The notes beneath the pieces were generated by a model that worked only from the letters and a program-made list of their open reading frames with translations, was not told the DNA's origin and made no database searches. The position numbers were made by a program, and so were the translations under genes. This document shows, one piece after another, positions 1 to 64,000 of a stretch of 64,000 nucleotides of DNA. How positions within the stretch are numbered: position 1 is the stretch's first letter; the number at the start of each line of letters is the position of its first letter. Origin of the DNA: Aliikangiella marina (GTDB lineage Bacteria; Pseudomonadota; Gammaproteobacteria; Enterobacterales; Kangiellaceae); the NCBI RefSeq assembly GCF_007004765.1, contig NZ_VIKR01000003.1, positions 248,001-312,000 on the forward strand, written 5' to 3'.

Positions 1-2
1 CG

Positions 3-413
3 CTCGGACGGATTGCCGTCGATCGCTGGCAGTCCGAGGCGCCAGTATGGGGACATGGTATTGTCGAAAGAGGACCTCATCTAGTCGAGTATATGCCTAT
101 CGGTTCGCATCATAGCTGGTATGGCTTGTTATTTGTGAAAGGTGCTATTGGCCTTGGGGCGTTAGCTATTCCACTGGCCTATAGCTTTTTTGAGTTACTG
201 GTGAAATGTCAAGCCAATAAAACTGCCAGGGTTGGACTTGGTGTTATAACCATCCTATTTTTTTATACCTTTGGTGAGAATTTAGAGATCCTTGCTTATT
301 TGTTCTGGCCGGGATTAATCATTGTTGGAATTGCCCATTGTCAGCCTCTGCCAAAAATTAAAGCGATCGTCACGCAGCAAAACCCGGCACGAGAATTGAA
401 TAGTCATACCTAA
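3..413 (+). CDS. O-antigen ligase/polymerase-like membrane protein, C-terminal fragment
   Basis: The reading frame is open from the left edge of the window, so the 5' part of the gene lies outside. The visible part starts around LGRIAVDRWQSEAPVWGHG and contains SHHSWYGLLFVKGAIG, which resembles the His-containing loop and following helix of the Wzy_C / O-antigen ligase family. Two or three hydrophobic segments follow. Proteins of this family join or polymerise lipid-linked glycans at the periplasmic face of the inner membrane. A flippase and a glycosyltransferase follow on the same strand, which fits a polysaccharide cluster. An exact role (ligase or polymerase) cannot be assigned from a fragment. 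Confidence 0.65.
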   Translation, partial: LGRIAVDRWQSEAPVWGHGIVERGPHLVEYMPIGSHHSWYGLLFVKGAIGLGALAIPLAYSFFELLVKCQANKTARVGLGVITILFFYTFGENLEILAYLFWPGLIIVGIAHCQPLPKIKAIVTQQNPARELNSHT

Positions 414-453
414 GGAAAATATCAATTAGTGTCAAAGTCGTAGAGGTGAGCAA

Positions 454-1740
454 GTGAAAGTCAATCAGCTGAGAAATAAAATAGGTAACTTAATCCAGAA
501 TCGTTTCGTTAGAAACGCTAGCTGGATTGGTGCAAGTGAGCTGGTTAATCGAGTTACTCGCCTCATTACGGCAATAATTTTAGCGAGATACTTGTCTCCG
601 TTAGAGTTTGGAATTGCAGCGGTAGCTTTGACGACGAACGATCTAATAAAAGTGTTAGCTCAAAATGGAATTGGCGCCAAAATCATTCAGGCGAAAGATT
701 CTGAGCTTGAGTCTGTATGTCGGACAGCTTATCGACTCAACTGGTATTTTTGTGGCGGTTTGTTTATTTTGCAGTGCTTGGTTGCATTTTGCATCGCATA
801 TTACTACCAAAGCACCGATATCGCATTAATGATAGCAACCTTGGCGTTGGTGTATTTAATGATGCCTTTCGCACTGGTGGAAGCGTTCTTGATTCAGCGC
901 CAAAACCGTTTGAATGTCACAGCCGTCATCGGTGTCTCACAAACCGCCACAGATAATGTTTTGACCGTGCTTCTAGCACTCTCGGGACTGGGAGTATGGG
1001 CAGTTATTTTGCCAAAGGTGGTTGTTGGGCCAATATGGGTGTTTGGTACCTTGTCTCAACAGACTTGGCGTGCGGATAAAAGCATTTCCCCCGCAAAAGC
1101 CAGTACGATTTTAAATTATGGTAAGGCCATCTTAGGCAGTGAAGTTAACAAAGCACTGCGTCTCAATGTTGATACGATGCTAGTTGCATTTTTCCTCGGC
1201 TTAGAGGCTTCGGGTATTTATTTTTTCGCCAAGAATGCAGGGTTAGGTATTAGTTTGTCGCTGATAAACGCATTTAATACATCACTATTCGCCCACCTTT
1301 GCGACCTACGCAATAGTGACGATGAGGTCAAAGCGGCATTTTCTAGCGCTCTAAAGACAATACTCTTCATTCTAGCACCACTGATTTTCTTGCAAGGCAG
1401 TCTAGCTTACTGGTACGTGCCTTGGGTGTTTGGAGAGCAGTGGACCAGTGCGATCCCTGTTCTGATGTTAATGTGTTTTTCTGCAATCCCTCGTCCTTTT
1501 GCGGAAGCGACTTCTGAACTACTCAAGGCAAAAGGCTTGGTGAACGTCGATTTGAAATGGAACACTTTGTTCACCGGTGCTTTTTTAATGGCAATTTGCA
1601 TTGGACAATTAGCAGGAATAGTTGGCGTGGCATTTGCAGTCTTTGCAGTACATCTGTTATGTCCTTGCTACTGTGTGTGGAGTATGAAGCGATTTTTTAA
1701 TCACCATCCTAAAAGTGCAATGCAGTTAGCAAGTTATTAA
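454..1740 (+). CDS. Polysaccharide flippase (Wzx/WzxC-like, MATE-like fold)
   Basis: The 428-residue protein is almost entirely hydrophobic, with a typical polysaccharide-exporter N-terminus: an Asn-Ala-Ser-Trp start to the first helix, then ARYLSPLEFG. Length and hydrophobic pattern fit the oligosaccharide flippase / lipopolysaccharide biosynthesis family, which moves lipid-linked repeat units across the inner membrane. The start is GTG preceded by AGAGGTGAGCAA. It lies 40 bases after the ligase-like gene and 11 bases before the next glycosyltransferase, so the three probably form one transcription unit. The glycan substrate is unknown. Confidence 0.85.
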   Translation: MKVNQLRNKIGNLIQNRFVRNASWIGASELVNRVTRLITAIILARYLSPLEFGIAAVALTTNDLIKVLAQNGIGAKIIQAKDSELESVCRTAYRLNWYFCGGLFILQCLVAFCIAYYYQSTDIALMIATLALVYLMMPFALVEAFLIQRQNRLNVTAVIGVSQTATDNVLTVLLALSGLGVWAVILPKVVVGPIWVFGTLSQQTWRADKSISPAKASTILNYGKAILGSEVNKALRLNVDTMLVAFFLGLEASGIYFFAKNAGLGISLSLINAFNTSLFAHLCDLRNSDDEVKAAFSSALKTILFILAPLIFLQGSLAYWYVPWVFGEQWTSAIPVLMLMCFSAIPRPFAEATSELLKAKGLVNVDLKWNTLFTGAFLMAICIGQLAGIVGVAFAVFAVHLLCPCYCVWSMKRFFNHHPKSAMQLASY

Positions 1741-1751
1741 GGAGAATCTAA

Positions 1752-3677
1752 ATGAAATTTTCGATTGTTGTACCTTTATATAACAAAGTAAAGTCGGTAG
1801 AAAAAACGATTTTATCAATTTTGAATCAAACGCACACTGACTTCGAATTGATTGTTGTTGATGATGGCTCGACAGACGGAAGCGATAAGGTTGTCGAGCT
1901 CTTCGAAGATCGACGCTTAACCTTAATTCGCCAACCAAACCAAGGTGTATCTGCTGCGCGTAATACTGGTATTCGCAGAGCACAGTATTCGCATATTGCT
2001 TTTATTGATGCGGATGACTGTGTCGCTCCTGACTATTTAAAACATATCTGTCGTTTGATTTATGCTTACCCTGAAGCGGGTGCTTATTGTACTCGGTATC
2101 GTTATGTAAATGCTGAGCGAACCAAGCGGTGTAAAATTCATAACATGAAAAATCGTTTAATGTTGTTTGACAATTATTTTGCAATTGCTGGCAAAGGAGA
2201 TTTACCGATAATCGCCACAGGCGTCTGTATTCCAAAATATGTGTTAGATCGAGTCGGACAATTTCCTGTTGGGCAGGTACAAGGAGAGGACCAAGACCTA
2301 TGGGCAAGGATTGGACTTAACTTCTCTATAGCAGTACACCCTGCCTATGACATCGATTATTGTCTTGATGCAGAAAATAGAGTGAGTGTAGAGAAAATTC
2401 CGCGTCATGAATTACCTTTTTCTGAGAGACTGCAAGCGTTACTTTACGCACACAAAGTTGAGAAGCGATTAATAAAGTCAGTTAAGCGGTACATTGCCGG
2501 TCATCTTATACACCTGGCTCAGTTAAATTTAGTTAATGGCCGAAAATCAGTCGCAATGAGTATTTTAAAAGATCCACGTACTAATTACGCTTTACTACGT
2601 AAGTTGAAATGGCGTTTTAAAGCGATATTCTGTTTTGAGAAGGTAGAGGTAGGTTTCAAAGATAATCGTGATAATCAGCGAGCTAGCGTAGATAACTTGC
2701 TTAATGATAAAAAAATGGGGGGCATTTTATCGGTGGTGAAAAGCTTATCCGAGTCAAGCCTTGCCAACGATTTTCAGTTCACCTTTAATGTTGTTGATCC
2801 AACGAGCTTGAATAAGGCAAAGACAGAATGCGATATGTTAATGGTTCACTATGCCTCTAGCTGGAAAACCCTTATCCCTAATCTTATCTTGCGAATTAAA
2901 AACTGGGATAAGCCACTTATTTTGCAGGAACATCACTACACGAAGCAGTTTTATCAGATGGTTCCATCGCAGGCTCGCTTTCGATTAATGCTAAAACTGA
3001 ATTATAGTCTGTTTGATAATGTTGTATCGGTATCTCATGGGCAAGCTCGCTGGATGAAAAGCTTAAATTTAGTCAAGTCAGCAAATCTCACCGTGATACC
3101 ACAAAGTCGTAAATTAGATGATTTTTTATCGATTAAACCCAAGAAACGTTCAACGATGATTCGCTTAGTTGCATACGGCCGATTGTCACAAGAAAAAGGC
3201 TTTGACCGTGTTATTAAGGCATTTAGATTAATTGAATCTAAACGAGTTGTTTTAGACATTGCTGGCGACGGACCGATGAAAGACGAATTAATTCAACTAG
3301 CTTCTGGTGATAAGCGAATTAAATTCGTTGGTCGAGTGAATGATGTACCTGCATTGTTGAGCCGTTGTGATGCGGTAATCATCCCGTCTCGTTTTGAAGC
3401 ATTTGGTTTGGTTTGTTTAGAGGCGAAAGCAGCGGGTAAGGCGGTTATTGTTGCGGATGTAGGTGGACTGAGTGAACAAGTGAGTACGAATAATAATACT
3501 TTGCCAAGCTGCGGTCTTAAACTTGATGACTGTAATCCCAGAGTAATTGCTGAAGTACTTAACCGAGTTGATCTCTTACCTTTAGAGGACTGGGGAAGAA
3601 ATGGACGGATGCGTGTAAAAGAGGCTTGGTATAACTATCAGAAACAATGGTCGAATTTATTGAGTCAGTTCGCTTAG
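1752..3677 (+). CDS. Bifunctional glycosyltransferase: GT2 domain fused to GT4 domain
   Basis: The 641-residue protein has two glycosyltransferase domains. Residues 1 to about 230 are family GT2: FSIVVPLYNK, then VVDDGSTDGSD, then FIDADD as the metal-binding Asp motif. From about residue 300 the sequence resembles a GT4 (GT-B) enzyme, with YGRLSQEKGFDRVIKAF near residue 471, IAGDGP, and the E-x7-E signature in RFEAFGLVCLEAK near residue 548. Single-domain members of each family usually have 300-400 residues, so this is a fusion. It probably adds two sugars in succession to a lipid-linked precursor in the cytoplasm. The start has an AAGGAG site. It is the last gene before a terminator. Confidence 0.85.
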   Translation: MKFSIVVPLYNKVKSVEKTILSILNQTHTDFELIVVDDGSTDGSDKVVELFEDRRLTLIRQPNQGVSAARNTGIRRAQYSHIAFIDADDCVAPDYLKHICRLIYAYPEAGAYCTRYRYVNAERTKRCKIHNMKNRLMLFDNYFAIAGKGDLPIIATGVCIPKYVLDRVGQFPVGQVQGEDQDLWARIGLNFSIAVHPAYDIDYCLDAENRVSVEKIPRHELPFSERLQALLYAHKVEKRLIKSVKRYIAGHLIHLAQLNLVNGRKSVAMSILKDPRTNYALLRKLKWRFKAIFCFEKVEVGFKDNRDNQRASVDNLLNDKKMGGILSVVKSLSESSLANDFQFTFNVVDPTSLNKAKTECDMLMVHYASSWKTLIPNLILRIKNWDKPLILQEHHYTKQFYQMVPSQARFRLMLKLNYSLFDNVVSVSHGQARWMKSLNLVKSANLTVIPQSRKLDDFLSIKPKKRSTMIRLVAYGRLSQEKGFDRVIKAFRLIESKRVVLDIAGDGPMKDELIQLASGDKRIKFVGRVNDVPALLSRCDAVIIPSRFEAFGLVCLEAKAAGKAVIVADVGGLSEQVSTNNNTLPSCGLKLDDCNPRVIAEVLNRVDLLPLEDWGRNGRMRVKEAWYNYQKQWSNLLSQFA

Positions 3678-3701
3678 TTCAAAATCAGTTTCTTTACGAA
3701 A

Positions 3702-3741
3702 AAAAAACAGCTTTTCTGAATATCAGGCGAGCTGTTTTTTT
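3702..3741 (+). terminator. Rho-independent terminator after the polysaccharide genes
   Basis: AAACAGCT and AGCTGTTT form a stem around a 17-base loop, followed by a run of seven T. It lies 25 bases after the stop of the GT2-GT4 gene. An A-run before the stem gives weak termination potential on the other strand too. Confidence 0.8.
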
Positions 3742-3963
3742 ATTCTAATTCTAGTTTAACGCTTTTCTCCATTTTTATTTTTGTTCGCATTTTGCAATTT
3801 TATTACTCATTAAATATCCATTTCGCAAATTTCTTTGCTTTTTCAGTTCTTATTAATTGGCAAGCATGTTGCAACACTCACTACAACCAACGCGTTTGCT
3901 AACAATTTGATGATTTTATCATTAGCCCGTTGCCAATGAATGTTTAATTATAAAGGAATCATT

Positions 3964-6060
3964 ATGAAAAAATATCGACAGTATTTTTTATTGAGCTTGA
4001 TATTGTTTGCCAGTGCTTTGCAAGTGAGAGCGACTCCATTTGATCAATGTCCAACCACTGCTTTTTTATTTCAGTCTAACAATGTACAAATCTATGGGGT
4101 TAACTTAGTCACCGGTAGTTATTCTTTGCTGGAAGATTATGTCGGTATTAATGGTAATATTAATGGTGTCGGATTCAATTTTGAGGATCGTTATATTTAT
4201 GGATTTAACACCAGCTCATATCAAGTCGTGCGAATCGGCGGCGACTTACAAGCAACGGAATTAGCAGTTTCAGGACTCCCTTCGAATACAACTTTCTTCG
4301 TCGGAGACGTCGCTGACAATTACTACTATGTGTATCGTAAGAATGTTGGTTTTTATAAAATAAATCTTGATGAAAATCGTGATAATTTTATGCAAGCCAT
4401 TAAAATTGATTCGGCAGATATTAGTTTGAATTTAACCGATCTCGCCGTACATCCAACGGATAACCAAATTTACGCGGTCGATAACCAATCTGGGCGTCTT
4501 TATCGAATTTCATCACAAACTGGCGCAAGTGAATTGCTCGGAGATACCGGTGTAACTGGAACTTTTGGTGCTGGATATTTTGATGTCACTGGCAACTATT
4601 ATATTGGACGTAACAATGATGGAAAAATCTTTCGCATCAACTTGAGTGATCCGGATACTAGCGACGTTTCAGCTGAGTTCTTTGCACAGGGACCATCCTC
4701 AAATCAAAATGATGGGGCACGCTGTGCCAATGCGCCGATTTCCGTTGATGGTGTCGACTGGGGGGACGCGCCATCGAGTTATAGCACCTCGCTTGCCGAT
4801 AATGGTCCTCGCCATCAAATTACCGAAGACTTGTATTTGGGATACCAAGTTCCTGATGGTGAACCCGACGGGCTAAACAGTGTGCTTAATGACGATGATT
4901 CTAATATTAATGACGAAGATGGTGTCGGTTTTATTACGGCGATAGAAGTGGGCTTAGATAGTCTATTGCAAGTAACCGTTCGAGGAGAAGGTTTTCTTAA
5001 CGGTTGGATAGACTGGAATATTGATGGTCAATTCGACGAATCTACCGAGAAAGTATTTGATGGTTTGTATCTTAATGAAGGCGTTCATTACCTTCCTTAT
5101 CGCGTCCCGATGGATGCCCAAGTTGGCTCAAGCTGGGCGAGATTTAGGTTGTCGAGTATTGAAGATTTAACGCCTATTGGCGGCGCACCAAACGGTGAAG
5201 TCGAAGATTATCCGATAAGTATAGCCGCGAGTAACGTGACCTATCGTTATTACCCATCTGAAACGGGTTGGGTAACGTTAGCCTATGAAGATTTGTGGCC
5301 TAAAATCGGTGACTACGATATGAACGATGTTGTTTTACGCTATCGTATCGTTGAATTAATCAGAGAAGATAACGTTATTCGAACTGATATTCATGGTTCT
5401 TTGGTGGCGCTTGGTGCAACCTATCACAATGGCTTTGCGGTTCATTTGCAAAATATCAATTATGAAGCGGTTGATCAACCGAGATTGAGAGGGCTGATTA
5501 ATGGAGAAGTTGTCCAACGGAGCTTTTTAGAGCAAGGCCAATCGCAAGCGGTTATTAAAATATCTGATGACCTGTGGGAAGAAGTTGCTAGTGATTGTCG
5601 GTTTTATCGAACTCAAACCAGCTGTAAAGAATCTATCGAATTTAGCTTTGAAGTGAGTGTTAATTTTAATCAACCTATTGCACTAGCGGATATGCCGGAC
5701 GCGCCCTACAACCCTTTTATCTTTGCTACTCCATATTGGGGGCGCGACGCAGTTTACTCTGAAACTCCAGGTAGGGCTTTAGAAATCCATTTGGCCGATA
5801 AGCCACTGACGGATCTTGCCGATCCAACATTGTTGGGAACCGTGGATGACACGAGTGATGTGCAAAGCAGTCGAACATTTAGGACGAGTAATAATTTACC
5901 TTGGGCTTTAGTAATTGGCACGGATTGGTTGCACCCAAAAGAGACCGTTGATTTGCTGGAAGCTTATCCTGAATTTCAAGGGTGGATAGAAAGTGGTGGT
6001 GTAACTAACCAAGATTGGTACCTTGATGTCAAAGCTAGTACCGATAAAGTTTACCAATAG
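3964..6060 (+). CDS. Exported LruC-domain protein
   Basis: I chose the ATG at 3964 because AAGGAATC lies just upstream and the protein then opens with a signal peptide (MKKYRQYFLLSLILFASALQ, cleavage after ...VRA). An in-frame ATG at 3940 would add eight residues before the signal. The N-terminal third, starting near FDQCPTTAFLFQ, looks like a beta-propeller of the kind found in DUF6923-like surface proteins. NGEVEDYPI near residue 411 is a GEVED-type motif. LWPKIGDYDMNDVVLRYR after it is the hallmark of the LruC domain, named from a Leptospira outer-membrane lipoprotein. It is probably secreted or surface-located. Molecular function is unknown. A lipoprotein gene follows after 9 bases. Confidence 0.8.
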   Translation: MKKYRQYFLLSLILFASALQVRATPFDQCPTTAFLFQSNNVQIYGVNLVTGSYSLLEDYVGINGNINGVGFNFEDRYIYGFNTSSYQVVRIGGDLQATELAVSGLPSNTTFFVGDVADNYYYVYRKNVGFYKINLDENRDNFMQAIKIDSADISLNLTDLAVHPTDNQIYAVDNQSGRLYRISSQTGASELLGDTGVTGTFGAGYFDVTGNYYIGRNNDGKIFRINLSDPDTSDVSAEFFAQGPSSNQNDGARCANAPISVDGVDWGDAPSSYSTSLADNGPRHQITEDLYLGYQVPDGEPDGLNSVLNDDDSNINDEDGVGFITAIEVGLDSLLQVTVRGEGFLNGWIDWNIDGQFDESTEKVFDGLYLNEGVHYLPYRVPMDAQVGSSWARFRLSSIEDLTPIGGAPNGEVEDYPISIAASNVTYRYYPSETGWVTLAYEDLWPKIGDYDMNDVVLRYRIVELIREDNVIRTDIHGSLVALGATYHNGFAVHLQNINYEAVDQPRLRGLINGEVVQRSFLEQGQSQAVIKISDDLWEEVASDCRFYRTQTSCKESIEFSFEVSVNFNQPIALADMPDAPYNPFIFATPYWGRDAVYSETPGRALEIHLADKPLTDLADPTLLGTVDDTSDVQSSRTFRTSNNLPWALVIGTDWLHPKETVDLLEAYPEFQGWIESGGVTNQDWYLDVKASTDKVYQ

Positions 6061-6069
6061 GAGTCAAAC

Positions 6070-6558
6070 ATGAAATTTAATACAAGTATTTATCCAGTAA
6101 TCGCACTAGTAATATTCTTGATGAGCGGATGCGGCGGTGGCGGTTCTTCTAGTCAAGAACCCGTAAGCGACGCACCGTCGCCACCGGTAGCAGAAGATAT
6201 GCCAAATTCCGAGGATGGGCCACTAAAAACTGAGGCACTGGTGGCGCCCGAATCATTTGATTTTACGACAGCGAGAACGATTGACTTCAATATTAAAGCC
6301 CCGGCTTATCAATCAAAACGAGCCTACGTATCAATTTACTCTGATTATCATGAAACGCAGAACTTAGGCATTCAACCCAAGCATCAGTCGAGATTATTGA
6401 TGATCCAATTGCAAGAAGGTATGAGTGAAGGCAAAGTTGAAGTCACGAATGATGTTGACAAGGTATTGGTACAAGTTGTTTCAGTTGACGATCTTTCATA
6501 CGTATATTCAGCCTTGATAACAATTGACCCGCTCAATGCGATTGAATGGACATTTTAA
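6070..6558 (+). CDS. Small lipoprotein downstream of the LruC protein
   Basis: The protein has 162 residues. The N-terminus has a hydrophobic stretch followed by the lipobox LMSGC (Cys21), then a Gly/Ser-rich linker and a Pro-rich, acidic stretch before a compact 90-residue domain. It should be lipid-anchored in the outer membrane or periplasm. The ribosome-binding site AGGAG overlaps the stop codon of the LruC gene, so the two are surely one operon and may be translationally coupled. No known domain is recognised in the C-terminal part. Confidence 0.75.
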   Translation: MKFNTSIYPVIALVIFLMSGCGGGGSSSQEPVSDAPSPPVAEDMPNSEDGPLKTEALVAPESFDFTTARTIDFNIKAPAYQSKRAYVSIYSDYHETQNLGIQPKHQSRLLMIQLQEGMSEGKVEVTNDVDKVLVQVVSVDDLSYVYSALITIDPLNAIEWTF

Positions 6559-6583
6559 TTTCAGCCAACAATTGATTGCTTAG

Positions 6584-6609
6584 CGACTAGCGACTATTAG
6601 CGCTAGTCG
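6584..6609. repeat. Perfect 9-bp inverted repeat after the lipoprotein gene
   Basis: CGACTAGCG and CGCTAGTCG flank an 8-base loop, 25 bases after the stop codon at 6558. There is no T-run after either arm. It may still end or stabilise the LruC operon transcript, or it may be a protein-binding site. Confidence 0.5.
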
Positions 6610-6676
6610 TTGTACAGTAAAATTGAATTTAAGAAAGAGGGAGAATGGTGAGTGGTACCTGTGCTGTAGGTGAATA

Positions 6677-6713
6677 AAACAAAAAAGCGTATCACGGTAA
6701 AAGTAATACGCTT
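6677..6713 (-). terminator. Rho-independent terminator of the subtilase gene
   Basis: On the minus strand AAGCGTAT and ATACGCTT form an 8-bp stem, followed by TTTTTTGTTTT. It lies about 30 bases beyond the stop codon of the leftward subtilase gene. Confidence 0.8.
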
Positions 6714-6740
6714 ATCCATACAATCTTAGCCTAAATAGGC

Positions 6741-9506
6741 TTATTTAGCCCTTCTCAACAAACCTAAGAGCAGCAGTAAGGACCAACTCAAAGAGCCACC
6801 GCCAGATTCATCTTGAGACTCATCATTATCGGTAATCGTGACGCTTAAATTTGCCGTAACACCGATCGAACAGTCTGATTGGCTTGAAATAACCAAGCTA
6901 AAACTTTCGTCAGTTTCGTCAATAGTATCGTCGAAGACCGAGAAAGTTGCAGTTTGCGAAATTTCACCATCGGCGAAAACTAGTTCGACACTGGTATCGC
7001 CTGAAAAATCGCTTGCATCAGTTGAACTGTGACTGACAGTAGCGGTGGCTATACATTCACCATAACTTCCATTGTCTCTACTTATTTCAACAACAAAAGC
7101 GCTTGAAGCTTCGCTTATGACAAGAGTCGATTGAGTCCAGCTCAGGTCTCCTGCCGGAGGTGGGGGCTCGTTTTCATTGATTGTTACAGTGCTGCTCACA
7201 GGGGATTCTATTGTGCTGCGTTCACTCGGGTTTTGTAGACTGATACTAAATGTTTCATCACCTTCGAACACGTTATCATCAATTAATGTAATGATAATTT
7301 CTTTGGAGGTTTCACCATTTTCAAAAACAACCGTTTGCGAAATCGCTTGATAGTCAACATCGTTAGTTGCAGTGTCTTCACTTGACACGAGATCAACCAT
7401 CGCTTGTCCGTAATCGCCATTAACACGATTTATAGTGATAAATACTTCAGTTGCGTCTTCGTCAAAATTGTAGCTGGCGCTACTCAAAACGAAATCGCCT
7501 GCGGGTGGCATCGGGTCATTCTCGCTGATGCTAATTTGCATTTGATTAGGTTGAGCAATTTGGGTGTTCGCACTTGGATTAGATAAGTTGAGGGTGAATA
7601 CCTCTGGAGATTCACCTTCATACTCGCTGTCGTCGGTCACTTCGATCGAAATCGTTTTCGACGTTTCTCCGTCTGCCATTACTATGGTTTGTTCGAATGT
7701 TACATAATCACTTGCCGATGTAGCAGAGTCATCATTGGTGCTGACATCAAAACTAACTTCACCAAACGTGCCGTTGTTTCTTTGTATTGTGACCGAAAAT
7801 GTTCCTACGCCTTCATCGATAGTTTCACTGGCAAGTTCAAAACGAACATTACCTGCCGGCGGTGTCGCCTCACAACCGTTTGCGGTTAAGTAGTCAGCCG
7901 TCGCTTTTGCTTTAACAATACCATTGCCAAAATACACATCATGTCCCGGAGCGCCAGAGTCTTCAGCGGAAACTTTTAACGCATGACGTATTTCTGCGCC
8001 TGTACAATGCGGGAAGTTTGACCAAACTAATGCAGCAACCCCAGCTACCCCAGGCGTAGCCATCGAGGTACCACTCATCAATCCATAGTCTCCAGGTCCT
8101 ACAGAAATTGAAGCAGCAGTGGCCGCGACCAGCGCGTCTCTATCTTCAAGTGTAGTGCCAACCACAGGAATCGATGTGGTATTTGTATCTCCTAGTGTGC
8201 CGTTAAGCATTCCTGATACATTGTTAATAATAATTGCGCCATTACCACCACTGTCTTCGCAATTTTTCACCTTGTCATGAAAAGTAATTTCACCCCGGTC
8301 GATTACGCAAATTTTGCCATTGGCATTGCTGTCAATGGCGTTGCCTAAGCCCATAAAAAAGGTCTCTGCCGTTGCACTGCCAACATTTTCCATTGCAGAA
8401 GCAGCATAGCCTGTTTCGTCGGCTGTTAAACCCGCAATCGTGACGCCTCCAGAAGGATAAGTCGATAACGTATTAACCCCGCCCGCGGTCACTTCCACAC
8501 AATTCGTCTGCGCTTCATTACAGGAGGGAAATTGTGAAAAAGATGCGATGTTGTTATCGCCATCATTGGCACCAACCATCATGACCGAATCATACCCGGC
8601 AGGATAAGAACGCACATCATTACCATCATTACCCGCAGCAGCGAGTACCAGACCGCCATTTTCGGTAAAGGTGTTAAAAGCATTTTCCTCAAAACTGCTC
8701 GCACCACCGCCGCCAAGACTCATGGTGATAATGTTAGCGCCAGCTTCGGTACATTTATCAGCGGCATGGGCTAAGTCAGAAGAGTATCCCCAGCCTGCAT
8801 CATTAAATACCTTGATAATATGCATGGCGACTCCTGGCGCCATACCAATAACGCCGAAGCCATTATCAGCAGCACCCACGGTTCCTGCGACATGAGTTCC
8901 GTGAGGACCGCCGTCTGCATTCCAACTGCCGGTTCCTGAATCGTCGTCACCGGTAATCTTACTCCACTCAAAGTCGTTGTTAAGACCGCCGGTCTCTCCA
9001 TCACTACCTGCCAAACCCGAGTCTATGACACAAACTTTTTGACCTTCCTGTAGTGTCAACTGATCAGCTTGAGATTGAATGATCGCATAAGGTGTGAGTT
9101 GCGTTGTATTAGGGTCACCGAAAGTGTCTTCGTAAAGTGCGGTAAATTTTCTAAGTTGGTCTTTCTCGATAGACTTAATGTTTGGATCTAATTTAAGGCT
9201 ATTGAGTTGCGCATCGCTGAGCTCAACCGCAAAAGCTGCTTGACGCGGCAATGAACGCTTGATTTCAATACCTCGTTCATTTAATTGTTGCGCGGCCATT
9301 TGAGTATCAAAGTGAATGTGATTGTCGCTCGATACTTTTGTTAATTTAGACCGTTCATATTGAACAATATAGCGCTGATTGGAATCGGTTGATTTGTTTG
9401 AAGAATAACTTTCTTGGGAAGTACTGAGTTGATCGGCAAAGCAGGGCGTTGTTAACGCTGATATTACTGCTGAAGCTATCAACTGACGTTTGTATTTGAG
9501 TACCAC
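6741..9506 (-). CDS. Secreted S8 subtilisin-like protease with Calx-beta repeats and GlyGly-CTERM tail
   Basis: The 921-residue preproprotein starts at a GTG with AGGAG six bases upstream. Order of parts: signal peptide (1-24), I9-type inhibitor propeptide (about 45-120), and the S8 catalytic domain with Asp162 (VIDSG), His202 (HGTHVAG), oxyanion Asn293 and Ser481 (GTSMATPG). A PA domain is inserted at about 370-460. Three Calx-beta repeats follow (about 560-885, each with GETSK/GEISQ and DDxxxE motifs). The end is GGGSLSWSLLLLLGLLRRAK, a GlyGly-CTERM signal: Gly-rich motif, one hydrophobic helix, then a basic end. Such proteins are exported by type II secretion and processed by rhombosortase, so those systems should exist elsewhere in the genome. 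Expected role: extracellular protein degradation. Confidence 0.93.
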   Translation of the reverse strand: MVLKYKRQLIASAVISALTTPCFADQLSTSQESYSSNKSTDSNQRYIVQYERSKLTKVSSDNHIHFDTQMAAQQLNERGIEIKRSLPRQAAFAVELSDAQLNSLKLDPNIKSIEKDQLRKFTALYEDTFGDPNTTQLTPYAIIQSQADQLTLQEGQKVCVIDSGLAGSDGETGGLNNDFEWSKITGDDDSGTGSWNADGGPHGTHVAGTVGAADNGFGVIGMAPGVAMHIIKVFNDAGWGYSSDLAHAADKCTEAGANIITMSLGGGGASSFEENAFNTFTENGGLVLAAAGNDGNDVRSYPAGYDSVMMVGANDGDNNIASFSQFPSCNEAQTNCVEVTAGGVNTLSTYPSGGVTIAGLTADETGYAASAMENVGSATAETFFMGLGNAIDSNANGKICVIDRGEITFHDKVKNCEDSGGNGAIIINNVSGMLNGTLGDTNTTSIPVVGTTLEDRDALVAATAASISVGPGDYGLMSGTSMATPGVAGVAALVWSNFPHCTGAEIRHALKVSAEDSGAPGHDVYFGNGIVKAKATADYLTANGCEATPPAGNVRFELASETIDEGVGTFSVTIQRNNGTFGEVSFDVSTNDDSATSASDYVTFEQTIVMADGETSKTISIEVTDDSEYEGESPEVFTLNLSNPSANTQIAQPNQMQISISENDPMPPAGDFVLSSASYNFDEDATEVFITINRVNGDYGQAMVDLVSSEDTATNDVDYQAISQTVVFENGETSKEIIITLIDDNVFEGDETFSISLQNPSERSTIESPVSSTVTINENEPPPPAGDLSWTQSTLVISEASSAFVVEISRDNGSYGECIATATVSHSSTDASDFSGDTSVELVFADGEISQTATFSVFDDTIDETDESFSLVISSQSDCSIGVTANLSVTITDNDESQDESGGGSLSWSLLLLLGLLRRAK

Positions 9507-9662
9507 CTATCGCTCCTGGTTAATTAACTTTAATTTGGGTTGTCTGATGTTTTTTAGCTGTCTAGCTAAGGTCACAAAAGCTTTGGGGCAATAGGTTACT
9601 CAAAGGTTCACTCTTTTACAGCTTGTCGCTGTGGAATTCAGTAATATTTACCCTCTTTTGCT

Positions 9663-9690
9663 AGCAGAGTGTGAACCGCTCTGCTTTTTT
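9663..9690 (+). terminator. Orphan rho-independent terminator on the plus strand
   Basis: AGCAGAG and CTCTGCT pair around a nine-base loop, followed by six T. No plus-strand gene lies between 6558 and this point, so the transcript it ends is unknown. The opposite orientation lacks a T-run. Confidence 0.65.
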
Positions 9691-9875
9691 ATTGTGATAC
9701 GAGTCACTCATAAACGCTGAGCGCTTTGGAATCAGCAAATATACTGAAAGCAAAGAAAAAGTTGTGGAAGCTTTATTTCTGTGGTTCGCAGCAGCGATTG
9801 ATTCCTTTCGAGAACTTGCGATTTTACCGAGATTAAGAGGGACCCGAGCGATTCAGGACAACAGTGAGGTATGTT

Positions 9876-9906
9876 GTGCGCCCAGTTTAAAACTAACTGG
9901 GTGCAC
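9876..9906. repeat. Long hairpin (12-bp stem) downstream of pgi
   Basis: GTGCGCCCAGTT and AACTGGGTGCAC are complementary with one G-T wobble, around a seven-base loop. It lies 60 bases past the pgi stop codon. No T-run follows on either strand. It could protect or end the pgi message, or belong to a small RNA. Confidence 0.5.
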
Positions 9907-9966
9907 CGTATTACCTATCCTAGGAGCCAATTTGATGCTTGCTTAACTATAGACGTCACATCAGTT

Positions 9967-11625
9967 TTATGAGTTCAACTTTGGCTGCGCAGTAAGCATA
10001 CGAAAATAAGTCATCAAGGACTGGGTTGAACCATCGTGTAAGCGCGATAAACAAGTATCATTTAATTCTGATAAAATCTTCTTAGCGAGTTTTTTTCCCA
10101 GCTCAACACCATACTGGTCGAATGAATTAATATTCCAAATCACACCTTGCGTGAATACTTTGTGCTCATACATTGCTAACAGAGAACCGAGAGAGCGAGG
10201 GGTAATCTTTTTAAGTAAAATTGAGTTAGTCGGTTTGTTGCCTTCAAAGGTCATATGTGGCAGTTGCTTTTCGATTTCAGTATCTGTTAATCCAAGCTCT
10301 CTTAGATCATTCAACGTTTCTTCTCGAGTTCGTCCTTTCATTAGTGCTTCGGTTTGAGCAAAGAAATTAGATAGCATAAGGTTGTGATGGTTGTTGATAC
10401 TTTCATGAGGGATTGCACTACTGATAAAGTCCGCTGGTACTAACTTTGTTCCTTGATGAATCAATTGATAAAAAGCGTGTTGTCCATTAATGCCTTGACT
10501 ACCCCAGACAATTCCACCAGTGGAATAATTGACTTGCTTACCGTCTCGGTCAACAGATTTACCGTTACTCTCCATATCCGCTTGTTCCAAGTAGGCGGGT
10601 AATAAATTTAGTTGATGATCATAAGGGAGAATGGCATGGGACTCGCAACCAAAAAAATTGTTATACCAAATACCCAATAAAGCCATGATCACCGGGATAT
10701 TCTTCTCAAAAGGCGCTGTTCGAAAATGCTCATCCATTGCGTGTGCACCTGCGAGCATTTCTTTAAAGTTCTCAATACCAATGGTCAACGCAATTGAGAG
10801 ACCAATCGAAGACCAAAGTGAGTACCTTCCTCCAACCCAGTCCCAGAAATTAAAAATATTTTCTGGGTTGATACCGAAAGATATCGCTTTAGCTTGATTG
10901 GATGAAACTGCCACGAAGTGTTTGCCTAAACTGTCATAGGCTCCGGTTGTTTTTAAAAACCATTCGCGTAAGCTTTCCGCGTTGGTCATTGTCTCATCGG
11001 TTGTGAAAGATTTAGACGCAACAATAAATAGCGTCGTCTCAAGGTTTAGGTTCTCTGTCTTTTCTAACAAATGCATAGTGTCGACATTTGAAACAAAATG
11101 GCATTTTAAAGGCTTATCAGAAAAAGATTTTAGCGCTTCCACGACAAGTTGTGGTCCAAGATCACTTCCGCCAATACCAATATTAACGATGTCAGTGACA
11201 GGCTTACCTGTATAACCAAGCCAACGCCCTGAACGGACCTGATAGCAAAATTCACTCATTTTGTCGAGTTCTCGATGGACGAGTGATGAGATGTTTTGGT
11301 CTCCAACAACCAGTGGCTTATGTCGAGGTAAACGGAGCGCTGTATGGAGAACTGCCCGACCCTCAGTATGGTTGAGCTTATCGCCAGAAAACATTCGTTC
11401 AATCCATGATTTTAACTCGACCTCTTTCGCTAGATCGGTGAGAAGATTAAAAGTATGAGGACTGATTCGATTTTTGGAGTAATCAAACAGAATGTCCTCA
11501 AATAAAACACTAAAACGCGTCTGTCTTAGTGGATCGCTTTCAAACAGATCTCTAATGTGGAGGTGTTTTGCGCTTTGATAGTGGCTAGTCAATGCTTTCC
11601 AGCTGCTAAATTGTGTTAGTTGCAT
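9967..11625 (-). CDS. pgi: Glucose-6-phosphate isomerase
   Basis: The protein interconverts glucose-6-phosphate and fructose-6-phosphate in glycolysis and gluconeogenesis. Family signatures are plain: NIGIGGSDLGPQLV in the sugar-phosphate site and the long PGI signature beginning GIVWGSQGINGQHAFYQLIH, with the catalytic Gln-His region. Length (552 residues) is normal for bacterial Pgi. I chose the ATG at 11625 (MQLTQFSSW) because AGGAA lies six bases upstream; an ATG at 11637 would place that site inside the gene. Its product also feeds sugar-nucleotide synthesis for the nearby polysaccharide genes, but no operon link is visible. Confidence 0.96.
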   Translation of the reverse strand: MQLTQFSSWKALTSHYQSAKHLHIRDLFESDPLRQTRFSVLFEDILFDYSKNRISPHTFNLLTDLAKEVELKSWIERMFSGDKLNHTEGRAVLHTALRLPRHKPLVVGDQNISSLVHRELDKMSEFCYQVRSGRWLGYTGKPVTDIVNIGIGGSDLGPQLVVEALKSFSDKPLKCHFVSNVDTMHLLEKTENLNLETTLFIVASKSFTTDETMTNAESLREWFLKTTGAYDSLGKHFVAVSSNQAKAISFGINPENIFNFWDWVGGRYSLWSSIGLSIALTIGIENFKEMLAGAHAMDEHFRTAPFEKNIPVIMALLGIWYNNFFGCESHAILPYDHQLNLLPAYLEQADMESNGKSVDRDGKQVNYSTGGIVWGSQGINGQHAFYQLIHQGTKLVPADFISSAIPHESINNHHNLMLSNFFAQTEALMKGRTREETLNDLRELGLTDTEIEKQLPHMTFEGNKPTNSILLKKITPRSLGSLLAMYEHKVFTQGVIWNINSFDQYGVELGKKLAKKILSELNDTCLSRLHDGSTQSLMTYFRMLTAQPKLNS

Positions 11626-11661
11626 GTGATTCCTCATACTGCGAGTGAATGGCTTTAATCG

Positions 11662-12177
11662 TTATGAATTCCGGTCGAGTAAACAATGTTTGTAGTCGTC
11701 AATTGCGGTCGCGTTTACCCCTGACTCAAGTACTCTGGCGTAAGTATCGATAACATAATATTCGACACAGTAGCGATTGTGAGCACGGTAGGCTCTCACT
11801 GGAGTACGGTAAACGAGTAGCCAGGCACCTTGACGGGTAGATTGGGAATAAAAGCGCTCTGGCATTTCTGTTCGCCGCGAAGCCGATATTTCTGGAAGTA
11901 ACCCTCGATATAAGGTGACATATTGGTCGACCTCCGAAATCCAAAACTCGCTAGTAATATCTGATACGACGCTATTGCCTAAATAGTGGATACTACTCGG
12001 TTGTCCTTTAATCGAAATTAAGTCATTGAGCGGAACGTTTTGCCAACGAAGACTAGTATGTTCTGCTAACGTTAGATAATTTTTAACCGGTGGATGACAA
12101 GCGGTTAGTGCAATAACCAATAAAAAAGTCGATAGATACAACAGTATCGGTTTTCGTTTAAGATAATTGTCTATCAA
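11662..12177 (-). CDS. Hypothetical lipoprotein, TTG start
   Basis: I place the start at the TTG at 12177: AAGGAG lies eight bases upstream and the protein then opens with LIDNYLKRKPILLYLSTFLL and the lipobox ALTAC. The only upstream ATG (12246) would force a 53-base overlap with the glycosyltransferase gene and put 23 hydrophilic residues before the signal. The remaining 150 residues contain many Arg and Tyr and no domain I recognise. It follows the GT2 gene after 16 bases and precedes pgi by 36 bases, so it may be co-transcribed with both. Confidence 0.65.
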   Translation of the reverse strand: MIDNYLKRKPILLYLSTFLLVIALTACHPPVKNYLTLAEHTSLRWQNVPLNDLISIKGQPSSIHYLGNSVVSDITSEFWISEVDQYVTLYRGLLPEISASRRTEMPERFYSQSTRQGAWLLVYRTPVRAYRAHNRYCVEYYVIDTYARVLESGVNATAIDDYKHCLLDRNS

Positions 12178-12193
12178 TGTCTGATCTCCTTGC

Positions 12194-13198
12194 TTAGGCG
12201 ACTCGCGCTGTTGTTCTTCGATAGAGGTTAAAAAGAGTTGATTCAATTTGACTGAATAAACGTTTCGGTACGCAGTTTAATAAGAGCGCGGCGGCGAATG
12301 TCACTGAAGTTTTGATGGGCTCTTCGGCTAAGATTCTGGGCTGAGTACGAATCCCTTCGATAATGAACTTCAACGCAAGCTTTGCATCATGACTTTTGAC
12401 AGCATGTCTGGCTAAATAACGAAGCTGGTACGCTTTGGCCAAGTCAACCCATGGAGAAACTTTTTTGGGTGATATTGACCAGGCTTTGTTTATCGCTCTT
12501 TCCCAAGATAAATATTGCTTACTCACATTAGCGGATAAACCGTTGCTATTGACTCGATAAAAAGTAAGACTCTTGCCAATTCCGGAAAAAACTGTTGCAG
12601 ATTGCAAAGCAATCCGCAACCAATATTCGACATCTTCTGACTGACGGAAGGTTTCGTCGAAGAAACATCGTTCCTTTGCGCCCTGACGGTAAACCCAGTA
12701 ACTACTCTGGTCTAGTACGCTACGTCGAATGACTGGAGCTGAACCATTACCGATAGGATTTCGACAAATAATATCTTTGATGGAAATGTTAGATAGCTTC
12801 GGCTTTTGGGTAATACCTATTAGTTGACTGCGTTCATCCATTAAAGCTGAAGCCGAATAACTGACACCAATAATCGGGTTGTTATTTAAATGGTTAACAT
12901 GATGTTTGAGCTTATCTTGATGCCATTTATCGTCTGAATCGATAAAAGCAACATACTCGCCGCTAGACTCACGAACACCGGTATTTCTAGCACCAGCTAA
13001 TCCCCGGTTTCTTTGAGTAACTACTCTAATCCTGGAATCATTAAAACGTTTGCATAAAGACAAGGAGTTATCAGTCGAGCCGTCGTTAACAATGATTAAC
13101 TCAAAATCAGTGAATGACTGATGGATGACCGATTGAATAGCTTCTTCAACGTAACGTTCCACATTGTAGACCGGCATTACTACTGAGACTTTGACCAT
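12194..13198 (-). CDS. Family 2 glycosyltransferase
   Basis: The 334-residue protein opens with VKVSVVMPVYNVERYVEEAI and has IIVNDGSTDNS, GLAGARNTGV and FIDSDD, which are the nucleotide-sugar and metal-binding motifs of GT2 enzymes. It has no membrane helix, so it is probably a cytoplasmic or peripheral enzyme adding one sugar to a growing glycan. AGGAG stands seven bases before the ATG. The gene is divergent from the NUDIX gene. Donor and acceptor cannot be deduced. Confidence 0.9.
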   Translation of the reverse strand: MVKVSVVMPVYNVERYVEEAIQSVIHQSFTDFELIIVNDGSTDNSLSLCKRFNDSRIRVVTQRNRGLAGARNTGVRESSGEYVAFIDSDDKWHQDKLKHHVNHLNNNPIIGVSYSASALMDERSQLIGITQKPKLSNISIKDIICRNPIGNGSAPVIRRSVLDQSSYWVYRQGAKERCFFDETFRQSEDVEYWLRIALQSATVFSGIGKSLTFYRVNSNGLSANVSKQYLSWERAINKAWSISPKKVSPWVDLAKAYQLRYLARHAVKSHDAKLALKFIIEGIRTQPRILAEEPIKTSVTFAAALLLNCVPKRLFSQIESTLFNLYRRTTARVA

Positions 13199-13345
13199 TT
13201 GCTTACTCCTGGGAAGTTTAAACCTATTTCTCTATCTGGTTATTCAGAAACCGTGCCAAGATTTCTTGTCTCATCAAAATATAAATGGCATCTCAATTGC
13301 TTTAGATAAAAATAATTATCAACAATTTATTAAGATCCAGGAGCA

Positions 13346-13867
13346 ATGATGAATAAAAAAAAATGGACGAGTCTCAAAGGCTGGTTGTTTAAGCAGGGAT
13401 ATACAGTGATATATAAAGCTTGGCGAATGTATCTAAAGTATTTCGGACGCAGCACTCAAGGTGCACAAGTTGTAGTCAAGTGCGCAGATAAATATCTATT
13501 AGTTAAATCAATCTATCGCGATACATATAGCTTTCCTGGCGGTTATCGAAAACGCGGCGAATCAGCCAAACAAAATGCTATTAGAGAACTTTTTGAAGAG
13601 ACCGGACTTTTCATAGAAGAGGAGAGACTTGAACTATCATTTGAAAATAGTTTTAAGTTTGGGCGCTCTATGTGTCGTGACAGTATATTTTATATTGAGC
13701 TTGATTTTATTGAGCTAGAATCGATCAGGTGTGACGATTCGGAAATAGAATCGATTAAATTTTTCTCGCTCGAAGAGCTCCCAAGTTTAATGCTCGATCC
13801 AATAGTCGCGAACTTTTTTAAGCTTTCAAAAGCACCTCGCGAAACGAAAAAATGCTACGCAAATTGA
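13346..13867 (+). CDS. NUDIX hydrolase
   Basis: A complete Nudix box G-x5-E-x7-RE-U-x-EE-x-G-U is visible at about residues 70-92 (it begins GGYRKRGES and ends IRELFEETGL). The 173-residue protein has a basic, aromatic N-terminal 30 residues, which could lie on the membrane. Nudix enzymes cleave nucleoside diphosphates linked to another group; the substrate here is unknown. Its position among glycosyltransferase genes would suit a nucleotide-sugar or polyprenyl-phosphate substrate, but that is a guess. AGGAGC precedes two adjacent ATGs (13346, 13349). Confidence 0.85.
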   Translation: MMNKKKWTSLKGWLFKQGYTVIYKAWRMYLKYFGRSTQGAQVVVKCADKYLLVKSIYRDTYSFPGGYRKRGESAKQNAIRELFEETGLFIEEERLELSFENSFKFGRSMCRDSIFYIELDFIELESIRCDDSEIESIKFFSLEELPSLMLDPIVANFFKLSKAPRETKKCYAN

Positions 13868-13876
13868 TTTGCATTT

Positions 13877-13915
13877 TGCGAATTTTGAAAGTCTTAGTCA
13901 TGCGAAATTTTGAAA
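13877..13915 (+). repeat. Two near-identical direct repeats upstream of the GT26/priming transferase gene
   Basis: TGCGAATTTTGAAA (13877-13890) and TGCGAAATTTTGAAA (13901-13915) lie 24 bases apart in AT-rich DNA between the NUDIX stop and the next gene. They could be an operator, or chance in a low-complexity region. Confidence 0.3.
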
Positions 13916-14039
13916 TAAATAAAAATAAACCCTATATCTTGTTGTATTTACTAAGGAAATCCATTTAGTTCGATAGAAATAAAAAAAACGGCATCGGTGT
14001 TGCAATTTCTCTCAGTAGAAATTTAGATGGAGAGTAACG

Positions 14040-15503
14040 ATGCAAAACATACAACCTAACCGCTTTTTTGTAGCACCTAGCAATCAAATAGAATCACAAC
14101 CTGCCCCCGAACTGTTTCGCGAAGACGGAAACAATATTAATGTCTTTAATACGTCGATATGGAACGGGTCGATGCAAAATGCAGTTGATTGGCTAGTTAG
14201 TAGAGTGCAGCAGCATCGCAAGACGACTGTCGCATTCGCGAATGCTAACAACCTCAATATAAGCGTTAACAACGCGGCATTGCGGGAACATTATTCCTAT
14301 GCAGACCGAGTTTTCGCTGATGGTTCGGGCATAAAACTAGCGGGCAAAATTTTGAATAAGCCCGTGCTCGATAATGTCAATGGCACCGATATGTTTCCGT
14401 TACTTTGCAAAGCTTTAGCGAAGCAAGGGGCTAAGGTTTATTTTTTAGGTGCGCAAAAAAACGTCATTGATAATATGGTTGTACAACTTAAACAAGATTA
14501 TCCAGGACTTAAAATTGTTGGTCATCATCATGGATACATTGGAGAAGGCGAGTTAGATAATTTACGAGTAATAAATCAAATTAATCGATCGAATGCAGAA
14601 ATATTGCTTGTCGCAATGGGGACACCGATGCAGGAACATTGGCTGTCAAAGTTTGCTCATAAGATTCAAGTTCCGGTAAGAATGTCAGTCGGCGGGTTAT
14701 TTGATTTTGTTGCTAAAAAAGTGTCACGAGCGCCGTTGTGGATGCGTAAAGCCGGACTCGAATGGGTTTGGAGAACCATACAAGAACCGAGTCGAATGTG
14801 GAAGCGATATATTCTTGGTAATCCGTTGTTTGTGTATCGTGTAGTTAAACAAATGCTCGTGCAGAAAATGGAAGCAAAGTTTTCGCATATCGCTAAGCTA
14901 ATGTTTTCTCCGGTTAAAAGAGTGATCGATTTTTGTGTAGCGAGCGTTGCGCTTTTACTGTCTACCCCGATTTTAGCGCTAACCGCAATCGCGATTAAAT
15001 TAGAGTCGAGAGGTAACGTCTTATATTCGCAAACGCGTATTGGTAAGAACGGTAAACCATTTAAGTTTTATAAATTCCGTTCCATGAATAAGAATGCTGA
15101 TGCTGAAAAAGCCGCCTTACTCAAGTTTAATAACTACCAAGACAATGTTCTGTTTAAAATGAAAAAAGACCCAAGAATTACCAAAGTAGGGGCTTTTATT
15201 CGTAAATATTCTATTGATGAATTACCGCAGTTATGGAATGTAATTAATGGAGAGATGACCTTGGTCGGCCCTCGACCGGCGCTACCGGAAGAAGTAGCCA
15301 AGTACAATGACTTTGAAAGAAATCGTCTAACTGTTAAGCCGGGTATCACCTGTTTTTGGCAGGTTTCTGGTCGCAGCGAGTTAAGTTTCAAGCAGCAATG
15401 CCAACTGGACTTAAAATACATTAAAGAGCGCTCTATCTTTACCGACTTTCGGATTCTGTTGATGACGATTCCAGCGGTGATATCGGGAAAAGGTGCTTTT
15501 TGA
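14040..15503 (+). CDS. Fusion of WecG/TagA/CpsF glycosyltransferase (GT26) and priming polyprenyl-phosphate sugar transferase
   Basis: Two enzymes lie in one 487-residue chain. Residues about 35-265 are a WecG/TagA/CpsF domain: ANANNLNISV, the ADGSGIK segment, the NGTDMFPLLCK segment, and MGTPMQEHWLSK. From about 285 comes a monotopic sugar-phosphate transferase of the PglC/WbaP catalytic type: one hydrophobic segment (about 295-322), SQTRIGKNGKPFKFYKFRSM, then VGPRPALPEE and KPGITCFWQVSGRS. The C-terminal half would load the first sugar-phosphate onto undecaprenyl phosphate; the N-terminal half would add the second sugar. GGAGAG precedes the ATG. It probably starts the glycan handled by the clusters nearby. 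Confidence 0.88.
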   Translation: MQNIQPNRFFVAPSNQIESQPAPELFREDGNNINVFNTSIWNGSMQNAVDWLVSRVQQHRKTTVAFANANNLNISVNNAALREHYSYADRVFADGSGIKLAGKILNKPVLDNVNGTDMFPLLCKALAKQGAKVYFLGAQKNVIDNMVVQLKQDYPGLKIVGHHHGYIGEGELDNLRVINQINRSNAEILLVAMGTPMQEHWLSKFAHKIQVPVRMSVGGLFDFVAKKVSRAPLWMRKAGLEWVWRTIQEPSRMWKRYILGNPLFVYRVVKQMLVQKMEAKFSHIAKLMFSPVKRVIDFCVASVALLLSTPILALTAIAIKLESRGNVLYSQTRIGKNGKPFKFYKFRSMNKNADAEKAALLKFNNYQDNVLFKMKKDPRITKVGAFIRKYSIDELPQLWNVINGEMTLVGPRPALPEEVAKYNDFERNRLTVKPGITCFWQVSGRSELSFKQQCQLDLKYIKERSIFTDFRILLMTIPAVISGKGAF

Positions 15504-15517
15504 TTGTAACTGTTCAA

Positions 15518-15584
15518 AGCAAGGTCTAGCGCGTTAGGTTGACTCAGCGCGAGAGAGTGAAGAAAAGTCTAGGCCTTGCTTTTT
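15518..15584. terminator. Terminator between convergent genes
   Basis: AGCAAGG-T-CTAG pairs with CTAG-G-CCTTGCT around a long loop that can itself fold, followed by a T-run on the plus strand. It lies between the convergent GT26/priming transferase and TonB receptor genes. Confidence 0.6.
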
Positions 15585-17574
15585 ACCACCGATAGCTTAT
15601 ATAGGTGGCGACTTCAATGCCTTTAGTTGGTAGTCCATCCGGATTGCCCCAAAGTGAAGGCACATTATTCTTACGGTTGAAAAGATCACGAATATCCACT
15701 CTCAATTCAAGTTGCGGTGAGTAGTCATAGGAGAGATGAAAGTTGCTGTTCCAAATTGTTCCCAGGTCATCTGAACTCTGTATAGGAGACCCTTGAACAT
15801 TAAACCAAAGTTGATTTGAAAAGCTGATATTGAAATTTGAATTTGGAAGTTGGTAATCCATACTCACTTGTAAAATGCTCTCGGGAAAAGCGACAAAACT
15901 TTCATCAGTATGTACATTGCGACTGTCAACGAAAGATAAACTTGAGTCAATTCCCCAAGAGTCACCAATATATCGATATTCAAGCTCTAATCCTTGGGAT
16001 TCAAACTCTCCTTGATTAACATATCGCTGGGTAAATGGTGCGGGTTGATCCAAATCATCGATAACAACGATGGCATCTTTCCACTGGCTATAAAATAAAG
16101 TAATGCCGGTTTGATTGTTGCCAGCTTTGTTGAGATAAACGAATTCGTACGTATCGATAGTTTCTGGTTTAAGTTGTGGGTTGCCTTGGATTAGCCCTGA
16201 AAATGTGAGTTCACCACCGACTGGTGCTCGAAAAGCATTTCCAAAGAGAAACTTCCATGCGGTATTGTCATCGGGCTGATAAATCACTCCAAGTCTTGGC
16301 GTTGTTTGAGAGCCAAAGTCACTGTAGTCATCTAAGCGCGCGCCGAGGTCGAGCGCTATTTTATTATCAAAAAAAGGAATACGAAGCTGAGCGAATAAGT
16401 TGATAATTTCTCTCTCGAGACCATCAAAAGGTTGCCTTCCAGAGGCGAAAAGTGCCGAGGTTATTTTTTGGCGATTAAATCCTGTACCAATTAGCCATCG
16501 GTTCTCGTTCTCGCTACCGGTATCCTTATAAGTTACTTTTATGCCTTGTCGTCGATCATCTTGAGATTGACTGGGAACACTAGGAATGGTGTAGAAAAAA
16601 GTTTGTTCAGTTTGCCAGCGAAATAAATCAATTGTGAGGGTCTCCTGCTGAGAAAATTTTCTCTCAATGTTTGCTCGAATCATTTCAAATTGAGACTCGC
16701 CGTCGCTGATATCCGCGGCACCTAATGGAATAGTTCCAATACTGGGAAAATCGTCGCTATTAAATTGGTTAAAGTAAATACCAAGTTCCGTTGTCCAATT
16801 TTGATTCAGGTTTGATGCATATTTGAGGAGACCTGTTTGTGAATCATATTTTTCTTTTCGAATCCCTTGGGCCGCTAGGTTTGGTACATTAAACTCGATC
16901 TGACTGTCTCCTTGATAGGTAGAAGCAATCACTCCCGTCAGTTTCGAAGTTGGGCCAAACGAATGAGCGAAACGAGTATTGAAGCGCGTATAGCTGTCAC
17001 TGCCAGCTCCTAGCTCAGTCTCCAACGTATCGCCCTCAGCCGAGAAACTTTGCAAGGCGAATACGCCATGAAACGCATCACTACCGTGAATTGCAGAGCC
17101 TGGTCCTCGGATAAGTTCCGCTCGACTTAGCGCACCGAGATCGAAGTTAGGCAGTAGATATTGGGCGGTCCCAAATGAGTAGCTGTTTAACGGAACGCCA
17201 TCGAGTAAAGTTGCAGTCCCTCGGGTCGAAATTCGATTCGCATATCCGCGTATGGCAAATGCATTTGAACCACCCAGAAAACTATAACTTGCCGCGCTAG
17301 GTTGAAGCGCCATTATCTCATTGGTTCTTTTTAGGCCTTTTTTAAGCCATTCTGACTCTTCGACAATGTAGACACTTGAGCTGGTCGCAAGCTCAGACTC
17401 CTCAAAGAGAGATACTACAGTGACGTTTAGGAGCTCTTCTAAAGTCATGTTTATTAGTGACGTGTTGGATTCTTCCGCCCTTGAGGCTGGCGAGAGAATA
17501 AGTGCAAATGGTAGCAAGTATTTGAATTTTATTATTTTATTTTTAGTCACTAGTAAAATGCCGTTCCTAAGCAT
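15583..17574 (-). CDS. TonB-dependent outer-membrane receptor
   Basis: The 663-residue protein has a basic-hydrophobic signal peptide ending near SPASRAEE, a short NMTLEELLNVTVVS segment, a plug domain (SAASYSFLGG, FAIRGYANR, LLDGVPLNS, LIRGPGSAIHGSDAFHG) and a beta-barrel ending in the terminal aromatic YISYRW. Such receptors take up a scarce ligand through the outer membrane with energy from TonB-ExbBD. The ligand is unknown. A GTG start at 17550 would give a neater signal peptide; neither start has an ideal ribosome-binding site. It is divergent from a diguanylate cyclase gene, with 228 bases between them. Confidence 0.92.
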   Translation of the reverse strand: MLRNGILLVTKNKIIKFKYLLPFALILSPASRAEESNTSLINMTLEELLNVTVVSLFEESELATSSSVYIVEESEWLKKGLKRTNEIMALQPSAASYSFLGGSNAFAIRGYANRISTRGTATLLDGVPLNSYSFGTAQYLLPNFDLGALSRAELIRGPGSAIHGSDAFHGVFALQSFSAEGDTLETELGAGSDSYTRFNTRFAHSFGPTSKLTGVIASTYQGDSQIEFNVPNLAAQGIRKEKYDSQTGLLKYASNLNQNWTTELGIYFNQFNSDDFPSIGTIPLGAADISDGESQFEMIRANIERKFSQQETLTIDLFRWQTEQTFFYTIPSVPSQSQDDRRQGIKVTYKDTGSENENRWLIGTGFNRQKITSALFASGRQPFDGLEREIINLFAQLRIPFFDNKIALDLGARLDDYSDFGSQTTPRLGVIYQPDDNTAWKFLFGNAFRAPVGGELTFSGLIQGNPQLKPETIDTYEFVYLNKAGNNQTGITLFYSQWKDAIVVIDDLDQPAPFTQRYVNQGEFESQGLELEYRYIGDSWGIDSSLSFVDSRNVHTDESFVAFPESILQVSMDYQLPNSNFNISFSNQLWFNVQGSPIQSSDDLGTIWNSNFHLSYDYSPQLELRVDIRDLFNRKNNVPSLWGNPDGLPTKGIEVATYISYRW

Positions 17575-17802
17575 TAACCCTTAGTATAGTTGAATTCGAA
17601 CATTTCTTCCGAGAATCGCAAATTTATCAAAATTCCAGAATGGCCATTGTTTGCGGTTACTCGCTTGTTTGTTTAGTCCAACGTAGTGGGTGGTGTATCG
17701 ACGAAATAAATCATTCTTGTTATTATCTCAAATCAGTACTAAAAATAATATTAAACATTGGGGTCTGACAGGTTGTTAGTAGTGTCTTTACAATAAATAA
17801 GT

Positions 17803-19548
17803 ATGCGTTTTCATTCTCTTATTTTTATTCTTCTTCTGCTCTTCTTAACCAAACAAGTTAATGCAGGAGAATCACTTAAGCAAATTATCGATGATCATTT
17901 CGATAAGCAGCTCTCTATGGTCGCTGATGCGTTAGAGCAGTCTGACGAGCAAGCGCTTGCCCAGCTTCCGCCTGAATACCTCGTAAAAGCCAGTTATGCG
18001 GTTGCGGTCAAAGCAGATATTAATTTAACCCTGACCATCACGGATTTGCTCATTGACAAAGCACAAGAAATTAATAATCCCCTGTATGAAGGACAAGCTT
18101 TCTATAACCGAGGAGTGGTCTACGCTCAGGTCGGAAGTCATAGTCTTGCACTTAACTCTTTTTTAACGGCTCTAGCAAGTTTGGAAAATACTCAGAGCGA
18201 AAAAGAAATCGCAAGAATTAAAGGCGCGATAGCGCTGATTTATGTTGAGTTGGGTGAATACAAGCTAGCACAGCCATTTTTTGAAGAGGCGCTAGCATCT
18301 CATACTGAACGTAATGATAAAACCAACTTGACTATCGTCTTGCAAAATCAAGGATTCATGAAAATTCAGCTGGCAGACTTTAGTGCGGCGAAAACTGATC
18401 TTTTAAAGGCGCTGGGGCTTGCTACTGAGTTGGGCGCTCGGCACTACTTTCCTATTTTGTATAAAAATTTAGGCATCATCGAAACCCAATTAGGGAATAC
18501 TGATGGCGCAAGTCATTATTTCAATCAGGCCTTAAATGAGTCCGACGCAACCAATTTAAAACACTACAAGAGCGAAATCTTGCGTGAGTACGCTAAGTTA
18601 GAAATGTCGAACAATAATTTAGCTGCAGCACGCGAAAAACTAGTGACTTCGTTTGAAATAGCGCAAGAGTTCGAATTAAAAAAACAGATCCGTAATAATT
18701 TTCAGGTACTCGCTGAGCTTGAAGTGAAGAGTGATAATTACAAAGCGGCTTATATTGCTAAAGAGAGAGCGATTGAAGTCTCGGATACGATGGGCGAATC
18801 GCAAATAGCAGTGGCGTTATCTCGGCTTGACCGGTATACCACACAGCTGAAAGAGCAAAATAAACGACTGGTGTTAGAGCAGGAGAAAAAGATCGCCGCT
18901 TTAGCGGCAGAGAGAGAGCAAGCAATAAGAAACCTTTTAATTGCGATTGCGGTGATTGCGATTATGTTTGTTTTCTATTTTTTCCGTCGCTTCAGCGACA
19001 CCAACAGACAAGCAGTACATTTTGAAAAACAAAGCAAGATTGACCCTTTGACTGGTGTATGGAATCGGCGAGCAGGAGAAGAGCAATTAACCAGACTGTG
19101 TAAACGAGAGGGGCAAGCAGTTAAAGTCTTCTCGATAGCGATGTTGGATATTGATCATTTTAAAAGAGTTAACGATGAATATGGCCATGATGTAGGAGAC
19201 CAAGTGATTATTGCGATTTGCGAAATCATTCAGACGAGCTTACGACCTGCGGATATGCTTTGTCGCTGGGGAGGCGAGGAATTTATCATTATTTGGGATA
19301 GTTTCGATTCGACTTTAGCTTATGACATTAGTGAGCGAATAAGAGAGAAAATCGCGACTACCGAAATCGAGCCGACGGGCTCAATGACAGTGAGTATTGG
19401 TATTTCGACTTTTGATCAAGATGATGTCTACGAGCTCATCAAGCGGGGGGACCAAGCGCTGTATCACGCGAAGCATTTAGGAAGAAACCAAGTCGTTATT
19501 AAAAAGAAACCACAAGAAAATCTCCGAGTTTCTGGCGGTCTGAATTAA
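17803..19548 (+). CDS. TPR-containing diguanylate cyclase
   Basis: The 581-residue protein has a signal sequence or first helix (LIFILLLLFLTKQVNAG), then periplasmic tetratricopeptide-like repeats at about 60-340. A helix lies at about 379-395, and a cytoplasmic GGDEF domain follows from about 415. The active-site motif is RWGGEEFIIIW (GGEEF) near residue 489, with DIDHFKRVNDEYGHDVGD upstream, so it should make cyclic di-GMP. The TPR part probably senses a periplasmic protein or ligand. A TonB receptor gene is divergent. No clear ribosome-binding site precedes the ATG. Confidence 0.92.
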   Translation: MRFHSLIFILLLLFLTKQVNAGESLKQIIDDHFDKQLSMVADALEQSDEQALAQLPPEYLVKASYAVAVKADINLTLTITDLLIDKAQEINNPLYEGQAFYNRGVVYAQVGSHSLALNSFLTALASLENTQSEKEIARIKGAIALIYVELGEYKLAQPFFEEALASHTERNDKTNLTIVLQNQGFMKIQLADFSAAKTDLLKALGLATELGARHYFPILYKNLGIIETQLGNTDGASHYFNQALNESDATNLKHYKSEILREYAKLEMSNNNLAAAREKLVTSFEIAQEFELKKQIRNNFQVLAELEVKSDNYKAAYIAKERAIEVSDTMGESQIAVALSRLDRYTTQLKEQNKRLVLEQEKKIAALAAEREQAIRNLLIAIAVIAIMFVFYFFRRFSDTNRQAVHFEKQSKIDPLTGVWNRRAGEEQLTRLCKREGQAVKVFSIAMLDIDHFKRVNDEYGHDVGDQVIIAICEIIQTSLRPADMLCRWGGEEFIIIWDSFDSTLAYDISERIREKIATTEIEPTGSMTVSIGISTFDQDDVYELIKRGDQALYHAKHLGRNQVVIKKKPQENLRVSGGLN

Positions 19549-19791
19549 CGCTTAATGTCAAATACCATGAAACGCTTCGTCTGGTGAGTTTGTTTGTCTA
19601 GCAATTATCTATCTTCTCAAGGTTTCACGAGAATATCTGGCATAGCGTTTTTAAACGGTAAATAGCGGTTTGTCGCGTTGCTTTTCTCCAATCAAGCGCT
19701 TAAGTCGAATTTGTTTACATTCTGATGGCTGTCAATTTTGGCAGATTTGATTACAATCAAGACACTCAAAAAATACCTTAGGGCTAATAAC

Positions 19792-20907
19792 ATGAATATC
19801 AGAAAGACTATCGCTAAGCGTATCGCACCGATTTTCCTTGTAATCCCATTTTCGATTGTTGCGAGTGAAAAAGCGCAACAATATGAAGTCGAAACAGTTG
19901 TTACCGGTGTGGCGATTCCGTGGGGCATGACCCAGGTGGCTGACGGCAAACTATTGATTACCGACCGCAGTGGAACTTTGTATCTTGCTGATCCATCGAA
20001 TGACAGTAAAGTTGAAGTGTCTGGATTACCGAAAGTTTCCGCACGTGGACAGGGTGGGTTGTTAGACGTAGAGCTGCACCCTGATTATAAGAACAATGGT
20101 TGGATTTATTTTTCCTACGCAAGTCCCGAGGGTGAAGGTAAAGGTGATAATACTGCGATTATTCGTGCAAAACTCAAGGGTACAAAGCTAGAAAACGTTG
20201 AAACCGTTTATAAAGCATCCCCTAACTCAACCAGAAAACATCACTACGGAAGTCGAATCGAATTCGATAACGAAGGCTATTTATACTTTACTATCGGCGA
20301 CCGCGGCGAACGTGATGTCACTCCGCAAGATTTAACTGTGGACGGAGGAAAAGTCTACCGCATTCATGATGATGGTAAAATTCCCGCGGACAACCCATTC
20401 GTTAATACTAAGGGAGCGAAGCCGGCGACTTATTCCTATGGTCATCGAAATCCACAAGGCATGGGGCTCAACCCTCAAACGGGAAAAATTTGGGTACATG
20501 AACATGGACCCAAGGGAGGGGATGAAATCAATGTTGTCGCAAAAGGAAAAAACTATGGTTGGCCGGTGATTAGTTATGGCGTCAACTACAGCGGAACTAA
20601 GTTCACTGATATCACCGAGAAAGAAGGTATGGAACAGCCAGCTTGGTATTGGGTTCCGTCTATCGCACCTTCCGGAATGGCCTTTGTGACGAGTGACAAG
20701 TATCCAACCTTGAAAGGACAGTTATTAATTGGCTCATTAAAATTTGGCACTCTGGTTGCCGCTCAAATTGACGGAGACACAGTGAAATCTGAGTCAATCA
20801 TCGTTGACAATTTAACGCGAATTCGCAATGTTCAGCAGTTGGCTGATGGTTACATTTATATCGCAACCGATATGAATAAAATTGTCCGACTGAAACCTAA
20901 ATCCTGA
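19792..20907 (+). CDS. PQQ-dependent sugar dehydrogenase (glucose/sorbosone dehydrogenase family)
   Basis: The start at 19792 gives a proper signal peptide (MNIRKTIAKRIAPIFLVIPF, cleavage near IVAS-EKA); an upstream ATG at 19738 would add 18 residues before it. The 371-residue mature-type protein is a six-bladed propeller of the GSDH family: VVTGVAIPWGMTQ, GQGGLLDVELHPDY, HHYGSRIEFD, YSYGHRNPQGM and HGPKGGDEIN are characteristic. The family oxidises aldose sugars in the periplasm with PQQ. Whether this member makes or only binds PQQ from outside cannot be told here; no pqq genes are in the window. Confidence 0.88.
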   Translation: MNIRKTIAKRIAPIFLVIPFSIVASEKAQQYEVETVVTGVAIPWGMTQVADGKLLITDRSGTLYLADPSNDSKVEVSGLPKVSARGQGGLLDVELHPDYKNNGWIYFSYASPEGEGKGDNTAIIRAKLKGTKLENVETVYKASPNSTRKHHYGSRIEFDNEGYLYFTIGDRGERDVTPQDLTVDGGKVYRIHDDGKIPADNPFVNTKGAKPATYSYGHRNPQGMGLNPQTGKIWVHEHGPKGGDEINVVAKGKNYGWPVISYGVNYSGTKFTDITEKEGMEQPAWYWVPSIAPSGMAFVTSDKYPTLKGQLLIGSLKFGTLVAAQIDGDTVKSESIIVDNLTRIRNVQQLADGYIYIATDMNKIVRLKPKS

Positions 20908-20950
20908 TCGATTGTGCCAGATTCGCACTACGCGATTAAAAAAATGTTGA

Positions 20951-20978
20951 AAAAGGCTAACTAACTTAGCCTTTTTTA
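20951..20978 (+). terminator. Rho-independent terminator after the sugar dehydrogenase gene
   Basis: AAAAGGCTAA and TTAGCCTTTT form a 10-bp stem around a five-base loop, ending in a T-run, 43 bases after the stop codon. Confidence 0.85.
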
Positions 20979-21104
20979 TTAGTCGGTCGCTTTTGAGAGA
21001 AGTTTCCGGTAAATTGCTTAATCCCTTACGTCGAATTTCCGATATTACTGACGCCGACTAACCCGCGTATGGTAATTACAAATAAAAAATAAAGGAGAGG
21101 ATAC

Positions 21105-23045
21105 ATGAATAAACGAGGAGCATTTTGGGTATCGCTGCCACTGACTATTGCGTTAGTTAGCGGATGTACCGATTCGCCGGCGCCCAGTCAAGATACTAAG
21201 ACTGAAACCAAGGTTGAAGCGCCAAAAGTCGCTAGCGTCGTCCACAAACAATACAGTGCAGCGGACTTCTTTAAGACAACGAGCGTTTTTGGATCGTCAA
21301 TTAATGCTGATGGCACTGCGGTTTTAGTCAGCAGCGACGAAAGCGGCGTATTTAACGCCTATCGCTATCCATTGGATGGAAGCAAGCCGACTCAGCTCAC
21401 GCAATCAACAACGGATACGATTTTTGGTGTTAGTTGGTTCCCTAAAGATGATCGAATTATTTACACTGCGGATCAAGGCGGTAATGAACTCAATCATGTA
21501 TACGTGCGAGAGTTAGATGGAACCGTCAAGGATTTAACACCGGGTGAAAACCTCAAAGCGCAATTCGCCGGTTGGAGTAAAGATGAAAAGTATTTTTACG
21601 TCACGACTAATGAAAGAGATCCGAAAGGCTTTGATTTGTATCGTTATCAAATCGATGGTTACCAACGAGAACTCGTTTATCAAAATAATGATAATTGGGG
21701 GGTCGAAGAAGTCAGTCCAGATGGTAAATGGTTGGTGTTAAATCATACCGTTACTAATGCTGACTCTAATTTGTATTTGGTTGATTTGACTTCAGATGAG
21801 AAGAAGCCGAATTTAATCACCCCGCACGAGGGTAGTGTGAGTCACGGTAGCTATACCTTTACCCCTGATAGTCAGATGTTGATTTACGCAACTAATGAGC
21901 ATGGAGAATATAATCAAGCTTGGAGCCTGAATATTGCTGATGGCACCAAGAAAATGTATTACTCGGCGAACTGGGATGTATCGTTTGTTTATTACTCACA
22001 CGATGGTAAATATCGTGTTGTTGGTATCAATGATGACGCACAAACTAAACTCGATATTGCTGAAGTGGCCACTGGCAAAAGCATCGAGTTACCAGAAATA
22101 CCTGCGGGTGATTTGAGGGGCGTTAATTTCTCACGAGATGGGAAAAATATGGTCTTCTATATTAACTCTGATACTTCGCCCTCAAACCTGTTCAGTTATC
22201 AGTTGGGATCTTCAGAGGTTAAAAGACTAACCCAAACACTTAATCCTGATATGGATGAAAGTCATCTTGTAGCCAGTGAAGTGGTTCGATTTAAGAGTTT
22301 TGATGAGTTGGTTGTTCCTGGACTGCTTTATAAACCCAAAGGGGCAAGCGCAGATAACAAAGTACCCGCTTTAGTTTGGGTTCACGGTGGTCCTGGTGGA
22401 CAATCACGTAAAGGCTATCGCGCTGCGCTTCAGCATTTAATTAATCACGGCTATGCAATATTTGCGGTCAATAACCGAGGCTCTTCTGGTTATGGTAAAA
22501 CTTTTTTCCACCTGGATGATAAAAAGCATGGTGAGGACGATCTCCAAGATATTGTTTATGGTAAGAAGCATTTGCAGACCCTTGATTGGGTAGATGGCGA
22601 GCGGATCGGAATCATCGGCGGCAGTTATGGTGGTTATATGACGATGGCAGGTATGACCTTCACCGATGAATTTAAAGTCGGCATTAATATTTTTGGTGTG
22701 ACTAATTGGGAGCGAACTTTAAAAAGTATTCCACCTTGGTGGGAGAGCTTTAAAAAGTATTTGTATGATGAAATGGGTGATCCAGCAACCGATGCCGATA
22801 GACATCGCGCGATTTCGCCATTGTTTCATGCCGAGCGCATCAAAAATCCGGTGTTAGTTGTTCAAGGCGCCAACGACCCTCGAGTTTTACAAATAGAAAG
22901 TGATGAAATGGTCGCTGCTATTAGAAAAAACAATGTACCAGTGGAGTATGTATTGTTTGAAGACGAAGGCCATGGCTTTAGAAAAAGGGTCAATCGAATT
23001 ACTGCTTCAGATGCGTATTTGAAATTTCTTAAGCAATATCTATAA
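21105..23045 (+). CDS. S9-family prolyl oligopeptidase-like peptidase, lipoprotein
   Basis: The 646-residue protein starts with a lipoprotein signal (VSLPLTIALVSGCTD; Cys in LVSGC) and an acidic linker. A beta-propeller of WD40/PD40-type segments follows (about 45-390), then an alpha/beta-hydrolase. The catalytic triad is visible as Ser in GGSYGGYM, Asp in GANDPRV and His in DEGHGF. The family removes dipeptides or cleaves oligopeptides, often after Pro or Ala. It should be anchored facing the periplasm and would degrade peptides made by extracellular proteases. GGAGAGG precedes the ATG. A related gene lies convergently downstream. Confidence 0.93.
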   Translation: MNKRGAFWVSLPLTIALVSGCTDSPAPSQDTKTETKVEAPKVASVVHKQYSAADFFKTTSVFGSSINADGTAVLVSSDESGVFNAYRYPLDGSKPTQLTQSTTDTIFGVSWFPKDDRIIYTADQGGNELNHVYVRELDGTVKDLTPGENLKAQFAGWSKDEKYFYVTTNERDPKGFDLYRYQIDGYQRELVYQNNDNWGVEEVSPDGKWLVLNHTVTNADSNLYLVDLTSDEKKPNLITPHEGSVSHGSYTFTPDSQMLIYATNEHGEYNQAWSLNIADGTKKMYYSANWDVSFVYYSHDGKYRVVGINDDAQTKLDIAEVATGKSIELPEIPAGDLRGVNFSRDGKNMVFYINSDTSPSNLFSYQLGSSEVKRLTQTLNPDMDESHLVASEVVRFKSFDELVVPGLLYKPKGASADNKVPALVWVHGGPGGQSRKGYRAALQHLINHGYAIFAVNNRGSSGYGKTFFHLDDKKHGEDDLQDIVYGKKHLQTLDWVDGERIGIIGGSYGGYMTMAGMTFTDEFKVGINIFGVTNWERTLKSIPPWWESFKKYLYDEMGDPATDADRHRAISPLFHAERIKNPVLVVQGANDPRVLQIESDEMVAAIRKNNVPVEYVLFEDEGHGFRKRVNRITASDAYLKFLKQYL

Positions 23046-23059
23046 GCTAACTATGCTAC

Positions 23060-23088
23060 AAAAAAGCCGGCATTGAGCCGGCTTTTTT
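23060..23088. terminator. Bidirectional terminator between two S9 peptidase genes
   Basis: AAAAAGCCGGC and GCCGGCTTTTTT make a strong GC-rich stem with A- and T-runs on both sides, so it can end both convergent transcripts. Confidence 0.9.
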
Positions 23089-23105
23089 ATTTCTCATGTA
23101 TTCAC

Positions 23106-25031
23106 CTAATTTGCGTTGTTTAAGTGTTTAGCGAGAAATGATTCGATTGCACTAAATGCTTCTAACCGGTTCTTGCTATTACTTAAATAATGATCACCGT
23201 TTTCAAGCTCTATGTAGGTAACTTCTTTGTTTGCGTCTATCAGTTCGTCGTATAAATCTTCGCTTTGTTTCTTTCGAACGACTCGATCTTTTTCACCATG
23301 AATTAGGAGAATAGGGACTTTGATTTTATCAACATGTTTCAAAGGGGAAGTATCCCATAGCTCGTCATAGTCTGAGCCTAACTGTGATTTAGTAATCTCA
23401 TAATTAGTATAGAAACGCGACGATTTAACGAGCGATCTGAGGTTACTAATTCCGGCAAAGCTAATGGCGCATCGATACAACTCTTGATTCTTTATCACGC
23501 CCATCAGAGCGGCGTATCCGCCGTAGCTTGCGCCAACGATGCATACTTTATCTGGGTCTGCGATTCCTTTTTTGATGAGCCATTTAGCACCATCCTCAAC
23601 GTCATCCTGCATTGCTTTCCCCCAGTTTTGCAAACCCATAGCCATGAAGTCATGACCATATCCTGAAGAGCCTCTAAAATTCATTTGCAGCACCGCATAG
23701 CCCCTACTCGAGAGAAATTGAGTCCAATAATCGAACCCATCGCTATCAAAGCTGATGGGGCCACCATGAGGAAATACAACTGTAGGGAAACTTTTACCTT
23801 TTATATGCTTCGGAAGGGTCAAGAAGCCTTCAATTGTCAAACCGTCTCTAGCTTGGTAGGAAATTGTTTGAACTTGATTGAGTATTTCTGGGGTTAATTT
23901 CTCATACCGATATGCAATTGCTTCGATAGACTTTTTCTTTTGGTCTCCCAGAATGTAAATACCGGGCTCCGTTGTGCTCGTTGCAAGAGCAATATATTTA
24001 CTTTCGTCTTCGCTAAATCCAGTGATAAGATTCTCCGTATCAGGAAGTGCGTTATCTAGCATTGTCTGCAAGTTCTTATACTTTTTATCCCAGTAGAATG
24101 AGCCGACTCCTATGACTTCGCCGGTTTTTTCAGACCGCCGTAAAGCACCCGTAATGTCGTAATTGGGGTCAGAATGAACGAGTGTTTTAATGAGCTTTGG
24201 CTGGCTTATATCTGTTTTAAAAATAGCATCTTTACCTTTATATAGCGCTTTCACAAATAAAAACCTGGCATCTTGAGAGAAACCCAGAGGCCAAACCATA
24301 TCATCACTAAATGCTTCGAATTCCCAGAGTTTCTTCCAGCGGTGGGGATCATTCGCATCATGTAAGTTTATTCGATAAGTCGTATCTTCCAGTTCAACAC
24401 TTATTCTGATTCGATGTTGTTGGTCGGTCATCCAGTCTATAATATTTTTCTCGGCACCTTTAATTATCGCCGTCTTGCCGTCTCGAGAGAGACTGACTTT
24501 AACGACCGCGGGCTCGCTACTATTTTCAAAGCCTCGTAAAGAGAGCAATAGATGGTTAGGGTCTTTAGGCAAGTAATCAATAACTCGAGTTTGTATTTGT
24601 GGAACATACCCCATGCGTTTAAAGAAGCTAGGCGGGACGACGCTTTGAGTCTTTCCGGTGTTGAGATCTAAATTGAGAAGTCTAGTCTCTATCGTGGGGG
24701 TACCTGTTCTCATATCAGCAAATCGAGTGCTTATCAGAAGGTTCTCGTTGCCTTTCCAATGTATATCAGTAATTGTGTATTTAATGTTTTCAACGAAAAC
24801 AGGGTAAGATTTTTTTCCTGACTCAATATCAAGTAGGTTAATTGCTGTTCCATTTTTATCTTTACTGTTGACTCGTATTAACGAAGCCACTTTCTTTCCG
24901 TTTGGGGATAGTTTGACATTGCTTACATCAGGTAGACTCGCAAATAATTCGACGGATAAGTTTGAGCCGTGAACAAACTGAGTCAAAAATAGCAGGGCTG
25001 ATGCCAATACAGCTTTGAACGTAGAATTCAT
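23106..25031 (-). CDS. S9-family peptidase, exported
   Basis: The 641-residue protein has a signal peptide (FKAVLASALLFLTQFVHG) and an N-terminal propeller containing LPDVSNVKLSPNGKKVASL. The C-terminal hydrolase has GGPISFDSDG, NFRGSSGYGHDF, the nucleophile GASYGGYAAL, HGEKDRVV (Asp) and ENGDHYLS (His). It resembles acylaminoacyl-peptidase / prolyl oligopeptidase enzymes of the periplasm. It is as long as the convergent S9 gene at 21105 but differs in its N-terminus (no lipobox), so the two are distant paralogues rather than a recent duplication. No strong ribosome-binding site is seen before the ATG. Confidence 0.92.
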   Translation of the reverse strand: MNSTFKAVLASALLFLTQFVHGSNLSVELFASLPDVSNVKLSPNGKKVASLIRVNSKDKNGTAINLLDIESGKKSYPVFVENIKYTITDIHWKGNENLLISTRFADMRTGTPTIETRLLNLDLNTGKTQSVVPPSFFKRMGYVPQIQTRVIDYLPKDPNHLLLSLRGFENSSEPAVVKVSLSRDGKTAIIKGAEKNIIDWMTDQQHRIRISVELEDTTYRINLHDANDPHRWKKLWEFEAFSDDMVWPLGFSQDARFLFVKALYKGKDAIFKTDISQPKLIKTLVHSDPNYDITGALRRSEKTGEVIGVGSFYWDKKYKNLQTMLDNALPDTENLITGFSEDESKYIALATSTTEPGIYILGDQKKKSIEAIAYRYEKLTPEILNQVQTISYQARDGLTIEGFLTLPKHIKGKSFPTVVFPHGGPISFDSDGFDYWTQFLSSRGYAVLQMNFRGSSGYGHDFMAMGLQNWGKAMQDDVEDGAKWLIKKGIADPDKVCIVGASYGGYAALMGVIKNQELYRCAISFAGISNLRSLVKSSRFYTNYEITKSQLGSDYDELWDTSPLKHVDKIKVPILLIHGEKDRVVRKKQSEDLYDELIDANKEVTYIELENGDHYLSNSKNRLEAFSAIESFLAKHLNNAN

Positions 25032-25168
25032 GAGATTTTAAACCGTTAATTATAATAATTTACTGATTGCTACCGATACCCTTGGGGTTTGTAAGGGAAG
25101 CAATGAATTTTGTCGGCAATAGAGTAAATCAATTTGCCATAGTTGGAAAGATTCTGCGTTGGGTTTAG

Positions 25169-26437
25169 TTAGCTATTGGCTTCCTCCTCATCTTCAGATT
25201 TCTCAGCAATGGGTTCGAGTGATAGCCCTCCGCTCGCAGCTTTTCGCTCTGGCGGCTTTTCCATCAGTTTAGGTGGTGGGGGTTTTGCTTGAGACGCCGC
25301 GTTCTCAGGTGAGGCAGCCGTTCTAGTTTGGCTGGCGGGAGTCGTTCTGGCTGCCGGTTGGCTGGATTGACCTTTTTTCTCGCCGGATAGGCGAATTTTT
25401 AAAGCGAGGTTATTTTTCGAGTCGGCATTTTTAAGGGCTTCTTCTTGGCTTATCTTGCCTGATAAATATAAGTTGTAGAGTGCGGTATCGAAAGTCTGCA
25501 TGCCCTGATTTTCAGATTTATGCATGACTTCTTTTATTTCATCGATACTTCCTTTTTTAATTAAGTCGCAAACTCTGGGTGTCCCTAGTAGGATTTCAAC
25601 CGCGGCACATCGTTTGCCATCAACCGTGGGAATTAAACGCTGTGAAACAAAAGCCTGTAAATTCAAAGAGAGATCCAGGAATAATTGTTTGTGGCGCTCC
25701 TCCGGAAAAAAGTTGACGACCCTGTCGAGTGCTTGGTTCGCGTTGTTCGCATGTAAAGTGGAGATGCAGAGGTGTCCCGTTTCAGCAAAAGCTAAAGCGT
25801 GCTCCATTGTTTCCGCATCTCGGATCTCACCGATGAGAATCACATCTGGCGCTTGTCTTAAAGTATTCTTTAAAGCATCTTCATAACTCTCGGTATCAAC
25901 ACCAACTTCTCGTTGATTGATGATCGATTTTTTATGCTTATGAACAAATTCTACAGGGTCCTCAATGGTGATGATGTGCCCTGATGAATTAGAGTTGCGA
26001 TAATCGATCAAGGCTGCCAGTGAGGTCGATTTACCCGATCCCGTGCCTCCAACGAATAAAATTAAACCCCGCTTTTGCATGATTAGTTTTGGTAATATTT
26101 CTGGCATGTCCAAATCACGCCAGTTCGGAATATCCACCTTGATGGAGCGGATGACCATTGATACTTGGTTTCGTTGCTGGAAAATGTTGACTCTGAATCG
26201 GCCGACATCAGGATAAGAAATCGCAAGATTCATCTCTGGACGATGTTCAAACTCCTCGATTTGCTCCTTGTCCATCAGCTCATAGGCCATTAATTTGATT
26301 TCTCCGGGCTGCATAATTTTCTTGTCGACAGCGAGTAGGCGACCATGAAATTTTGCGCTAGGCGGTGCTCCGGTTGAGAGAAATAAATCAGAGCCGTCTT
26401 TTTCTGCGAGTATCCGAAGGTAATCTTTAAGCACCAT
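25169..26437 (-). CDS. pilU: Type IV pilus retraction ATPase PilU/PilT, with Pro-rich tail
   Basis: The protein is a hexameric ATPase that helps depolymerise type IV pili for twitching. Motifs: Walker A GGTGSGKST, the Asp box, Walker B LIGEIRDAETM and the His box LCISTLHANNA. The N-terminus GSDLFLSTGAPPSAKFHG and the EMNLA segment are closer to PilU than PilT. PilU is usually about 370-380 residues; this one has 422, with an added tail of about 70 residues rich in Pro, Ala and Ser ending in an acidic stretch (SEDEEEANS). No PilT lies beside it, which is where pilT is often found, so the choice of PilU is likely rather than certain. Confidence 0.87.
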   Translation of the reverse strand: MVLKDYLRILAEKDGSDLFLSTGAPPSAKFHGRLLAVDKKIMQPGEIKLMAYELMDKEQIEEFEHRPEMNLAISYPDVGRFRVNIFQQRNQVSMVIRSIKVDIPNWRDLDMPEILPKLIMQKRGLILFVGGTGSGKSTSLAALIDYRNSNSSGHIITIEDPVEFVHKHKKSIINQREVGVDTESYEDALKNTLRQAPDVILIGEIRDAETMEHALAFAETGHLCISTLHANNANQALDRVVNFFPEERHKQLFLDLSLNLQAFVSQRLIPTVDGKRCAAVEILLGTPRVCDLIKKGSIDEIKEVMHKSENQGMQTFDTALYNLYLSGKISQEEALKNADSKNNLALKIRLSGEKKGQSSQPAARTTPASQTRTAASPENAASQAKPPPPKLMEKPPERKAASGGLSLEPIAEKSEDEEEANS

Positions 26438-26540
26438 AAACTATTCCGTAGTGGCCAGTGAGATAAGGTCTATCCAGAGTATAGACAAATTCCCCAGCTT
26501 TATGAGTTTGAATAACTGAATAATTAAAATGGTAGGATAT

Positions 26541-26568
26541 CTGGTAAACATTAAAGGTTGTTTACCAG
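26541..26568. repeat. Perfect inverted repeat between yhbY and pilU
   Basis: CTGGTAAAC and GTTTACCAG pair over 9 bp around a 10-base loop, about 15 bases past the yhbY stop. No T-run follows on the minus strand. It may end or process the yhbY message, or be an operator in front of pilU. Confidence 0.45.
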
Positions 26569-26583
26569 ACTTTAAGAATGTAA

Positions 26584-26883
26584 TTAACTTTTAGGTAGCG
26601 GGATTTTGGCTTCTTTACTGCGTTTGAATAGCGTGACGATATGACCCACCAGCTGAACTTGGGTGGAGCCTGTTCTCTGGGTGATAAGATTAATCATTTC
26701 ATTTCGGTCTTCACGTTCTTCTGTGCGAATTTTTACTTTGATCAACTCGTGGATCTCTAATGCATTCTTTATTTCGTCAACGACACCTTGAGTGAGTCCT
26801 TTATCCCCAATGATAACGACGGGTTTTCGCTCATGGGCTAAACTTCGTAGATGGCGTATTTGTTTGTTTGTGTATTTGCTCAT
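26584..26883 (-). CDS. yhbY: Ribosome-assembly RNA-binding protein YhbY
   Basis: The 99-residue protein is a single CRM-type RNA-binding domain: LRSLAHERKPVVIIGDKGLT, then HELIKVKI and VQLVGHIVTLFKRSK. It binds the large ribosomal subunit precursor. I chose the ATG at 26883 (MSKYTNKQIRHLRSLAH) because it matches the family start; an ATG at 26934 would add 17 hydrophobic residues not found in the family. The gene is divergent from rlmE, the usual arrangement in gammaproteobacteria. Confidence 0.92.
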   Translation of the reverse strand: MSKYTNKQIRHLRSLAHERKPVVIIGDKGLTQGVVDEIKNALEIHELIKVKIRTEEREDRNEMINLITQRTGSTQVQLVGHIVTLFKRSKEAKIPLPKS

Positions 26884-27128
26884 GTTTTGGCAATTGATTA
26901 GTAGTCGTATTGAAAGATTGAATAAGTTTAACATTTTTTAAAGAAGTTTGAGATAATAGTCGACCGTTTCTTGGCTAAAGTCCCGATTAGTGGTGAAAGG
27001 TGCCGCTTCACAACCTATCAAGGGCGTGACAGAAGACTGTAAGTGGGTGAATGTTAGCCTCACTCGATTTATACCCAAAGCGTATTTGTTAGACGTTTTT
27101 TGACTCAATAGAATTAATTGGCTGGTTT

Positions 27129-27749
27129 ATGGCAAAAAGTAAAAGCAGTAAAGGGTGGCTAAAAGAGCATTTTGATGACCCATACGTGAAACGCTCCCAG
27201 GAGGAGGGAGTGCGATCGCGAGCCGTCTATAAGCTTGAAGAGTTGGACCAAAAAGACAAGTTGTTAAAACCAGGTATAACGATGGTTGACTTGGGGGCAG
27301 CACCAGGCGGTTGGTCAGAGTATGCCGCAAAAAAAGTCGGTCCAAAAGGTAAGATAATCGCTACTGATATTCTTCACATGGACTATTTAGACGGTGTAGA
27401 GTTTATCCAAGGCGACTTTAGGGAAGACGAGGTGTTAGACGCAATTTTGACGGCGATGGGAAATGATAAAGCAGACCTTGTTATTTCCGATATGGCCCCC
27501 AATATAAGTGGCGTTGGTGCGATTGATCAACCGGCCTCAATGTATCTAGTGGATTTAGCCCTTGATTTGGCTCGGCAGATCCTAAAGCCCGGTGGAAATT
27601 TTCTGGTGAAAGTCTTCCAAGGAGAGGGATTTGATCAATATAAACAGGAAGTTAACCAAAGTTTTAAGGTAGTGAAAGTCCGCAAACCCAAGGCTTCGCG
27701 GCCGAGATCGAGAGAAGTTTACATCTTCGGTCAAGGCTATAAAGGATAA
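27129..27749 (+). CDS. rlmE: 23S rRNA 2'-O-ribose U2552 methyltransferase RlmE (FtsJ/RrmJ)
   Basis: The enzyme methylates U2552 in the A-loop of 23S rRNA late in assembly of the large subunit. The 206-residue sequence has the SAM-binding motif [15 protein letters not shown] and the K-D-K-E catalytic tetrad in [27 protein letters not shown] and SREVY. Length is normal. It is followed after 172 bases by ftsH, as in Escherichia coli. Both belong to the heat-shock response there, but I could not identify a heat-shock promoter by eye. Confidence 0.97.
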
Positions 27750-27921
27750 ATGTTAAACTTTTAGGCCAATAGCGCGATAAACTACACATCAGGAAACAAT
27801 TGATAGTTTCTATTGATTTTAATTATTGGGCCAAAAGACCCATAATATACGTATATTAGTTAGTAGAGTAGCAGGCTTGTATTCTGCTAACGGTAATTTC
27901 GGATAAATAGAGGATGTTCCT

Positions 27922-29856
27922 TTGAACGATATGACTAAGAATATCTTGCTCTGGTTAGTAATCGGGCTGGTATTAGTTTCTGTTTTTAAGAATTTTGAAG
28001 GCGCGAAAATGCAATCTCAAGAGATTGAGTTTTCCCAGCTAATCAAGGAAATCGAAAATGGGCGAATTGTAGCGTTAGACTCTGGCATTGAGAGTGCTAC
28101 TGCGACTCGTTCAAATGGCGATCAAGTGACTGCGGTGATTCCCCCTGGGGCACATGAGTCGTTGGTTGATGCCGCACTTGAGAAAGGTATCGATTACAAG
28201 GGGCAGCCACCAGAAGGCCAAAGCACTCTATTTGCCATCTTCATCTCATGGTTCCCAATGCTGTTATTGATTGGGGTATGGATTTTCTTTATGCGTCAAA
28301 TGCAAGGTGGCGGTAAAGGCGGTGCCATGAGCTTTGGGAAAAGCAAAGCAAAATTATTGAGTGAAGATCAGATCAAAACCACCTTTGCAGATGTTGCTGG
28401 TTGCGAAGAAGCAAAAGAAGAGGTCTCTGAACTCGTTGAATTCTTGAGAGAACCAAGTAAGTTCCAAAAGCTCGGTGGTAAAATACCGCGAGGCGTATTG
28501 ATGGTTGGTCCTCCTGGAACCGGTAAAACTTTGATCGCCAAAGCAATTTCAGGCGAAGCAAAAGTTCCTTTCTTCACTATTTCGGGATCAGATTTCGTTG
28601 AGATGTTCGTAGGTGTTGGTGCGTCGAGAGTACGTGATATGTTCGCCGAAGCGAAGAAGCAAGCACCGTGTATTATATTTATCGATGAGATCGATGCAGT
28701 TGGTCGTCATCGTGGCGCCGGACTTGGCGGTGGACACGACGAGCGCGAGCAAACGCTTAACCAATTACTTGTCGAAATGGACGGCTTCGATGGTGGTGAA
28801 GGTGTTATCGTTATTGCCGCGACAAACCGGCCTGATGTTCTCGATCCCGCATTATTGCGTCCAGGTCGATTTGACCGCCAAGTGACCGTTGGTTTACCGG
28901 ATATCAAAGGGCGCGAACAAATTCTTAAAGTGCACATGCGTAAAGTGCCATTAGCTGACAATGTTAATCCTAATGCAATCGCTCGCGGTACGCCGGGCTT
29001 CTCAGGCGCAGATTTAGCGAACTTGGTTAACGAGGCGGCCCTGTTTGCTGCGAAGGCAAACAGCAGAACGGTTACTCAAGAATTCTTTGAGAAAGCAAAA
29101 GACAAGATCTTAATGGGAACTGAGCGTCGCTCTATGGTGATGAGTGAGGAAGAAAAGCTCAATACTGCATGGCACGAAGCTGGTCATGCAATTGTGGGTC
29201 GCCTAGTGCCTTCTCATGATCCGGTTTACAAAGTTTCAATCATCCCTCGTGGTCGAGCGCTGGGGGTTACTATGTATTTACCTGAGCAAGATCGATTTAG
29301 CTACAGCAAAGAATATTTGGAAAGCCAGCTATCATCTTTGTATGGCGGTCGAATTGCTGAAGAAATGTTAAACGGTCCTGAAAAAGTTACAACTGGTGCT
29401 TCTAATGATATCCAAAGAGCAACGGATATTGCGCGTAACATGATAACCCAATGGGGATTTTCAGAAAAGCTGGGTCCATTGACCTATGCAGAAGACGAGG
29501 GTGAGGTATTTCTTGGCCGCTCAGTCACTCAGACAAAACATGTCTCTGATGATACTGCGACAGTTATCGATCAGGAAATCAAGGATCTAATCCATAAGAA
29601 CTATCAGCGAGCTGAGAGGTTGCTTAAGGAAAACAAAGATAAACTTGAAAAGATGGCGGACGCATTAATGAAGTATGAAACCATCGATGCGAACCAGATC
29701 GACGATATTATGGAAGGTAAGGATCCTCGTCCACCGGAAGATTGGAACGACGATAACGATACTGGAAAGACTGGCAAGACCGGTGGTGCTGATAAAGTCG
29801 AGACACCGAAAAGCCAGAGCGAAGGGCCTATCGGCGGTCCAGCGGCTCAACCCTAG
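27922..29856 (+). CDS. ftsH: ATP-dependent zinc metalloprotease FtsH
   Basis: FtsH is a membrane-anchored hexameric protease that degrades misfolded membrane proteins and regulators. Two membrane helices are seen (about 5-22 and 100-122). The AAA domain has Walker A GPPGTGKT (about residue 196) and Walker [12 protein letters not shown]; the zinc site is HEAGH (about 418). The 644-residue length matches the family. The TTG at 27922 is the better start: AGAGG stands eight bases upstream, while the ATG at 27931 would be 17 bases away. The last 40 residues are a Gly/Lys-rich, disordered tail. Confidence 0.97.
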
Positions 29857-29875
29857 TCAGTTTTAGAACTTTAAT

Positions 29876-29913
29876 AAAACGCAGGGCATCATTTAGATGC
29901 CCTGTTCGTTTTT
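29876..29913 (+). terminator. Rho-independent terminator of ftsH
   Basis: CAGGGCATC and GATGCCCTG form a 9-bp stem around a five-base loop, followed by TTCGTTTTT, about 25 bases past the stop codon. Confidence 0.88.
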
Positions 29914-29936
29914 GGGATATAAATTTAGGCAATCAA

Positions 29937-30572
29937 ATGAAACTAGATGACGTACGGCGAGAATATCTAAAAGATGGGCTTCGTCGCAGCCAGCTTGATG
30001 ATGATCCGATTACTCAACTTGAAGCATGGCTTAATCAGGCTAGCCAAGTTGAGTTAGTTGATGCGACTGCTATGACTTTAGCCACTGTTGATACCGAAGG
30101 GCAGCCCAGCCAACGAGTTGTTTTATTAAAGCAGCTAGACCAAGATGGATTAGTTTTTTATACCAATCTTAACAGCGCGAAAGCCATGGATATAAAACAT
30201 AACGAGAAAGTTAGTACTCACTTTGCTTGGCTTCCCTTGGAGCGACAAGTAAAAATTAAGGGCGTGGCTAAAAAATTGAGTACTACTGAAGCGTTTAAAT
30301 ATTTTGTCTCTCGACCAAGAGATAGCCAACTTGCCGCTTGGGCTTCCAATCAAAGCCAGCCGATTTCTTCTCGTCAAATGCTAATGACGACTTTCGAAAA
30401 AATGAAGCAAAAGTTTTCTGATGGTGAAATTCCTCTACCGGATTTTTGGGGAGGTTATCGAATCAAACCAACCGCCTTTGAATTCTGGCAAGGTGGCGGG
30501 GCTCGTTTACACGATCGCTTTGTTTATACGCCCTCTGAAATGGGCTGGGATATTAAGCGTTTGGCGCCTTAA
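29937..30572 (+). CDS. pdxH: Pyridoxamine/pyridoxine 5'-phosphate oxidase
   Basis: The enzyme makes pyridoxal 5'-phosphate with FMN and oxygen. The family N-terminus (VRREYLKDGLRRSQLDDDPI), the FMN-binding segment QRVVLLKQLDQDGLVFYTN and the signature WGGYRIKPTAFEFWQGG near the C-terminus are present. Length (211) is standard. It stands alone between a terminator and the convergent hslU gene. Its product is the cofactor of the Kbl and kynureninase enzymes found further along the window. Confidence 0.96.
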   Translation: MKLDDVRREYLKDGLRRSQLDDDPITQLEAWLNQASQVELVDATAMTLATVDTEGQPSQRVVLLKQLDQDGLVFYTNLNSAKAMDIKHNEKVSTHFAWLPLERQVKIKGVAKKLSTTEAFKYFVSRPRDSQLAAWASNQSQPISSRQMLMTTFEKMKQKFSDGEIPLPDFWGGYRIKPTAFEFWQGGGARLHDRFVYTPSEMGWDIKRLAP

Positions 30573-30607
30573 AAAGAATCTTGCAGTCAAGGCGATGTTT
30601 ACTAAAG

Positions 30608-30632
30608 AAAGGCGCTATAAGCGCCTTTTTTA
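30608..30632. terminator. Bidirectional terminator between pdxH and hslU
   Basis: AAGGCGCT and AGCGCCTT form a tight stem around a three-base loop with a T-run on the plus strand and a weaker CTTTCTTT on the minus strand. Confidence 0.8.
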
Positions 30633-30657
30633 ATGGGTTGGTAGTTAAAACCAAAGG

Positions 30658-31983
30658 TTAAAGAATAAAGCGAGTTAAGTCTTCATCTTCTGCTAGCTCA
30701 CCCAGTTGGTTTTTGACATAGTCGGCATCTACCACTAGTTTTTCATCTGAATCGGATGCCGTGAAGGAAATTTCTTCAAGTAGCTTTTCCATGACAGTAT
30801 GGAGTCGTCTCGCGCCGATATTTTCAGTGGTTTCGTTAACCTGCCAGGCAACCTCTGCAATTTTTAGAATGCCATCTTCGGTAAACTCGATGTCGCGATT
30901 TTCAGTTTGCATAAGCGCAATATACTGCTTGGTCAATGCGCCATCAGGTTCTGTGAGGATTCGTTTGAAATCATCGGCACTCAGTGAACTAAGCTCGACC
31001 CGGATTGGCAATCGGCCTTGAAGCTCGGGAATTAGATCAGAGGGTTTTGATAAGTGAAACGCGCCTGAGGCAATAAACAGGATATGGTCAGTTTTGATCA
31101 TCCCATATTTAGTCGATACAGTGCATCCTTCAACCAGAGGCAGCAAATCGCGTTGTACACCTTCACGGGAAACCTCACCGCTTGAACCGCGATCGCCTTT
31201 TGCAACTTTGTCGATTTCATCAAGAAATACAATACCATTATTTTCCACCGCTTCAGCTGCGCGGTTTTTAAGATCGTCTTGATTAATGAGTTTTTCAGAC
31301 TCTTCTTCAATTAATAACTTAAAAGCGTTTTTAATCTTTAACTTGCGTTTTTTCTTTTTGCTTGGCGCGTTATGCTGAAACATATCTTGAAGCTGGCTTG
31401 TCATTTCTTCCATGCCGGGGGGCGCCATAATCTCGATGCCAACAGAGGGGCCAGAGATATCAATTTCGATTTCTTGATCGTCGATGGTGCCTTCGCGCAA
31501 TTTCTTGCGAAACATTTGACGGGCAGCCGAGTTGTCAGCTTCTTGAGGTTCATTCTCAAAACCACGCGCGGGAGGCAGTAACGCATCTAAAATTCGTTCT
31601 TCTGCGGCTTCTTCAGCGCGCATTTGGACTTTGTGATATTCCTGTTCGCGGAGCATTTTGTAAGCAGCATCGACCAAGTCTCTAATGATAGAGTCAACAT
31701 CTCTACCGACATAGCCTACTTCAGTAAACTTTGTAGCCTCGATTTTAATGAAAGGCGCATTCGCGAGTTTAGCTAAACGTCTCGCGATTTCTGTTTTACC
31801 GACGCCTGTCGGACCAATCATTAAAATATTTTTAGGCGTAATTTCGTTACGCAAGTTGTCATCAACCTGCATGCGTCGCCAGCGATTCCTTAGTGCGATA
31901 GCGACAGATTTTTTGGCTGAGTCTTGACCAATAATGTGTTTATCAAGCTCGTGAACGATTTCTCTAGGTGTCATTTGCGACAT
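30658..31983 (-). CDS. hslU: ATP-dependent protease ATPase subunit HslU
   Basis: HslU unfolds proteins and feeds them into the HslV peptidase. The 441-residue sequence has the family start [20 protein letters not shown], Walker [13 protein letters not shown], Walker [13 protein letters not shown], the variable intermediate domain (about 110-240), sensor residues in [11 protein letters not shown] and the C-terminal RFIL tail that inserts into HslV. It follows hslV after 26 bases, in the standard order. Confidence 0.97.
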
Positions 31984-32009
31984 AAACTTTTTCCGGTGGT
32001 TAATCTATA

Positions 32010-32552
32010 TTACTCGCAGTCGAGTTCTTCAATGGTGTTGTTGTGATTGGTATATACACAGATATCACCTGCGATTTTTAATCCTGATTGGACGATTTCT
32101 TTGGCGCTCATGTCAGTATTATCAAGCAGTGCTCGCGCTGCTGACTGTGCAAAAGGACCGCCAGAACCGATGGCCATTAGGCTATCTTCGGGCTCGATGA
32201 CATCTCCATTCCCGGTAATAATGAGCGAGTGCTCTTTATCTGCTACGGCTAGCAATGCTTCTAAGCGTCTCAGCATGCGATCCGTTCGCCAGTCTTTAGC
32301 AAGCTCGACGGCGGCACGCATTAATTTTCCTTGGTGCTTTTCTAATTTGGCTTCGAAGCGCTCAAACAAAGTAAATGCGTCTGCGGTACCGCCTGCGAAA
32401 CCAGCTAAGACTTTGCCTTTATACAATCGACGAACTTTACGCGCATTTCCTTTCATCACGGTATTGCCCAAGGATACCTGGCCATCGCCGCCAATGACGA
32501 CTTTACCGTTGCGTCGCACGGAGAGTATGGTGGTGCCACGATACTGTTCCAA
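32010..32552 (-). CDS. hslV: ATP-dependent protease peptidase subunit HslV
   Basis: HslV is the threonine peptidase of the HslUV complex; the mature enzyme begins at the Thr of [20 protein letters not shown] place the start at the TTG at 32552, giving [14 protein letters not shown], a short propeptide like that of several other gammaproteobacteria; GGAG lies eight bases upstream. The ATG at 32621 would add 23 polar residues unknown in the family and has no better signal. Catalytic Thr, GDGQV and the [20 protein letters not shown] segment are conserved. It is co-transcribed with the SPOR gene upstream and hslU downstream. Confidence 0.95.
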
Positions 32553-32679
32553 TTGGTTTTCTCCATTTTGGTTTTTTTCAAAGTTATCGAAGCTATTTGG
32601 GTATGAAACAGCATTTTTCAAGGCAAATACGCTGAAAAATCCCGCTTATTTGCCGCGACTTTGGTGGCGAGAATTCGTG

Positions 32680-33285
32680 CTAATCTTTTTTGAGATGTTG
32701 ATTGATTTTACAGTCATGAATCCCGTTATCTTGAAGACGATGTCGAATTCTTTCCGCGGCTCTTTTACTGTTGAAAGGTCCGAGTTGAACGCGATACCAA
32801 GTAGTACCTTGGTATTGGACTTGTGATATTTCAGAGCTACTGCCACTCATAGCTATCATGGCTTTTAGCTCGTCTGCTCGGCTCGGCTCGCGGAAAGAAC
32901 CGCAAGGCATGGTGTAAAAAAACTTTTTGTAGTGATCAGGAAGCTTTAAGTCTTCTTTGGGAATTTCGACTTTCTTATTGGTTAAGTCCTTATGGACTTC
33001 ATAAAATGGCACTTCGTCGACTTCATCAACACCGGAGTTGTTAATGGATTTGTTCGTCGAATTTGTAGACTTACTGGCACTTGATTGTTGTGGTTTGGGG
33101 CTGACAATCGAAGATTGGCTTTTTGGGTTAAACCATTTTATATAAATCAACGCGCCAGCTAATCCGAGCACTGCCGCCACGGTAATCAACCACAAACCGA
33201 GTGGTACGGTTGCTTGCTTCTTACCGCGGCTTGCACCACGTTTCTTTTTCTTTGGGGCGCTTTTTTTGGCGTAATCTCGTGGCAT
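32680..33285 (-). CDS. SPOR-domain cell-division protein (FtsN-like)
   Basis: The 201-residue protein has a Lys-rich cytoplasmic head, one membrane helix (about 28-48), a Ser/Asn-rich periplasmic linker and a C-terminal SPOR domain of about 75 residues (MPCGSFREPSRADELKAMIA ... WYRVQLGPFNSKRAAERIR). SPOR domains bind glycan strands stripped of stem peptides at the division site. The position between argS and hslV is the usual place of ftsN in gammaproteobacteria, so it is probably the FtsN counterpart, although it is shorter than the E. coli protein (319 residues). Confidence 0.85.
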   Translation of the reverse strand: MPRDYAKKSAPKKKKRGASRGKKQATVPLGLWLITVAAVLGLAGALIYIKWFNPKSQSSIVSPKPQQSSASKSTNSTNKSINNSGVDEVDEVPFYEVHKDLTNKKVEIPKEDLKLPDHYKKFFYTMPCGSFREPSRADELKAMIAMSGSSSEISQVQYQGTTWYRVQLGPFNSKRAAERIRHRLQDNGIHDCKINQHLKKD

Positions 33286-33317
33286 ATAAAACTAAATGAC
33301 CTTAATTAACTGCTGGC

Positions 33318-35021
33318 TCACATTGATTCTGGTGCGCTAACACCGAGTAATTCCAACCCATTCACAAAAACTTGTCTTACTGCATCGATTAAAGTCAAAC
33401 GAGCTTGAGACATTTCCGCATCGGCGACAATCCACCTAGCAGACTCATCATTTTGGCCAATCTGATAGTAACCATGTAGTTCTGCAGCTAGCTCTCGGAG
33501 ATAGTGAGCGATTACATGCGGCTCTAAATTGGCCGCTGCCACTTTGACTAAATCTGGAAATTGACTCATTTTATCCATGAGCCCGGTTTCTTCTTCTAGG
33601 GTTAATTTGTCTAAATGTTTGAGCCCCAAAGCTTGGTCAAATGGTTTGCCCAATTCAGCAGCTTTTCTAAACGCAGAACAAATTCTCGCATGGGCGTACT
33701 GTATGTAATACACCGGGTTTTCATTAGTTTGTGACGCAGCAAGTTCTAAATCGAAAGTCATTTGTGAGTTAGAACGACGCGCAGCGAGGAAGTATCGGGT
33801 GGCATCTTTACCGACTTCGTCAATAATGTCGCGAAGCGTAAGATAACCGCCTTGACGTTTTCCTAACTTAACCTCTTTATCGCCACGCATAACAGTAACC
33901 ATTTGATGCAAAACGACTTCTGGCCAGCCTTTTGGTATGCCAATATCGAGCGCTTGTAAACCGGCTCTGACCCTATCGACGGTGCTGTGATGGTCTGCCC
34001 CAAACTCGTTGACGACTCGGCCAAATCCGCGGTTCCATTTGGTCACATGGTAAGCGACATCCGGAAGGAAGTAGGTATAGCCACCGTCGGTTTTGCGCAT
34101 CACTCGATCTTTATCGTCACCGTAGTCAGTGGTTTTAAGCCATAGGGCACCTTCTTTTTCGTAGGTGTGACCGGCTTTGACGAGCGCATCAACTGTTTTC
34201 TCAATATCGCCATTTTCGTACAAAGATGACTCTAGGAAGTAGACATCAAAGTCGACTTCAAAAGCTTTCAAATCAAGATCTTGCTCTCGACGTAAGTAAG
34301 CGACCGCAAACTCTCTAATTGCCTGTAAATCGTCCGCGTCACCTTTCGCAGTGACATGTTTGTCTGCAGCATCAACGGTTTTCTTTGCCAAGTAGTCATT
34401 GGCAACATCTTGAATATAATCGCCTTGATACCAGTCGTCTTGCCAATCATCTGAGTCAGGTCCAAACCCCTTGCAACGTGCTTGAACTGAATTGGCCAAG
34501 TTATTGATCTGTTGGCCGGCGTCGTTGTAGTAAAACTCTTTAGATACTTGCCAACCGGTCGCATCGAGCAACCTTGAGAGGCAATCACCAACAACTGCGC
34601 CTCGTCCATGGCCAATGTGCAGTGGACCAGTTGGGTTGGCTGAGACGAACTCAACTTGAACCGATTTACCTTCGCCAACATTCGAGTGTCCAAATTGGCC
34701 TTTCTGTTCGATTACTTGGTTAATAATTTGGGTCGCAGCGGCTTGGCTGAGGAAAAAGTTGATGAAACCGGGTCCAGCAATTTCCATTTTATCGATTTCT
34801 GCGCGTTCGCCGAGTAGATCGACGATGAGTTGAGCAACTTCGCGAGGCGGTTTTCCAGCGGGTTTAGCCAACATCAAAGCAGCATTGGTGGCAAAGTCGC
34901 CATGGGCTTTTTCTTTGGTGTGAGTGACATTAGCTTTAGCGGCAAAAGCGTCAGGGATGACACCTTGTGATTTGAGTTGATTGATTGCTTGTTCAAGCCA
35001 AGCTTCAACTACTGCTTTCAT
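33318..35021 (-). CDS. argS: Arginyl-tRNA synthetase
   Basis: The enzyme charges tRNA-Arg. The class I HIGH motif is in SANPTGPLHIGHGRGAVVGD, and the KMSKS-equivalent loop is KLGKRQGGYLTLRDII. The N-terminal tRNA-binding domain (HTKEKAHGDFATNAALMLAK) and the C-terminal anticodon domain with the LRELAAELHGYY segment are complete. I chose the ATG at 35021 (MKAVVEAWLEQAI) over an upstream TTG (35045) because it matches family starts and has AAGG about 11 bases before it. The gene heads the argS-SPOR-hslV-hslU group. Confidence 0.96.
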   Translation of the reverse strand: MKAVVEAWLEQAINQLKSQGVIPDAFAAKANVTHTKEKAHGDFATNAALMLAKPAGKPPREVAQLIVDLLGERAEIDKMEIAGPGFINFFLSQAAATQIINQVIEQKGQFGHSNVGEGKSVQVEFVSANPTGPLHIGHGRGAVVGDCLSRLLDATGWQVSKEFYYNDAGQQINNLANSVQARCKGFGPDSDDWQDDWYQGDYIQDVANDYLAKKTVDAADKHVTAKGDADDLQAIREFAVAYLRREQDLDLKAFEVDFDVYFLESSLYENGDIEKTVDALVKAGHTYEKEGALWLKTTDYGDDKDRVMRKTDGGYTYFLPDVAYHVTKWNRGFGRVVNEFGADHHSTVDRVRAGLQALDIGIPKGWPEVVLHQMVTVMRGDKEVKLGKRQGGYLTLRDIIDEVGKDATRYFLAARRSNSQMTFDLELAASQTNENPVYYIQYAHARICSAFRKAAELGKPFDQALGLKHLDKLTLEEETGLMDKMSQFPDLVKVAAANLEPHVIAHYLRELAAELHGYYQIGQNDESARWIVADAEMSQARLTLIDAVRQVFVNGLELLGVSAPESM

Positions 35022-35141
35022 TGGACTAGATACCTTAAAAATCAAACTGTTACAGATAAAAGTTAATTTAAATTCTTTTTTCTGTATATTAGCTGGGTAT
35101 TATGCAAAAAAAGCAGTAGTTTGGCTATGTAAATCTAGTTT

Positions 35142-35381
35142 TTAGCCTAAATTAGCGACATATTCTTGAAGATCGTCGAAACCACCGATGTGTTTGTTGC
35201 CATGGAACACTTGCGGCACAGTGTGAACCGGCTTGCCAGCTGATTTTGCGAGGTCTTCTTTGGAAATACCTTCTTCCCAAATATCGACATATTTGTAGTC
35301 GAAATTTTTCATTTCGCACAAACGTTTTGCATTAACGCAAAATCCGCAGCCAGGACGGCCAAAAATTGTAAATCTTTCCAT
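35142..35381 (-). CDS. Glutaredoxin (GrxA-type)
   Basis: The 79-residue protein is a single thioredoxin fold with the redox motif CGFC (GRPGCGFCVNAKRLCE), the cis-Pro loop HTVPQVFHG and the GGFDDLQ glutathione-binding end. It would reduce protein disulfides using glutathione. GGAG stands just before the ATG. It lies upstream of argS on the same strand with a 120-base gap. Confidence 0.92.
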   Translation of the reverse strand: MERFTIFGRPGCGFCVNAKRLCEMKNFDYKYVDIWEEGISKEDLAKSAGKPVHTVPQVFHGNKHIGGFDDLQEYVANLG

Positions 35382-35689
35382 CGGTCACTCCAAAAAATAC
35401 TCTGTTGCTTAAAGACTTGTCAGCGAGTTAAACGTTACGGATTGCGCTGATTGCCTTGTATTGGATATTTTGCGGGGACTGAGATAATTAGTCTAATTCA
35501 ATCAACCTATGTTTTTGATAGATTTAATTTAAGTAACGCGAAAATGTAATTGAAAATTCTCATTTACAACTTAATAAAATTTTGAGATATTTCGTGTAAA
35601 TCTTTGAGAAATAAGCAAAGATTAACGATTCTGAGCTATAATTTACGTTCGTCCTCGATAATAAGAATAATTAAATCCACCGAGAAAGT
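35382..35689. other. 308-base AT-rich divergent promoter region
   Basis: This region separates the glutaredoxin gene (leftward) from the GGDEF-EAL sensor gene (rightward). It is very AT-rich in its right half and has no open frame. Apart from a TATAAT at 35637-35642 I see no repeat, hairpin or RNA gene. Confidence 0.5.
35637..35642 (+). promoter_or_regulatory. Candidate -10 element for the GGDEF-EAL sensor gene
   Basis: A perfect TATAAT lies 48 bases before the start codon at 35690. The -35 position (AGCAAA at a 17-base distance) is poor, so activation by a regulator would be expected if this is the promoter. Confidence 0.4.
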
Positions 35690-38600
35690 ATGGTTAACAT
35701 GGCATTCGCTAAAAAACTCTCAACAGGTCTCTTGCTAATTCTAGCAATGCTGGCTGGTGGGGTTTTAGGTGAGCCGCTAATCAAATTCAAAACTATCAGT
35801 AAAACAGAAGGTCTTGCTTCGACCGTTGTTTATGACATAGCACAAGACAAAGACGGCTTTATGTGGTTTGCCACAGAGGATGGTCTCCAAAGATATGATG
35901 GGTTGGAATTTGTCACTTATCGATATAATAGATTAGACAGCGCTTCTTTAAGTAATAATCACGTTAGAGTGCTTCTTATTGATAAGGCCGGTTTATTGTG
36001 GGTAGGCACAAATGACGGATTAAACCTTTACAACAAAAAACACGACAACTTTATTCGCTTTAGTGAAGATTCTCCTGCAGAAAGACAGATTAATTCTGGA
36101 CAAATTCGTTCACTTTATCAAACCAGCGACGGAAAAATTTGGATTGGAACCTCTGCTGGGTTGAATATCTATGACAAGCAGAAAAAATATATAGAACAGC
36201 ACAGTCATTCTAAGGTTCGAGCAATTCTGGAAGATGAGCGAAAGCAGATTTGGATTGGTAGTTTGTATGATGGTTTTCACCAGTTTGATCGTCGAACGAA
36301 GAAGTTTAAGAGAGTAAACTTATTTTCAGATATAGTTAATACTAAGGCACAAAGTCCTAAAAATTTTAGTGTTGTCGATATTTACAGAGACAACTTCGGT
36401 AGAGTTTTTGTTGCAACTTGGGGTGACGGGTTGTTTATTCTCAAAAGAGACTCTAATCGATTAGATCCAGTTCCTTTTGAGCTACCGAGTAAAAAGGTTA
36501 GAACAGTTTTACAAGATAAAAATGGCTATTTTTGGTTTGGTACCAATCAGGGGCTGTATGTTGTTGAACCAAGCGAAAGTAAGGCTCAACTTATTGAAGC
36601 GTTCGATAGAAACGACGCGTCTCTCCCAGTCGATAATGTATTCAAAATTTTTCAATCAAACGATGATACGCTTTGGTTTGGTACTTATGGAGGTGGGGTC
36701 AGTCGTCACTTTCCTAATAGTCGAAATTTTGAAACCTATGGTATTCATCCTAATTCAAGCGACGGACTTATTGATCCGGTTGTTTACTCGATAAATGAAA
36801 ACGCTGAGGGTGACATCTGGATTGGAACTGAAACTGGAAAGGTGTCAAAATTTGATCCAGAGTCTAAAACTTTTACACATTACGAATTTAAAATTGAGGG
36901 TATAGAAAATAAGGACTACATCAATGATATCGTTCACCTAAACGAACAGTACCTTTTAATTGGTACCTCTCTTAATCTAACCTTATACGATCATATTAAT
37001 CAAACTTCTTACCTTTATACGGAGAGTGACAATGCACTTTTTTCAAACGAAATGGCTGTGCGTTTTATTTATCATGACTCCAAAAATCGAATATGGATCG
37101 GTGTTGATAACAAAGGTGTAAAGGCGTTCTATTTTCAGGATAATAAACTTCAAGCGCTTGAAGAAAGCTATATCAACCTTAAGCATCCTAAATCGATGGT
37201 TGAAACTGGGACAGGCAGTATTTTAATCGCGGATATGCATGACGGAGTTTATAAATTAAATACTGATGGTGAGCCTGATCGTTATCAATATTCATTGATT
37301 GAAAATACCAAAAACTTAAATATTGTTAGTGTTAATGAAGATTGGAAACAGAATATTTGGATATCTACGTCATCAAATGGGATAAGGATATTAGGCAAGA
37401 AAGGAAACATTGTAGAGCTGGATGAATCTAATAAGCTCCCCAATAATACCGTTTATTCAGTTGTCCCAGATATCACATCACAGCAAATTTGGGCTAGTAC
37501 CAATGTTGGGCTAATCGCTATTGATTCAGCTACTTTAGACGTCAGTGTTTATGATTCATCGGATGGACTTCAAGGAGATGAGTTTAATAAACCCGGTATT
37601 TTGAGTAAAAGCGGTTATTTATATTTTGGTGGAGTTAGCGGGTTTAATAGGTTTTATCCCAATATTATCGAAAAGAAGCTCTATGTTGCTAAACCTAGAA
37701 TAACTAATATTAGCATCGCGAATAAACCACTTAATTTGGGTAAGAAAAATAAAGCTGCTAATGATTGGGATAACCAAAAGCTAGTCGAATTGAGCTATAA
37801 ACAAACGCCACTGACAATTCACTATACTAGTCCTCAATTTATTAAGCCAAAAGCGCTTGAGTTCAAGCATCGCCTAATAGGGCTGAGTGAAGAGTGGGTA
37901 ATGTCAAATTCAAATATTCGACAAGCAACTTTTACGAACCTAGATCCTGGGGAATACACTTTTCAGTTGAAGGTTAGAGAGGCTGGAGGCACTTGGATCG
38001 ATGCGTCTGATAATTTTAAAATCAATATTTTGCCGCCTTGGTGGTTAAATGCAACAGCTAAGTCACTCTATCTATTTTTAACCATTTTGTTCGTCTCTTT
38101 CGTTTCGATCGTTTTATACAAGAAACGAAAAAAGGAAATCAATATCCAAATTGCCATAAAAGAAAATGAAGAACGTTTAAAGCTAAGTCTTTGGGGATCT
38201 GGACATGAGTTTTGGGATTGGAATATAGAGACCGGTGAAATGTCTCGATCGAATGAATTTAAGAAGATTCAAATTGATTGTCCCAAGCTATCTAAAAATC
38301 TAAATGAACTTGCTAGTTATATTCATCCTAGTGATTTGCAAATGGTGAAAGAAAAACTGAGTAACCACATTGCAGGTAATATTAATTACTTTGATATCAG
38401 TTATCGAATCCTCGACTCAGACAATGGTTGGCGTTGGATTCAAGATCGCGGCAAAGTGGTAGCGTTCGACTCTCAAGGAAACGCGCTGCGGATGTCAGGA
38501 ACTCAGCGAGATATCACCGATATAAGAGAAAAAGAAGCTCAGTTTGAAATGTTAGGGCAAGCATTCAAGAGTACATCGGACGGTGTTTGGATCAGAGACC

Positions 38601-40255
38601 ATGAATGGCGCTTAGTTGAATGTAATCCTGCTTTTGAGCGCATAACCGGTTTCTCAATAGACGAGAAAAAAGGCGAAGCGTTATGGTTCCCTGACTATCA
38701 AGATCAGCCTGAAAACTTACTACAGCGTATTCATATTAGTATTGAAGAGAAAGGTAATTGGCAAGGTGAGGTCTGGGCTGAACGAAAAAATAATGATCCT
38801 TTCCCACAAAAACTCTCGATAGATACGCTTCATGATGAGAAGGGTAATATTCGCTACTATGTGGGCGTTTTTTCCGATATAACTTTCCATAAACGCACTG
38901 AGGAAGAGTTCAGAAAACTGGCTAATTATGACTCTTTAACCGGGCTGCCCAATCGAGCTTGTCTGTATGACCGCTTAAATCAAACTATCGAAAAAGCGAA
39001 ACGTGATAAATCTCGATTTGCTCTGTTTCTTGTTGATGTTGATAACTTTAAACGAATTAATGATTCTCTCGGACATAACGTCGGAGATCATTTGATCAAA
39101 CAAGTAGCCTCACGACTAGTCAATTGCAATAAGGAAGGTGATACAGTTGCTCGAGTCGGTGGTGATGAGTTTGTCATCGTTATCGAGAACGTCCGCTCAT
39201 CCTCGTCGGTCGCAACTTTCTCTGAGCTTTTATTGAAAGAATTAAATCAGCCAATTTTTGTCAAAGGACAAAAGCTGAAACTGAATTTTTCAATTGGTAT
39301 CACGCTTGCGCCTGATGATGCGATTATTCCAGAGCGATTATTGAGAAACGCTGATACTGCAATGTACGAAGCGAAGAAATCGGTTGAAAATTCTTATCGC
39401 TTTTATTCTGTTGAATTTAATGAACGTGCAAGAAAACGACTTGCAATGGAAACTGCCTTGCGGAAAGCCATTGATGATGAAACCATTGAACTTTTCTATC
39501 AGCCTAAAATTGATCTGAATACTGGAAGGGTCAATGGTGTTGAGGCTCTCGCTCGGTGGACCCATAAAGAGCTTGGTTTTATCAGTCCGGGAGAGTTTAT
39601 TCCTTTAGCAGAAGAAACAGGCCTTATTGTCCCGCTGGGCGCTCAATTATTAAGACAAGCAATTCGTCAAACTAAGGAATGGGTTGATGCTGGAGTGATG
39701 CGAGGACGTACCGCAATTAATTTATCCGCCAATCAATTTTGGAACAGGAATTTAGCCGTTGAAGTTTCTGAAATATTAAAAGAAGAAGGCCTGGATGCCA
39801 AGTTCATTGAATTGGAAATTACTGAAAGTGCTTGTATGCAAGATATTCAAGAAACTCTTAAGCAAATTGAAGTATTAAAACAACTTGGTTTCAGTCTTGC
39901 ACTCGATGATTTTGGGACCGGTTATTCTTCATTAGCACAGTTAAAAACCCTTCCTTTTGATACGATAAAAGTCGATAAAAGTTTTGTTGATAATATTGAA
40001 ACCAACAAGCAAGATGCGAAAGTTGTTAAAGCCGTTATCGATATTGCTAAGACGATGGAGATGGAAGTAGTCATTGAGGGCGTTGAGTCAAAAACACAAT
40101 GTGAATATTTATGGATGAATCGCGCTTATATTGTCCAAGGATTTTATTTTAGTCGCCCGATACGAGGTAGCTTGTGTCCTGAAATCTTCAATCGACATTG
40201 GCACAAGCAAGAATATTTAAGCAAAATGGCAGTTAACGTAACTCCTTTAGGTTGA
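35690..40255 (+). CDS. Hybrid sensor: two-component-regulator propellers, PAS, GGDEF and EAL domains
   Basis: The 1521-residue protein has a signal helix (about 8-24), then a periplasmic sensor of many beta-propeller repeats. These show the Reg_prop pattern D-x-x-G-x-[LMIF]-W-[FVI]-G-T, such as DKDGFMWFATEDGLQRYDG. A Y_Y_Y domain (about 715-785) and one membrane helix (about 793-813) follow. Inside the cell come two PAS domains (about 828-945 and 950-1065), a GGDEF domain with intact ARVGGDEFVIV (about 1155), and an EAL domain with VEALARW (about 1283). The architecture predicts control of cyclic di-GMP in response to a periplasmic signal, possibly a polysaccharide. With both motifs intact, the net direction cannot be told. 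Confidence 0.93.
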   Translation: MVNMAFAKKLSTGLLLILAMLAGGVLGEPLIKFKTISKTEGLASTVVYDIAQDKDGFMWFATEDGLQRYDGLEFVTYRYNRLDSASLSNNHVRVLLIDKAGLLWVGTNDGLNLYNKKHDNFIRFSEDSPAERQINSGQIRSLYQTSDGKIWIGTSAGLNIYDKQKKYIEQHSHSKVRAILEDERKQIWIGSLYDGFHQFDRRTKKFKRVNLFSDIVNTKAQSPKNFSVVDIYRDNFGRVFVATWGDGLFILKRDSNRLDPVPFELPSKKVRTVLQDKNGYFWFGTNQGLYVVEPSESKAQLIEAFDRNDASLPVDNVFKIFQSNDDTLWFGTYGGGVSRHFPNSRNFETYGIHPNSSDGLIDPVVYSINENAEGDIWIGTETGKVSKFDPESKTFTHYEFKIEGIENKDYINDIVHLNEQYLLIGTSLNLTLYDHINQTSYLYTESDNALFSNEMAVRFIYHDSKNRIWIGVDNKGVKAFYFQDNKLQALEESYINLKHPKSMVETGTGSILIADMHDGVYKLNTDGEPDRYQYSLIENTKNLNIVSVNEDWKQNIWISTSSNGIRILGKKGNIVELDESNKLPNNTVYSVVPDITSQQIWASTNVGLIAIDSATLDVSVYDSSDGLQGDEFNKPGILSKSGYLYFGGVSGFNRFYPNIIEKKLYVAKPRITNISIANKPLNLGKKNKAANDWDNQKLVELSYKQTPLTIHYTSPQFIKPKALEFKHRLIGLSEEWVMSNSNIRQATFTNLDPGEYTFQLKVREAGGTWIDASDNFKINILPPWWLNATAKSLYLFLTILFVSFVSIVLYKKRKKEINIQIAIKENEERLKLSLWGSGHEFWDWNIETGEMSRSNEFKKIQIDCPKLSKNLNELASYIHPSDLQMVKEKLSNHIAGNINYFDISYRILDSDNGWRWIQDRGKVVAFDSQGNALRMSGTQRDITDIREKEAQFEMLGQAFKSTSDGVWIRDHEWRLVECNPAFERITGFSIDEKKGEALWFPDYQDQPENLLQRIHISIEEKGNWQGEVWAERKNNDPFPQKLSIDTLHDEKGNIRYYVGVFSDITFHKRTEEEFRKLANYDSLTGLPNRACLYDRLNQTIEKAKRDKSRFALFLVDVDNFKRINDSLGHNVGDHLIKQVASRLVNCNKEGDTVARVGGDEFVIVIENVRSSSSVATFSELLLKELNQPIFVKGQKLKLNFSIGITLAPDDAIIPERLLRNADTAMYEAKKSVENSYRFYSVEFNERARKRLAMETALRKAIDDETIELFYQPKIDLNTGRVNGVEALARWTHKELGFISPGEFIPLAEETGLIVPLGAQLLRQAIRQTKEWVDAGVMRGRTAINLSANQFWNRNLAVEVSEILKEEGLDAKFIELEITESACMQDIQETLKQIEVLKQLGFSLALDDFGTGYSSLAQLKTLPFDTIKVDKSFVDNIETNKQDAKVVKAVIDIAKTMEMEVVIEGVESKTQCEYLWMNRAYIVQGFYFSRPIRGSLCPEIFNRHWHKQEYLSKMAVNVTPLG

Positions 40256-40257
40256 TG

Positions 40258-40290
40258 AAAAAAAGCGGCAAAGATATGCCGCTTTTTTTA
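40258..40290 (+). terminator. Rho-independent terminator of the GGDEF-EAL gene
   Basis: AAAGCGGCA and TGCCGCTTT form a 9-bp stem around a six-base loop, flanked by A- and T-runs, immediately after the stop codon. Confidence 0.9.
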
Positions 40291-40557
40291 TTAGATATCT
40301 CCAGCCGCTATACTGTTGTGTTTGCGTTTAAATAAAGTCTATCTTCAGTATTTTTTTTAAATCTCATTATGCGTTTTTTTATTACAAAAAAACATTGAAT
40401 TCAATTTTTATTTAATGCGCTTATTAACAATAAAAATGTCTATTGCCCCGCAATAAAACTAAAACTTCTAATTTATCTCTGAAACTAATACAAGCCTCAC
40501 AAAAACCGGGCTCCAGCACATATAAAATTCGTATAGTTAATTGTTAATCTTGTTTAG

Positions 40558-40586
40558 TTGACAAAATAAAAAGGTCATCTTAAACA
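40558..40586 (+). promoter_or_regulatory. Candidate promoter of the repeat-protein gene
   Basis: A perfect -35 hexamer TTGACA (40558-40563) is followed after exactly 17 bases by TAAACA (40581-40586), a partial -10 match. The leader to the ATG at 40646 would be about 50 bases and would contain the small hairpin plus T-run. Confidence 0.45.
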
Positions 40587-40645
40587 GGTGAATTACATTC
40601 GGCAATCCTGCCTCTTTTTTTTTATATTTAGTTAGGTAAAAAACC

Positions 40646-42211
40646 ATGAAGTCATTACGTAATTTAGTCGTAGTTTTGGTATCTAGTTTGATGCTTGTTA
40701 GTAATGTTGGCTTGGAAGCTAAAATTAATGAGAATTTCGTAGACAAAAAGGAAGTACTCTTTCACGAGAGAGACGTTTTAAACATTGACATACAATATAA
40801 GAATAAAGTCATACAAAAGAGAGTAAGCAATAATATTATTGTGTTAGTCACGCAGATTCAAAGAGAAGGTGCAATCGATCCGAGAATAGTCATTAAAAGA
40901 GAAGGTGCAATCGATCCGGTGAATAGCCTTGCGAGAGAAGGTGCAATCGATCCGGTGAATAGCCTTGCAAGAGAAGGTGCCATCGATCCGGTGAACAGCG
41001 TTGCAAGAGAAGGTGCCATCGATCCGGTGAACAACGTTGCAAGAGAAGGTGCCATCGATCCGGTGAACAGCGTTGCAAGAGAAGGTGCCATCGATCCGTT
41101 GAATAGCCTTGCAAGAGAAGGTGCCATCGATCCGGCGAACAGCGTTGCAAGAGAAGGTGCCATCGATCCGTTGAATAGCCTTGCAAGAGAAGGTGCCATC
41201 GATCCGGCGAACAGCGTTGCAAGAGAAGGTGCAATTGATCCGTTGAATAGCGTTACAAGAGATGCAATCGATCCGGTTAACAGCGTTGCAAGAGAAGGTG
41301 CCATTGATCCAATGAATAGCCTTGTAAGAGAGGGTGCGATCGATCCGATGAACAGCGTTTCAAGAGAAGGTACCATCGATCCGGTGAATCGACTTGCAAG
41401 AGAAGGTGCAATCGATCCAGTGAATCGCATAACTAGAGAAGGTGCCATTGATCCAATGAATAGCATTGCAAGAGAGGGTGCGATCGATCCGATGAACAGC
41501 GTTTCAAGAGAAGGTGCCATCGATCCCGTGAGTCGACTTGTAAGAGAAGGTGCAATTGATCCGGTGAATCGCATAACTAGAGAAGGCGCGATTGATCCCG
41601 TGAATCGAATTTTGCGAGTGGGTCTTATTGCTCCTGTAAATACAAAAGCGTTAGTAGGCAAAGCAGCCAAAATCGTACGTTTAGGTGAAGACGCCCTTGC
41701 GAAAATTGATCGATTAGGCGAAGGCGACCCTACAAAAATTGCTCGATTAGGTGAAGGTGACCCAGCCAAAATCGCCCGTTTAGGTGAAGGCGACCCAGCC
41801 AAAATCGCCCGTTTAGGTGAAGGTGACCCAGCCAAAACCGCACGCTTAGGTGAAGGCGATCCTGCAAAAATCGCTCGATTAGGCGAAGGTGACCCAGCCA
41901 AAATCGCACTTTTAGGCGAAGGTGATCCAGCGAAAATCGCACGTTTAGGTGAAGGCGACCCAGCAAAAATCGCGCGCCTAGGTGAAGGCGACCCAGCGAA
42001 AATTGCACGTTTAGGTGAAGGCGATCCAGCGAAAATCGCGCGCCTAGGTGAAGGCGACCCAGCGAAAATCGCGCGTTTAGGTGAAGGCGACCCAGCGAAA
42101 ATCGCTCGTTTAGGCGAAGGCGATCCAGCGAAAATCGCGCGTTTAGGCGAAGGTGATCCCGCGAAAGTTGCTCGCTTAGGTGAAGGTGATCCTGCTGAAA
42201 AGATTGCTTAA
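40646..42211 (+). CDS. Exported protein made of two tandem peptide-repeat arrays; function unknown
   Basis: I do not recognise this family. The 521-residue protein has a signal peptide (KSLRNLVVVLVSSLMLV, probable cleavage near GLEA-KIN) and about 48 unique residues, and then consists of repeats to its last codon. Array 1 (residues about 73-335) has some 22 units of 12 residues, consensus REGAIDPVNSLA. A 10-residue transition follows. Array 2 (about 346-521) has 16 units of 11 residues, consensus LGEGDPAKIAR. In array 2 most base changes between units are synonymous in this frame, so selection acts on this protein. Every typical unit has an Asp-Pro bond and an Arg. There is no anchor, Cys or known domain. 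AGG lies 10 bases before the ATG. Confidence 0.85.
   Translation: MKSLRNLVVVLVSSLMLVSNVGLEAKINENFVDKKEVLFHERDVLNIDIQYKNKVIQKRVSNNIIVLVTQIQREGAIDPRIVIKREGAIDPVNSLAREGAIDPVNSLAREGAIDPVNSVAREGAIDPVNNVAREGAIDPVNSVAREGAIDPLNSLAREGAIDPANSVAREGAIDPLNSLAREGAIDPANSVAREGAIDPLNSVTRDAIDPVNSVAREGAIDPMNSLVREGAIDPMNSVSREGTIDPVNRLAREGAIDPVNRITREGAIDPMNSIAREGAIDPMNSVSREGAIDPVSRLVREGAIDPVNRITREGAIDPVNRILRVGLIAPVNTKALVGKAAKIVRLGEDALAKIDRLGEGDPTKIARLGEGDPAKIARLGEGDPAKIARLGEGDPAKTARLGEGDPAKIARLGEGDPAKIALLGEGDPAKIARLGEGDPAKIARLGEGDPAKIARLGEGDPAKIARLGEGDPAKIARLGEGDPAKIARLGEGDPAKIARLGEGDPAKVARLGEGDPAEKIA
40862..41650 (+). repeat. Tandem array 1: 36-bp coding repeat, about 22 units
   Basis: Units of 36 bp start AGAGAAGGTGCNATYGATCC. 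Unit 12 (41258-41290) has lost one codon. Units 7-8 (41078-41149) and 9-10 (41150-41221) are a perfect 72-bp tandem duplication. Units 13-16 (41291-41434) and 17-20 (41435-41578) are a near-identical 144-bp duplication. The last unit (41615-41650) is degenerate. Confidence 0.95.
41681..42208 (+). repeat. Tandem array 2: 33-bp coding repeat, 16 units
   Basis: Units of 33 bp encode LGEGDPAKIAR with few changes. The first unit (LGEDALAKIDR) and the last (LGEGDPAEKIA) are the most diverged, as expected for array ends. Differences among inner units are nearly all third-base or TTA/CTA leucine changes. A 30-bp degenerate unit (41651-41680) joins this array to array 1. Confidence 0.95.
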
Positions 42212-42404
42212 GATCGATCTTTCTAAAATTAGTCAAAATTACTATTAGTTTGTGTTTTAGTTAAAACATTCCTGTCATACTGAGTCTCTTATTCCGTAAC
42301 TCTTTGATCTAATTAGCGATTTTTATTTGGATCAAATCTTGTATATCTCCTAGTGAAACTACTTTGATAATTGAGTGGAGTTTCTACACTTTTAAGGAGA
42401 GACA

Positions 42405-42788
42405 ATGTCGATTATTTTTAATCTTTTATGGATCATTTTGGGCGGATTCTTCGTTTTTTGTGGATATTTCTTTGGTGGAATCGTCTTATGTATGACATTA
42501 GTGGGAATTCCTTGGGGATTGCAGTGTTTCAAATTGGCTATTTTAGCCTTGTTCCCTTTTGGCTCCGAGGTCACGAGCCGCCATCCTCATGCCTATCCGA
42601 GTGACGGTTTGAACCTAATCATGAATATCATCTGGTTAATTTTTGGTGGATTGTGGGTGGTTTTCAGCCATTTAGCCTGGGGAATCGTGCTGTGTTTGTC
42701 GATTATTGGTATTCCCTTCGGAATCCAACATTTCAAACTAATGAAGCTTGGTTTTACACCGTTCGGACGCAGAATAGTCGATTATTGA
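42405..42788 (+). CDS. yccF: YccF-domain inner-membrane protein
   Basis: The 127-residue protein consists of two homologous halves, each with the YccF pattern: LLWIILGGFFVF ... GIVLCMTLVGIPWG ... FKLAILALFPFG, and IIWLIFGGLWVV ... GIVLCLSIIGIPFG ... FKLMKLGFTPFG. This makes about four membrane segments. The family's function is not known. AAGGAGA precedes the ATG. It stands alone between the repeat-protein gene and kbl. Confidence 0.9.
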   Translation: MSIIFNLLWIILGGFFVFCGYFFGGIVLCMTLVGIPWGLQCFKLAILALFPFGSEVTSRHPHAYPSDGLNLIMNIIWLIFGGLWVVFSHLAWGIVLCLSIIGIPFGIQHFKLMKLGFTPFGRRIVDY

Positions 42789-42938
42789 CCATTATCTGAG
42801 TTATATCTTAATACAAGTGCGCCGACCATTGGTTGTAGCCATTTGAAACCGGTTGGCTTTCACGATTATTGCTGTAAAATTGCTTCCCAATCGATTTAAC
42901 GAGTGGCACTAGTTACTTGGAATTAGGAAGCACAACCC

Positions 42939-44132
42939 ATGACAAAACCTTTCTTAACTCACCTTCAAGAGCAAATTAACGAATTACATGAAGCTGGCTT
43001 GTATAAAGATGAGCGCGTCATTGACTCTCAACAACAAGCAGACATCCACGTCACTACCGGTGAAAATGTTCTCAATTTTTGCGCTAATAACTATCTTGGT
43101 CTCGCAAATAGTGAGCAACTAATAAAGGCCGGTCAAGCTGCGCTTAATGAGTGGGGTTATGGATTAGCATCAGTACGATTTATTTGTGGTACACAAGCTG
43201 TTCACAAAAAACTAGAGGAACGAATCAGCCAGTTTTTAGGTATGGAAGATACGATTCTTTATTCATCGTGTTTCGATGCTAATGGTGGCTTGTTTGAAAC
43301 TATTTTAACCAATGAAGATGCAATTATTTCAGATGCGTTGAATCATGCTTCAATCATCGATGGAGTTCGTCTTTCAAAAGCAATGCGCTACCGCTACGCG
43401 AACAATGACATGGCTGACTTAGAAGCTCAACTAAAAGCAGCAGATGAAGCTGGAGCGCGTTACAAACTCATTGCTACCGATGGTGTATTTTCTATGGATG
43501 GTTATGTCGCTAATTTAGAGGCTATTTGTGATTTAGCAGATAAATACGATGCGATGGTCATGGTTGATGATTCCCACGCAGTTGGTTTTATGGGCGAAAA
43601 TGGCCGTGGTACTCATGAGCACTGTAATGTAATGGATCGCGTCCACATTATTACAGGTACTCTCGGTAAGGCGCTAGGTGGTGCTTCTGGGGGCTATACT
43701 TCAGGTAAGAAAGAAATTGTTGAATGGTTACGCCAACGTTCACGTCCTTATCTTTTCTCTAATACCTTGGCACCAGTGATTGCTGCGGCTTCGATCAAAG
43801 TCCTTGATCTGTTGGAAAGCGGCAATGAATTGAGGGCTAAACTCAATGACAATGCGAAATACTTTCGGGAAAAAATGAGCGCACTGGGTTTTGAGTTGCT
43901 TCCCGGTGAGCACCCGATCATTCCGGTAATGTTGGGTGATGCAGCATTGGCGAAAAAATTTGCTGATGAAATGTTGCAAGAAGGTATTTATGTCGTTGGT
44001 TTTTCATTTCCAGTTGTGCCAAAAGGACAAGCGCGGATACGCACTCAGATGTCCGCTGCTCATGATAAATCACACATTGACAAAGCGGTGGCAGCTTTTG
44101 AAAAAGTGGGCAAAAAACTGGGAGTTATTTAA
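42939..44132 (+). CDS. kbl: Glycine C-acetyltransferase (2-amino-3-ketobutyrate CoA ligase)
   Basis: The enzyme cleaves 2-amino-3-oxobutyrate with CoA to glycine and acetyl-CoA, the second step of threonine breakdown. The 397-residue sequence is a PLP alpha-oxoamine synthase: [42 protein letters not shown], and the Schiff-base Lys in [16 protein letters not shown]. It precedes tdh by 54 bases, the usual operon. AGGAAG lies before the ATG. Confidence 0.97.
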
Positions 44133-44186
44133 GCTTAGACTACACTCCAATAGTGATTCGCTGTTTGAACAAAGAGTAACGTATTA

Positions 44187-45215
44187 ATGAAAACACTAGC
44201 AAAAAGTTTTGCCAAAGAAGGCATTTGGATGGAGCAAGCTGATCGTCCTGAGGTCGGCCATAATGATGTCTTAATTAGAGTTAAAAAAACCGCAATATGC
44301 GGTACCGATGTGCACATCTACAACTGGGATGAGTGGTCACAAAATACTATTCCTGTACCGATGACCGTCGGCCACGAATTCGTTGGTGTGATCGAAGAAA
44401 TTGGTCAAGAAGTTCAGGGGTTTAAAGTGGGTGATCGTGTATCGGGTGAAGGTCATATCACCTGCGGTCACTGCAGAAATTGTCGTGCTGGTCGGCGCCA
44501 TCTTTGCCGCAATACAGTAGGAGTTGGCGTAAATCGGCCAGGAGCCTTTGCTGAATACATTGCCATCCCAGCTGTTAATGCATTTAAACTGCCTGATGAT
44601 ATTAGTGACGAAATGGCCTCAATCTTTGACCCATTTGGCAATGCGGTGCATACGGCTTTGTCATTTGATCTTGTCGGCGAAGATGTGTTGATTACAGGTG
44701 CTGGACCCATTGGTATTATGGCGGCAGCTGTTTGTCGACATGTTGGGGCACGCAATGTCGTTATTACTGATGTTAATAATTATCGACTTGGACTTGCCCA
44801 AGAAATGGGGGCAACACGGGCGGTGAATGTTGCTGATGAAAAGCTCGACGATGTTATGCAAGAATTAGGAATGAACGAAGGTTTTGATATTGGCTTAGAA
44901 ATGTCGGGCGTACCTTCTGCCGTTCAATCCATGTTGGCAACAATGAATCATGGTGGCAAGATCGCGATGTTAGGGATCCCGCCGTCCGACATGGCGGTTG
45001 ATTGGAACCAAGTTATTTTTAAAGGGTTACATATCAAAGGTATCTATGGCCGAGAAATGTTTGAAACTTGGTACAAGATGGTTTCGCTTTTACAATCAGG
45101 CTTGGATATCTCACCTATCATCACCCATCGCTATCCGGTCGATCAGTTCCAGACTGGTTTTGATGTAATGCGCTCCGGTCAGTCGGGAAAGGTAATTCTT
45201 GATTGGTCTGAGTAA
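44187..45215 (+). CDS. tdh: L-threonine 3-dehydrogenase
   Basis: The enzyme oxidises threonine to 2-amino-3-oxobutyrate with NAD+. The 342-residue sequence is a zinc medium-chain dehydrogenase: catalytic zinc ligands in AICGTDVH and VGHEFVG, structural zinc Cys cluster in [15 protein letters not shown], and the nucleotide-binding [14 protein letters not shown]. With kbl it turns threonine into glycine and acetyl-CoA, consistent with growth on amino acids. Confidence 0.97.
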
Positions 45216-45250
45216 GTCAGCTCAGAAAAAATTCATTGATCATTGCTTCC

Positions 45251-45287
45251 AAAAACGCCCGACTCAATAAGAGAACGGGCGTTTTTG
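45251..45287 (+). terminator. Rho-independent terminator of kbl-tdh
   Basis: AAAAACGCCCG and CGGGCGTTTTT form an 11-bp stem around a 14-base loop with the T-run in place, 36 bases after the tdh stop. Confidence 0.9.
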
Positions 45288-45409
45288 TAAACCGCTCATC
45301 CCTGTTAAACTGGTTTGACTTATGCGGAATGTCAGCATGTTTTTTCAAGTAAATTTTTGGAACGTTTGAGAGCCTTAACTAGCAACGAGCAGAGCGAATA
45401 ATTCGTGGG

Positions 45410-45865
45410 CTATTGAAATAAGTATTGAGTAAACAATAAATTTTCAACCACTTCTCTTCCTAGCTCTTCCTTAAGCGCCGCAGCGACGATATCTTTGGCT
45501 TGCACTCTGAGCGCATCTCGTTGCGCGAGATCGCGAACGACTGATTCTTGTTGGCGGTTAAAAAAATCAATCAGGGCATCTTGGATAAGGGGTAAGTTCT
45601 CATCGACGATATCCCAGTCTTCATCACCGCGAACGACAAGCTGAACCTGCACCACTATGTAGCCCATTTTGCGCCCAGTATTCTGGTAAAAGGTCATAAT
45701 ATTGGGGGCAATTTGATAGTACTTTACTGGCTTTTTAGGGGCTTCTTCTTCGGTACCTTCAGCGTTCTCAGCCGACTCTTCTGCTGCGCTAGCGTTGAAA
45801 GCCGCGAACGAGAAACAGACCGCTATAAGCAATGCGAAGAGATGAGAAAGAGAGTCTTTGTGCAT
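45410..45865 (-). CDS. FliL-like exported protein
   Basis: The 151-residue protein begins with a signal peptide or membrane anchor (LFALLIAVCFSFAAFNASA), then an acidic linker (about 28-45) and a domain resembling the periplasmic part of FliL. That domain shows YYQIAPNIMTFYQ, a beta-strand YIVVQVQLVV, then NLPLIQDALIDFFNRQ, and ends LGREVVENLLFTQYLFQ, close to the FliL C-terminus. FliL supports the flagellar stator. No flagellar gene is nearby, and such solitary FliL-like proteins are common in marine gammaproteobacteria, so a flagellar role is only possible. Confidence 0.75.
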   Translation of the reverse strand: MHKDSLSHLFALLIAVCFSFAAFNASAAEESAENAEGTEEEAPKKPVKYYQIAPNIMTFYQNTGRKMGYIVVQVQLVVRGDEDWDIVDENLPLIQDALIDFFNRQQESVVRDLAQRDALRVQAKDIVAAALKEELGREVVENLLFTQYLFQ

Positions 45866-45982
45866 TATTTGTCGAATATAAATCTATGTAGTTGGTATAA
45901 AAAGTATAGATCAATATCCTTTGTGGAGAGAAAAAATACTCACGGAATACGGTGCCAATAACTTGAGTGAGCGAAGGTGGAA

Positions 45983-46147
45983 TTAAATTTCCACCATTTC
46001 AAAGTCTTCTTTACCTACGCCACAATCTGGGCATAACCAGTCTTCAGGTACGTCTTCCCAGCGTGTTCCGGGCGCTATACCATCCTCTGGCCAACCTTTT
46101 TCTTCGTCGTAGATCCAACCACAAACGATACATTCCCACTTCTTCAT
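45983..46147 (-). CDS. rubA: Rubredoxin
   Basis: This short gene was read directly on the minus strand. The 54-residue product is [20 protein letters not shown] followed by [20 protein letters not shown], then [14 protein letters not shown]. The four iron ligands are the two CxxC pairs at 6/9 and 39/42, and the length and spacing are typical. Rubredoxin carries single electrons, for example to alkane hydroxylases or oxygen-detoxifying flavoproteins. It is divergent from ubiC, an arrangement also seen in Pseudomonas and relatives. Confidence 0.95.
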
Positions 46148-46302
46148 TGATATCTCGTCGATTGAAAAATTAACAGAAGGCGACTTTATAAAGATTTTTC
46201 AGGCAAACTGCAAGTTGACAGGAAAATATACATCTCCAACTGCGGTTTTTGATATAATCTTGCGCAAGTTAGTAATCAGCCCAAAACAAGTCAGAGACAC
46301 TA

Positions 46303-46794
46303 TTGAACCCACAGATTTTAGCGTTACTCTGCGACAGAGGTAGTCTTACTGGACGATTCAAGCAGGTGATGGGAGCGACCCCAAGGCTGACAAAGCTAAG
46401 CCAAGGTATGCAGTTTGTATCGCCCTTAGAAAGACGCGTATTAGGTATTAGACCTCGCCAGATGGCGTTGGTAAGAGAAATTAAAATGGGAAAGGGTGAG
46501 CAAAATTGGCTGTTCGCGAGAACGGTCGTTCCGCTTAGAACCCTAACAGGCGTAGCGCGAAGAATCAGTATGCTAAATGATACGCCGATTGGAAAAATTC
46601 TTTTCGGTCGTCATGGTGCCGCGAGAAGCAGTATGCATGTAGAGCTAACCCTTGATTACCCTCGCTCGGTGGCTCAGTTTGATTTGCCAACCGATCAGTT
46701 GCTTTGGCAACGTCGTTCGATTTTCGAGTTTGATTCAGGTCCCTTAATGGTCAGAGAAGTCTTTTTACCGGATTGTCCAATATATGAGTCATAA
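46303..46794 (+). CDS. ubiC: Chorismate pyruvate-lyase
   Basis: The enzyme splits chorismate into 4-hydroxybenzoate and pyruvate, the first committed step of ubiquinone synthesis. The 163-residue sequence has LTGRFKQVMGATPRL near the N-terminus, the active-site Arg in ALVREIKM and the conserved Glu in MVREVFLPDCPIY. The start is a TTG with AGAGA a few bases upstream; no in-frame ATG would keep the family N-terminus. Its end overlaps the start of ubiA by 11 bases. Confidence 0.93.
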   Translation: MNPQILALLCDRGSLTGRFKQVMGATPRLTKLSQGMQFVSPLERRVLGIRPRQMALVREIKMGKGEQNWLFARTVVPLRTLTGVARRISMLNDTPIGKILFGRHGAARSSMHVELTLDYPRSVAQFDLPTDQLLWQRRSIFEFDSGPLMVREVFLPDCPIYES

Positions 46795-47743
46795 AAAGCG
46801 ACCGTCACAAATCACTTTTTGGGGCACCTTCCTAGAGATGATGGCCGAGTTGTATAGCTGGGTAAAAAGCATCAAGCTCTCGCCCACCTGGCAGTATCGG
46901 TTGCGTCAATATGGGCTTCTTATGCGGGTTGATAAGCCAATCGGAATATTCCTGTTACTTTGGCCAACTCTATGGGCGCTTTGGTTAGCGGCGGATGGTA
47001 CTCCTTCATTATCGCTGATTGTCATTTTTTCAATCGGTGTGTTCCTCACGCGTTCTGCAGGGTGTGTAATTAATGATTTTGCAGACCGAAATTTTGACGG
47101 AAAAGTCGAGCGAACCAAGTCAAGACCATTAGCGACCGGTGTCGTCACAGAAAAAGAAGCCCTGGCTTTATTTGTCATATTGTCTTTGATTGCTTTTGGG
47201 TTGGTGCTCATGCTCAACAGTCTATCAATCATTTTATCGGTAATTGCAATCGCGATTGCTATGGCGTACCCCTTTATGAAACGCGTGACTTACTTTCCAC
47301 AGGTCGTGCTGGGGGCGGCTTTTTCTATGTCGATTCCGATGGCATTTGCAGCTACCAATAACGAAATACCGGAAAGCGCGTGGTTGCTCTATATTGCTAA
47401 CCTTTTGTGGGTTTTAGCTTATGATACCTTGTACGGTATGGTGGACAAGAAGGATGATTTGAAAGTCGGCATTAAATCAACCGCGATTTTGTTTGGTGAA
47501 GCAGATTTACAAATTATCGCCACAATTCAAGGGTTTTTTCTGTTTGGGATGTTGCTTGTCGGGGGGCGGTTTGAACTCAACTATTGGTATTATATTTCCT
47601 TATTAGTCGCGACTGGGCTTATCGTGTGGCAGCTTTACCACTGCCGCAAACGACAGCGAGAAAACTGTTTTACGGCTTTTTTAAACAATAACTGGGTCGG
47701 CTTGGTGATATTTTGTGGTATTCTGCTGGCTAAGTCTTCCTAG
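46784..47743 (+). CDS. ubiA: 4-hydroxybenzoate polyprenyltransferase
   Basis: UbiA attaches the polyprenyl tail to 4-hydroxybenzoate in the inner membrane. Both Asp-rich motifs are present: NDFADRNFD and YDTLYGMVDKKDD. About eight hydrophobic helices follow MRVDKPIGIFLLLWPTLWAL. The 319-residue form has about 35 extra residues before the family's usual start, including a hydrophobic stretch (FWGTFLEMMAELYSWV). The 11-base overlap with ubiC implies translational coupling, and the substrate passes directly from UbiC. Confidence 0.95.
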   Translation: MSHKKRPSQITFWGTFLEMMAELYSWVKSIKLSPTWQYRLRQYGLLMRVDKPIGIFLLLWPTLWALWLAADGTPSLSLIVIFSIGVFLTRSAGCVINDFADRNFDGKVERTKSRPLATGVVTEKEALALFVILSLIAFGLVLMLNSLSIILSVIAIAIAMAYPFMKRVTYFPQVVLGAAFSMSIPMAFAATNNEIPESAWLLYIANLLWVLAYDTLYGMVDKKDDLKVGIKSTAILFGEADLQIIATIQGFFLFGMLLVGGRFELNYWYYISLLVATGLIVWQLYHCRKRQRENCFTAFLNNNWVGLVIFCGILLAKSS

Positions 47744-47804
47744 GTAGCGGCTGTTTCGGCCAACGATGTCTAGTGTGGAAGCTAAACAATGCGGATAGGT
47801 ATCG

Positions 47805-48188
47805 ATGTCTAAGAGAATCTTGGTAGTTGAAGATGACTTTGCAAACCAGCGGGTCGCCAGTCTGTTTATCGCGAAATTAGGCTTTGAGGCTGACATTGCT
47901 GAGAACGGCAGTGTTGCAGTTGAAAAGGCTAGCGAAAGCCAATATGACTTAATCTTAATGGACTGCCAAATGCCTATTATGGATGGTTTTGAAGCTTGTC
48001 GTCAGATAAGAGCCGAAAACGGTCCCAATCAAAATATTCCCATCGTCGCTCTTACAGCCAATGTAATTGCTGGTATTGATGAAGAGTGCCAAGAGGCGGG
48101 GATGAATGATGTACTTAACAAACCCGTTCAACTTGACAATATGCAGGCCATGCTGGAAAAGTGGCTTAACAGGCCTGTTGCAGAATAG
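47805..48188 (+). CDS. Single-domain response regulator (CheY-like receiver)
   Basis: The 127-residue protein is a lone receiver domain: acidic pair in VVEDD, phosphoacceptor Asp in LILMDCQMPIMDGFEA, Thr in VALTANV and Lys in LNKPVQ. No output domain is present, so it would act by protein contact or as part of a phosphorelay. The sequence around the Asp (MDCQMPIMDG) is of the kind found in hybrid histidine kinases. AGGT precedes the ATG. No kinase is nearby. Confidence 0.92.
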   Translation: MSKRILVVEDDFANQRVASLFIAKLGFEADIAENGSVAVEKASESQYDLILMDCQMPIMDGFEACRQIRAENGPNQNIPIVALTANVIAGIDEECQEAGMNDVLNKPVQLDNMQAMLEKWLNRPVAE

Positions 48189-48244
48189 GTTAGAAGCTCA
48201 AAGTTAGAACCTCAAAGTTTGAACCCCAGAGCTAGAACCTCATC
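48189..48244 (+). repeat. Four degenerate 14-bp tandem repeats after the response-regulator gene
   Basis: GTTAGAAGCTCAAA, GTTAGAACCTCAAA, GTTTGAACCCCAGA and GCTAGAACCTCATC follow one another directly, starting at the base after the TAG stop codon. They are non-coding and look like a small, decaying minisatellite. Confidence 0.75.
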
Positions 48245-48295
48245 ATCCAGTGATAATTGAGCTTAAAGCCAGACTTGTCTGAGGCTCACGCTAAA

Positions 48296-49342
48296 TTAGT
48301 TGTTTTGGCAGACGCTCGGTAAATATCGCGACTCCAATCTTACGGGTTGGCAGCGCCAATCGTATCCTCCATCGTTGTCCAATTCAGGAATAAAAAGCAA
48401 CTGGCTCCCGGCAAGTGATTCTGGAGACTCAAAATTGAGACTCAAAACACCTTCGGGCTCGAGCAGGATATAATAATCGCTTGTCCGCATGTCATCGCTC
48501 GATATTTTGGCTTGTTCAAAATTTCTTGGCCAATATCCGGTATCCAGTGCATAAATTGAGATAGCTGCTTGCGCTTGTTGAGCGCGACTCGTCGCAGAAG
48601 CAACTTTAGCGCGCGTTGTATAGTCATGATAAGCAGGTACCGATACCATTGCGATAATACCACCAATGGGAATAATCAAAACCAAACCGACTACGGCAAT
48701 AATACCGCCAACGGACATGCCTGCTGGTGGGTTTTGATTAACTTCAACAATTTGGTTCGGTCCAAAATTATTGTTAACAATCACTGTACCTGCGATTAAA
48801 TCGTGAAGCGCTTGTTTGCGTTTGGTGAAAGCCGCGAGTAAGTATCCGATTAGAAGTGTAAATGCGGTAATTGCGCCTGCTGCTTGTCTACCGGCGGCAT
48901 GGGCAAACGACAAAGCATGTCCATTCATATCAACAACTTTGATACCCAAGGCTCTTTTGCCGATCGTCGCTTGCGCATTTGAACTTTCTTGAAGGGCGTA
49001 ATACATCCACCAGCTTAAGTAATAAAACAGATAAATCAAGCCAACTGAGGAGCTCATCGCAAACGGATCATTAAGGCTTGCAGCGGCGCCAAAGCCCCAA
49101 ATTGCGATCATGAAAAAAGTAAAATTGAAAATGATGCCGTCGATAAAATAAGCGAAAAAACGTTTCCAAAAACCACCATACACAAACCCAGCTGCCATTG
49201 GCGGTTGCGCTTGACTGGTGGGCGGTTGATAAGGCGTATTAGCTTGCGACAAAGACGCACCACAATTTAAGCAGAAGCTAGCATTCATTTGATTGCGCGT
49301 TTTACATGAGGGACACAAAAGGCTATTGGAGTTTATTGACAT
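48296..49342 (-). CDS. Chimeric membrane protein: zinc ribbon, RDD domain and pilin-like domain
   Basis: The 348-residue protein has three parts. Residues 10-27 form a zinc ribbon (CPSCKTRNQMNASFCLNC). After a Gln/Pro linker, residues about 55-190 are an RDD membrane domain (FWKRFFAYFIDGIIFNF, then TIGKRALGIKVVD). After a second linker, residues about 210-348 resemble a mature type IV pilin. The pilin-like part has a hydrophobic helix ending AMVSVPAYHDYTTRAKVASA, a globular region with DTGYWP, and the end CQPVRLESRYLPSVC, like the PilA disulfide loop. There is no prepilin cleavage site. Function is unknown; the third part may sit in the periplasm and sense or bind pilins. Confidence 0.8.
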   Translation of the reverse strand: MSINSNSLLCPSCKTRNQMNASFCLNCGASLSQANTPYQPPTSQAQPPMAAGFVYGGFWKRFFAYFIDGIIFNFTFFMIAIWGFGAAASLNDPFAMSSSVGLIYLFYYLSWWMYYALQESSNAQATIGKRALGIKVVDMNGHALSFAHAAGRQAAGAITAFTLLIGYLLAAFTKRKQALHDLIAGTVIVNNNFGPNQIVEVNQNPPAGMSVGGIIAVVGLVLIIPIGGIIAMVSVPAYHDYTTRAKVASATSRAQQAQAAISIYALDTGYWPRNFEQAKISSDDMRTSDYYILLEPEGVLSLNFESPESLAGSQLLFIPELDNDGGYDWRCQPVRLESRYLPSVCQNN

Positions 49343-49417
49343 AGTTATAGCTGAAATAGAATATTATAAAATCAAATTAAGATGAATTTTGGAAACTGTC
49401 AAGAAGCAATCGGTCAC

Positions 49418-49453
49418 AGCGCCGCGATTTCAATTCGAAGGCGGCGCTTTTAA
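49418..49453. terminator. Hairpin downstream of kmo
   Basis: AGCGCCGC and GCGGCGCT form an 8-bp GC-rich stem around a 15-base loop. The short T-run (TTTTAAT) follows on the plus strand; on the minus strand, where kmo ends, no T-run follows. It probably still ends or trims the kynurenine operon message. Confidence 0.5.
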
Positions 49454-49488
49454 TGCAGATAATTCAACTTGAATAAATCGAATTAAGG

Positions 49489-50859
49489 TTAAGGATTGAG
49501 GTTAACTTCTGTTAACTTTGCATAGATTAAAGACTCAGCTTGTTCAAAGTCAACTTGCTCAACTGATTGAACATCCGCGGTCAACTCTTTGAGAATGTCT
49601 TCTTGAATAACCCCTCGACTTTTAGCTTCGGCATATGGGAGTCGATGAAACATGACCATTGAATAACGAGGACAAAAGTGTTTCGGAAAACGATTTTCAA
49701 GTTCGAATGCCAGCGCGTTTCTGAGCAGAAATTTTTCATCAGTGACCGAGTCGCGCATGGTGATGTAATTTTCGATTGCCATGTCTGCGATAGCATCACC
49801 ATTGATTTTTCGATGCTCATCTACGCGGGTAAAAATCTCTGCCCAGTCGTCACCATATTCATCGATAGTCTCAATAAGATCCAACGCGTCTTCAAACCCG
49901 CAATTCATTCCTTGACCATGAAACGGTACGACGGCATGCGCTGCATCACCGAGTAACAAGGCCTTGTCTTTGAAATGCCAAGGGGAACATTTTACCGTTG
50001 CAAGCTTCCCTGTTGGGTTCTCAAAGAAGTCTTTTTGCAAATCCGGTAATAGCGGTACGATACTAGGAAAATGTTGATTAAAGAACTGCTCGACTTGCTC
50101 CGGCGTCTTGACCGACTCGAAACTAATCTCGCCCTCATTAGCCATAAATAAAGTCACCGTAAAAGAACCATCTTCATTCGGTAAAGCGATGATCATATAC
50201 CCGCCTTTGGGCCAAATATGCAACGAATGTTTGTCAATCAGGAATTCGCCATTAGGACCAGGGGGTATTCTTAATTCTTTGTAGCTATGTCCTAAAGAAA
50301 TAATATCATGCTGGCTTGACTCAATTGCGTGAATGGCTTCTCTCACTGCCGAGTTGCTCCCATCCGTTCCGATTACGCGATTAAAGGCGATCGTTTTGAA
50401 CTCACTGCTAAGCTCATCTTTGATCGTCAATTGGTTGTTATCCAAATCTACTTTTTGGCAATTTTGATTGAAGTAAATATTCACTCGACCGGTCGCTTCT
50501 GCAGCGTTTAAACAGATGATATTAAGGTCACCCCGAGATACCGAGTAAATAACTTCCTCTGGTCGCTGACCATAACTCTGGAAGTTTTGGTTACCTTGCA
50601 TATCATGAACCATTCGACCTTTCATTGCGGTTAAAATTGGTTTGACTTGCTCCATTAACCCCGCCTGTTGTAATGGGTAAATTCCGCGATTGGCGAGCGC
50701 CAAGTTTATCGAGCGGCCGGCACTGATATCGGTAGCTCGCATATCAGGTCGACGCTCATAGACTTCAACTTTAAATCCTCGTTTAGCTAACATTACAGCA
50801 AGCAATGAACCAACAAGACCTGCGCCAATTAAAGTAATGGTTTCGTTTTGGTTTGCCAT
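49489..50859 (-). CDS. kmo: Kynurenine 3-monooxygenase
   Basis: This FAD enzyme hydroxylates L-kynurenine to 3-hydroxykynurenine with NADPH and oxygen. The 456-residue sequence has the FAD motif LIGAGLVGSLLAVML, ISAGRSINLALANRG, the DG-type motif VIGTDGSNSAVRE, LLGDAAHAVVPFHGQGMNCG and a C-terminal hydrophobic part. It is the last gene of the leftward kynurenine operon, 9 bases after kynU. AGGAAAAA precedes the ATG. Confidence 0.95.
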   Translation of the reverse strand: MANQNETITLIGAGLVGSLLAVMLAKRGFKVEVYERRPDMRATDISAGRSINLALANRGIYPLQQAGLMEQVKPILTAMKGRMVHDMQGNQNFQSYGQRPEEVIYSVSRGDLNIICLNAAEATGRVNIYFNQNCQKVDLDNNQLTIKDELSSEFKTIAFNRVIGTDGSNSAVREAIHAIESSQHDIISLGHSYKELRIPPGPNGEFLIDKHSLHIWPKGGYMIIALPNEDGSFTVTLFMANEGEISFESVKTPEQVEQFFNQHFPSIVPLLPDLQKDFFENPTGKLATVKCSPWHFKDKALLLGDAAHAVVPFHGQGMNCGFEDALDLIETIDEYGDDWAEIFTRVDEHRKINGDAIADMAIENYITMRDSVTDEKFLLRNALAFELENRFPKHFCPRYSMVMFHRLPYAEAKSRGVIQEDILKELTADVQSVEQVDFEQAESLIYAKLTEVNLNP

Positions 50860-50868
50860 GTGTTTTTC

Positions 50869-52164
50869 CTAGTGATTGTCGATTGCGTTTTTCAGTATTT
50901 CAACGAAACGGTAAACGTCTTTGAAGCTATTGTATTGGGGAACCGGTGCGACGCGAATAACATTAGGATATCGCCAATCACCTGTGACACCAGCATCCTC
51001 TAGTGCAGTAAAAACTCTTTTACCACGCTCCGGATCATCTTTTTCGTTAAGTCTAACGGTTAATGAAAGTTGGCTGCCGCTATATTTTTCTTCGCTGGGA
51101 GTTAAGATAGTAATTCGCTCCGGAATTTGTGTTGTTAATAGATGTCTCATAAAACCGGTTAACTTTAGAGATTTCTCACGAAGTGCATTTATACCGCCGG
51201 CTTTTTTAATGGTGTCAAGCGAACCTCTGATAGCCGCCAAAGATAAAACCGGTGGATTAGATAATTGCCAAGCTTCAGCTGAATGAATAGGCTTGAAGGT
51301 ATTTTCCATCTTAAAACGGGTCGACTTGTCATGGCCCCACCAACCAGCAAATCTTGGTAAGTCTTCATCTTTATGATGATTTTCATGCACAAAACAACCG
51401 GCGACAGAACCAGGGCCTGAGTTTAAATATTTGTAGGTACACCAACAGGCAAAATCAACTTGCCAGTCATGTAAGTTCATTACAATATTGCCAGCAGCAT
51501 GTGCCAAATCAAAACCAACCTTACAGCCTTTAGCATGTCCAAGTTGAGTGATTGCTTGCATATCAAACACTTGTCCTGTGTAGTACTGGACACCAGGCAA
51601 CATAATGAGCGCAATAGACTCACCTTCTTTCTCTATTAGTTCTATTAAGTCTTCGTTGCGAATAAGGTCTTCACCTGCTCGTGGTTTGATAAGTAGCATT
51701 GACTCTTTGGGATCAAACCCGTGAAATTTGATTTGTGATTCGACGGCGTAGTGATCAGAAGGAAAAGCGTGCTCTTCGATTAAAATTTTATGGCGTGTTT
51801 CTGTTGGTCGATAAAAGCTAACCATCATAAAATGTAGATTCGCGGTTAGCGTATTCATCGCAACCACTTCCTCGGTTTTTGCACCGACTAGATCCGCAAA
51901 CCCTTCACTTAAAAACTCGTGATAAGGCATCCAAGGGAAGTCACCACTAAAATGTCCTTTAACACCTAGTGATGCCCACTGAGCGAGCTCTCTTTGAACA
52001 TATTCTGCGGCTAGTTTAGGTTGTAGTCCGAGTGAGTTACCACATAAATAGACTTCATCATCACCATTGTCCATTTTTGGAATAGCGAAATCGTTGCGGA
52101 TTGCAGCAAGCGGATCTTGTTGGTCCATTTTTTCTGCAAATTCTAAGCTGTTTTCAAATTGCAT
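50869..52164 (-). CDS. kynU: Kynureninase
   Basis: This PLP enzyme splits 3-hydroxykynurenine into 3-hydroxyanthranilate and alanine. The 431-residue sequence has VYLCGNSLGLQPK near the start, VGFDLAHAAGNIVMNLHDW and the Schiff-base Lys in WCTYKYLNSGPGSVAG. Length is normal. It follows the cyclase gene after 11 bases and precedes kmo by 9, so all are co-transcribed. AAGAGAT lies before the ATG. Confidence 0.96.
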   Translation of the reverse strand: MQFENSLEFAEKMDQQDPLAAIRNDFAIPKMDNGDDEVYLCGNSLGLQPKLAAEYVQRELAQWASLGVKGHFSGDFPWMPYHEFLSEGFADLVGAKTEEVVAMNTLTANLHFMMVSFYRPTETRHKILIEEHAFPSDHYAVESQIKFHGFDPKESMLLIKPRAGEDLIRNEDLIELIEKEGESIALIMLPGVQYYTGQVFDMQAITQLGHAKGCKVGFDLAHAAGNIVMNLHDWQVDFACWCTYKYLNSGPGSVAGCFVHENHHKDEDLPRFAGWWGHDKSTRFKMENTFKPIHSAEAWQLSNPPVLSLAAIRGSLDTIKKAGGINALREKSLKLTGFMRHLLTTQIPERITILTPSEEKYSGSQLSLTVRLNEKDDPERGKRVFTALEDAGVTGDWRYPNVIRVAPVPQYNSFKDVYRFVEILKNAIDNH

Positions 52165-52175
52165 AGTGATCTCTT

Positions 52176-52997
52176 TTAAATTTCATTCAGTGAATACAGT
52201 ACCGGGTGAGAGGGCACTGCGTCTGTATCAATCTTGGGAACTTGTAAGTTGCATAAATAAAATCCATCAAGGATTTGATTGTCGACAAAAACCATTTCGC
52301 TAATGGTTTTATTACAAGTTGAGTGTGTATTTAAAGATGTTTGGTTTAATTCGACTTGCCAAAAGAGTCGATGATTAGAAAGTTTTCCTTGGTCATACAT
52401 TTTATCGACGGACGGAAAATCAACCAGTAAATGCTTAACCTCACGCTCGACAATGTAGCTCATCGCATCATTAGTTAAATAAATAGGGTAATGATTTTTA
52501 TCATATCGTTGAAAGCATTTATCGCTAGTATTGGGTAGCGTTCTAATCACCAATCCCGAGAGCTGTTCATTAGAGTATTCGGCTAGGTATTTCTCGAGTT
52601 GAGCACGAGTAATAACTAAATTGCTTGGATCATACTCTGGAATATATTGGTCTATCACATCACGAGCTTCGAGCGGCTGTAACGTCACCAGAACACTTGC
52701 AAATAAACTTTCGTCGATTGCATTGAACACAGCCACATGCTGGTCAACAATGTGAGAAACCGATTCAGTATGGGTGCCGTTACAGTGGGGAACGATAGTT
52801 AGGGTATTGACGTTGCAACTACCACCGCGCTTGGTATCGCCGATAAAGCCGTCACCCTCTAAAGTTTTACTCGTGCATGCGGGTGCACCAAAGTGGCTTG
52901 GTTGATCGCCATTGGGTAACAAAGCGATGGCAATACTTTGCGGTTGTGATAAGTCCGCTTCATAGGTCTTCTTGGCAATATCGAGTTTAATAATCAT
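52176..52997 (-). CDS. Cyclase-family protein, probable kynurenine formamidase
   Basis: The 273-residue protein belongs to the cyclase / KynB-like family of metal-dependent amidohydrolases. The metal motif is visible as VPHCNGTHTESVSHI, a version of HxGTHxDxxxH with Glu in place of Asp. In the kynurenine pathway this family hydrolyses N-formylkynurenine, the step needed before kmo and kynU act, and the gene lies between haaO and kynU. It is longer than typical KynB (about 210 residues), so it may be a separate subfamily. The role is inferred mostly from its place in the operon. Confidence 0.72.
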   Translation of the reverse strand: MIIKLDIAKKTYEADLSQPQSIAIALLPNGDQPSHFGAPACTSKTLEGDGFIGDTKRGGSCNVNTLTIVPHCNGTHTESVSHIVDQHVAVFNAIDESLFASVLVTLQPLEARDVIDQYIPEYDPSNLVITRAQLEKYLAEYSNEQLSGLVIRTLPNTSDKCFQRYDKNHYPIYLTNDAMSYIVEREVKHLLVDFPSVDKMYDQGKLSNHRLFWQVELNQTSLNTHSTCNKTISEMVFVDNQILDGFYLCNLQVPKIDTDAVPSHPVLYSLNEI

Positions 52998-53038
52998 AAC
53001 TAACTGTTTGCCTATTTATTTGAAAAGAGATAAGTCAC

Positions 53039-53572
53039 TTAGGAATCAAACTCGTATTTGTTGTGAGGCATAACATGTCCACAAGCGCCACAAGTCCTCA
53101 GTGCTTCACTGGAGAGAAAACGATTAAATACAGCGCCAAAATCATTTTCAATATCGCGGAGCGGAAAATACTCCTCGTACAATTTGTGATTACATTTTTC
53201 ACAAAACCACATCAATGCATCCGTTTCTTCTGGGCGTCGAACTTGTTCGATAACCAGACCAATCGAGTTCTCAAATCGAACCGGAGAATGGGGAACTTTG
53301 GGCGGTAATAAGAACACTTCACCGGCTTTGATTGGATACTCTACGACGCCGCTATCTTGTTGAGTTCTGAGTAACATTTCGCCTTCTAATTGATAGAAGA
53401 ACTCGGGCCCTTCATTGTAATGAAAGTCTTTGCGTCCGTTTGGTCCGCCGACAACCATAATAATCATGTCACCTTCGCGGTAGACTTCTTTATTACAGAC
53501 AGGTGGTTTTAATTTATCTCGATTGTCTTCTATCCATTTCTGAAAATTGATCACTTGCATCGGGGCGCTCAT
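53039..53572 (-). CDS. haaO: 3-hydroxyanthranilate 3,4-dioxygenase
   Basis: This non-haem iron enzyme opens the ring of 3-hydroxyanthranilate to 2-amino-3-carboxymuconate semialdehyde. The cupin iron ligands are in [18 protein letters not shown] (His, Glu) and [13 protein letters not shown] (His). The C-terminal rubredoxin-like iron site is present as CEKCNH and CGACGH. The 177-residue length is that of the bacterial enzyme. AGGAGC precedes the ATG. It lies second in the kynurenine operon. Confidence 0.95.
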
Positions 53573-53589
53573 AGTATTGCTCCTATTTT

Positions 53590-54060
53590 TTAGTCATCGA
53601 TTGTCGCTATACATTTAAGTTCAATAGCGATTGGTGTCGGTAGGCAGTTGATTTCAATCGTTGTTCGGCAAGGCTGGTTGTCTGCAAAATATTCCGCATA
53701 GATTCTATTGTAGGTTTTAAAGTCATCTTTCATATTGGTCAGAAATACCGTGACATCAACCAAGTTCATCCAACTCGAGCCTGAGGCTTCTAGAATGGTT
53801 CTTATGTTGTCAAAAACACTGCGGCACTGTGCTTCAATATCGTATGCTTTAATTGTGCCATCTTCATTTAATGTTACGCCTGGGATATCGGTAGTTCCGG
53901 CTTGGCGTGGTCCTACCCCCGAGAGAAATAATAAATTACCGACTTTTCTTGCATGTGGGTAAAGGCCAACGGGCGCAGGTGCTTTATCAGTACTAATTTT
54001 AGATGAGTGTTTTTTTGATGAAAGTTGTTCAGCGTTCGACTCTGTCATTTTATTATCCAT
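53590..54060 (-). CDS. RidA-family protein, probable 2-aminomuconate deaminase
   Basis: The 156-residue protein is a RidA/YjgF/UK114 fold with a 25-residue N-terminal extension. [40 protein letters not shown] and [20 protein letters not shown] are conserved. RidA-type 2-aminomuconate deaminases (NbaF/AmnD) act further down the aminocarboxymuconate route, which fits a gene heading an operon with haaO. The other enzymes of that lower route are absent here. A second ATG at 54048 has a slightly better ribosome-binding site. Confidence 0.75.
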
Positions 54061-54610
54061 TAACTCTTTGTTTTTAAATACAATTACGATTTAGGCTTAT
54101 TCTCAGTGAGAAAAATTTTCTGACTGGTTGAAAATTGTTCTACTTGCTAGAGAATAGCACAACACTTTAGCGCCAGATTGAGCGCAGGTTGTGGTTGAGC
54201 TTAGTGCTCAAAATGCGGTGAAAAAGGCTAATTTAAGATGAATTTGCAGCCACTTTGGCTTGCAAAGATATTGCGAGATGTTTTTTTGTTGTTATCTAAA
54301 AACATAGTTTTGGTATGAAAAGCCTTGTTGTTTGTGAACGTCGCCATTGCGACAGGCGACCATTTTAAGACCATCGCTATTCCCTTGTAAAGTAGTGTTT
54401 AAATGTTGACCAAATAGAAACTTTAAAAATTTCGGGAATAAGCCTGCAACCAAGCCGTTAAGGCCACTATACAGCTGAGATTATGCTGTAGAGCGGATGG
54501 TACAGAGCCAATATTGAGTTGCATGTGTCATATTTCTGTTACAACTTGATCCAGATATAGCGTACTATTTGATGGTTTGCGAAGAGATGACAAAAATAAA
54601 GGAATACACC
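54061..54610. other. Divergent region between the kynurenine operon and the sigma-factor operon
   Basis: About 550 bases hold no convincing gene. Small inverted repeats occur: TTGAGC/GCTCAA near 54200, and an imperfect TTTGCAGCCA/TGGCTTGCAAA near 54245-54270. A candidate leftward promoter lies at 54134-54162. The size and structure leave room for regulator sites or a small RNA, but I cannot support one. Confidence 0.4.
54134..54162 (-). promoter_or_regulatory. Candidate promoter of the kynurenine operon
   Basis: On the minus strand TTGTGC (54162-54157) and AACAAT (54139-54134) are 17 bases apart, about 75 bases before the first start codon. Both hexamers match the vegetative consensus only in part. 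Confidence 0.35.
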
Positions 54611-55126
54611 ATGCAGGTGTCTGATGAATTTGAAGAGTGCAGAAAGCAAGCGTTTGCTCTGGCACTCAGATTATTGGGGAATAAAGATGATGCTCTTGAA
54701 GTCGTTCAAGCATCAATTGAGAAAGGTATTAATCATGCAAATGCGCCAGCCTTAGATCACCCTGAATTTAAACCTTGGCTGTTTACGGTTGTTAGGAATA
54801 AATCGATTGATATTCTGCGTCATCAAACTCGCGTTCGTAAAGTAGAGCATGAAGATTACCACTCAAGTGCACCGACTTCGACGGAGCCGGATAAATCGTT
54901 ACAGCAAATGCAGCTCAAAGAAACTTTAGAGCAAGCTATCAATCAGCTCAATATGCAGCAAAAAGAAATTATTTTACTTCGTGACTACCATAATTTTAGC
55001 TACGCAGAAATTGCTAGAATTCTTGGTATTGCAAATGGATCGGTAATGTCTCGTTTACACCGCGCCAGGATGGCCTTAAGAGAAATTCTTGTGAAAAAAG
55101 GCTTTTCGCTTGGAGGTGCCCAATGA
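54611..55126 (+). CDS. ECF-type RNA polymerase sigma factor
   Basis: The 172-residue protein has sigma region 2 (DEFEECRKQAFALALRLLGN ... DHPEFKPWLFTVVRNKSID) and region 4 (QQKEIILLRDYHNFSYAEIA followed by ILGIANGSVMSRLHRAR). I chose the ATG at 54611 because AAAGGA lies eight bases upstream; an ATG at 54569 has no such site. It should direct polymerase to a special promoter set and be held by the membrane protein encoded next. The next start (55123) overlaps its stop as ATGA. Confidence 0.9.
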   Translation: MQVSDEFEECRKQAFALALRLLGNKDDALEVVQASIEKGINHANAPALDHPEFKPWLFTVVRNKSIDILRHQTRVRKVEHEDYHSSAPTSTEPDKSLQQMQLKETLEQAINQLNMQQKEIILLRDYHNFSYAEIARILGIANGSVMSRLHRARMALREILVKKGFSLGGAQ

Positions 55127-55575
55127 GCCTTGAACATTCTGACGCGCTCGACGAAAGATTTGAAAAGTTATCAGGTTATATTGATGGTGAGTTGACTCAA
55201 CAAGAAGCACAAAAAGTGGGACTGTTGATTGAAACTAATCCTGAATATAAACAGTTATATGAAGAGTTATCATCGATGCGCAGTGAAGTCCAATCATTAA
55301 GTTTGCAAGAACAAGAACTCGAGCATTTGGATAAATTGTTTGAAGAACCGATTGCAAAAACATCGCGAATTTTTGGGTTGGCGTTGATAGCGATTTCAAG
55401 TGTCGCCATCATTGGATTAACATTGTATGTGATCTTTACTCATCCAGAACTTGGGTGGATTGAAAAAACATTAGTAGGAACGCTTGGTGGCGGTACGCTG
55501 CTTCTTTTGATTAGCGTAGTTAGACAGAGATTAATGAGCCTTAAAAAAGATAAGTATCGAGGGGTGAAAATATGA
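55123..55575 (+). CDS. Probable anti-sigma factor, two membrane helices, no zinc ligands
   Basis: The 150-residue protein has a cytoplasmic N-terminus ERFEKLSGYIDGELTQQEAQ, typical of anti-sigma domains (RseA/RskA-like: LSxYxDGELxxxEA). The usual zinc His and Cys residues are absent. A helical region is followed by two hydrophobic helices (about 84-107 and 113-134) and a short basic tail. The overlap with the sigma gene and with the next gene (55572, ATGA) implies coupled translation of all three. What signal releases the sigma factor is unknown; there is almost no periplasmic domain. Confidence 0.75.
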   Translation: MSLEHSDALDERFEKLSGYIDGELTQQEAQKVGLLIETNPEYKQLYEELSSMRSEVQSLSLQEQELEHLDKLFEEPIAKTSRIFGLALIAISSVAIIGLTLYVIFTHPELGWIEKTLVGTLGGGTLLLLISVVRQRLMSLKKDKYRGVKI

Positions 55576-55919
55576 GCCGAGTAATCCTTTCAACCACAGA
55601 ATTTATTTATGGCAAAGTCATTGTCAAACACTTAGGGCTAGTTCGAGGTACGAGTATCCGAACCCGCCATATCGGCCATGACATAATGGCTCGATTACGC
55701 GGCTTGGTTGGTGGCGAAATCCATGAATATACCAAACTGCTTGCCGAATCGCGCGAACAAGTCTTAGATCGAATCATGCAAGATGCGAGAGAGCTGGGAG
55801 GAAATGCCATTGTCGGGCTTCAATTTTCAACATCACAAATTGCTCATGGTGCAGCTGAGTTGATGGTTTATGGTACGGCTGTATTTGTTGAAGATGCGCA
55901 GGACCTCACCGAAGATTAA
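55572..55919 (+). CDS. YbjQ-family protein (UPF0145)
   Basis: The 115-residue protein fits the YbjQ family: VKHLGLVRGTSIRTRHIGHD, a Gly-Gly turn (LVGGEIHEYTKLLAESREQ) and the core ARELGGNAIVGLQFSTSQI. These proteins form ring-like pentamers and have been suggested to bind metals; their role is unsettled. It starts inside the end of the anti-sigma gene, so its amount should follow the sigma/anti-sigma pair. Its function in that system is not known. Confidence 0.88.
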   Translation: MSRVILSTTEFIYGKVIVKHLGLVRGTSIRTRHIGHDIMARLRGLVGGEIHEYTKLLAESREQVLDRIMQDARELGGNAIVGLQFSTSQIAHGAAELMVYGTAVFVEDAQDLTED

Positions 55920-55947
55920 CCGCTCAAATAAAGCGCATTTTTTAATG

Positions 55948-55973
55948 GCCGCCTAGCTCAAAGCGGCTTTTCT
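55948..55973 (+). terminator. Rho-independent terminator of the sigma/anti-sigma/YbjQ operon
   Basis: GCCGC and GCGGC pair around a ten-base loop, followed by TTTTCT, 30 bases past the ybjQ-like stop. Confidence 0.65.
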
Positions 55974-56204
55974 CAACTAACCCATTTTTAAAGTCTTAGC
56001 GAACCTTTGCCGTTTTTCCCTGATAAGTCATTCGATGTTGTGCTGGTGAACCAATCAGCAATAGCACTCTCTTTTTGCTCTTTAAATCCCATAAGCGGGT
56101 GCTTCTAACAAGATAACTTCATCCTAATGCTACTTAAATCGCTTGGCCGACAAACACTTTAACCCGTTCTCCGATCCTGCCCAACATTGCTCTTGTTAAA
56201 CGGG

Positions 56205-56243
56205 TGTCATAAACCGGTGTCATAAACTAGCGTCATAAACCAG
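56205..56243 (+). repeat. Three 13-bp tandem repeats upstream of the PhoX gene
   Basis: TGTCATAAACCGG, TGTCATAAACTAG and CGTCATAAACCAG follow directly on one another and end four bases before the first possible start of the PhoX gene at 56248. Confidence 0.8.
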
Positions 56244-56247
56244 CAGT

Positions 56248-58209
56248 ATGATGATAGTTACTCTGTATTTGACGCCGGAGTCTCAATTCAGTAAAAAGGC
56301 GCTAGTTTTGAGTGAGTCTCGCGTTAATCCATATTTTATTAAGATGTTTTTGAAAGACAAAGAACAACCATTTAGCAGTATTTTAGCAACACGGCTATCA
56401 CGACGAGGTTTTGTTAAGGGCTTGGGTATTGCTGCCGGTGCTGGTTTAACCGTTGGCTGTGCAACACTGACGAGTAAAGAGCAAGCAGCCTTTAAATTCA
56501 AGGAAGTTCCCCATGGACTGGATGAGTTTGTTACCTTGCCGCCAGGTTATGACTACCAGGTCGTTATGCGCTGGGGAGATCCTTTATTCAGCGAAGCAGC
56601 AGCATTTGAGCCATTAGCGCAGACTGGTGAAAAACAGCTTAAGCAATTTGGATTCAATAATGATTATATTGGGTTCTTACCTTTATCCAATGAGCAGCGA
56701 CAGTCAACTCATGGACTTTTAGTCGTCAATCATGAACATACCAAAGCCAAGCTGATGCACCCCGGCGCAACCAACGACTGCGACCTTACACTGGAGCAAA
56801 CGAAAGTCGATATCGCTGCACATGGCGTGAGTGTATTAGAAGTTCGTAAAGATGCAGAAACGTGGCAAGTAGTAAAAAACTCGCGTTTTAATCGTAGAAT
56901 TACGCCTGAAACACCGATGCGAATGACTGGACCTGCGGCCGGTAGTAAGCGGCTAATTTCTAAAAGCTCTGAAAACGGCGTGGATTCTCGAGGGACCTGT
57001 GCTAACTGTGCTGGTGGAATTACACCCTGGGGAACCGTGCTGACGGCAGAAGAAAATGTCGACCAGTTTTTTACGGGAGATATCGAACAGCTTGCAGAGA
57101 AGCGAAATTACCAGCGAATGATATTTTCTGGAGAGCCAGAAAAGTCATGGTCGCGCCACTTTGAGCGTTGGGATCTCAATAAGAATCCTAATGAGGGCAA
57201 TCACATGGGGTGGATTGTCGAAATCGATCCATTTGATCCAAACTCAGTCCCAAAGAAAAGAACCGCGCTGGGGCGCTTTAAGCATGAGGCGTGTAACCTC
57301 TTTATCAATCGAGATGGTCGAGTTGTGGCTTACATGGGAGATGACGAAAAATTTGAATATGTTTATCGCTTTGTTAGTAAGCGTCGTTTTCGTAATCAAA
57401 GTGATAGCGAGTCTGCCACATTCAATGCAAATTTATTGGAAGAGGGAACCTTATCTGCAGCGAAATTTGATGACGCTGGGCGTTTAACTTGGTTACCATT
57501 AGTTTTTGGCGAGGATGGCTTAGGCCCAGAAAACGACTTTCACAGCCAAGCCGATGTGGTTATTGAAGCGCGAAGAGCTGCTGATATTGTCGGGGCTACG
57601 CCAATGGATAGACCCGAAGATATTGAAGTTAATCCGGTTAGTCATAAAGTTTATGTTATGTTAACCAAGAACAAGTCGCGCAAGACCGACCAACTTGATG
57701 GCGCAAACCCAAGAGCGTTAAATCGAGGCGGGCAAATTGTTGAGTTAACTGCGCCTGGTGGTGATCACACCGCCGATATCTTTGAATGGGACATGCTCCT
57801 CTTGTGTGGCGATCCGAATACTTGTGTCACTAACTACCACAGTGAAACGACACCCAATGGTTGGCTCTCTTGCCCTGACAATTGCACTTTTGATAACCAA
57901 GGGAATTTGTGGGCGGCGACTGACGGTGCAGAGGACTTTGGTGTCGCCGACGGTTTGTGGGCAATCCAAACTGAAGGAGAAAAACGCGGTTATGCCCGGC
58001 GTTTTTTAAGAGTACCAATTGGCGCAGAGTTGTGTGGACCTTATTTTACTCCAGACAACAAAACGCTGTTTTGCGCAGTTCAACACCCTGGCGGAGATGG
58101 TAGCTTCGATAAGCCTGATACGCGCTGGCCTGATTTTGACGTTACATTGCCTCCGCGGCCTGCTGTGATTGCAATCTACAAAAAAGACGGTGGTGTTATT
58201 GGAAGCTAA
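56248..58209 (+). CDS. PhoX-family (DUF839) protein with Tat signal
   Basis: The 653-residue protein carries a twin-arginine signal (SRRGFVKGLGIAAGAGLTVG at about 50-70) and the PhoX core: RGTCANCAGGITPWGTVLTA, NEGNHMGWIVEIDPFDP, GRFKHEACNLFI, DRPEDIEVNP and the Cys-rich DNCTFDNQGNLWAATDG. Characterised PhoX enzymes are calcium- and iron-dependent alkaline phosphatases that release phosphate from organic esters in the periplasm. The 30-odd residues before MFLKDKEQPFSSILATRLSR are unusual; a start at 56344 would match family N-termini better, but neither has a ribosome-binding site. The 3' end overlaps the next gene. Confidence 0.88.
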   Translation: MMIVTLYLTPESQFSKKALVLSESRVNPYFIKMFLKDKEQPFSSILATRLSRRGFVKGLGIAAGAGLTVGCATLTSKEQAAFKFKEVPHGLDEFVTLPPGYDYQVVMRWGDPLFSEAAAFEPLAQTGEKQLKQFGFNNDYIGFLPLSNEQRQSTHGLLVVNHEHTKAKLMHPGATNDCDLTLEQTKVDIAAHGVSVLEVRKDAETWQVVKNSRFNRRITPETPMRMTGPAAGSKRLISKSSENGVDSRGTCANCAGGITPWGTVLTAEENVDQFFTGDIEQLAEKRNYQRMIFSGEPEKSWSRHFERWDLNKNPNEGNHMGWIVEIDPFDPNSVPKKRTALGRFKHEACNLFINRDGRVVAYMGDDEKFEYVYRFVSKRRFRNQSDSESATFNANLLEEGTLSAAKFDDAGRLTWLPLVFGEDGLGPENDFHSQADVVIEARRAADIVGATPMDRPEDIEVNPVSHKVYVMLTKNKSRKTDQLDGANPRALNRGGQIVELTAPGGDHTADIFEWDMLLLCGDPNTCVTNYHSETTPNGWLSCPDNCTFDNQGNLWAATDGAEDFGVADGLWAIQTEGEKRGYARRFLRVPIGAELCGPYFTPDNKTLFCAVQHPGGDGSFDKPDTRWPDFDVTLPPRPAVIAIYKKDGGVIGS

Positions 58210-58888
58210 ACCGAACAATGCAAGCGAAACGCTAATCGATTTAAGTCACGAAATCGAAGAAGGGTTAGTGACTTACAAAGGCCTTCCCGCACCAATTATT
58301 TGCGATTATTTAAGTCGTGAAGCTTCGAAAAGTCATTATGAGGACGGCACTACCTTTCAAATTGGCAAGATTGAAATGGTCGTGAATACAGGTACCTATA
58401 TCGACGCACCTTTTCATCGTTTTGCCGATAAGAAGGATATTGCTGAGCTTTCACTGAGACAAGTTGCTGCCATTCCGGGCATCAAAGTAACCGTGCCAGA
58501 GGACCAACGAGCTATTGACGCGAAAATTTTTAAGGGACTCGACCTAAGCGGAAAGGCTGTATTGGTGCAAACTAACTGGAGCCGTCACTGGAAAACCGAT
58601 CAGTATTTTGAAGGCCATCCGTTTTTAACAGAAGACGCGGCTGATTATCTCCGGTCACAAAACGTGCAGTTAGTTGGCATCGATTCACTTAATATTGATG
58701 ATACTGCAACGGGCGCTAGACCCGTGCATACGATCTTGCTGAGTGCTGATATTTTAATTGTTGAGCATATGTGTAATCTTGATCAGATACCCGAGGCCAA
58801 TTTTGAGTTTTATGCCGTGCCCGTGAAAATGAAGGGCACTGGGAGTTTCCCGGTTCGAGCCTTTGGAAAACTTCTCAAAAGAGATTAA
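58199..58888 (+). CDS. Cyclase-family protein (kynurenine formamidase-like), TTG start
   Basis: The protein has about 229 residues from a TTG at 58199, which has GGTGG five bases upstream and overlaps the PhoX gene by 11 bases. A TTG at 58169 is also possible but overlaps by 41. LIDLSHEIEEGLVTYKGLPA and NTGTYIDAPFHRFADKKDI identify the cyclase / KynB family. The metal motif HxGTHxDxPxH reads NTGTYIDAPFH, with Asn and Tyr in place of two His, so its metal site or substrate may differ. LVGIDSLNIDD is conserved. It could be a second formamidase or an unrelated amidohydrolase. Confidence 0.8.
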   Translation: MEAKPNNASETLIDLSHEIEEGLVTYKGLPAPIICDYLSREASKSHYEDGTTFQIGKIEMVVNTGTYIDAPFHRFADKKDIAELSLRQVAAIPGIKVTVPEDQRAIDAKIFKGLDLSGKAVLVQTNWSRHWKTDQYFEGHPFLTEDAADYLRSQNVQLVGIDSLNIDDTATGARPVHTILLSADILIVEHMCNLDQIPEANFEFYAVPVKMKGTGSFPVRAFGKLLKRD

Positions 58889-59543
58889 TAACCTCGGCTA
58901 TCTATCTTGATCGTTATACGTCGAATCAAAAATATCAGACGTCAAGCGATAAGCCTTCTAGTTCCTGCTGTAATCAAGTAGCACTTATCACATACCGCCA
59001 GATTCTGGCACTCCATTAATAGCCCTGTCGAAATTTACGATTTTAAAGCAATGTTTAATCGGTTCGGGTCGCATCTGGGAAGGTGTTTTCGAATTTTAAA
59101 AATGTGCCAGGCTATTTTTATGTTTTTCACCTGATTTAGACTTTGAGATATCTCAACCAAGAAGCATTATTAATCATAATGCACTGCGACATACGCTGTC
59201 TCTTTTTTGTACTCTCCGAAAATCTTATCGTTAACCCAATATTGCTTGCTTTATTAAGAGCTTATATTTTTATTGATATAAATTAACAAGTTATAAGAAA
59301 TTAAAGCCGGTTAAGTAAGACTTTATGTTGATTATCGCTAACCTCTACTGACACCAAATTTAAGCTTTTTTTAGGGAATATTCACAATTTAACCAAATGG
59401 TCAAGATTGTCTGGCAGTATCTCCCCCGATTGCGCCTCCAGCCTATTTAAAACTATAAAAAACGGACATTCGGAAAGTCGTAATCGTTTTTGGGAGACAT
59501 AAATTAACCATAGGAAAACTATAGAACAAAGGAATAGTAATCT
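58889..59543. other. 655-base non-coding region before the nuclease gene
   Basis: No gene is supported here. The right half is AT-rich. A 61-codon Cys/Leu-rich minus-strand frame at 59382-59567 overlaps the nuclease start and has no protein character. I see no terminator for the cyclase gene, no RNA fold I can name, and no clear promoter. Confidence 0.45.
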
Positions 59544-62500
59544 ATGCAACATACAACAGCTAAACACACCATACTTAAGCGATTAGTTTGCTTGAGTGTC
59601 GGTTTTGGCATTTTTACTGCCAATGCAGACGCACCGGCCGGGTACTACGATTCCGCCAATACGCAAAGTGCCATTGAACTGAGAAATTCTTTGCACGAAA
59701 TCATTGATGATCATACTCGATATCCCTATACCTCTTCGTCCACTGATACGTGGGATATCCTGGAAAGTGCGGACGAAAATCCTGATGATCCAAGCAGCGT
59801 CATCACGCTTTATCGCAATGCCAGTTATGTAAAGTTTGGTGGCGGAGTAGGCGCATACAACCGTGAGCACTCTTGGCCAAAATCTTACGGCTTCCCAGAT
59901 GATAATAGTGATAACTATCCATACACGGATGCCCACCACCTATTTATCGCTGACGCAGGTTATAACTCAACTCGCAGTAACAAGCCATTTGCTGACTGTG
60001 ATGTTGGTTGTACGGAAGTTAATACTGACGCGAACAATGGTCGTGGTGGTCTTGGTGGCGATGACTCAAACTACACCGATGGCCAGTTTAGCGAAGGTAG
60101 TTGGGAAACTTGGAACGGCCGTAAAGGTGATGTCGCGCGTGCCATCATGTATATGGCAATTCGTTACGAAGGTGGCACTCACGGCGTCACGGGTTCAATG
60201 GAGCCAGATTTAATCTTGACTGACAATCGTGTTTTGATTGATTCGTCGAGAACTGGCTCTAATAACTCAGTTGGTTACATGGGGCTAAAAAGCACCTTAA
60301 TCGCTTGGCACAAAGCCGATCCAGTTGATGATATTGAGCGTCGTCGAAACGATATTGTGTTTGGTTTCCAAGGTAATCGAAATCCATTTATCGATCGTCC
60401 AGAGTTTGTCTCTTGTGTATTTGAAAATATTTGTGATGGTACACCTGACACCGACGCGCCTGTTGCACCGACAAACTTAAGTGCGACTGGTTCGGTCGGT
60501 TCAATCAGCGTAAATTGGGATAGCAATACAGAAGCAGACTTAGCGGGTTACAACCTATATCGCAGTGAGACGCCAGCGGGCCCTTACACAAAATTGAACG
60601 CGTCTCTATTGTCGAGTATTTCGTTTGAAGATAACACTGTAACGCCATTAGTGACTTACTACTATGTTGTGACGGCAGTTGATACGTCACTGAATGAATC
60701 ACCAGTTAGTAATGAAGGTTTTGCATCAGCGGAAGAACCAGTAGTCGTTGACTTAGATGTTTGGATTAATGAACTCCATTATGACAACGCTAGTACCGAT
60801 GTTGGCGAGTTTGTTGAAGTTGCGGGTGTTGCAGGAGCAGATCTAACCGGTTGGTCAATTGAGCTATACAATGGTAATGGTGGCGCGCTTTATAATACCG
60901 TCAGTTTGTCTGGTGTTATTGCAGACGAGCAAGGCGGTTTCGGCGCTATCGATGTTGCGATTTCCGGGATCCAAAACGGTGGTCCAGATGGTCTTGCACT
61001 AATTGATAGCACCGGTAGTGTTGTTCAGTTCTTAAGCTATGAAGGGAGCTTTGATGCGGTTGATGGGTCGGCTGCAGGATTAACTTCTACAGATATCGGT
61101 GTCAGCGAAACAAGCTCAACACCGGCGGGTGATTCATTACAGCTGGTCGGTCAAGGGTCAACTTATGGTGACTTTACTTGGCAAGCACCAGCCAATGCCT
61201 CTCCTGGTTTAATTAATTCAGGTCAAACGTTTACTGGCGGTCCTGGTAACTTAGCGCCGATTGCTGCTTTTGTCGCGACATGTGATCTGCTTAATTGTGA
61301 CTTTGATGCCAGCTCTAGCGTTGATAATGATGGCACCATCGTTGACTATGCATGGGATTTTGGCGATAGCAATATCGGTAATGGCGTAAACGTTTCAAAC
61401 GCTTATCCAGCGTCTGGCAGTTACACTGTTTCGCTAACAGTGACTGATGATGCTGGTGAGTCAACAACGATCACTGAAATCGTAAACGTTGATGACGGTA
61501 TCGTTCCACCACTTGCGTTTGACGCATGGATTAATGAGTTCCACTACGATAATGCCAGTACTGATGTGGGTGAGTTTATCGAAATTGCTGGTCCTGCAGG
61601 CGCTGATTTAGCTGGCTGGTCATTAGTGCTCTATAACGGCAGAAATGGTGCGCAATATAACACCGTCGATTTGTCAGGTGTATTTGCTGATGAAGGTACC
61701 GGGTTTGGAAGCATTAGCTTCGCGATCGCAGGTATTCAAAACGGATCACCCGATGGTTTTGCTTTAGTTGATAGTAATGGCACAGTGGCTCAGTTCTTGA
61801 GTTATGAAGGCAGCTTTGTCGCCATCGATGGTGTTGCAAGTGGCATGACTTCTGAAGACGTTGGCGTATCTGAAGCGAGTTCTACACCAATCGGACAGTC
61901 ACTCCAATTAATTGGTACTGGAATGACATATACCGACTTCACTTGGCAAGGTGCAAGTGATGAGTCGCCTGGCTTAATCAACGTCGGTCAAACTATTGTC
62001 GTACCGAATGTTGCGCCAGTTGCGAGCTTCACTTTCGAATGTACTGACTTATTCTGTAACTTTGACGCGACAACCAGTAGCGACAGTGATGGAAGTATCG
62101 TTCAGTATGATTGGGACTTTGGAGAAGGAAATGTCGCTAATGGTGTAGTGACTTCTTATGAGTATCTGATGGCAGGTACTTATGATGTAACGTTAACTGT
62201 GACAGATGATGACGGTGAGACTAATAGCGTTGTCCTATCAGTTGAAGTCACTGAGCCTGTTGAGCAATCGTTCTTCGAAAACACTGAAGTCACGCCAATC
62301 CCGGATCGACGACGTATCAAAAGTAAAATCTATGTTGATAGAACCGGACCTGCGGGTACTGTTGAAGTAGCGGTCAATATTACGCACACTTATCGCGGCG
62401 ATTTGGTCATCAAACTTCGTGATCCAAGCGGTCGTTTACATCGATTGAAAAGAAAGAATCGACGTGACAGTGCTGACGATGTGATTGAAACCTACACGGT

Positions 62501-62600
62501 TGATGTCGCTTGTGGTGCAGCCGGTCAATGGAAGTTGATTGTTATTGATAAATTCCGTAAAGATACGGGACAACTTAATAGCTGGTCACTACAGTTCTAA
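59544..62600 (+). CDS. Extracellular endonuclease I-type nuclease with FN3, lamin-tail, PKD and P domains
   Basis: The 1018-residue protein has a signal peptide (cleavage near ANADA-PAG). The nuclease domain (about 33-295) has the endonuclease I motif YNREHSWPKSYG and YTDAHHLFIADAGYNSTRSN. It is followed by fibronectin type III (about 304-396), lamin-tail-like 1 (405-563), PKD 1 (570-650), lamin-tail-like 2 (658-818), PKD 2 (822-903) and a proprotein-convertase P domain (910-1018; HTYRGDLVIKLRDPSGR). The lamin-tail/PKD pair is an internal duplication. Such enzymes degrade extracellular DNA for nutrients or biofilm release. AAAGGAATAG stands 8-12 bases before the ATG. Confidence 0.93.
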   Translation: MQHTTAKHTILKRLVCLSVGFGIFTANADAPAGYYDSANTQSAIELRNSLHEIIDDHTRYPYTSSSTDTWDILESADENPDDPSSVITLYRNASYVKFGGGVGAYNREHSWPKSYGFPDDNSDNYPYTDAHHLFIADAGYNSTRSNKPFADCDVGCTEVNTDANNGRGGLGGDDSNYTDGQFSEGSWETWNGRKGDVARAIMYMAIRYEGGTHGVTGSMEPDLILTDNRVLIDSSRTGSNNSVGYMGLKSTLIAWHKADPVDDIERRRNDIVFGFQGNRNPFIDRPEFVSCVFENICDGTPDTDAPVAPTNLSATGSVGSISVNWDSNTEADLAGYNLYRSETPAGPYTKLNASLLSSISFEDNTVTPLVTYYYVVTAVDTSLNESPVSNEGFASAEEPVVVDLDVWINELHYDNASTDVGEFVEVAGVAGADLTGWSIELYNGNGGALYNTVSLSGVIADEQGGFGAIDVAISGIQNGGPDGLALIDSTGSVVQFLSYEGSFDAVDGSAAGLTSTDIGVSETSSTPAGDSLQLVGQGSTYGDFTWQAPANASPGLINSGQTFTGGPGNLAPIAAFVATCDLLNCDFDASSSVDNDGTIVDYAWDFGDSNIGNGVNVSNAYPASGSYTVSLTVTDDAGESTTITEIVNVDDGIVPPLAFDAWINEFHYDNASTDVGEFIEIAGPAGADLAGWSLVLYNGRNGAQYNTVDLSGVFADEGTGFGSISFAIAGIQNGSPDGFALVDSNGTVAQFLSYEGSFVAIDGVASGMTSEDVGVSEASSTPIGQSLQLIGTGMTYTDFTWQGASDESPGLINVGQTIVVPNVAPVASFTFECTDLFCNFDATTSSDSDGSIVQYDWDFGEGNVANGVVTSYEYLMAGTYDVTLTVTDDDGETNSVVLSVEVTEPVEQSFFENTEVTPIPDRRRIKSKIYVDRTGPAGTVEVAVNITHTYRGDLVIKLRDPSGRLHRLKRKNRRDSADDVIETYTVDVACGAAGQWKLIVIDKFRKDTGQLNSWSLQF
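60756..62255 (+). repeat. Internal duplication of a lamin-tail plus PKD module in the nuclease gene
   Basis: Two blocks of about 740 bases (60756-61496 and 61515-62255) encode similar modules. Both share NELHYDNASTDVGEF / NEFHYDNASTDVGEF, FLSYEGSF, SLQLVG / SLQLIG, SPGLIN, and YAWDFGDSN / YDWDFGEGN. Protein identity is high in the lamin-tail part and lower in PKD. Confidence 0.85.
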
Positions 62601-62626
62601 CTTAACATTCGTTAATGACAATCCGG

Positions 62627-62658
62627 AGACCCGACAACAGGTGTTGTCGGGTCTTTTT
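62627..62658 (+). terminator. Rho-independent terminator of the nuclease gene
   Basis: ACCCGACAACA and TGTTGTCGGGT form an 11-bp stem with a two-base GG loop (extended by AG/CT), followed by TTTTTG. Confidence 0.92.
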
Positions 62659-62675
62659 GTTTTAGCTTTTCTTTT

Positions 62676-62710
62676 TTCAACTCAACTCAACTCAACTCAA
62701 CTCAACTCAG
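62676..62710 (+). repeat. CTCAA pentanucleotide tandem repeat
   Basis: About six and a half copies of CTCAA stand in a row, the last one changed to CTCAG, 18 bases after the nuclease terminator. It lies outside any gene. Confidence 0.9.
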
Positions 62711-62946
62711 GTCAATTCTCATTGTTTTATTTCCGGATAACTTTTTTAGAGTAGCTTTTTAAAAGATCTTTTTAAAAGAGCTTTTTTAGACAGGCACCTA
62801 TTAGCATATCTCCTACATGGTAAATAGTTTTATTCTTGATATGTCAATAAAAGTTAAGTTTTTGCGACTGTATATTTAACTTCTTCGTCATTGAGTTAAC
62901 AGGACAGGTTTTGTTTCAATATGAATAGCAGGGGCGAGAATTTAAG

Positions 62947-63639
62947 ATGAAGTTTATGACGATATTAATCGTTTTATTTTCTGGTGTAGGTGTTGTTAGT
63001 GCTGCAGACTCAGAACTTGAAATTGTCGTGACTGGATCGCGAATTACAGATTATGATGTAATGCCAGCAGTAACGATTACAAAGAGCGCTGATTTCTTAG
63101 TTCAAGAAATAACGTTAGTGAACGATAGCCGATCCCCCAAGCTCCGTAAAAGTGAAATTATGAGTTCCATCAATAATTTGGTCGCGAGCGCTAAAAAATT
63201 GAATGGCATAGAAATATCTTATGGAGAGGGCTTTCTATCGCCTGTGAACCTTAATGATGATTCAATACAACTTATTCAGTCGAGAAATAGAGTCGACACC
63301 AATTATGTGGAATTATTTGTTAAAGTTGCATTTGATAAAACTCGATCGGCTAAGGAACAAATTGCTGGTTTGCGAAATTTTATTTCGAAAGCAAAGCTCG
63401 TTAGCCGAACAGAAATTGAAGTACAAGGTGATATTGGACTAACGGTTGTATCTCCTGAACAGTATCGGTATGACATACTTAAAAAAATAAATACTGAAAA
63501 TTTGAAGGTGAAAGGCTTGGTAGGCGGGAACTGTGAGATAAGTATTAGCGGGCTGGAAAACCGAGTGATGTGGGAGAGGACGGATATTTCAGCGCTGACT
63601 CTTTATATACCTTATGAAACTGATTTAAAATGTGGATGA
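62947..63639 (+). CDS. Exported protein of unknown function with TGSRI motif
   Basis: The 230-residue protein has a signal peptide (MKFMTILIVLFSGVGVVSAA) followed by ELEIVVTGSRITDYD. That motif is usual at the start of the plug of TonB-dependent receptors, yet no barrel follows. The rest (AVTITKSADFLVQEITLVND, ISYGEGFLSPVNL, SPEQYRYDILKKI) looks like a compact periplasmic alpha/beta domain, somewhat like SIMPL proteins. I do not know its function. GGGGCGAGAA lies upstream of the ATG. It stands alone after the nuclease gene. Confidence 0.75.
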   Translation: MKFMTILIVLFSGVGVVSAADSELEIVVTGSRITDYDVMPAVTITKSADFLVQEITLVNDSRSPKLRKSEIMSSINNLVASAKKLNGIEISYGEGFLSPVNLNDDSIQLIQSRNRVDTNYVELFVKVAFDKTRSAKEQIAGLRNFISKAKLVSRTEIEVQGDIGLTVVSPEQYRYDILKKINTENLKVKGLVGGNCEISISGLENRVMWERTDISALTLYIPYETDLKCG

Positions 63640-63719
63640 ATAATCTAATTTTATTTGGCTTCTGATCTGGCTGATAGGTTTCAATATTGAATCGAAAATG
63701 ACAAAAAAATTCTTGGTTG

Positions 63720-64000
63720 TTATTTCATTAGATAGTCGATTTTGGGCAATGCGTAGTTTTTAATCTTGATTTGCTCAGCCTGTGCTTTTAATTTCATTCT
63801 ATTGATAGCGGCAACAAATGCGGTCTCATTAAATAATGATTTGAAAACTTTGGATGTTTCGAGAAAACGGTAATCTAAAAAACCGAGTTCTTCAGCCTTC
63901 AGAATCCTCTCAATTGCGAGCGGCTTGTTATCTTCAGCGATGGCTGAAACTGCGCCTGCAACCCAAAGGTTCGGCCAACTATCCTCAGACAGATTTGGAG
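63720..64000 (-). CDS. C-terminal fragment of a helical repeat protein, truncated at the window edge
   Basis: Reading the minus strand from the right edge gives an open frame of 92 codons ending with TAA at 63720. It begins PNLSEDSWPNLWVAGAVSAI and includes NKPLAIERILKAEELGFLDY and KVFKSLFNETAFVAAINRMK. The helix-pair pattern and the end (FVAAINRMKLKAQAEQIKI) resemble the C-termini of TPR-bearing winged-helix regulators (CadC-type) or TPR kinases. The start lies outside the window, so the family is uncertain. Confidence 0.6.
   Translation of the reverse strand, partial: PNLSEDSWPNLWVAGAVSAIAEDNKPLAIERILKAEELGFLDYRFLETSKVFKSLFNETAFVAAINRMKLKAQAEQIKIKNYALPKIDYLMK

Follow-up and report, generated by a model that had tools for sequence, protein, structure and literature searches.

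The stretch of Aliikangiella marina DNA analysed here (contig NZ_VIKR01000003.1; 64,000 nucleotides, hereafter the window) carries on its plus strand a gene for a repeat protein of 521 amino acids (40646..42211), delimited from the list of open reading frames and from relatives found in the same place. Read by eye, residues 1-25 (MKSLRNLVVVLVSSLMLVSNVGLEA; 40646..40720) resemble a signal peptide and are followed by a unique segment of 47 residues (residues 26-72; 40721..40861) without similarity to the relatives. Array 1 (40862..41614) comprises 21 units of the REGAIDPVNSLA type, each with IDP and 12 residues long save for one 11-residue step. A decayed 22nd unit (RVGLIAPVNT) and a linker occupy the region between the arrays (41615..41680). 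Array 2 (41681..42208) runs up to the stop codon and consists of 16 LGE units in 11-residue steps, 14 of which read LGEGDPAKIAR or are one change away. Its first unit is decayed (LGEDALAKIDR), while the last (LGEGDPAEKIA) has one extra residue between Asp-Pro and Ala compared with the other units. The unit counts are accompanied by Tandem Repeats Finder results, which give a 36-nt array of 20.8 copies at 40861-41605 and a 33-nt array of 16.3 copies at 41664-42201, and the DNA pattern of the DP/Ala frame is matched eight times in the window vs none in 100 shuffles. The initial annotation had described a protein that is almost all repeat, with two unit families reaching the last codon, Asp-Pro in the typical unit and no cysteine, and this description holds in each respect: there are 36 DP and no Cys in the whole protein, and the arrays also lack His.

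Signal-peptide-like starts are likewise seen by eye in relatives, although in three of them (G008, G012 and G015) the N-terminus may be an uncleaved anchor instead. Judged solely by the appearance of its N-terminus, the window protein is probably exported. On the minus strand, a frame of 347 codons (40858-41901) runs open through array 1 into array 2 and is a by-product of the repeats. Elsewhere in the window there are a perfect TCAAC array (62677-62709, 6.6 copies), which could be a slippage tract, and a 14-base array (48189-48242, 3.9 copies).

The repeat gene is flanked by genes on the same strand. Upstream, the domain scan finds a sensor of 1521 amino acids (35690..40255) with a Reg_prop propeller, Y_Y_Y, two PAS domains, GGDEF and EAL, a combination that we take to serve c-di-GMP turnover. 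A terminator-like hairpin, GCGGCA-TGCCGC followed by a run of seven T (40265..40289, plus strand), was recognised by eye 3' of the sensor gene and suggests that the repeat gene would have a separate transcript. This hairpin is absent from the terminator scan, perhaps because pairing in its stem could continue into the run of T. Downstream follow a gene for a membrane protein (42405..42788), presumably YccF-like and a frequent neighbour in the relatives' loci, and a kbl-like gene (42939..44132), which we take to encode glycine C-acetyltransferase and which serves as the synteny anchor. For the leader, Rfam gives sub-threshold matches only, with none at the gathering score in 30000-64000, and the leaders of the relatives have no common element recognisable by eye.

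A protein search over 99 genomes, that of A. marina included, recovers syntenic genes with other units, and in the relatives the interval from the sensor gene to kbl was read at the DNA level. The repeat gene is present in 9 of 40 genomes of the family, including the window, and these belong to two genera. The units are RNNGVDPQQLIA and RLGNGNDPAAKIA in G003, RGTKVDPQSRLA in G005, HNARGVDPRLATA in G002, RRIGVDPKSDLT and RLGNGDKPAAYA in G006, RVRSVDPSQSIA in G008, RMGNIDPSLQVA in G015, KLQGTDPSNSLA and KIDGTDPVQVIA in G012, and KGILVDPKVRVA in G001, where a contig end cuts the gene after two Asp-Pro. Contig ends fall inside the array in four of the nine genomes (G001, G002, G006 and G008), as expected of repeats in draft assemblies, and the complete proteins have 13 to 37 units. 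The unit thus differs between species but keeps [RK]x4-Asp-Pro-x4-Ala: across 11 aligned four-unit stretches, every unit has Asp-Pro except one DKP unit in G006, and the Ala at the unit end varies little or not at all, while decayed units at array ends, including those of the window, can lack it. The eight complete C-termini of the family lie at the fifth residue after the last Asp-Pro (DP+5) in five cases, end in Ala in five and combine both in four, which speaks for a unit of the form Arg-x4-Asp-Pro-x4-Ala and leaves room for processing between Ala and Arg. In the window protein, this spacing results from the extra residue of the last LGE unit.

A profile of these stretches detects eight of the 40 family genomes at E 0.01, missing the cut gene of G001, and at E 1e-6 only the same eight among 394 genomes of the order. 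Scans with the window protein found no relative in broad collections of genome contigs and viral contigs, where near genomes are possibly absent, and a phage collection gave no match. A pattern scan of viral contigs returned 59 stretches, which were taken for repeats rich in proline or for matches out of frame. A literature search found no paper on these repeat proteins, which form a family without a name to search by. The gene is not a singleton but positionally conserved in two genera, and a similar 12-residue frame is encountered in two distant groups.

Sensor orthologs with at least 50% identity occur in 8 of the 40 family genomes, A. marina included, and the repeat gene follows in all eight at a distance of 131-469 bases. 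In G003, G012 and G015 this identity covers part of the sensor length only, and in G012 the front part of the sensor gene matches at 41% in another frame. The ninth repeat gene, in G006, is truncated by the end of its contig, which shows only the side away from the sensor. Neither a sensor ortholog nor a repeat gene was found in the remaining 31 genomes, some of which are incomplete (55-82%). The fast-changing repeat protein is thus positionally conserved beside the same signalling gene, in a co-occurrence that is not phylogenetically independent, as it spans two genera. In G012, of genus g3, the repeat gene is followed by a large gene on the opposite strand (L043 6608-10750), by eye an AraC-type hybrid sensor kinase, and G018 carries a fragment of a similar gene before yccF (L028 111-785).

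Co-diversification of sensor and repeat protein is unsupported. For the pairs G001-G005, G001-G008 and G005-G008, identity in the periplasmic part of the sensor is 0.49, 0.43 and 0.42 vs 0.53, 0.44 and 0.42 in a control paralog, and identity in the cytoplasmic part is 0.78, 0.64 and 0.61 vs 0.74, 0.53 and 0.52. Pairs with G003, whose sensor is cut so that about 170 periplasmic residues are compared, give periplasmic values of 0.53, 0.46 and 0.45 vs 0.56, 0.48 and 0.46. The periplasmic domain is therefore no more diverged than that of its matched paralog; nothing here shows that sensor and repeat protein interact, and the result counts against a ligand-receptor pair. A second large sensor of like build (L167-L172) is apparently orthologous in six genomes; in matched pairs it is more diverged in its cytoplasmic part than the repeat-adjacent sensor.

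Comparison of units within an array shows how strongly the peptide is constrained. The 15 units of array 2 that were scored have 15 distinct DNA forms but only 6 peptides; 49 of their 61 changes fall in third codon positions, as the initial annotation had noticed for this array, and 50 of 61 are synonymous vs an expected fraction of about 0.28, giving a pN/pS of 0.086. Array 1, to which that earlier statement did not extend, follows the same tendency weakly: across 20 scored units, 40 of 85 changes are in third positions and 36 of 85 are synonymous vs 0.26 expected (pN/pS 0.49), the amino-acid changes lying mostly past Pro and at the unit end. In the relatives, five arrays of at least eight units have pN/pS values of 0.035, 0.055, 0.072, 0.094 and 0.179. 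In G015, the 16 units occur in two DNA forms and show only three changes, all synonymous. Short arrays give values of 0.40 in G006 (three units) and 0.51 in the first array of G012 (four units), and the single change among the three units of G008 is nonsynonymous. The earlier claim that the peptide is under selection is borne out by these values, most clearly for array 2 and the five longer arrays of the relatives.

The arrays also turn over. The difference at fourfold sites between units of one array ranges from 0.00 (G015) to 0.58 (array 2 of the window), while the corresponding distance for kbl between the window and nine relatives, among them G011, a genome without the repeat gene, is 0.64-0.82 and near saturation (32-158 sites each). 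Since the distance within arrays is smaller than that between species, the arrays look younger than the species splits. At the same time, some arrays are old by their fourfold sites and have a low pN/pS, so that the unchanged peptide must be selected. Neighbouring units are more alike than in shuffled arrays, the observed value being reached in 31 (array 1) and 22 (array 2) of 2000 shuffles, which is explicable by duplication alone. The simplest account would be that arrays were re-amplified repeatedly from a single seed unit, after which purifying selection kept their units uniform.

The statement that the units belong to no described family stands in that no profile fits consistently across the seven proteins scanned, and needs the qualification that several single matches pass their cut-offs. 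The Pfam matches above cut-off include DUF7486 for the window protein (41 vs 27 bits), LysM for G003 (67 vs 20.9) and DUF6281 for G002 (53.9 vs 28). As each of the seven proteins has a top match of its own, no two members agreeing, the Pfam and NCBIfam matches (DUF7486, CsgB, LysM, TPR, hexapeptide, DUF6281 and others) were judged to be repeat artefacts. The CsgB match of the window protein is far below its cut-off (42.8 vs 165 bits). Sequence matches to ankyrins and flotillin in the PDB, and tblastn matches on plasmids to collagen-like, pentapeptide and further proteins, were ascribed to inflation of scores by the repeats.

Two known repeat folds invite comparison. Curlin repeats follow the pattern GxxNxAxxxQ, which array 2 resembles with Asp and Arg replacing Asn and Gln; in contrast to CsgA and CsgB, the curlin family PF07012 (Curlin_rpt) is unmatched in all 15 genomes scanned, the E. 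coli control being positive. The hexapeptide of left-handed beta-helices has small residues at set positions. Many 12-residue units have two hydrophobic residues six apart, and the G005 protein gives weak hexapeptide matches below cut-off, but units of 11 or 13 residues do not fit a period of six, and several units carry large residues at the small positions.

AlphaFold2 in single-sequence mode yields five models with mean pLDDT values of 55, 37, 32, 31 and 26, so that one of the five is fairly confident. In this best model, array 1 is predicted as a beta-solenoid with one coil per unit (pLDDT 61-85, about 82 in mid-array), while array 2 stays near 31. The 347-codon antisense frame, folded as a control, also gives strands over array 1, one per unit, at pLDDT 45-65, which makes the predicted solenoid weak evidence; the sense frame models better than this control, and no more. 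A 2025 paper describes AlphaFold2 drawing solenoids for meaningless repeats (PMC11795689); AlphaFold3 reportedly shows this tendency less. Foldseek found no PDB match at E <= 0.001, the best being 8.3e-3.

Beyond the family, a profile search at class level (369 genomes, E 1e-5) adds one further genome, G757, with two short proteins, encoded on two contigs, that contain nothing but a signal-peptide-like start and units of the KVFENDPVGPTA type (L142, L144, L145). By eye, no sensor gene is recognised near them, and in one of the two proteins the first unit directly follows the AxA end of the signal-peptide-like start; two near relatives of G757 lack such proteins. With G757 added and no Cupriavidus sequence included, the profile finds G1039 as the sole match outside its own members at E <= 1e-5 in 398 genomes of the phylum (E 1.3e-7). 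The G1039 protein is short, starts like a signal peptide and has 12-residue units with DPx4A, mostly preceded by [KR]x4; like both G757 proteins, it ends at DP+5 with Ala. When units are permuted with DP kept together, scores at least as high as observed occur in 25 (G757a), 180 (G757b) and 5 (G1039) of 2000 permutations, a weak support since the distant matches had been chosen by the profile.

In the order of G1039, 2 of 300 genomes are found, G1039 itself and G980, both Cupriavidus-like, and the G1039 protein matches 23 plasmid records, every one from Cupriavidus. On pMOL30 the matched gene lies between czcE and a porin gene, and the gene order published in PMC2864759 identifies it as czcJ. 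That paper attributes to CzcJ, MmrQ and CopQ a signal sequence and 3-4 copies of RDxxTDG, and confines their occurrence to Cupriavidus and Ralstonia. Strain CH34 has 21 copQ homologs, called poorly characterised in PMC7563307. The Cupriavidus-type genomes contain several DPYTDGA repeat proteins each, CopQ-like in appearance (L154-L166), and some have two unit blocks with a spacer, e.g. VAGLDRTGVSSEPAR. The CopQ-like proteins (CopQ, CzcJ, MmrQ, PrsQ1 and PrsQ2) share with the window family a build almost wholly of repeats and 12-residue units, and many units of G1039 and G980 read [KR]x4DPx4A; their signal sequence would have its counterpart in the start of the window protein as read by eye. 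They differ in the TDG after Asp (DPYTDGA, or DVFTDGA in CzcJ), in their few units and in their small size, whereas the window protein combines two kinds of unit, 37 in total, with 12-residue steps in array 1 and 11-residue steps in array 2, and another gene neighbourhood. The frame common to both may reflect homology or convergence and is a similarity in architecture only; how broadly it occurs is judged from samples of genomes.

This likeness raises the possibility that the window protein is a giant form of a CopQ-like repeat protein of the periplasm, induced by stress and serving to buffer ions or damage to the envelope, a reading that we regard as doubtful. The G1039 match and the build of its protein would fit, as would a profile-profile comparison of the repeat family with the Cupriavidus-type proteins (probability 85.9, E 5e-6), a result probably inflated by repeats. 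A function for such proteins is indicated by the loss of silver resistance in a resistant mutant upon deletion of PrsQ1 and PrsQ2 (PMC7380067). Yet the motif RDxxTDG is absent, no TDG occurring anywhere in the window protein; Asp-Pro is found in one of the five CzcJ units, the others having DV or DI in mostly DVFTDGA units; and 11 further Cupriavidus-type proteins all end elsewhere than at DP+5. In the reverse direction, a Cupriavidus-type profile of 10 stretches reaches three of the nine repeat genes, at E 0.0058 (G015), 0.67 (window) and 2.7 (G005). No metal gene was recognised by eye among the open reading frames of 34000-50000, and arrays without Cys or His also argue against this reading. 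The shared 12-residue frame is not independent evidence, as the search selected for it. Because TDG is absent and the Cupriavidus-type profile barely detects it, the window protein is not filed as CopQ-like.

A precursor cut between Ala and Arg or Lys, which would release many copies of a species-specific peptide of 11-13 residues, perhaps a signal and possibly read by the sensor, seems unlikely. Tandem units that are uniform within a species and divergent between species are also seen in multi-copy pheromone precursors of the yeast alpha-factor type. The fixed Ala-[Arg/Lys] junction, the family C-termini described above, those of the three first-found distant proteins, which all stand at DP+5 with Ala, and the G757 protein whose units start right after AxA would suit such cleavage. 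The 11 further Cupriavidus-type proteins, however, run past DP+5 or end otherwise, the window protein contains two unit kinds, and by eye no protease, modifying or other processing enzyme is recognised beside the repeat gene. The narrower proposal of a store of identical species-specific peptides, released between Ala and Arg and sensed by the propeller-domain c-di-GMP sensor next door, is slightly less probable still, the periplasmic part of that sensor lacking excess divergence; if it were true, each species would have a private signal into the same output domains. Least probable is a non-functional repeat expansion. Such arrays expand easily, G015 has 16 units in two DNA forms, and constraint is mild in array 1 and in the short arrays of G006 and G012, but the low pN/pS of array 2 and of the five relatives' arrays, some old by fourfold sites, and a position kept in nine genomes speak against it.

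We tentatively favour an exported, multivalent repeat polymer of the envelope or matrix, tied to c-di-GMP signalling, a reading suggested by uniformity inside the protein combined with change between species. The gene, its repeats, the selection on them, the synteny and the turnover are demonstrated by the sequences, while its export, its role as a polymer and its link to c-di-GMP are all inferred. As a periplasmic or extracellular protein of a family in two genera of the host's family, it would owe its module backbone and junctions to the fixed letters of [R/K]-x4-Asp-Pro-x4-Ala, while the free letters would set a surface that is the same across the units of one array and variable between species. 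Arrays would come about through successive rounds of amplification of a single seed unit, with selection keeping them uniform, since units might pack against their neighbours or bind the same partner, as in an envelope or matrix filament or a multivalent scaffold. The neighbouring c-di-GMP sensor could govern the production or the use of the polymer. An envelope or matrix polymer would accommodate the uniformity, the replacement between species, the fixed skeleton, the probable export and the adjacency of the sensor without further parts.

If this reading is true, a probably exported protein keeps its skeleton of Arg/Lys, Asp-Pro, Ala and a step of about 12 residues while all its units are rewritten together between congeneric species. 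The family would then offer a clean natural system for the study of unit turnover in repeat polymers; it might also represent an output of a c-di-GMP sensor of the propeller type and perhaps connect to the CopQ-like proteins.
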